Source of the DNA: a virus
Reading direction: 5' to 3' (one strand)
Length of the DNA stretch: 22,335 bases
IMG/VR virus record: IMGVR_UViG_3300025674_000444
Coordinates: 1 to 22,335 of that record
The translations under genes and the position numbers were made by a program. Under the pieces are notes generated by a model. That model saw only the letters and a program-made list of their open reading frames with translations. It did no database searches and had not been told where the DNA came from. Below, one piece after another: positions 1-22,335 of the stretch. Numbering within the stretch: the stretch's first letter is position 1; the number at the start of each line of letters is the position of its first letter.

Positions 1-567
1 ATGAAGTTCAAAGGTAAAGAATATACCGAAGTAAAAGACAGACTCATCGCATTCGCAGAAGAGTTTCCACAAGCTACTATTGAAACTGAATTATTACAAG
101 TCAATCAATTAATAGATTCACCAACAGGTGAAGCTTGTAATGAATATGTAGTTAAAGCAATAGTTAGACCAAACCCTACTAAAGAACCTGAATGGTTTTA
201 TGTAGGTCATGCAGCAGAACGTGATAATACAGGTTTTGTCAATAAAACTTCAGCTTTAGAAAATGGTGAAACATCAGCAGTAGGTCGTGCATTAGCATTT
301 GCAGGATTTGGTGGTGACTTTGCTATTGCATCTAAAGAAGAAGTTCAAAATGCTCAAGCTAAACAAGCATCTTATAAACCAACCATTAAATCATTAGAAG
401 AAATGGATAAAGCAGCAAGAGCAGCACGTGAAGCTAAATCATTACCCGAAGAAGACTACTTGAGATATACTCAAAAAAGACAAGCAGGATTCTTTGATAC
501 TAAACTTAAAGTAAGTCAAAGTACTGAATACTTTGAATCGTTAACGAAAGATAAAGGAGCTAAATAA
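1..567 (+). CDS. Putative ssDNA-annealing/ssDNA-binding recombination protein (ERF/Rad52-like, tentative)
   Basis: 188 aa. The N-terminus (FKGKEYTEVKDRL) and the segment ETSAVGRALAFAGFG at residues 90-104 resemble a common phage family whose members carry an E-T/S-S-A-x-G-R-A-L core, seen in ERF/Rad52-type single-strand annealing proteins. Residues 110-188 are charged, probably helical and look like a flexible tail. The ATG falls on base 1; the start looks natural for the family, but its ribosome binding site lies outside the window. The gene ends in TAATG, sharing one base with the candidate SSB gene, as expected for a recombination pair. The family link is by remembered motif only; a different ssDNA-binding role is possible. 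Confidence 0.5.
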   Translation: MKFKGKEYTEVKDRLIAFAEEFPQATIETELLQVNQLIDSPTGEACNEYVVKAIVRPNPTKEPEWFYVGHAAERDNTGFVNKTSALENGETSAVGRALAFAGFGGDFAIASKEEVQNAQAKQASYKPTIKSLEEMDKAARAAREAKSLPEEDYLRYTQKRQAGFFDTKLKVSQSTEYFESLTKDKGAK

Positions 568-1118
568 TGGCTATAACTGGAACTAGAAAACCACAAAGTT
601 CTGAATCTAAAACACTTAAAAACTACTTTATTAACAACTGTAGTATTGAAAGTGCAGAACAAATTGATTCACCTTACAATGATTGCAGCGTAAGATTGAA
701 ATTGACTGATACAAGCAATGGTTATAATTATAACTTATTTGTTAATCAGAATTTTGAAAAAGACAATGCAGGTGTTGTAACAGGATTAGTATATCCTGAT
801 AATCTAAATTTACTATATGTCAATACAGGAACTGAAATTCATGTAGATGATACAGGTGTAGTAGATTTAACACCATTAATTGGAAAGCAAATTGCTGTTG
901 TAAATTATTTATCAAATGGTAAATATAAAAAACAAATTTGGCAAAGAGTTGGTCATGTAGATAATCATGATGCATTAATTGCAGAATTTGAAAAATCAGT
1001 AACAGCAGGGTATCCAAAAGACTTTATTGGTTACTCAAATGAACCTAGAGTAGTAGAAGACTTAGAAGCTGAAATGCTTAAGCATGCACAGCCAAAAAGT
1101 AATGGTTTACCATTTTAA
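567..1118 (+). CDS. Putative single-stranded DNA-binding protein
   Basis: 183 aa. The body (residues 15-150) alternates short hydrophobic and polar stretches typical of a beta-rich OB-like fold, with aromatic and basic positions (YNYNLFVNQNF; YKKQIWQRVGH). It ends in SNGLPF; a terminal (L/I)PF is the tip by which bacterial and phage SSBs recruit partner proteins, although the usual run of aspartates before it is missing here. The start codon overlaps the upstream stop as TAATG, with AAAGGAG upstream. It lies between an annealing-type protein and the primase-helicase, where an SSB is expected. The SSB call rests on tail, context and general character, not on a full domain match. Confidence 0.5.
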   Translation: MAITGTRKPQSSESKTLKNYFINNCSIESAEQIDSPYNDCSVRLKLTDTSNGYNYNLFVNQNFEKDNAGVVTGLVYPDNLNLLYVNTGTEIHVDDTGVVDLTPLIGKQIAVVNYLSNGKYKKQIWQRVGHVDNHDALIAEFEKSVTAGYPKDFIGYSNEPRVVEDLEAEMLKHAQPKSNGLPF

Positions 1119-1384
1119 TGTCTACTGAGTCGATATTACTCAAATGGTTAGTGAGTCGAGCTAACTCTACTGATAATTGGTTTTTTTCTTATACATTAGA
1201 ACAAGAAGTACCAATTTATGGTAGGTTAGCTCACCAAAAAACTCACACTGCAAGTACTTATTCTAGGGCATTTAGAAAGATTCGTGAAGAGAATACTTTA
1301 GATAGATTTGGTCTAGAATTAGAAGAAATAACACATAAAGATAATAAGAAGGTAAAAGGATGGAGAGTAATCAAAAATACATAG
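1118..1384 (+). CDS. Small winged-helix-like protein, function unknown
   Basis: 88 aa. The N-terminal half (ILLKWLVSRANSTDNWFFSY) and the helix with TASTYSRAFRKIREEN (residues 43-58) read like a helix-turn-helix with recognition helix. The C-terminal stretch with KKVKGWRVI looks like a beta wing. DNA binding is likely, for example as a replication accessory factor or regulator, but no family is recognised. It starts in a TAATG overlap with the preceding gene and its last 25 bases overlap the start of the primase-helicase gene, so the two are probably translationally coupled. Confidence 0.5.
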   Translation: MSTESILLKWLVSRANSTDNWFFSYTLEQEVPIYGRLAHQKTHTASTYSRAFRKIREENTLDRFGLELEEITHKDNKKVKGWRVIKNT

Positions 1385-3171
1385 AATTTGTTGAGAACAA
1401 CATTTCTAATCGTAATCAAATAATTCCTGTTGAACTTTATTATCGCTCAATCAATGGTGCTGCATTTATGCAAAAAGAATCTTATGGTTCATATTATCAT
1501 CAAGATGAAGCTTTGTATAAATATGTACAAAAGTATGGCAGCGTCAAAGGGTATGAAGGGTTAGTCTATGTAAATAGACTAATCCTTGATATCGATAAAA
1601 ATGGTTTACAAGACGAAGAACTCTATGAATTGACTAAAAATCACATTGGTGAATTGATTGAGTTTGGTATCAAAGAAGAAGATATAAATGTTTGGTATAG
1701 TGGTAGTGGTTTTCATTTAGAATTAATGGATGTATTTGGCTTTCAACCAGCTAAAAATGTCCATGAAAAAGTAAAACAAACCCTTACTAAACACTTTAGC
1801 TTTGCTGATTCAATCTATGATAAAACAAGAATCATCAGAAGTAATTGGTCTTATAATCCAAAAACAAAAGCATATAAAATCTATATTCCTTTAAAATATA
1901 TTGACGACTTAACAATCGAAGATATTATAAAGGCAGCTCAAAGTAAAGAGTCTTATGATTATTATATGGAAGAATACGATAATTGGTTTGCAGAATATAA
2001 CAATTACGAAAAAACAATTGAACCATACATGCAATCTAAAGTTATCGATGCACAATTCGTTATACAAAAAGCTGTAAACAAAAGCTCTGAAACAAATTCA
2101 GTAGTTACTTGTATGCAACACGTGTATAATGAAGGTCCTATAGAAGGTTCTAGACATCAAAAAGCAATGCGTATTGCTTCAACTTATCGACGTTCAGGAT
2201 TACCATATCTTGCTACTCTAGCAGCAATGCTTGAATGGAATAATGGTAGTATGGATAATGATAAAATTGTCAGAGTTGTAGATAGTATTTATACTGGAAA
2301 CTATCAATATGGATGTAATGATATTATTATGTCTGAATATTGTGACAGTAAATGTATTTACTACAAAAACAAGAACTATACTTTGGATATTAAAGGCATT
2401 GATGAATTAGAAAGTGCATTCACTGAATACATTCAAAAAGATTTGGCTAAAAAATCTATAAACATGGCACATATATTTCCAGGTGCTATGCCTTATGATT
2501 TGAAACCAGGTGAACTAGTGATTGTATCAGGTGATACAGGTATGGGTAAAACAGCATTTGTTCAAAACATTGTTGCTAAAGCTAAGAAAGATACTTTATT
2601 TCTATCATTAGAAATGAATGAATATCTTACCTTTAGAAGATTTGTGCAGATTGTAGCTAATAAAACAAAAGAATGGGTTAATAATGTTTTTATAAGCAAT
2701 GAAAACGCTTCTTTTAGAGAGTTATTATCTCATATTAGAATTATGACAATCCAACCACAGATAGATGCTGTTAAAAGAATAGTAGCTGAACATGAACCTA
2801 GTATATTAGTTGTAGACACTACTGATGAATTACAAGTAGATGGTTTTAGAAATGATATACAGGAACAAAACATGAAGATAGATGCTTTGAAAAATATTGC
2901 ACAAAAGCATAATACTTTAGTGATAGCTATACATCATATTAATAAAAGTTCAGCTAGTACTGGACAATTAGGAATCCACTCTTTAAAAGGTTCATCCAAC
3001 GTTGTACAAAAAGCCGATAAGGTTATTTTAGTTCGTGGGAATAGTCGTGATGATATGTATAGAACTATACAATCAGTAAAATCACGTGACGAAGCACCTT
3101 TTGAAATGCTAGCAAGATTTACTTTTGAAACTATGCAATATGAAAGGTTAGACTATAATGAACTTGGATAA
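1360..3171 (+). CDS. Primase-helicase fusion: AEP-type primase, PriL-like four-Cys segment, DnaB/RecA-type helicase
   Basis: 603 aa, predicted to prime and unwind DNA at the phage fork. Residues about 20-180 look like an archaeo-eukaryotic primase: LDID (D77, D79) for catalytic metals, SGSGFHLEL (114-122, H119) for nucleotide binding, and D150/D154 followed by R157/R160 and the strand YKIYIPL. Residues 250-335 have C251, then GSRH and a helical GLP segment, then C319, C328 and C332; this layout recalls the Fe-S-binding C-terminal domain of PriL. Residues 380-603 are an SF4/RecA-type motor: Walker A GDTGMGKT (391-398), Walker B SILVVD (D486), IHHINKS (524-530) and LKGSSNVVQKAD (542-553). The start is the ATG with AGAAGG seven bases upstream, overlapping the previous gene by 25 bases. 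The helicase part is secure; primase is probable; the Fe-S role is inferred from cysteine spacing. Confidence 0.85.
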   Translation: MESNQKYIEFVENNISNRNQIIPVELYYRSINGAAFMQKESYGSYYHQDEALYKYVQKYGSVKGYEGLVYVNRLILDIDKNGLQDEELYELTKNHIGELIEFGIKEEDINVWYSGSGFHLELMDVFGFQPAKNVHEKVKQTLTKHFSFADSIYDKTRIIRSNWSYNPKTKAYKIYIPLKYIDDLTIEDIIKAAQSKESYDYYMEEYDNWFAEYNNYEKTIEPYMQSKVIDAQFVIQKAVNKSSETNSVVTCMQHVYNEGPIEGSRHQKAMRIASTYRRSGLPYLATLAAMLEWNNGSMDNDKIVRVVDSIYTGNYQYGCNDIIMSEYCDSKCIYYKNKNYTLDIKGIDELESAFTEYIQKDLAKKSINMAHIFPGAMPYDLKPGELVIVSGDTGMGKTAFVQNIVAKAKKDTLFLSLEMNEYLTFRRFVQIVANKTKEWVNNVFISNENASFRELLSHIRIMTIQPQIDAVKRIVAEHEPSILVVDTTDELQVDGFRNDIQEQNMKIDALKNIAQKHNTLVIAIHHINKSSASTGQLGIHSLKGSSNVVQKADKVILVRGNSRDDMYRTIQSVKSRDEAPFEMLARFTFETMQYERLDYNELG

Positions 3172-3355
3172 AATTATTAAGTTTGAACAAATGGAAAAAG
3201 AAGGATTATACATGAGCAAGTTAACTTTCTTATCGGTATTTTCCTTAGGGTTTCTTGTTTCTACAAAAAGTGGTGGTCACATGACTATTAGCTTTGGTAT
3301 TGGTCCACTTGAATTTGAAATTGGTTTAAGACTATGGCTCACAGAAACAAGATAA
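3158..3355 (+). CDS. Small protein with hydrophobic segment, function unknown
   Basis: 65 aa from the ATG at 3158, which overlaps the helicase stop by 14 bases and has AAAGG about ten bases upstream. An internal ATG at 3212, with AAGGA six bases before it, would give a 47-aa product and is an equally good start. Residues 20-36 (KLTFLSVFSLGFLVSTK) could be one membrane segment or a hydrophobic beta strand; the rest (TISFGIGPLEFEIGLRLW) is beta-like. Its end overlaps the resolvase gene by 22 bases. No family recognised; kept because it exactly fills the space between two real genes with overlaps at both ends. Confidence 0.5.
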   Translation: MNLDKIIKFEQMEKEGLYMSKLTFLSVFSLGFLVSTKSGGHMTISFGIGPLEFEIGLRLWLTETR

Positions 3356-3678
3356 GAGGTAACAATCTTGAACGAGAAATCGTTAATGGTGCTAAAGATG
3401 CTGGGCTCTCTGCAAAGAGGGCCTATGCATCCGATGGTAGAAGCTTGGGTAAATCCGAAGTAGTTGACGTAATTGTTGAAGATGTTACTATACAAGCAAA
3501 ACGTAAAAAGAAAATAGCACAATGGCTATATCCAAACTATCATGGAGATGACGTAGATGCTGTTGTAACTAGAATGGATAGAAAAGAACCTTTAATAATA
3601 TTACCATTAAAGGATTGGATTCAAATGATGAAGGAGATTAAACATGCAAATGAAAAAAGCAACTCTAGAAAAAAATGA
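3334..3678 (+). CDS. Hjc-like Holliday junction resolvase / PD-(D/E)XK nuclease
   Basis: 114 aa, near the length of archaeal Hjc-type resolvases. Motifs in order: RGNNLEREIV (8-17, E13 as the first acidic residue), KRAYASDGRS (28-37), DVIVEDVTIQAKRK (45-58, with D45 and K56), then a basic stretch and a hydrophobic strand (PLIILPL). The usual E-x-K of the metal site reads Q54-A-K56; glutamine here is also seen in some phage nucleases, but catalysis should not be taken for granted. It would resolve branched replication or recombination intermediates before packaging. The start overlaps the preceding small gene and its end overlaps the next one, consistent with one operon. Confidence 0.65.
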   Translation: MAHRNKIRGNNLEREIVNGAKDAGLSAKRAYASDGRSLGKSEVVDVIVEDVTIQAKRKKKIAQWLYPNYHGDDVDAVVTRMDRKEPLIILPLKDWIQMMKEIKHANEKSNSRKK

Positions 3679-3853
3679 GATTGATTTCCTTATTAGGTTG
3701 TTACATTTAATTAATATAAACACAGAAGCTGTGCATAGTATTATTACAAAGTTAGAACAACCTGATGATGTAAAAAGAACTTATGAAGTATTTAGAAGTC
3801 TAGAAGATAGACACGATTTAGATGATGTTAAAACGGGGTTTGAAGATGATTAA
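3644..3853 (+). CDS. Small hypothetical protein
   Basis: 69 aa, with AAGGAG seven bases before its ATG, a strong ribosome binding site lying inside the end of the resolvase gene. The product is helical (residues 8-40, NEIDFLIRLLHLININTEAV) and acidic at the C-terminus (RHDLDDVKTGFEDD). No family is recognised. It overlaps both neighbours by short stretches (35 bases with the resolvase, 8 bases with the next ORF), which supports real translation. Confidence 0.6.
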   Translation: MQMKKATLEKNEIDFLIRLLHLININTEAVHSIITKLEQPDDVKRTYEVFRSLEDRHDLDDVKTGFEDD

Positions 3854-4001
3854 ATTTACTAATGAAGAACTATTGATTATTAGAGCAGCATTGCTTAATT
3901 TCAAGAAGGCACCTTTTGTATCAGATGGTGAAAAAGAAATTATCAAAGCAATAATCAATAAACTGTTTGATACATTATTTCAACAAGCTAAAGACGAATA
4001 A
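3846..4001 (+). CDS. Small hypothetical protein (51 aa)
   Basis: 51 aa beginning MIKFTNEELLIIRAAL and ending QQAKDE. The ATG lies inside the last codons of the preceding gene (an 8-base overlap), so termination and reinitiation are likely. Two amphipathic helices (residues 6-20 and 29-49) separated by a KAPFVSDG turn suggest a helical hairpin. Such N-E-E-L-x-x-I motifs are common in tiny phage proteins of unknown function. It is the last gene before the structured gap and terminator-like hairpin. Confidence 0.55.
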   Translation: MIKFTNEELLIIRAALLNFKKAPFVSDGEKEIIKAIINKLFDTLFQQAKDE

Positions 4002-4027
4002 TATTTGTCCCCCTAAATATGCGAAAT

Positions 4028-4064
4028 AGGACGCATCGTGGTATCCAATCCACGGTTCCTTTTT
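4028..4064 (+). terminator. Hairpin with T-run, probable intrinsic terminator
   Basis: AGGA (4028-4031) pairs with TCCT (4057-4060) and ATCGTGG (4035-4041) pairs with CCACGGT (4050-4056, one G-U). The loop is TATCCAAT and a CGC bulge sits on the 5' arm; TTTTT follows at 4060-4064, then more T-rich sequence. It lies 26 bases after the stop of the 51-aa gene and could end, or attenuate, the replication transcript. Some other structured RNA role is possible. Confidence 0.55.
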
Positions 4065-4090
4065 GGATTTTTAAAATTTGCTGGTTAATT

Positions 4091-4118
4091 TTGTGTATAG
4101 GTAAGCAAAAAATACAAT
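4091..4118 (+). promoter_or_regulatory. Possible sigma70-type promoter upstream of the 4152 gene
   Basis: TTGTGT (4091-4096), a 16-base spacer, then TACAAT (4113-4118). It follows the terminator-like hairpin and precedes the 4152-4856 gene trio, where a restart of transcription would be useful. The match is imperfect and AT-rich DNA gives such matches by chance. Confidence 0.3.
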
Positions 4119-4151
4119 ATTAACAAGGGGGACAATAAACTTGGAGTTTAT

Positions 4152-4343
4152 ATGTCAAAAGAAAAACAACCTGATGAAGTTCAAGTAAATATAAATGAAC
4201 AAGGTCAAGTTCAAATATTTAAAAATGAATATGGAACTTTTTATTTATATAATGTAGACTTTTTACCTAATGGTAAAGTAGATGTAGAAAAAGCTGCTCA
4301 AACAGCAAGGTTTCATATGAACAAGTTAAACAATGAAATTTAA
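4152..4343 (+). CDS. Small hypothetical protein
   Basis: 63 aa, with GGAG five bases before the ATG. The sequence is mostly short beta strands (VQVNINEQGQVQIF; GTFYLYNVDFL) ending in a helix (EKAAQTARFHMNKL). No family is recognised. It is the first gene after the structured gap and overlaps the following nuclease-like gene by 11 bases, so the two are probably translated together. Confidence 0.6.
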   Translation: MSKEKQPDEVQVNINEQGQVQIFKNEYGTFYLYNVDFLPNGKVDVEKAAQTARFHMNKLNNEI

Positions 4344-4689
4344 TTCAGACTTTAGTCACGATTTAGAAATAGGAAAAGTAGCAGAAGAAAAGTTAGCTGA
4401 TATTTTAGAAAATCAAAAGATTGAAGTTAAAACAGACTTAAAGGCAAAACAAACTGGTAATGTTTTTATTGAGTTTGAATCAAGAGAAAAATTATCAGGA
4501 TTATCTACAACTAAAGCTAAATGGTGGTTTAACTGGATTGATGAAGACATTGGAATATTAATTAGCACTGATTTATTAAAACAAAAATTAAATGATGCTA
4601 TTGAAAATGGAGAAGCAAGAATTGTATCTGGAGGAGATTGTAACACATCCAAAGGAGTACTAATAAGTAAAAGTAACCTAATAAAGTAA
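4333..4689 (+). CDS. Putative PD-(D/E)XK-type nuclease
   Basis: 118 aa. Near the N-terminus, DLEIGKVAEEKLADIL (10-25) is the acidic helix usual before the core. IEVKTD (30-35, E31 and K33) is an E-x-K metal site, followed by TGNVFIEFES (41-50) and SGLSTTKAKWWF (55-66), a combination typical of small phage and restriction-type endonucleases. The C-terminal strand pair (GILISTDLLKQKL) fits the fold. It could degrade host DNA or process phage DNA. It is the second nuclease of this block. Fold assignment is by motif; the substrate is unknown. Confidence 0.55.
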   Translation: MKFNSDFSHDLEIGKVAEEKLADILENQKIEVKTDLKAKQTGNVFIEFESREKLSGLSTTKAKWWFNWIDEDIGILISTDLLKQKLNDAIENGEARIVSGGDCNTSKGVLISKSNLIK

Positions 4690-4691
4690 AA

Positions 4692-4856
4692 ATGAAAAAA
4701 GAAGAAGTAGAAAACGTAATTAAATTGATAGGAAAAAACAGTTTAAGGGCAATGATGCTTAAATTAAGGAAAGAAAACAACAAATTAAAGCGTAATGCAA
4801 AAAAAGTTATGGAATCCTTAAAAAAAGATGACGAGAATGCCCCTATAAGCTCATAA
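4692..4856 (+). CDS. Small lysine-rich helical protein (54 aa)
   Basis: 54 aa, starting MKKEEVENVIKLIGKN, two bases after the stop of the preceding gene. It is very rich in K, E and N, with a heptad-like run (MLKLRKENNKLKRNAKKV, 22-39) that suggests a short coiled coil. There is no clear ribosome binding site apart from purine-rich AAAGTAAAA, so coupling to the upstream gene is likely. It is the last rightward gene; T8 at 4861-4868 follows the stop and may contribute to termination although no strong stem precedes it. Confidence 0.5.
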   Translation: MKKEEVENVIKLIGKNSLRAMMLKLRKENNKLKRNAKKVMESLKKDDENAPISS

Positions 4857-4866
4857 AATGTTTTTT

Positions 4867-4894
4867 TTGATATAACTATCGAATAAAGTATAAT
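4867..4894 (+). promoter_or_regulatory. Consensus-like sigma70 promoter pointing into the convergent junction
   Basis: TTGATA (4867-4872), a 16-base spacer, and TATAAT (4889-4894): five of six and six of six matches to consensus. The expected start site is near 4901. No gene lies downstream on this strand; the transcript would begin with the 4900-4943 hairpin and run antisense to the end of the giant gene. Confidence 0.5.
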
Positions 4895-4899
4895 CTCTT

Positions 4900-4943
4900 G
4901 ATATAAGCGGGATTATGGACGAAAACCTATCCCATATGGTATC
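4900..4943 (+). other. Hairpin at the convergent junction, possible small RNA or bidirectional transcription stop
   Basis: GGGAT (4909-4913) pairs with ATCCC (4929-4933); inside, GG (4917-4918) faces CC (4926-4927) across loop ACGAAAA; outside, ATAT (4901-4904) pairs with ATAT (4934-4937), or GATA (4900-4903) with TATC (4940-4943). It lies exactly where a transcript from the TATAAT box would start. No T-run follows on either strand, which argues against a standard intrinsic terminator. Confidence 0.4.
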
Positions 4944-7900
4944 TTATTCTTCAACCTGACCTTGCATTTCTTCTTCCATAGCTTCTTCCACTGCTTGACG
5001 ATTTTTTTCTACTTCTTGACCAATTCTATGCAAAGGAATACCTGTTAAAAAGTCAAATGACATAGCAGGAGACTTAATAGACCTATATCCATCACGCAAC
5101 AATCTACCACCAGGTATCCAGGTTGCTGCTTGATATTTCATAAAGTTATCAAACTCTCCAGTAAGCAATGAACTGATAGGAGCTAATACAAATCTACTAA
5201 TAGGTGGAGTAACTACTTGTAAAGGAGCCAATGATGTATGGGGCCAAGAACTAAAGAAAGCTCTCTTTCTATCTTCTTTATCACCAAACAACCATTGTGC
5301 AGTATCTTGCATCCAGGACATAGGTGGTGACAATGCATATTCAAACATAGTTCCAACAAATATACTTGCTAAAGCCATAGACATTAAATCAGCAGTAAGT
5401 TGTCTTTGGAATCTTTGCTGTGCATCTGTATTTAAAATAAACTCACCATATTTTGCACCTTTATAAAGATTTCTTCTTCTCTTGATACTGTTCCAAGCAT
5501 AAGGATGGAAACGTGTCATAACTCTACCTAAAGCAGTATTAGAATAATTTGTTCTATAAGCTGAGTGATAAATATACTGTGAAGCTTCAATACCTTTACG
5601 AGCCATATCAATTAAGAATGGTGAATCCCAATCCATTTTACCTTTCTCAATTAAAGGTAATGCTGTTTGTCTAGCATTTAAATAATGTGCAATACCAGCA
5701 GTTCTACGTAAGATTCTTTCAGATATTTGCATTGGTTTTGCACCTAATTGTACAATAGCTTCTCCTACATTATATCTTTTTTGTAGTTCATTAATAGATA
5801 ATTTTAATTCTTTTTCTGCTTCTACAGGATTCATACTCAATTCAAAGTTTTCTTTTTCCCATTTACCAAATCTTTTAGCTAATGCTGTTGCAAATCTTTT
5901 AGCTTCAGCACTTTGTAATCCTTTATTCAATCCTACTTCTTCAAGATAAATACCTTCCATCAAACCTTTTTGTACAAACACACGTTCAATGTCTTTTAAG
6001 TTTTTAACTTTTTCTTTTTTAACTTGTCTTGTAATAGGGTCTATTATTTCATAGGTAGCATTACCAAATACTTCTTCTATCAAGTATTTTTCATCCATAG
6101 CTTTTCTCATAATATCTCCACCTACATCAGCGTAAATATTAGTACCACCACCAAAGAAATTAGCAATCATAGTTTTAGGGTGAAACAATAGTGACATCAA
6201 TTCATAACGACCTTCAAAAGCACTAAAGGCATTTAATTTTTGTGCTAAAGCAATTCTTCTTTCAGATTCAGGCATAATAACATCTTCACCTGTAATAGAA
6301 CTTTTTCTTACTTTTAAGTCTTTAAAGAAACTAAATTGTCCAGGTTTATATCCCATTGCACTACCAATACGTTCTTCCATTCTACGTATTGCATTAACAG
6401 CAGATTCATCACTAAACACGTGGAAAGCAGTTCCATATCGTTTAATTTTATTAATATTTTTGACATCATTTAATTTATTAGCAGCATCCATACGTGCTTT
6501 TTCTATAGCTGTTTTTAATTCTGTTCCTTTCAAAGAACTATTATAAATTAAATCTGAATCAGCTGCAATTGTTTCATCTACTTTTCTAATAAATTCTCTT
6601 TCATTGTAACTTAACTTACTGTTTCTATTTTTTGTAAGTTGTTCTATTTTTAATCCAGATGCTATATAATCTTCTAACAATACTTTTTCTTTAGCTGTAA
6701 ATCCATCTCTATTTAAATCTACAAATGAATCAATACCAAGTTTTGTATTTAAACTTAGTTTCATATAATTAGCCCAAGCTTCTGTATGTTCTTTATCTCC
6801 AATAGCATCTTTTCTTACAAATCTATCAATATACATATTTCCACGAATACTACTTAAAGTATCAGTATATGCTTTTACAAATCCTCTAGTATAATCTTCT
6901 AATATTTTATTGGTTTTTTCATAACCTAACAAAACATGCTCACTTCTACTCTTATTAGAACTATTAGTAAATGCTGCTTGCATTTTATTAGTATTAAAAT
7001 TAATTAAACGTTCACTAAACATAGTATCTTCATAAGATTTTACAGACATTTCATGTGTCTTGCTTGTAATAAACTCATTAACAGACATATCAATATACTT
7101 TTTCATTTCTCCTGCTGTTCCATCTTCTTGCATAAACTTTGCACGAGTATTAGGCATAAATGATTTATATCCATACAATTCTATTTTTTTACGATGTTCT
7201 AAAGCTAAATGCTTAATATGATTTTCAATATTCTTATAATTACCAGCCGCTTTATTAAAACCTAAATGTGGCCAATAATTCTCTACTGAATCTTTTGTAT
7301 TCGTAATAGTTTGAATAGGTACAAATGGTCTTTCTTTATTATATTTTTGTATTAAAGCTTTTGCTGCATCAGGTATAGGTTTTCTTTTTTCCATAATATC
7401 TTGCAAGTCAATACCTAAATCTTTATTAACTTGTTGTCTTATTTGATAATGATGTAAAATAAAGTTTAATTCATTTAATCCAACAACATTAGCAGCAGTA
7501 CTATCAATAGTATTTGATTTTTCAAGCACACTTCTAATACGTTTAAACACTTTACCATCATTTAAAATACCATCAATCAATAAATTATTTTGTATAGATG
7601 GGCTAATATTCCATTTGCCATTTATCTTTTCCATACCACGTCTATTTAATTCTTTATACCATTCAAAAAATGCATCTCTTGCTTTGTTTATTTCAAAAAC
7701 ATATTGTTCTACAGTAATAGTTTTTAAATTTCCAGGATTTTCAGGGTCTTTAATAACAATTTTATCTCCTGTTGCTTTTTTAATGTCTTCAAGTTCTTTT
7801 AAAGCTCTTTGAAAACTTGCATCAAAATATTTTTTAGAAAATTTATCGTATTTTACATTAGTATTATCATATCCAGCTTCTCTAAACTCAGTAGCAATAT

Positions 7901-10900
7901 GCTCTAATTCTAAATTATATTTTTTAATGTTGCTATCTCCAGAGCTTTGGAAATTAAACAAAGCACTTCTTCTATTATTTTCGTGGTCAATCAAAGCAGC
8001 AACAATTCTTTTTCCATGGTCAATAACATCTACATTCAGTTCTATAGTATTAGTTGGAGAAATAACACTTTTTAAATTAGTTTCTCCAGTAATTCTGTCG
8101 TAAACAGGTACGTTAGTTTTTTGATAACTTAACATCTCTTGTTTTTGTAACTGATACAAACCTACACTACTATAAAACCAATAGTGTACACCACGATTAA
8201 ATGGAGATTTATTTTTTGCTTTCTCTACTTCAGCTGGATTACTTGCATCTTTAATGCCTTGTAACTTTTCAAACAATTTAATTTTATTAGTTAAACGAGA
8301 ATCAGGACCAACATAAATATCTTCTACCATATTTAAGAAAACATCCAGTTCTTGTGCAGTCATTTGTCCAGCTTCAACACCAAGTCTTGCTTGACCTTTA
8401 ATACCAATATTACTAAAGAAATCAGCAATATTACCTTCCATATCAATTAACAACTTAGGATTCTTCTTTATAAGTTTTTCCCAACGTTGTAATGATTCTA
8501 TTTGCTTTGTAGTCAATACTAACTGACCTTCAGGTGTTTTCATACCTTCAGTAATATCAAATATTTCAATCATTTCTTGAGGATTTTCTAAAAATCTTTT
8601 TTGCTGCTCTACAGGTTTATCACTTAATTTAGATAAAATACTTGACTCTAAAACTTCTTGCATTTCTATTTGAGATTTAGTTTCTTTAAGTGTAGATAGT
8701 AAATCATCTAATTCAGTTTTTTCAAACAATATAGCTTCTTTAGCATCTTCTTTATTTATTTCTCTTTTTAATGGAGTTATATCACCTTCTAAAGTAGCTT
8801 TCACTAATTGTACTGCAGATGAACGTTTACGTGTATCTTCACTTGTAAAATCTAATTCTAATTGATTTTTCAAATTATCCATAGGTTTTACTTTAGGTAA
8901 ATCTACTTTTACTTCAATAGCATTTTGATTAGTAGTTTCGGCTGCCTCAAATATATTTCTAATTTCAGTCATAAATTCTTTTTTATGGCTTAAAGGAATA
9001 GATTCTTTTCTAATTAATCCTGTATCAAACATACCTTGTTGAGTAGCGTACATGTTTAAAGTATTTAAACTTTTATATAAAGAAGCTTCATCTGCACCTG
9101 AATTAATTTCACTTTGTACTCTTTCTAATGCATTTCTTCCAAATCGTTGTAATGAATTAATTCTTTCTGATTGTATCATTTCAGGAGATAATCTAGATTG
9201 AATTTTATTTAATTCTTCAATTTGTTTATCTAAATAATCAGGGTCTAATTTAAATCTTTCTTCTAATTCAGATTTTAAATGGTCAAAATACTGTGACTCT
9301 CTTATTCTGCTAGATGGTTCTGGTAATATATTAGATAGCAATGTTTTACTAAATATATTACTTAAAATACCACGTTGTTCTGCATTTAACTCAACACTAC
9401 CAATATTATTTAATTTTGTATTTCTATACTCTTTAATTTTAGCATCAACATCAAATGATTCTATTAACCCTTTTTTATGTAAAAAATTATTTAATTTTAT
9501 ATCATAAGCTACATCTAGCATTTCTGCTATTTTATTATCAATCATTTTAACTTCAACACCAGATTGATATAAAGACTGTCTTAAATCATTATATCTTAAA
9601 GCTAAATTATTTAAAGCAGCAACATTTAACATTTGTTGTAAAATATGCTCTTCTTGATTTACTTGTTGAAAAAGTTTTTTACCATTCTTTTCGTTTCTAA
9701 AATGTGTATTAGTAGCTAATATTTTATCCCATAAAGTTTTTAATTCTTTAATAGACATATCAGCAGCTTTCTTATCTCCACCTGCTATTTTATCAAAATA
9801 CATTTCATTTAACAGCAAGTCTTTAGATAGCAAACCTCGATTCTTTAAATGGTTGTAAAAATGTGTTTTGCGTAATTTGGTATGTGCTTTTCCTAAATTA
9901 GCAATAAGATTAGTATATTGTGATTGTGGAACAACTTGTATATCAATAGTAAGAGTATCATTAAAATATCCAGAAGTTTCAAAAGGTTCTGATATAATTT
10001 TTGCAGTTTCAGCTAAATGATTATTGTATAAGTCACCAGTACTCTTATCTGATATAAAATCTTCATAAAATTTATTAGCCATTTGACCAATTTCATTAGG
10101 TCTTAATCCTTTAACATCATCACTATTCATTCCTTTTTCTAAAGCTTTTTGAAATTTTCTTCTAGATACTAATTTATCATTTAATGTACCATAAATAGTA
10201 GTCATACTAATTTTTTTTGAATTAAACAAATCTTGTAATTTAAAAGATTGTATATCCATTAATTCTAGACTTGTTTCATTTGGGGTAAAATTAAGAGTAA
10301 TTTCTTTGTTGGTTTCGTTAATATCAATAATTTCACCAAAAAGTCTTTTAGATTGATTTTTAAGTTTATTTAGTTTGTTATTAATATTATCTGCATATTT
10401 TTTATATAATTCTGGACGAGATTCTCCACCTGTATACATTTTATAATATTTTTCTTCAGGTAAAAAGAATAACTCTTTTAAAAGAGTATTTGTTAAATTT
10501 TTTGTATTAGGAGTAATTCTCATTGTTTTACCAAGAAAATAATATTCTCCAAATTGATTTTTAGAATAAATTTTTTCTCTAAAATCATTTTTTTCATTTA
10601 TAAACCGTATTTTTTCTTTTGGGTTTAATTTATTATATTCATTTCTTACTTCAGCTTCTGCTCTAGTCAATGTTTCTTTACCTATAAAACTAAACCAATC
10701 TATATTTAGTTTAGCTCCTTTTCTAGGCCAAGATATAACTCTATTATTATTATCAACTAATTCAAAATGTCTTTCTAGTATACTATTAAATTTATCACCA
10801 ACATCAGGATTACGAGTATTTTTTGCACCGTCTAAATCAAGATTTAAAGATATATCAGATTCATAATTATCAAAGTATTCAAAATGTTCTTTTAATGATT

Positions 10901-13900
10901 TTAAAGTAATTTTTTTCTTACCAGGCAAAGGAGCTTTTAAATCAGGGTCTTGATTTTGTACAATTCTTATAAAAATATTTTCAGCATTATTAATAGGAAA
11001 TTTTTTATCTGGACTTGATTCTATTAAAGTAAATAAATCTCTTACATCCTTATTAAAATTAGTACTTTTACCAATATTGCTATTTGCAGTATAAACATTA
11101 TCAGCTTGTCTAAATATATTATTTGGTTTAGTTATATCAGATACAAAATATGGTTCTAAATTTCTTTGATATCCCCACTCAGGAAACAAATTAACATCTG
11201 TTTTATCTTTTTCAACAAAATCTTTAGGTTTAAATTCTTTTACAAAATCTTTTGCTAATCCATGATAAACACCAACAGCATCGCCATCTGTATCTGCACC
11301 ACCTAAACGCTCCATATTTTTTGGAACAACGTGTACTCCTTTACCAGGTTGATTAGTAAACCCATTAAATGTTAAATTTAAAATACCACTTTGATTACCA
11401 ACAGGACTACGATTCATTAAAAAGTTTTCCATTACATCTTTTAATAAAGATTTAGTTTCTTTATCTTTTGTAGTATTATAAGTTTCCCATAATTTACCAA
11501 GCTCTACTTCTTTTGTTTTAAAAACTTTACGTAATTGTCCAAATATTTTTATTTTATCTGTTTTATGTCCATCATTTAACATAAAATTACTTTCATCTAA
11601 TCCTTGATTACGTAATTTTCTCCATAAAGAAGCATCTTGACTTTGTAATCTAGGATATGAAAATCCTGATGGAGCTTTTAAATTAGTTAAACGATTTCTT
11701 ACATACTTTGTAATACTTTGTTCAATGTATTTTTTATTACCATGAATCATTAAAATTAATGCATCATAATCAGCCATCTGTAATATTTCATTAATGCTGT
11801 TTAATTCTTTCATTTCAGCTTTTGCCATTTCAGAAGGTGTTCCATCTAGCATCATACCATCTTTTTCACCATAAATAGATTTCAAAATACTTCTACCAAG
11901 TTTACTATCTATGTTTGTATTTAATACATTAACAACTTCATACAAATCTAAATCAGAAATTCTAATCTTTTTACCATCAATTGTATCAAAATTATATCCA
12001 AAGTCTTTTATAGCATCATTATATTTTTTCATATAAGTTTTGCTACCAGAAATAGAATCAATAACCATTTGTTTATGTGCTGCTTTAAATTCTGGACTTA
12101 CAAAAGGACTTCTTGCATCAGCTGCACCATAATGCATTTGTGTTACATCTCTATTAGGAACTTCTATTTCAGAAGTAATTATGCGAATATGTTCTGGTTC
12201 TAATTCAATAACTTCAGGTTTAACTTCTTCAATATAACTATTAGTTTTTTCATTATACTTTAAACGCCCTATTTGGTGCCTAGAATTAGTTTTTAATGAA
12301 GAAGCATATACTACACCATCATAACCGTTATCCATAGCCCATTTAGCTAATTCTGGGCTTGCATGTCTTTCAGCTTGTTTAAAAATAATCAAACCTCTGT
12401 CATTTTCAAAATCAGCTTCTTTTTGTATTACAGATTTAATATAGTTTTCATTTTTGTTTTTACCTCTAGCTTCTTGTAAAGCATCTCTCCATTTACCAAC
12501 CCAATGCATAGCACCATCTGTAGTCATTTCACCAGCAGAATTAACAAAATCTTCAATTACTGCAACTCTTAATTTTCTACCTTGTAAATAATTATCAACT
12601 AATTCTCTATCTACAGTACGTCCACCATGAAATGTTTTACTATATTTTACAAAATCAATATAGTTTTTATATAATGGCTCAGCACCTTTTTGTATTGGGT
12701 ATCCATCTTTATTTTTTACAAAATATCCTTGATGTCTTCTAAAAGCTTTTATCCATTGTTCTAAAGTAACTTTGCTTAAATCTTTAGATATCATACCAGC
12801 ATCTTGTAACAAGTATGTTGCTCTAGATATTTTTTCTCTATAGTATTTTGCTGGGTCTTTATAAAAAGGACTTTCATATATAACTTCTTCATATCTCGGC
12901 ATATCTTTTAATGCTTCATAATAATCTTTATATACTCCTTTATTAACTAAATCCATAAGAACATTTTCACCTTTTCCTGTAAGACGTGATATGTCTTTTT
13001 CTAATACTCCAAAATTATCTGTAAAACTAGATGTATTTTTTTGGTATTCATATTTATTAAACAATTGACTAGTTTCTGTCATAAATTTATTTAATAATTG
13101 TTCTCCAAAAGACAGTTCTACTAAAGGTCTAGTAACTCCAATATTATTACCAGAATTAACATAATAAAGAAATCTTCCTTCTTCATGTAATAAATTTGAT
13201 ATATTTTCAAGATAAGTTGGTTTGGTTTGTAATTTAGATGCTCTACTAAAATCACCTTTATGTTCTTTTACATTTAAATAAGTTTCAAAGTTACTATCTT
13301 TATTAAGTCTATTATGAAATGAACCTTCATGAACAACTTCTAAATTTTCACCTTCTAAACTTTCTTTAGGTGCTTTTCCTATTTCAGTTTCATATTTTAT
13401 AGTTGGAACTTCTACTTCTATTTCAACTGTTTCTCCATTTTTTGCAGTAAATTTTTTTGTTACTATGTCTTTTGCTACTCGTATTGCTTTAAATTTTTTA
13501 CCACCTTGTACAAAATTTCCAGAACTATTAAAATAAATTTCATTTAATTGTTCATTACTAAATGGCATTTTATCATAAAATGTTTTTACATATTGTTTAA
13601 AAGTATCCCTATCATTAGCTTTAGTAGCAGCTTTTTTTATTTGCATAGCTATATCTAATGTTTGATAACCTTCTCCATACTGCTGATTTAATGCATCAAC
13701 AATAGTGTAAACAGGGTCATTGTCGCCTAAATAAGTATCATTATCTATATCAATTTCTTTATCATATTCAGTAGATAGTTTTTTAGGGTCTTTTGCTACT
13801 TCTCTTGCTGCAGTTAAAGTGTCAGATGGAATATCATTTATACGAATAGATTGTTCTCTAGCCATTGTACTTATTTTATTTTGACTAGTTAATAAATCAA

Positions 13901-15743
13901 TAGCTTTTTCTTGTTCAATTGTTTTATCTTTTACTTGTTGTAAAATATCTTTTTGTTTAGCATCTAATTCTTTTTTTAATTCTTGTAAATCTTCTTTACG
14001 TAAACTACCAATTTCTTTACCAGCAAATTTTTTAGATTGTTCTTTAGTTATTTTGCGTGTAGGGTCATATAAATTTTCAGTTATATACGTACTTTTATCT
14101 AAGGTAAAAATTTGTCCTGATTCATTTTTTATACGAACATTTCCATTTTTAAATACTTTATGAACTTCTACTGGTTCTACTCCACCAAAATTAGTAAACA
14201 CTTCAATAGTATCTCCAACTTCTAACATAGATTTATCTATATCAGGCATTGTTTCTCTAGCAGCCATTTCATTAGCTAATTCTTTTTCAAAATCAACTTG
14301 TAATTTTTCTTGTACTTTTTTTGTTTGTTCAGATAAAAATTTATTGAAGTTTCTTTTTTCTTGAATTTCAGTTCTTTGTTTTGGAGTTAATTCTTGATAT
14401 GATTTATTAGATACTTCAAGAAAAGCTTGTATAAAATCATTTCTTTCTTGACCTTCTGCAGGTGGTTCAAAAATAGTATTTTTATGATTTTCATATATTT
14501 CAGCTTCTCTTTGTTTTGCATATTCTTTTTGTTGTGGAGTAAATGTTTTCCAAGCTGTTAAATCTTCTGCAAATCCAACAGGAACATTTTCTTTTTGTCC
14601 AGTTGTTTTATCAATAATAACACTTTTATATATTTTATGACTATCTTCTCTAAATGCTTTATGTACATCTAATTCAGCTTTAGGTCTACCAGATGCACCA
14701 AAAAAGAATCCTAATAAATATTCATAAATTTGGTCAGGTGCTGGAGCACCTTGTACAGTTAAAGGAGCACCAGTAAAAGCAGAACCAGCAATACCTCTTG
14801 TAACCATATTAACAATATCTACTCCACCAGGACTTAATCCTTGACCTTTCATTGTTTTATACATTTCTAAAGCACGACCTTTAAGAATATTATGTGCCCT
14901 TAAACTCATTCCTACTTCTTTAGCAGCAAACATTTCTCCTATTTTAAGATAATTACTAATACCACCAAACACAGCACCAGCATATGCTCCATGTACTACA
15001 GATTGACGAACTGCTTCCCAATCACCAGATACTGCTGCTTTACGTGATGAAATAGCCATTGCTGCTGATAAGTGAGCAGATTGCTTAACCATATCAAGCA
15101 TACCAGGAGTCATTTTAGATAATAAAAAGTTATTTTTAAGAATTTCTGTACTACCAATAGCTGATGCTGCATTATCTACAAACCAATCAGCTACACGCAT
15201 TGGAACAGAACGTAATTGTAATTGTTTAATCTCTTTACCAGCTACTTTTTCAGTAACTTCTTTAGTTAATTGTGGTATATATTTTGCACCAAATTTACCT
15301 AAATTTTCTTGCACAGCATCAGCTGCTTGTTTTCTAACTAAATTAATTCCTTTTAAAGCACCACGTTTAGCTAATGGAGCAGTACCAAACGATAAAACAC
15401 CAGCAATAATATCGGGAGCAAATCCAATCAAATGCCCCATTTTATTTAATAAAGCTTCTGTTTCAGTCTTAGGGTCATCTGCATATCCAAAAGTAGTAAA
15501 TCCTTCTACTACACCACTAACTAACTGATTAACTGCACTGATAATTTTGTTTTCATCATCTTCAAGATTACGTTGAAATTGCATACCAATACCTTTAGCA
15601 GACTTTTCTAGTTCATCTAATTCATCACTAGAAAAATTTTCAGGACTTCTGTTATATAAACCTGTAGACATTTGTACAAATTTACGTTCGTCAAGAACTC
15701 CCTTATCAAGTAAGGTTTTATAATATTGATAGGTACTATTCAT
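4944..15743 (-). CDS. Giant virion/ejection protein with putative single-chain DPBB RNA polymerase core
   Basis: 3599 aa (about 410 kDa), uninterrupted. Visible layout: hydrophobic segments near residues 105-125, 225-265 and 315-345; a KOW/SH3-like strand set at 509-552 after a coiled coil and before another (560-620); GYDGVVY (1140-1146) and ELEPEHIRI (about 1178-1186), reminiscent of ADP-ribosyltransferase-like modules of phage polyvalent proteins; the polymerase-like region 1290-1645 (separate entry); long helical and coiled-coil stretches about 1700-2600; a LFHPKTMIANFFGGG element near 3180-3200; and a C-terminal part with RFHPYAWNSIKRRR and a membrane segment at 3450-3470. It is the last gene of the ejection-type cluster, where T7 has gp16, so it is probably packaged and injected with the DNA. 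The start is a TAATG overlap with no visible Shine-Dalgarno, suggesting coupling. Alternatives are a DarB-like or polyvalent protein without polymerase activity. Confidence 0.8.
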   Translation of the reverse strand: MNSTYQYYKTLLDKGVLDERKFVQMSTGLYNRSPENFSSDELDELEKSAKGIGMQFQRNLEDDENKIISAVNQLVSGVVEGFTTFGYADDPKTETEALLNKMGHLIGFAPDIIAGVLSFGTAPLAKRGALKGINLVRKQAADAVQENLGKFGAKYIPQLTKEVTEKVAGKEIKQLQLRSVPMRVADWFVDNAASAIGSTEILKNNFLLSKMTPGMLDMVKQSAHLSAAMAISSRKAAVSGDWEAVRQSVVHGAYAGAVFGGISNYLKIGEMFAAKEVGMSLRAHNILKGRALEMYKTMKGQGLSPGGVDIVNMVTRGIAGSAFTGAPLTVQGAPAPDQIYEYLLGFFFGASGRPKAELDVHKAFREDSHKIYKSVIIDKTTGQKENVPVGFAEDLTAWKTFTPQQKEYAKQREAEIYENHKNTIFEPPAEGQERNDFIQAFLEVSNKSYQELTPKQRTEIQEKRNFNKFLSEQTKKVQEKLQVDFEKELANEMAARETMPDIDKSMLEVGDTIEVFTNFGGVEPVEVHKVFKNGNVRIKNESGQIFTLDKSTYITENLYDPTRKITKEQSKKFAGKEIGSLRKEDLQELKKELDAKQKDILQQVKDKTIEQEKAIDLLTSQNKISTMAREQSIRINDIPSDTLTAAREVAKDPKKLSTEYDKEIDIDNDTYLGDNDPVYTIVDALNQQYGEGYQTLDIAMQIKKAATKANDRDTFKQYVKTFYDKMPFSNEQLNEIYFNSSGNFVQGGKKFKAIRVAKDIVTKKFTAKNGETVEIEVEVPTIKYETEIGKAPKESLEGENLEVVHEGSFHNRLNKDSNFETYLNVKEHKGDFSRASKLQTKPTYLENISNLLHEEGRFLYYVNSGNNIGVTRPLVELSFGEQLLNKFMTETSQLFNKYEYQKNTSSFTDNFGVLEKDISRLTGKGENVLMDLVNKGVYKDYYEALKDMPRYEEVIYESPFYKDPAKYYREKISRATYLLQDAGMISKDLSKVTLEQWIKAFRRHQGYFVKNKDGYPIQKGAEPLYKNYIDFVKYSKTFHGGRTVDRELVDNYLQGRKLRVAVIEDFVNSAGEMTTDGAMHWVGKWRDALQEARGKNKNENYIKSVIQKEADFENDRGLIIFKQAERHASPELAKWAMDNGYDGVVYASSLKTNSRHQIGRLKYNEKTNSYIEEVKPEVIELEPEHIRIITSEIEVPNRDVTQMHYGAADARSPFVSPEFKAAHKQMVIDSISGSKTYMKKYNDAIKDFGYNFDTIDGKKIRISDLDLYEVVNVLNTNIDSKLGRSILKSIYGEKDGMMLDGTPSEMAKAEMKELNSINEILQMADYDALILMIHGNKKYIEQSITKYVRNRLTNLKAPSGFSYPRLQSQDASLWRKLRNQGLDESNFMLNDGHKTDKIKIFGQLRKVFKTKEVELGKLWETYNTTKDKETKSLLKDVMENFLMNRSPVGNQSGILNLTFNGFTNQPGKGVHVVPKNMERLGGADTDGDAVGVYHGLAKDFVKEFKPKDFVEKDKTDVNLFPEWGYQRNLEPYFVSDITKPNNIFRQADNVYTANSNIGKSTNFNKDVRDLFTLIESSPDKKFPINNAENIFIRIVQNQDPDLKAPLPGKKKITLKSLKEHFEYFDNYESDISLNLDLDGAKNTRNPDVGDKFNSILERHFELVDNNNRVISWPRKGAKLNIDWFSFIGKETLTRAEAEVRNEYNKLNPKEKIRFINEKNDFREKIYSKNQFGEYYFLGKTMRITPNTKNLTNTLLKELFFLPEEKYYKMYTGGESRPELYKKYADNINNKLNKLKNQSKRLFGEIIDINETNKEITLNFTPNETSLELMDIQSFKLQDLFNSKKISMTTIYGTLNDKLVSRRKFQKALEKGMNSDDVKGLRPNEIGQMANKFYEDFISDKSTGDLYNNHLAETAKIISEPFETSGYFNDTLTIDIQVVPQSQYTNLIANLGKAHTKLRKTHFYNHLKNRGLLSKDLLLNEMYFDKIAGGDKKAADMSIKELKTLWDKILATNTHFRNEKNGKKLFQQVNQEEHILQQMLNVAALNNLALRYNDLRQSLYQSGVEVKMIDNKIAEMLDVAYDIKLNNFLHKKGLIESFDVDAKIKEYRNTKLNNIGSVELNAEQRGILSNIFSKTLLSNILPEPSSRIRESQYFDHLKSELEERFKLDPDYLDKQIEELNKIQSRLSPEMIQSERINSLQRFGRNALERVQSEINSGADEASLYKSLNTLNMYATQQGMFDTGLIRKESIPLSHKKEFMTEIRNIFEAAETTNQNAIEVKVDLPKVKPMDNLKNQLELDFTSEDTRKRSSAVQLVKATLEGDITPLKREINKEDAKEAILFEKTELDDLLSTLKETKSQIEMQEVLESSILSKLSDKPVEQQKRFLENPQEMIEIFDITEGMKTPEGQLVLTTKQIESLQRWEKLIKKNPKLLIDMEGNIADFFSNIGIKGQARLGVEAGQMTAQELDVFLNMVEDIYVGPDSRLTNKIKLFEKLQGIKDASNPAEVEKAKNKSPFNRGVHYWFYSSVGLYQLQKQEMLSYQKTNVPVYDRITGETNLKSVISPTNTIELNVDVIDHGKRIVAALIDHENNRRSALFNFQSSGDSNIKKYNLELEHIATEFREAGYDNTNVKYDKFSKKYFDASFQRALKELEDIKKATGDKIVIKDPENPGNLKTITVEQYVFEINKARDAFFEWYKELNRRGMEKINGKWNISPSIQNNLLIDGILNDGKVFKRIRSVLEKSNTIDSTAANVVGLNELNFILHHYQIRQQVNKDLGIDLQDIMEKRKPIPDAAKALIQKYNKERPFVPIQTITNTKDSVENYWPHLGFNKAAGNYKNIENHIKHLALEHRKKIELYGYKSFMPNTRAKFMQEDGTAGEMKKYIDMSVNEFITSKTHEMSVKSYEDTMFSERLINFNTNKMQAAFTNSSNKSRSEHVLLGYEKTNKILEDYTRGFVKAYTDTLSSIRGNMYIDRFVRKDAIGDKEHTEAWANYMKLSLNTKLGIDSFVDLNRDGFTAKEKVLLEDYIASGLKIEQLTKNRNSKLSYNEREFIRKVDETIAADSDLIYNSSLKGTELKTAIEKARMDAANKLNDVKNINKIKRYGTAFHVFSDESAVNAIRRMEERIGSAMGYKPGQFSFFKDLKVRKSSITGEDVIMPESERRIALAQKLNAFSAFEGRYELMSLLFHPKTMIANFFGGGTNIYADVGGDIMRKAMDEKYLIEEVFGNATYEIIDPITRQVKKEKVKNLKDIERVFVQKGLMEGIYLEEVGLNKGLQSAEAKRFATALAKRFGKWEKENFELSMNPVEAEKELKLSINELQKRYNVGEAIVQLGAKPMQISERILRRTAGIAHYLNARQTALPLIEKGKMDWDSPFLIDMARKGIEASQYIYHSAYRTNYSNTALGRVMTRFHPYAWNSIKRRRNLYKGAKYGEFILNTDAQQRFQRQLTADLMSMALASIFVGTMFEYALSPPMSWMQDTAQWLFGDKEDRKRAFFSSWPHTSLAPLQVVTPPISRFVLAPISSLLTGEFDNFMKYQAATWIPGGRLLRDGYRSIKSPAMSFDFLTGIPLHRIGQEVEKNRQAVEEAMEEEMQGQVEE
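10809..11876 (-). other. Putative RNA polymerase catalytic region of the giant protein (residues 1290-1645)
   Basis: Ordered motifs on the protein: EKDGMMLDG (D1295) and NLKAPSGFSYP (K1356), possible parts of a first double-psi barrel; then MNRSPVGNQSG (R1445, P1447) and GGADTDGDAVGVY with D1484, D1486 and D1488, matching the metal-binding D-x-D-G-D loop of beta-prime-like barrels; then ANSNIGKST (G1558); then NLDLDGAKN (D1638, K1641). QDE-1-like and crAss-like phage RNA polymerases show the same order: R-x-P, D-x-D-x-D, an IG element, and D-x-x-K. The second barrel is well supported by motif; the first barrel is a guess. T7-type polymerase motifs were not seen here. Confidence 0.55.
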
Positions 15744-16378
15744 TATTTATTTAAATAAGAGTAAGCATCTGATAAAATAGCCAGATACTGATTATATAAA
15801 CTTTTTTCACCTTCGTCAGCTTTTTTACTCATTTTTTCTTGAACAAAAGAATTACTCAAATCACTTTGCAGTTCAATAACTTCTTGCATTAAAGCTTGTC
15901 TACGTTGTCCAGAACCAGCAATGCCAGCTTTTTCTTGTTTTTGAACATTTCTTAACTCCATTGCAATTGTTTGTATACGTGGTGTAGCTACATCTAATAA
16001 AGACTTAGGTTCAAACTTTTTAAATACACGAAAGAATCTAAACTCTTCTCCAGGTTGAAATTCTCTTTGATTAAAAATACCTCGTTTTTTATCATATTTT
16101 TCTAAACCAGCAATAGCTAATGCAGACTCTGCTTCTGTTTCTGCTAAAGCTCTAGCAGCTGCTTTTTCTTGTTGTGCATAAGCTTCATCAGCAATCATAG
16201 ATTGCATTCTTAATTTAGCCATCATAGATTCAGCATCTAATAAAGCTTCTTTATTAACTTCTCTTTGTATTTCTAAACGTTCTCTATAAGCATCCAAACC
16301 TGTAGGTTCTCCTAACTGCTGTAAACTTTGTCTTAGTTCCCTAAAAGCTTTTACTCTTGATTCAAATAAATCTGCCAT
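15743..16378 (-). CDS. Helical internal virion protein, probable ejection protein
   Basis: 211 aa, with AGGAG six bases before the ATG. It is almost wholly helical, with coiled-coil-like stretches at residues 5-35, 40-95 (alanine- and glutamate-rich, EKAAARALAETEAES) and 140-180; a short strand region with EFRFFRVFKKFEP lies in the middle. There is no signal peptide or membrane segment. Its place between the gp14-like protein and the giant protein corresponds to T7 gp15, a tube-forming ejection protein, but no sequence similarity to gp15 was recognised. Its stop overlaps the giant gene start as TAATG. Confidence 0.5.
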   Translation of the reverse strand: MADLFESRVKAFRELRQSLQQLGEPTGLDAYRERLEIQREVNKEALLDAESMMAKLRMQSMIADEAYAQQEKAAARALAETEAESALAIAGLEKYDKKRGIFNQREFQPGEEFRFFRVFKKFEPKSLLDVATPRIQTIAMELRNVQKQEKAGIAGSGQRRQALMQEVIELQSDLSNSFVQEKMSKKADEGEKSLYNQYLAILSDAYSYLNK

Positions 16379-16387
16379 TTTTTTCTC

Positions 16388-16918
16388 CTATACGTATTTT
16401 AATGTATTCACATCACCAATATTAACTTCAGTAGAAGGTATGCCTTGTTTTGCATAATTAGCTCTAATTTGGTCAATATTTATTTGTTGTCTATTTAATT
16501 CACTTGCTAACTGATTTTGTGTTTGATAAATACTTCTTTGTGAAGAAAGATTAATTCCTTGTAAACGCTGACCTAATAACCCAGCCATTTGTTCACGTTG
16601 TACATTTTCTCTACCATATGCTAAACCAGTTTGTCCACCACTTTGCAATTGAAACATTGCATTTTCATAGATTTGAGCACCAGCAACATTTCCTTGTGCC
16701 CTATATAAATCTGCTTGTCTTTCATATTCAGACATTAATTCTGGAATATCTTCTTGGATTCTTCCAATACTTGCTTCCATTTCAGATTTCAATCTTTTTC
16801 TTCTTCTTTCTTCTGCTTTTCTAGCACTAAAATAACTAAATCCACCTATAATAACTGCTGCAGCTGTTACATAAGGATTAGCTTTTGCAAATTCGCCTAC
16901 TGCTTTCCAATCAGCCAT
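16388..16918 (-). CDS. Membrane-anchored coiled-coil virion protein, T7 gp14-like
   Basis: 176 aa. One transmembrane segment lies at residues 15-33 (PYVTAAAVIIGGFSYFSA), followed by a basic stretch (RKAEERRRKRLK) and long helices rich in Q, E and R to residue 155 (YERQADLYRAQGN; QTQNQLASELNRQQ). One hydrophobic helix plus coiled coil in about 180 aa fits the outer-membrane ejection protein class (T7 gp14). The start shares bases with the lysozyme stop (TAATG), and AAGGAG stands seven bases upstream. Role by architecture and context; a holin-like role is less likely given the long coiled coil. Confidence 0.55.
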   Translation of the reverse strand: MADWKAVGEFAKANPYVTAAAVIIGGFSYFSARKAEERRRKRLKSEMEASIGRIQEDIPELMSEYERQADLYRAQGNVAGAQIYENAMFQLQSGGQTGLAYGRENVQREQMAGLLGQRLQGINLSSQRSIYQTQNQLASELNRQQINIDQIRANYAKQGIPSTEVNIGDVNTLKYV

Positions 16919-17523
16919 TATTTATCTCCTTTATTTGATTTTTTTCTCATACCAAAACCGTAATACATTGCTGCATCCAAATTAAATTTCATAGCTAAAT
17001 CATCTGATAACACTTGATTTATTTGCATTTTTTGCATTTCTTCTTCACTTATAGTTGGTTGCTTCAATCCTTCAATTGCTTGTTGAAAATCATTTACTCT
17101 TGTTGGTGATTGTGTTTTCCATAATGATGGTTCACCTTTTGAAGTAGTATTGATTTCTTTAATAGCATCGTCATATCTTTTATCTTTCAATGCTTGATAT
17201 GCACTAGGAAATTTTTTATTCCAATTTTGTCCTAATTGAAAATTAACAGAAGTTAAATTTACTAAAAAATCTTCATTGTCAATACCCAATTCTTTTGCTT
17301 GTTTCATAGCAGCATTAACAGATGTTTCAGTATCTTTTTTATACCATTCTTCAATAACATTATCTGGAATAACATCACCTTCTTTGTATTTAACTAATTC
17401 ACCTGCTGTAAGTTTATGTCCTATACCAGCAGTTAAATTACCTGTAGAATCTTTGTATACTTTTGATTCGTTAGATTCTCTTTGTTCTAACAATGTTCTT
17501 AATTTATTATAAAATGTTTCCAT
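16918..17523 (-). CDS. T4-type lysozyme (GH24 muramidase)
   Basis: 201 aa. The catalytic triad is exact: E16, D25 and T31 with eight and five residues between, as in T4 lysozyme E11-D20-T26, in the context RESNESKVYKDSTGNLTAGIGH. VNFQLGQNW (93-101) and a C-terminal FQQAIEGL helix complete the fold by about residue 150. Residues 151-201 are an extra helical tail ending in KKSNKGDK. There is no signal peptide. Cleavage of peptidoglycan is expected. Its place among nozzle and ejection genes, rather than next to a holin, suggests a virion-borne enzyme that opens the cell wall at entry, although a lysis role at the end of infection is not excluded. GGAG precedes the ATG. Confidence 0.88.
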   Translation of the reverse strand: METFYNKLRTLLEQRESNESKVYKDSTGNLTAGIGHKLTAGELVKYKEGDVIPDNVIEEWYKKDTETSVNAAMKQAKELGIDNEDFLVNLTSVNFQLGQNWNKKFPSAYQALKDKRYDDAIKEINTTSKGEPSLWKTQSPTRVNDFQQAIEGLKQPTISEEEMQKMQINQVLSDDLAMKFNLDAAMYYGFGMRKKSNKGDK

Positions 17524-18312
17524 TTATATTTCTCCTCTAGCTCTTGCTGCATCATATTCTTCTCTAGTATTAAAACCTGCTTTTATATAATATGGAGTTG
17601 ATAGCCATTCATAAAGATAAGCTGCTCCTCCTCTAAGATAAGCTGGACCTGTACCAGTTTCTTTTGCTACGCTTTCAAATTTTTTTTTAAATGCTCCCTC
17701 AGGGTCATATACTTTCTTTATAATTAAATCTGTATTATTTTTAATTGATGCTGGATTTATTAATGTATAGTCACCATAAGTTAAGTCTTGACTAGCACCT
17801 GGTATATATTCAAATTTAGCTAAACGATTATAATTTGCATCTGCTTGTTTTTTAATTTCAGTCATATTTCTAGTATCAGGAGTTTTTAATTTAAATCTTT
17901 CTTCCATACTCTGTGTACCTATGCCTGATATGTTCATATTTAAATCAAAATCAGGAACAATATTGCCTTGAGCATCCATTTTATATTTCATATCAGCACT
18001 ATATGCATCTCCCAATCTTTCTTTAGCAATATTTTGAATAGCATCCCCACCAACATCTCCAATAGCTTTGCTTGTAATTCTACCGTATAATTCATCACTT
18101 TGAAATGGTTCTTGTTTACCTCTTAATCCTTCCATAAATGCTTCTCTTTTAGGTTCAAGCACCATTGCTGTTTGCAATGATTCAGAAACTTGTGTACCAA
18201 ATTTCATTGCCTGAACAAAAGGGTCATTAAATGCAGCTTCTTCTTGTCTTGCTGCTTCTAATAAACTTCCTATTCCACTACGATAAACTTCAACGTCTCC
18301 AATCCTAGCCAT
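17524..18312 (-). CDS. Putative virion protein, function unknown
   Basis: 262 aa. The N-terminal third is helical (GIGSLLEAARQEEAAFNDPF; TQVSESLQTAMVLEPKREAF), the middle is mixed (residues 100-190, rich in D, N and G), and the C-terminus has aromatic-rich AAYLYEWLSTPYYIKAGF and a final helix EEYDAARAR. No domain is recognised. It follows the nozzle gene and a 64-aa gene, and its stop abuts the lysozyme ATG (TAAATG). An internal virion or tail role is inferred from position only. Confidence 0.5.
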   Translation of the reverse strand: MARIGDVEVYRSGIGSLLEAARQEEAAFNDPFVQAMKFGTQVSESLQTAMVLEPKREAFMEGLRGKQEPFQSDELYGRITSKAIGDVGGDAIQNIAKERLGDAYSADMKYKMDAQGNIVPDFDLNMNISGIGTQSMEERFKLKTPDTRNMTEIKKQADANYNRLAKFEYIPGASQDLTYGDYTLINPASIKNNTDLIIKKVYDPEGAFKKKFESVAKETGTGPAYLRGGAAYLYEWLSTPYYIKAGFNTREEYDAARARGEI

Positions 18313-18506
18313 TACGCTTTCTCCAATTCTGTTTTATACCATTCATTATCAACCTTATAATACAAGTAAACTTGATTACCTTCCTTTACAATTCTTTTAC
18401 TACCACTTTTACCTTCACCAGTCTGTGGTTTTTCTGTAAAAACTTTAGCAGGTGTCTCCATCTGCTGTTTAACTTCTTCAATCATATCAAATACAATATC
18501 TTTCAT
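18312..18506 (-). CDS. Small hypothetical protein in tail module
   Basis: 64 aa. An amphipathic N-terminal helix (KDIVFDMIEEVKQQM) leads through a basic linker (EGKSGSKRIVK) into a small beta unit (NQVYLYYKVDNEWYKTEL). It is joined to both neighbours by TAATG overlaps, so it is translated with the nozzle and the 262-aa protein. A minor structural component or chaperone is possible; the sequence does not decide. Confidence 0.55.
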   Translation of the reverse strand: MKDIVFDMIEEVKQQMETPAKVFTEKPQTGEGKSGSKRIVKEGNQVYLYYKVDNEWYKTELEKA

Positions 18507-21364
18507 TACTTCACACTCTTTTCTCTAAATATTATTTGAATATCATTTACTTCAAAATTAAGAGCTACATTAGACCCAGAAAAACGCAGTCCAAACCCTT
18601 TCACTTTATCAAAAGCTTTTCTATTGACAAATTCAGTCTTAGCTTTTCTAAGTGGAATATGTAGAGTTTTAAATTCAGTCTCAGAACTACCATCTAATGT
18701 AGCTAAAAGTTCTTCTTCCCCATCATCTCTAAATCCATATAAATAAACACCATCTCCATTTTTATAGCTCAAATACACGCTTATTATTTTTTTATCGACA
18801 CTTGGCTTGCCAAAAGTAAATTCCTTCGTTTTAAGGGCAATCTCGTCAATATTTTGGCTATCTAGCTTACTAGGAGCAATAGAAAACTTACGTAATTCAA
18901 CATTTGTGCTATCATATTTGTCAAACCACACTAAAGTTCCATCATTAGCAGTAACAATATTAGTCATATCATTAGTGCTATTTCCTTTACTTCTGTAGTA
19001 TAATGCTCTAGCTTTTAAATCAAATGCAATTACTTTTTGATTTTTATTCAATATTAAAATAGTTTTTTCAATAGGGTCATAACCTATAACGTTATTTACA
19101 TTGTAATAATTAGACCAAACAAGTCGTTGTTGACCAGCAGTATCTAATAGTAAATCAGTTAATTGTCTACCATCATACAAATAAAACCCATATTCATTAA
19201 ACCAAGCAATAAATCCTTCACCACGTACAACGTGATAATCTTTTAAACAACCTTTATATTCCAATGTTGCTTCTAAAAACTCTATGTCTCTTGATATATT
19301 AATAATGTATAAATGATTACGTTTAAACTCTAATAATTTACCTGACAATGATTCTAGTGCTATAATATCATCACCGTCATTAATTTCTACATCTATTCTG
19401 CTTTCATAAGTAAATGTATCAAAAGCATTAACATTAGATTTAAATATAGTATCATTAGCAGTTTTTAAGTCTCCAGTTACAGGGTCAGAATATTTTACAT
19501 TACCAATGTATAATCTTCTATTTGCTACAGTACTAGCTTTATATCCTGTACCAAAAGCTCCCATAATATATTTACCATTATCAATATATACTTCTGCAGC
19601 TACATTTTCAGGTTTATCTTTTAATTCTATATTACCTAACAATATTCTATCATCATTAACAGTAGCTAACCCATACAAATATGATTGACTTGTTTGGGGA
19701 TAAGAAACTAAAGATTTTGATGCTGTTTGATGAACAATGCTATCAAATTTATAATAATCTTTTCCAGCAGCATAACGTATTCCTTTTCTAAAATCTACTT
19801 CAAATAATAAATACTTTATTCTATTCTTATTATAATCTTCTGCTGCTTGAGTTTGCGTAGTATCTTCTAATACATAATTAGCTTTTACTTCGCTATAATA
19901 AAACTTTACACTTTTTATATTGTCTATATCAGGGATTCTTCCCCATAAACTTGCATGTAAACATTGATTAACTTTTTCACCTTGTAATGTTGTTTCTAAT
20001 TTTAAAGGACTGACTTGATTATCCAAATAAACTATTTCACTATAAATATAAACTATACTATCTGTTGTACTAAAAAATGTACCACTATTATCATCAGGTA
20101 ATGAATCACTATTAGAATAAGGTCTATCTCCAGTCCAAAAAGCAACATTTAAATTACCTTTACCAGTAGATGAAGTACCTGTATAAAATGGATTAGAACC
20201 AACTTGAGTAATAGGAATACTATGCATTTCTCCCCATGTAGTATAATAAACATAAGAAATTGATGCTCCACTAGATATACTAGCAGGAGTTTCTACTAAC
20301 CCCCAAGCATTTCTAGTTGCTGTTAAAGTATTGCTTAATATATTTGTAACATGCATATACTCGCTTGTAATTTTAATTAAATCACCTATTTTAAACTTAG
20401 TTCCATCTGAAACAGTAAATGAAACAGTAGTGTCATTTGGAATATTCTGTGTAGTAGTTGCTCCACTATCTTGTATAAATTCACTACTTGTATATCTATT
20501 ACTAAAATTCCATACTTTAACTTCTGATTCTGTTACTTCTGGTAATTCAGTATTTAATTTTTTCCAACCTTTTACAGAAAATAAATGATTAGAGTTTGCT
20601 AATTGTTTATAAATATTTGCACCTTGTGGAATTGTTTGACCAAAAGCATCAAATTGTATTTCAGTATTTGTTACACCAGTTATCGTTACAGGATTACTTG
20701 AAATAGTATAAGTTTCAGAACCAATTGTAAAGCTATATTCAAATTTTACAATATCATCTATTGAAAAATCAGATGTTTCATCACTACTATCTGTTTGAAC
20801 TGATGTAGAAGTAGGACTAATAACAGAAGAAGTATTATAAGTAGTATCTTGAAATGATGTACTTAAACTATCATTACCCATATAATATTGTTCATTTATA
20901 TGTTGTAATTTAATTGGCTTATTAGTTTCCTGAAAACTAGTAGGTGTAATTCTTACTACTCCATCAACAGCACTATATACAACTGGAGAAAATGTATCTC
21001 CATAAGTAATATCTGTTCTTGATGAATATGTAAGTTTATCGCTATTTAATTCAAATACTTTAACATTTGGTGTATCTGTATTAATAAATAACATTTCATT
21101 ATTTTGTACGAATGCAGTTGTGTCATCAATATCGTAGTCTGCATTAAAATGAAATAAACCATTTCCATAATTAACCTCAGCATCTAAATCAGCAGGATTA
21201 CTAGCAGAATAATCTGTAGCAGCACCCATAATCTTTAACTTACCAGGTGTCTCTATGGAGAGTGTATCTAATGCTTCAAACTGATTGTCCTGTAAATCAC
21301 GACTATTAGTTTTGTTATTGATACCACCACTATAGTTTGATATGTTTAATATTCCCTTTGCCAC
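18506..21364 (-). CDS. Probable tail nozzle / tail tubular protein (T7 gp12-like beta-propeller class)
   Basis: 952 aa. The N-terminus ISNYSGGINNKTNSRDLQDN followed by a GKLKIMG segment matches the (F/Y)-S-G-G-x-N opening typical of podovirus nozzle or stabilisation proteins. The body is beta-rich with repeated aromatic-glycine blades (about residues 420-860, for example IAWFNEYGFYLYDGRQL and GTLVWFDKYD), and the end FEVNDIQIIFREKSVK is also typical. It would form the distal tail tube through which DNA passes. It starts at GTG, with AAAGG nine bases upstream; no better ATG lies near. The start lies inside the 47-aa ORF. The class call rests on termini, size, beta content and position before ejection genes. 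Confidence 0.6.
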   Translation of the reverse strand: MAKGILNISNYSGGINNKTNSRDLQDNQFEALDTLSIETPGKLKIMGAATDYSASNPADLDAEVNYGNGLFHFNADYDIDDTTAFVQNNEMLFINTDTPNVKVFELNSDKLTYSSRTDITYGDTFSPVVYSAVDGVVRITPTSFQETNKPIKLQHINEQYYMGNDSLSTSFQDTTYNTSSVISPTSTSVQTDSSDETSDFSIDDIVKFEYSFTIGSETYTISSNPVTITGVTNTEIQFDAFGQTIPQGANIYKQLANSNHLFSVKGWKKLNTELPEVTESEVKVWNFSNRYTSSEFIQDSGATTTQNIPNDTTVSFTVSDGTKFKIGDLIKITSEYMHVTNILSNTLTATRNAWGLVETPASISSGASISYVYYTTWGEMHSIPITQVGSNPFYTGTSSTGKGNLNVAFWTGDRPYSNSDSLPDDNSGTFFSTTDSIVYIYSEIVYLDNQVSPLKLETTLQGEKVNQCLHASLWGRIPDIDNIKSVKFYYSEVKANYVLEDTTQTQAAEDYNKNRIKYLLFEVDFRKGIRYAAGKDYYKFDSIVHQTASKSLVSYPQTSQSYLYGLATVNDDRILLGNIELKDKPENVAAEVYIDNGKYIMGAFGTGYKASTVANRRLYIGNVKYSDPVTGDLKTANDTIFKSNVNAFDTFTYESRIDVEINDGDDIIALESLSGKLLEFKRNHLYIINISRDIEFLEATLEYKGCLKDYHVVRGEGFIAWFNEYGFYLYDGRQLTDLLLDTAGQQRLVWSNYYNVNNVIGYDPIEKTILILNKNQKVIAFDLKARALYYRSKGNSTNDMTNIVTANDGTLVWFDKYDSTNVELRKFSIAPSKLDSQNIDEIALKTKEFTFGKPSVDKKIISVYLSYKNGDGVYLYGFRDDGEEELLATLDGSSETEFKTLHIPLRKAKTEFVNRKAFDKVKGFGLRFSGSNVALNFEVNDIQIIFREKSVK

Positions 21365-21473
21365 GTAATGTTACCTTTTTAGTCTTCTTCTTTTTTGTTA
21401 AATTATACTTTCTTCTAGTAGAATTAATAGAAGTACCTTGCATTGTTCCACCAATTGTTTTAGTGGTTTCCAT
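21330..21473 (-). CDS. Small basic protein (47 aa) overlapping two genes
   Basis: 47 aa, starting METTKTIGGTMQGTSI. It is strongly basic: RRKYNLTKKKKTKKVTLRG spans residues 20-38. The ATG has GGGGAG about nine bases upstream, inside the end of the phosphoesterase gene (14-base overlap), and the ORF runs 35 bases past the nozzle GTG. It covers the only gap between these genes, which supports it as real. Nucleic-acid binding or a virion minor protein can be guessed from charge alone; no family is recognised. Confidence 0.5.
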   Translation of the reverse strand: METTKTIGGTMQGTSINSTRRKYNLTKKKKTKKVTLRGKGNIKHIKL

Positions 21474-22227
21474 CAATTACTTCTCCCCATAGTGTTGTTT
21501 TACCATCTATAATCTCTACTACTTCTACTTTAAATTCTCCATTAGTAAACCAATCAACAATTGCAAAAGCATGTCCCCAATTGTGTAGTCTACCCTTTAA
21601 CCATCTATTATCTTCATGAGACATATTCTTTAAACAACCTAAAGACCAAGCAGCAATATTACCACCAAGTTTAGTTTGAGTATGTCTTTGTATATCATGG
21701 GTATGACCATACATAACATTCTCACCATATGTCTCTAAATGTTTCTTTGCATGATACGTTGTAGCAAATGCACCATGAAAGAATGCTAACTTACCCACCT
21801 GGATAGGCAAGTTATGCTCTTGATACTTGTATCCTCTTTCTTCAATTTTACAAGCATCTTTAAAGTTATAATGACTTAGATATGGATATTTGTTTGCAAA
21901 GTTATCTAGCCATAAGTCGTGATTACCTTGTAGTAAGTATTTTTCTTTACATCCTACTTTCTTTAGTATCTCGTCCCACTCATCTAGACCTTCGTTTACT
22001 AATCGTATATCTTCATTCACTAAAGGCAATTGAAACTCCAATGGTGGTAATTTCTTGTCTTTATATTTCCAGGCAGACACAGACTCCCACTCTCCAACAT
22101 CACCTAAGTTAACAAACACTTTTGGTTTAATCTTTAGTATTGCTTTCTTAACACATTCAACAGCAGCTCTATCTTCTAAAGGATAATGCTGGTCTGGTAT
22201 TACAATACCACGTTTTTGTAGTTTCAA
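21460..22227 (-). CDS. Calcineurin-like metallophosphoesterase
   Basis: 255 aa with the full two-metal phosphoesterase signature: D12-x-H14 (PDQH), G42-D43 (NLGDVGEW), G101-N102-H103-D104 (LQGNHD), H151 (FFHGAF) and G174-H175-x-H177 (YGHTHD). It hydrolyses a phosphoester; the substrate (nucleotide, DNA end or protein) cannot be told. The start is TTG, chosen because AGGAGG lies five bases upstream and the coding signature begins at once; the next in-frame ATG is far inside. It sits at the head of the tail genes rather than with replication genes. No signal peptide, so the enzyme is cytoplasmic or virion-associated. Confidence 0.85.
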   Translation of the reverse strand: MKLQKRGIVIPDQHYPLEDRAAVECVKKAILKIKPKVFVNLGDVGEWESVSAWKYKDKKLPPLEFQLPLVNEDIRLVNEGLDEWDEILKKVGCKEKYLLQGNHDLWLDNFANKYPYLSHYNFKDACKIEERGYKYQEHNLPIQVGKLAFFHGAFATTYHAKKHLETYGENVMYGHTHDIQRHTQTKLGGNIAAWSLGCLKNMSHEDNRWLKGRLHNWGHAFAIVDWFTNGEFKVEVVEIIDGKTTLWGEVIDGNH

Positions 22228-22232
22228 TAGAA

Positions 22233-22238
22233 CCTCCT
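22233..22238 (-). promoter_or_regulatory. Perfect Shine-Dalgarno AGGAGG for the TTG-started phosphoesterase
   Basis: AGGAGG on the minus strand, five bases before the TTG and overlapping the stop codon of the upstream gene (22237-22239). It decides the start: a strong site offsets the weak start codon. Confidence 0.8.
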
Positions 22239-22335
22239 ATTTACTTAATGATTTTTTAACTTCACCCCAAAGCTTATCATCTAAATCATTAGAAGTTCTT
22301 TTTACCAAAGCATCTCCTAAATGAATTAAAATAGC
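22237..22335 (-). CDS. 3' end of a small hypothetical gene (partial)
   Basis: Only the last 32 codons are inside the window: the product ends LVKRTSNDLDDKLWGEVKKSLSK and stops with TAG. The visible part is helical and charged, with a preceding hydrophobic ILIHLGDAL. Similar short tails occur in small phage proteins of unknown role. The gene continues beyond the right edge, and its stop overlaps the ribosome binding site of the phosphoesterase, so the two are probably on one transcript. Confidence 0.55.
   Translation of the reverse strand, partial: AILIHLGDALVKRTSNDLDDKLWGEVKKSLSK

Follow-up and report, generated by a model that had tools for sequence, protein, structure and literature searches.

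The giant gene of the window, by which we mean the whole stretch of DNA analysed (a complete IMG/VR virus record of 22,335 bases, classed as linear), very probably encodes the virion RNA polymerase of an undescribed short-tailed phage, a protein packed in the head and ejected with the DNA, with a catalytic core of the two-barrel type. An ejected giant protein that includes a polymerase had already been proposed in the initial annotation of this DNA, and the proposal is supported by the position of the gene at the end of the late operon, by the absence of cysteine throughout the family and by the signatures of two-barrel enzymes. Gene position, cysteine content, active-site motifs and family conservation were all read from the sequence.

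General features of the giant gene

The gene occupies positions 4944-15743 of the minus strand, begins with ATG and encodes 3,599 amino acids (412 kDa); its start overlaps the stop of the gene upstream (TAATG). It had been described as a single unbroken ORF of 10.8 kb, and the frame is indeed open and conserved in full-length homologues with 42-58% identity over the whole length, which indicates that it is not a chance frame. By tblastn against 50,697 phage records, no homologue of the giant protein was found in any annotated phage record, and similar DNA is absent from annotated phage records. The protein has no match in PDB by HMM, nor in Pfam, PHROG or NCBIfam, and a KOW/SH3-like piece suggested earlier was not recovered in the latter three databases.

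A family of giant proteins

Relatives of the giant protein were identified in about 40 further viral contigs, the complete ones having 3,099-3,917 aa. A first family scan yielded close fragments only, and true relatives then emerged in four contigs from a scan with the pattern GADTDGD. Full-length homologues include proteins of 3,551, 3,613 and 3,620 aa from the GADTDGD contigs and one of 3,917 aa. The deep family was collected with a DNA pattern for the invariant C-terminal peptide RFHPYAW, which retrieved 43 stretches; 38 frames from these loci match the family HMM, among them complete proteins of 3,099-3,241 aa with approximately 20% identity to the window protein in the core. A scan of bacterial genomes revealed no relatives.

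Three blocks are kept throughout the family: the N-terminus (approximately residues 1-490), the core (920-1690) and the C-terminus (2740-3599). Between them lie variable stretches with lineage-specific insertions. The N- and C-terminal parts are conserved as much as the core or more, and the C-terminal 500 aa are the best-conserved part of the protein:

4998..6476, minus strand: aa 3090-3582, best-conserved part by family conservation; putative packaging/ejection domain

Structure modelling and comparison of the C-terminal 550 aa gave nothing usable. Regarding the insertions, the giant of L080 carries one matching PHROG 9995 (8.9e-23), and SLOG/DprA-like nucleotide-binding modules are found inside giants of different lineages, at aa 883-951 in L095 (PHROG 768, 3.5e-10) and, with weak matches, near aa 1950-2150 in L064 and near aa 6376-6497 in G005. 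These modules could possibly provide injected accessory or anti-defence functions. The initial annotation spoke of enzymatic modules in the plural; inserted modules do occur in some relatives, but in the window protein the polymerase alone is recognisable. In L098 (9174-12983, minus strand) the giant frame is broken into ORFs of 517 and 745 aa about 20 bases apart, by an assembly error, a frameshift or a true split.

Gene order and the ejection cassette

The late operon ends with the giant gene, which is preceded by a tail-region gene and then by five small genes, including one for a lysozyme. The giant gene converges on the replication genes, represented in the window by a primase-helicase and a resolvase-like protein. 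The genes of this module are:

4944..15743, minus strand: giant protein, 3,599 aa, 0 Cys; from its sequence a putative virion-packaged, ejected two-barrel RNA polymerase
15743..16378, minus strand: 211-aa Cys-free ejection-cassette protein, conserved directly upstream of the giant gene in the gene order of relatives
16388..16918, minus strand: 176-aa Cys-free protein with an N-terminal hydrophobic stretch, of T7 gp14-like size
16918..17523, minus strand: 201-aa phage lysozyme, a separate gene (PF00959; PHROG 'internal virion lysozyme motif')
17524..18312, minus strand: 262-aa Cys-free cassette protein
18312..18506, minus strand: 64-aa Cys-free cassette protein
18506..21364, minus strand: tail-region protein of 952 aa, conserved, at the upstream limit of the module within the window

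A 48-kb relative, G001, gives a longer view of this order: TerL, a P22-like portal, a protein in the scaffold position, the major head protein, small head-tail genes, a tail fibre, a metallophosphoesterase, a tail-region protein of about 900 aa, proteins of 71 and 236 aa, a lysozyme-like protein, proteins of 190 and 228 aa and the giant, with the replication genes running the opposite way. Its TerL has matches of approximately 25% to N4-like, cobavirus-like and other podophages. The same operon end is found in the window, in G002-G004 and in L064, L095 and L100. Since the giant closes the late structural operon wherever the flanks of a homologous contig could be read, the early-operon location of homologues that the initial annotation had named as evidence against its proposal is not observed. 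The 176-, 211- and 262-aa cassette proteins were also considered as homologues of T7 gp14, N4 gp51/52 and P22 gp7/20, and no similarity was found.

Several other elements lie close to this module. A calcineurin-like metallophosphoesterase gene (window 21460-22227, minus strand) adjoins the tail-region gene and is conserved in relatives; the crAss-like phage phi14:2 likewise has a metallophosphoesterase within its structural block. Between the convergent early and late blocks of the window there is a sigma-70-like site on the plus strand (4867-4894; TTGATA-16-TATAAT, 11/12), and the number of such sites in the window is not above that in shuffles. In L050 (G001 1-8000), four or five same-strand copies of AAAAAAAWAAARCATARAGATAAGA precede the late operon, at about 6000, 6614, 6789, 7086 and 7206 on the plus strand, and this repeat is a candidate phage promoter. 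No cluster of it occurs in the window, the counterpart region lying outside. Several relatives have genes starting with MKPLRDE or similar that lie behind the giant gene in convergent orientation (L100:13723-13983, L095:12683-12940 and L064:17553-17813, minus strand; L116:3436-3693, plus strand). In L100 the gene encodes a GroES/Cpn10 co-chaperonin (PF00166, 3.8e-16), and the other three are assigned by N-terminal resemblance. The window has no such gene at the matching place. This co-chaperonin could help to fold capsid proteins or the giant protein.

Absence of cysteine

There is no cysteine among the 3,599 residues of the window protein, in the four full-length homologues or in the 52,163 residues of the 38 homologous frames; at the loci of these frames, the other frames of 200 aa or longer contain 288 cysteines in 24,745 aa. 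The cassette proteins are also free of cysteine, with the exception of the G002 lysozyme, which has two. Among characterised phages, cysteine is absent from N4 gp50, gp51 and gp52, T7 gp15 and gp16, P22 gp7, gp16 and gp20 and the 5,002-aa tape-measure polymerase of P23-45, and the crAss001 cargo proteins gp46, gp47 and gp49 have 0-1, while most portals, spikes, fibres and terminases of model phages have several. In N4-like virion RNA polymerases (vRNAPs) the cysteine-free state has been attributed to passage through the tail and the periplasm (PMC3715699, PMC3915230, PMC2784036). The absence of cysteine over the whole family therefore groups the giant protein with known ejected proteins, an association and not a proof, as some non-ejected capsid proteins also lack cysteine. 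If the grouping is correct, zero cysteines in 52,163 residues could be a simple sequence signature of proteins threaded through a tail.

The probable polymerase core

The polymerase-like core reported in the initial annotation was confirmed and extended by the DxDGD, RxP and G-x3-N signatures and by a flank match to crAss vRNAPs. The elements of the core are:

11280..11294, minus strand: DTDGD, aa 1484-1488, by sequence the metal-binding DxDxD of the beta'-type barrel (DPBB-A); its three Asp are invariant in the family
11403..11414, minus strand: NRSP, aa 1444-1447, the RxP element by comparison with two-barrel RNA polymerases
11034..11126, minus strand: bridge-helix-like motif, aa 1540-1570, with G1558 and N1562 invariant in the deep alignment
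12156..12620, minus strand: predicted beta-type double-psi barrel (DPBB-B), aa 1042-1196, with invariant K1103, K1122 and K1151 (VIA on a low-confidence model)

In all known two-barrel enzymes compared, the arginine of RxP lies 35-39 residues ahead of DxDxD (NRAP in rpoC, YRVP in crAss001, YRIP in phi14:2, NRRP in P23-45 gp64 and FRNP in P23-45 gp96). That of NRSP in the window protein lies 39 residues ahead of DTDGD. When the motif flanks of crAss001 gp50 and the phi14:2 vRNAP were scored at every position of the family alignment, the motif itself being masked, the true site ranked first of 3,546. The downstream motif HQGKVQMGEIVN and similar ones in the family match TGAALIGIYAN of crAss001 and GGKSGVGITAN of phi14:2, and this counterpart is presumed from sequence to be the bridge helix. 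The invariant columns of the deep alignment include, in addition to the lysines, glycine, asparagine and aspartates (D1484, D1486 and D1488) listed above, R1445, P1447 and G1461-F1462. In one subclade DKDAD stands in place of DxDGD, with the three aspartates retained.

Sequence HMMs do not detect this resemblance. The best HHalign alignment to the crAss pair is in the active-site register at a probability of 4%, and Pfam RNA_pol_Rpb1_2 (PF00623) has no match in five records at E up to 10. In phages, significant sequence similarity between two-barrel families is often lacking outside DxDxD (PMC10770324). Shuffled pairwise alignments against rpoC, gp64 and others led no further, and their matches to contigs picked by GADTDGD, which are biased, were not counted as evidence.

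AlphaFold models were built from five-sequence alignments that predate the deep family, and both are poor (mean pLDDT 43 and 40). With the template-free core model, Foldseek placed 6vr4_A, the phi14:2 virion RNA polymerase, first of 350,542 PDB chains (E 0.09, probability 0.84), above E. coli beta' chains and QDE-1. VIA superposed aa 1042-1196 on residues 902-1105 of 6vr4_A over 145 residues (Z 7.3, 4.7 A), and also on QDE-1 677-786, E. coli beta and yeast Pol I B. The Z of 7.3 falls within the range of chance matches, and a Z of about 7 alone can be chance, so the case rests on the agreement of independent lines. Barrel B may thus tentatively be placed by the model at 1042-1196, preceding DxDxD at a distance similar to that in phi14:2, with K1103, K1122 and K1151 as candidates for its catalytic lysines. 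Of the four best hits in the viral library BFVD, only one is named, a structural protein from Azobacteroides phage ProJPt-Bp1, which we take to be crAss-like. An ADP-ribosyltransferase carrier was also considered, as residues around 1030-1195 resembled ART-PolyVal (Pfam E 0.33-0.37, one member each time), and was dropped because the structure comparison of 1042-1196 points to a double-psi barrel.

Alternatively, the giant could be an inner-membrane ejection protein like T7 gp16, acting as a DNA conduit without transcription, its polymerase motif decayed or coincidental. T7 gp16 is the largest ejection protein of its phage, lies at the end of the ejection cassette and is free of cysteine, as is the giant protein. 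The conservation of the N- and C-terminal parts, which equals or exceeds that of the core, and the DKDAD subclade would also fit a conduit. However, the three aspartates, RxP, GF, the lysines and G-x3-N are invariant at approximately 20% identity, which argues against a decayed domain. In addition, gp16 has its own muralytic domain and no polymerase, whereas the window lysozyme is a separate gene (16918-17523), and no similarity to gp16 was found. We therefore regard a gp16-like conduit as improbable. The statement that the gene occupies the slot of T7 gp16 holds approximately, but the gene order fits N4 gp50 better.

Even less probable is an RNA polymerase or other enzyme with large accessory domains that is made in the infected cell and never packaged. 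A precedent exists in P23-45 gp64, a two-barrel phage polymerase outside the virion (PMC10770324). In the present family, however, the gene is part of the late structural operon in each contig that was read, and a complete lack of cysteine over 3,100-3,900 aa is typical of ejected and not of cytoplasmic proteins. A packaged two-barrel polymerase accounts for the observations better than either of these alternatives.

Hydrophobic regions

Hydrophobic segments near both ends of the protein had been proposed as membrane regions. Both sites are found again in the family:

14736..15455, minus strand: aa 97-336, a conserved domain near the N-terminus and the least hydrophilic part, with a peak at aa 105-123 that the family retains; proposed to be membrane- or ejectosome-associated
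5343..5399, minus strand: aa 3449-3467, a hydrophobic segment near the C-terminus and a top peak in the hydropathy profile of the family

No other 240-aa stretch of the window protein is as weakly hydrophilic as residues 97-336, which lie beyond 498 of 500 shuffles (two shuffles reach the value here, and 6, 42 and 9 do so for three homologues). Among 19-residue Kyte-Doolittle windows, the best reach 1.42 at residue 105 and 1.57 at 3449, with a mean maximum of 1.86 in shuffled copies. The two top peaks of family-mean hydropathy fall exactly at aa 106 (1.63 over 40 members) and 3449 (1.51 over 8), marginal against column shuffles (33 and 76 of 500). For comparison, the maximum of T7 gp16 (1.44) is comparable and that of N4 gp50 (1.82) is stronger. 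The two ends are therefore the most hydrophobic sites of the family and 97-336 is mildly hydrophobic, but neither site stands out as a transmembrane helix. Clear transmembrane helices were sought, and no 19-residue window exceeds the shuffled maxima. With so weak a signal, the suggested anchoring at both ends is not supported. An N-terminal tether is plausible by analogy with the N4 model, a preprint proposal in which the polymerase and C-terminal domains of gp50 refold in the cytoplasm and the N-terminal domain keeps the protein attached (PMC12633501).

Comparison with known virion polymerases

N4 gp50 (Schitoviridae) is a better analogue of the giant protein than T7 gp16. It also has about 3,500 aa and no cysteine, and it is the last late gene, convergent with the early genes; the N4 order gp53-gp52-gp51-gp50, with small Cys-free ejection proteins preceding gp50, is the layout found at the giant gene of the window. 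Both proteins have an N-terminal domain, a central polymerase and a long C-terminal domain (PMC12633501). In contrast, the gp50 polymerase is T7-like and single-subunit, whereas the giant protein has a two-barrel DPBB core, and homology to gp50 was not supported by PHROG, Pfam, HMM or HHalign similarity.

The crAss-like vRNAPs (phi14:2 6vr4; crAss001 gp50) resemble the core. They are virion proteins with DxDxD, RxP, GF and G-x3-N in a single chain, and their barrel B precedes barrel A at a spacing similar to that predicted for the giant protein. Sequence identity to the giant protein is nevertheless at noise level, and the crAss001 apparatus is split over gp47, gp49 and gp50, with 1-3 cysteines each, whereas in the window one chain holds everything. 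The relatives of the window phage also differ from crAss phages in having an N4/cobavirus-type TerL and a P22-like portal. The core thus most likely has the crAss-like/QDE-1 polymerase fold and not that of N4 or T7, and the whole is most likely a giant ejected polymerase of the N4 kind that is built on a crAss/QDE-1-type core, from an undescribed podophage group of about 40 contigs.

gp96 of Thermus phage P23-45 is a virion protein of giant size that also lacks cysteine and has a two-barrel polymerase fused to it, with the motif DFDGD (PMC10770324). A similar fusion of tail tape measure and polymerase is very improbable for the giant protein, because gp96 belongs to a long-tailed phage, has its polymerase at the N-terminus and shows no sequence similarity outside the motif, while the polymerase core of the giant is in mid-protein. 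The G001 proteins tested also include a P22-like portal and an N4/cobavirus-type terminase, and no tube, sheath or tape-measure gene was recognised among them. T7 gp15/16, P22 gp16/20 and P23-45 gp96 were all compared as sequence homologues of the giant protein, and no similarity was detected.

As a virion polymerase, the giant protein would be made late and packed in the capsid, and we infer that it then leaves by way of the short tail, either ahead of the DNA or together with it. The small Cys-free proteins encoded just upstream would be co-ejected and form a trans-envelope channel, which the giant would follow, threaded as a partly unfolded chain; threading in a partly unfolded state has been argued for the crAss001 cargo (PMC10172136). 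In the cytoplasm, the chain would refold and transcribe the first phage genes. Catalysis would involve two double-psi barrels of one chain, barrel B (aa 1042-1196) with its invariant lysines and barrel A with D1484, D1486 and D1488. The conserved ends of the chain, the first 490 and the last 500-800 residues, may serve in packaging, in channel docking and perhaps in membrane tethering, as proposed for N4 gp50.

If this reading is correct, the protein represents a third giant virion RNA polymerase architecture, with the length and gene position of N4 and a two-barrel core, and the packing and threading of giant polymerases would have arisen with unrelated enzymes. Tentatively, a large group of undescribed aquatic podophages may have evolved the N4 solution independently, or swapped its core for a crAss/QDE-1 core, with SLOG/DprA-like modules in some chains. 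In that case the injected chain would act as a modular carrier, transcribing, and perhaps blocking defence, from DNA entry onward. Dozens of diverged natural variants could also reveal the domain borders required for packaging and refolding.

An even longer ORF was observed in G005 (IMGVR_UViG_3300032293_001294; 42594-67286, minus strand), with about 8,230 aa and zero cysteine. It carries SRSP...GADTDGD, the same active-site pattern, which was also noted for L030, L057 and L058, and its sequence makes it a candidate for a still larger virion polymerase of another phage.

Follow-up and report, generated by a model that had tools for sequence, protein, structure and literature searches.

In a 22,335-nucleotide stretch of virus DNA (IMG/VR record IMGVR_UViG_3300025674_000444, here called the window), we identified a giant open reading frame (ORF) of 3599 amino acids (aa) (positions 4944 to 15743, minus strand), the product of which we predict to be an ejected virion protein carrying an RNA polymerase. 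We consider it highly probable that the giant contains a two-barrel RNA polymerase, is made late, is packaged in the particles of a podovirus of ~48 kb, and is ejected to transcribe the first phage genes. The frame is open. Giant residues 1290 to 1645 are encoded by the minus strand of the stretch from 10809 to 11876, whose plus strand has numerous stops. The four motifs that an earlier note on this DNA had read in the giant lie where it placed them: RSPVGN begins at residue 1445 (R1445-x-P1447; positions 11403 to 11411, minus strand), GGADTDGD occupies residues 1481 to 1488 with the putative metal-binding triad D1484-x-D1486-x-D1488 (DTDGD; 11280 to 11294, minus strand), NSNIGK begins at 1554, and LDGAK spans 1637 to 1641.

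Queried with a single protein sequence from the window, IMG/VR yielded one close relative and an identical contig, and nothing else. The family, which has more than 100 members among IMG/VR environmental virus sequences, emerged only through a search of that collection with a degenerate motif pattern. Because this pattern itself selects GGADxDGD, conservation was retested with a pattern based on the N-terminal family signature EGFTT...GHLxGFA (15411 to 15509, minus strand), which served as an independent search handle. In all 32 loci fetched by the N-terminal pattern alone, the three aspartates on which the earlier reading hinged were retained (32/32), and so were R1445, P1447, K1122, and K1151. 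Among 62 nonredundant members, R1445, P1447, G1453, D1076, K1122, and K1151, all of which lie outside the search pattern, were invariant; the codons of the two lysines are at 12378 to 12380 (K1122) and 12291 to 12293 (K1151, within SSLKTNS), both on the minus strand. Downstream, D1638 (in LDLDGAK; 10830 to 10832, minus strand) was 98% conserved. A profile built from two close relatives matched distant giants with E values from 1e-19 to 1e-86. Given these profile matches, the invariant residues, and the aspartates found in 32 of 32 loci, the motifs are not a product of chance. K1641 and the NSNIGK string, which had also been counted as parts of the polymerase motif, occur only in the subclade of the window; elsewhere in the family, DPMDE stands at the place of K1641 and GRxxLG at that of NSNIGK.

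Beyond these environmental sequences, the family had no match among 50,697 phage records when eight diverse queries were run, two scans covering 84,980 bacterial and archaeal species gave no relative, and no Pfam or PHROG model matches the giant or names its polymerase. Matches to Maribacter phages fell in an inserted SLOG-like domain and did not involve the polymerase. A contig carrying two giants (G015), considered as a pair of virion and nonvirion enzymes, was rejected as two genomes joined together, since terminase, portal, and capsid genes are each present twice.

The region from residue 791 to 1870 (10134 to 13373, minus strand) was modeled with AlphaFold2 and has a confident core (pTM, 0.72; mean pLDDT, 70; core blocks, pLDDT 80 to 97). 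In the model, a strand-rich first barrel (beta-like, DPBB-B) covers residues ~1058 to 1190 (12174 to 12572, minus strand) and includes D1076, K1122, and K1151. The second barrel (beta-prime-like, DPBB-A) covers residues ~1355 to 1500 (11244 to 11681, minus strand) and matches QDE-1, RDR2, and beta-prime subunits; it is followed by a bridge-helix-like helix of 37 residues (residues 1540 to 1576, model H750-786; 11016 to 11126, minus strand). In two-barrel RNA polymerases, the first barrel supplies two basic residues (PMC7824862), and K1122 and K1151, both of which fall in the predicted first barrel, are a candidate catalytic pair.

The top Foldseek match of the model was the virion RNA polymerase of a crAss-like phage (PDB 6VR4; E value, 8e-8; probability, 1.0), with QDE-1 next, and the matches to both span the two barrels. 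VIA-align gave a Z score of 15.4 over 497 residues against QDE-1, 14.1 against RDR2, 11.1 against P74 gp62, 10.9 over 654 residues against the phi14:2 RNA polymerase (6VR4), 10.9 against the gp64 type, and 9.0 against gp96. Sequence searches against the PDB returned chance matches only, and profile comparison with phi14:2 gp66 detected no homology; the link to these enzymes is therefore one of predicted fold only. Against a group of 880-aa phage RNA polymerases, the RxP-GGADxDGD stretch alone aligned (profile E value, 0.003). By its predicted fold, then, the middle of the giant (core, residues ~1030 to 1690) belongs with the single-chain two-barrel RNA polymerases of the QDE-1/crAss-like type, as the earlier note had proposed. 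Neither of the two outcomes that the note had named as refuting it was observed: the predicted core resembles two-barrel enzymes, and the triad aspartates are conserved. The conserved helical C-terminal region (residues 2450 to 3599 in a 46-member alignment; 4947 to 8396, minus strand) gave a model with a pLDDT of 64 and no confident fold match, its weak matches to T7 core proteins (Z, 3.6 to 3.8) and E1004 core proteins (Z, 4.8) lying below the noise level.

It is important to note that a fold match does not by itself prove activity and that Gly1487 of the DxDGD motif varies in some lineages (S, A, I, or F). The barrels might accordingly be a structural element or an inactive polymerase remnant within an ejection protein, but we regard this as very unlikely: the three aspartates, both lysines, and the RxP motif are invariant across a family whose overall identity is 15 to 20%, which would be unexpected in a dead domain.

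In the window and in its relatives alike, the late operon ends with the gene for the giant. Directly upstream is a 211-aa protein (15743 to 16378, minus strand), with no family match in Pfam or PHROGs, and beyond it a 176-aa protein whose N-terminal segment is hydrophobic (16388 to 16918, minus strand); both are candidate ejection partners and occur in the same order in a relative, G003. The next cassette protein is lysozyme-like (16918 to 17523, minus strand; PF00959, E value 5.7e-6; phrog_2083, internal virion lysozyme motif, E value 3.6e-8). Further upstream lies a 952-aa late protein (18506 to 21364, minus strand), which has a counterpart in G003 and no confident family match; its position makes it a tail-hub candidate. 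A convergent replication operon encodes a primase/DnaB-like helicase (1360 to 3171, plus strand; PF03796, E value 8.2e-13; phrog_19, E value 1.8e-24).

The relatives cluster at 45 to 54 kb, each with one giant gene. The portal of G003 matches PF16510 (P22 type) and its capsid PF17236 (SU10 type), and none of its late proteins matched a tail tube or tape measure family. The nearest terminases belong to N4-like and other phages, and the similarity to N4-like phages is distant. Judged from the genes of a relative of ~48 kb, the phage is probably a podovirus, that is, short-tailed. These features support the view, already taken in the earlier note, that the window belongs to a smaller podovirus-like phage and that this phage does not look like a crAss-like one.

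Gene position, the size of the protein, and analogy with N4 make packaging and ejection the best reading of the giant. A less probable one, which we consider unlikely, is that the polymerase is active but not a virion component, being made late to serve middle or late genes inside the cell, with its flanking regions used for assembly. Single-chain enzymes of this nonvirion kind have precedents in P23-45 gp64 and YonO (PMC10770324, PMC5467207), and the giant is a predicted component of the particle. Nevertheless, the polymerase is fused at both ends to long conserved regions, and the giant's gene closes the late operon, next to those for a lysozyme and the small proteins of the cassette, in an N4-like layout, whereas a nonvirion early enzyme would normally be placed among early genes. 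It is most improbable, in our estimate, that the giant synthesizes nucleic acid for another purpose, such as priming of DNA replication or RNA-templated synthesis, instead of early transcription. The best fold matches, QDE-1 and RDR2, do use RNA and single-stranded DNA templates, and no DNA polymerase gene was recognized among the G003 ORFs; on the other hand, the phage encodes its own primase-helicase, and the closest matches among phage virion proteins are transcriptases. Apart from the giant, no G003 ORF has the length needed to encode another RNA polymerase.

Under the preferred reading of a packaged polymerase, the giant would be synthesized late, packed into the particle of the ~48-kb podovirus, and ejected along with the small proteins of the neighboring cassette. 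The first barrel would contribute lysines K1122 and K1151 and the second the Mg-binding aspartates D1484, D1486, and D1488, followed by the bridge-helix-like segment. We infer that the ejected enzyme would be active, would recognize phage-specific promoters, and would transcribe the first phage genes from them.

Between two related genomes, G003 and G004, the polymerase cassettes have been swapped. A repeated element was found in the early region of two relatives (11 copies, all early-sense and noncoding) and is a candidate promoter; it was absent from the other family genomes tested. Sigma-70-type sites in the early region of G004 were no more frequent than in shuffled sequences. More tentatively, and with rather less than even confidence, we propose that the giants are a distinct lineage of ejected two-barrel polymerases occupying the N4 virion polymerase position in small podoviruses, and that ejection cassette and polymerase are exchanged between phages together with their cognate early promoters (the CTTTATG-type element). 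As a swap made by nature, the G003/G004 pair could be used to find the promoters that such enzymes recognize.

Virion two-barrel RNA polymerases have already been described in crAss-like phages, a Thermus phage, and jumbo phages, and known virion RNA polymerases include the multisubunit phiKZ/AR9 type and the tape-measure-fused P23-45 gp96 (PMC10770324). The description of the giant as a third independent solution beside those of N4 and crAss-like phages was therefore too strong, and independence of origin is unsupported because the giant shares its fold with the crAss-like enzyme. The giants add a large family of predicted proteins of this kind in phages of ~48 kb, which gives more diversity for tracing the origin of QDE-1-like enzymes.

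P23-45 gp96 and gp64 are, like the giant, single-chain two-barrel phage RNA polymerases. In gp96, where it is fused to a giant virion protein (PMC10770324), the polymerase is N-terminal in the tape measure protein of a long-tailed phage, whereas the polymerase studied here lies inside the chain and no gene for a tape measure was recognized. The phi14:2 gp66 protein (Phi14:2_gp077 in GenBank) resembles the giant in being a single-chain two-barrel polymerase within a giant structural protein of a short-tailed phage. The phi14:2 genome, however, is 100 kb and has a block of several large structural proteins, compared with ~48 kb, a P22-type portal, an SU10-type capsid, and one giant gene here; the relatives of the giant likewise lack the Crassvirales genome trait of ~97 kb or more with several large transcription proteins.

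QDE-1 and plant RDR2, which gave the highest VIA-align scores, have the two-barrel core and the motif order in common with the giant, at 10 to 12% identity in the structural alignment. In these enzymes, an RNP-type motif is followed by a GGD.DGD-type triad. They are eukaryotic RNA-silencing enzymes of fungi and plants, directed by RNA or single-stranded DNA, and not virion proteins.

N4 gp50 is a virion RNA polymerase of 3500 aa with two ejection partners (PMC12633501). Neither it nor its relative showed homology to the family by BLAST or profile; for gp50, the profile comparison covered the N-terminal, polymerase, and C-terminal sections of the giant. Both gp50 (Schitoviridae) and the giant are huge, and in both phages the gene ends the late operon, runs convergently to the replication genes, and adjoins genes for ejection proteins, which are candidates in our case. 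Yet gp50 has a T7-type palm polymerase, while the predicted fold of the giant is of the two-barrel type, and the comparison suggests that two unrelated polymerase folds have served the N4 strategy of ejecting a giant polymerase.

The giant ORF (window 4944-15743, minus strand; 3599 codons) carries every motif listed in the earlier note, each at the residue given there, and that reading of the sequence was excellent. The stretch singled out corresponds to giant residues 1290-1645, over which the plus strand is noncoding. The giant had no significant match in Pfam or PHROGs. The G+C content of the window is 29.5%, and the 22,335-base record is probably a fragment.

The window sequence as a lone query retrieved only a contig of identical sequence and a single relative that shares 76% identity across the motif region; in a two-sequence alignment the motif blocks rank among the best-conserved parts. 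The wider family was reached with a degenerate DNA pattern for GGADxDGD and then a longer fixed-spacing pattern, which together yielded more than 100 giants, with lengths up to about 3,400 aa among the matches listed. These distant giants are true homologues, because a profile of the window and its closest relative alone detects them at E values of 1e-8 to 1e-86. In 62 nonredundant members, D1076, G1077, K1103, G1117, K1122, K1151, G1233, L1415, R1445, P1447, and G1453 (window numbering) were invariant and D1638 was 98% conserved; all of these positions lay outside the search pattern. Other phage polymerase-like groups also match GGADxDGD, namely, 880- to 900-aa proteins carrying SFRSPLVDPSEVN and larger proteins carrying ARNPMI/GGADNDGD (L042, L048, L035, L069; L050, L033, L046).

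Because the GGADxDGD pattern itself selects for the aspartate triad (D1484/D1486/D1488, in GGADTDGD at 1481-1488), an independent N-terminal signature, EGFTT-x18-GHLxGFA, was used, and only loci found solely by this signature and long enough to contain the motif were counted. The earlier note had staked its reading on conservation of the three aspartates, and they were kept, along with K1122, K1151, R1445, and P1447, in 32/32 loci reached without selecting on the triad. K1103 was missing in two of these loci, and Gly1487 (G, S, A, I, F) and Ala1483 were variable. In L300, L321, L327, L264, L326, and L251, DxDID, DxDSD, DxDAD, or DxDFD replaces DxDGD with the three aspartates intact. Some giants contain inserted SLOG/DprA-like domains (L013, about 552-686; L105, 407-541; phrog_768, E value of 1.2e-5; 43% identity to Maribacter phage SLOG proteins), which are possibly nucleotide-sensing or counterdefense parts.

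AlphaFold2 modeling of residues 791-1870 with 63 family members gave a mean pLDDT of 70 and a pTM of 0.72, with 80 to 97 pLDDT in the core. By VIA-align, the model matched QDE-1 (Z, 15.4 over 497 residues), maize RDR2 (Z, 14.1), phage P74 gp62 (Z, 11.1), the phi14:2 RNAP (Z, 10.9 over 654 residues), P23-45-type gp64 (Z, 10.9), and P23-45 gp96 (Z, 9.0). Among predicted viral structures, the best matches were unnamed UniProt entries (E value of 1e-23), followed by uncultured crAss-like phage proteins. In this superfamily, the DxDxD triad comes from one barrel and a pair of basic residues from the other (PMC7824862). The first strand-rich domain of the model (about 1058-1190) holds the invariant K1122 and K1151, the second (about 1355-1500) holds R1445-x-P1447 and the triad, and the predicted 37-residue helix that follows (1540-1576) lies where a bridge helix would be. 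Motif conservation and the predicted fold matches both support the call of an RNA polymerase.

In the window, a leftward late operon ends with the giant. The genes before it encode, in order, a late protein of 952 aa, small proteins, a lysozyme-like protein (PF00959; internal virion lysozyme motif of phrog_2083), a 176-aa protein bearing a hydrophobic segment, and a protein of 211 aa. Convergent with this operon is a rightward one for replication, which includes a primase/DnaB-like helicase. A 114-aa ORF of nuclease-like appearance (window 3334-3678; KRAYASDGRSLG...IQAKRKKK) is conserved at the corresponding position in G003 and G004, two other contigs with family giants. G003 (48,382 bp) has the gene order of the window and additionally encodes a terminase, a portal of P22 type (PF16510; E value of 7e-58), and a capsid of SU10 type (PF17236; E value of 5e-31). 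No tail tube or tape measure family was matched, and this gene set is that of a short-tailed phage. Apart from the structural genes, the primase-helicase is the only G003 ORF with the length needed for a second RNA polymerase. The closest terminases in phage records include those of N4-like and other podoviruses, at only about 25% identity. The G015 contig (88,986 bp; L022) bears two giants, and we rejected its reading as one phage with two polymerases: its duplicated terminases, portals, and capsid genes, like the giants, indicate two related genomes joined.

Over most of their length, G003 and G004 are 82 to 94% identical; the exceptions are the ejection cassette that includes the giant, the tail-fiber genes, and the early control region, where they differ almost entirely. 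In this natural swap, the exchanged cassette spans 30113-42855 in G003 and 25618-38180 in G004, the two versions being distant from each other in genomes with about 90% identity elsewhere. The early control regions carry repeated copies of a CTTTATG-type element, TCTTATCTTTATG[AC]TTTATTTTTTTT-like in G003 (L219:5983-7226 and 48110) and [AG]A[CT]TTTTCTTTATG[AG]TTTTATTTTATT-like in G004 (L222:13307-14767 and G004 20373), in the early sense only; one extra copy precedes the replication operon in each. All 11 sites are noncoding and in the early-gene direction, most lie about 35 to 60 bases upstream of an early start codon, and their leave-one-out scores range from 13 to 31 bits. Sigma-70-type sites in the early region were not above chance. 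The copies are good candidates for promoters of the predicted ejected polymerase. However, one copy sits after a terminator-like hairpin, and early regions vary for other reasons too. The element is limited to the G003/G004 pair: other family genomes have zero or one match each above 12 bits, and the window has two, both within coding DNA. The window begins with the initial codon of the replication operon and so lacks a counterpart early region; G001, a family contig extending upstream of that operon, has no strong copy. A hairpin-rich noncoding stretch precedes the operon there (1100-1290, L228; GTGAGCATAGCTCAC), in which CTATGGTTTTA weakly matches the core of the element.

Single-chain, two-barrel virion RNA polymerases are a known kind. 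The crAss-like phages have one whose single chain contains two double-psi barrels (PDB 6VR4; PMC7886860), P23-45 has the same type as a tape-measure fusion, and the phage single-chain enzymes and QDE-1-like polymerases have been placed together in one of two major clades (PMC10770324). A survey of polyvalent injected phage proteins found N4-type virion RNA polymerases within such giants (PMC5512222). The literature searched yielded no description of this giant family in small podoviruses, though the supplementary tables of PMC10770324 could list some members, and tblastn with eight diverse members and the window found no polymerase relatives in 50,697 phage records. The earlier proposal of a third independent solution was dropped, since at least four kinds are already known and the fold is shared with the crAss-like enzyme. 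Our best inference, which as a whole we consider quite likely, is that the giant is packaged in the virion and ejected to transcribe early genes.

The same layout is found in N4, in which gp50, a 3500-aa virion RNA polymerase, is likewise encoded at the end of the late genes, in convergent orientation to the replication genes, as in the window and G003. It adjoins 16.5-kDa and 66-kDa proteins that serve as ejection proteins (PMC12633501). In contrast, gp50 shows no homology to the family by profile, and its polymerase fold is T7-like, unlike that of the family (PMC5512222). The layout is N4-like, whereas the enzyme is QDE-1-like.
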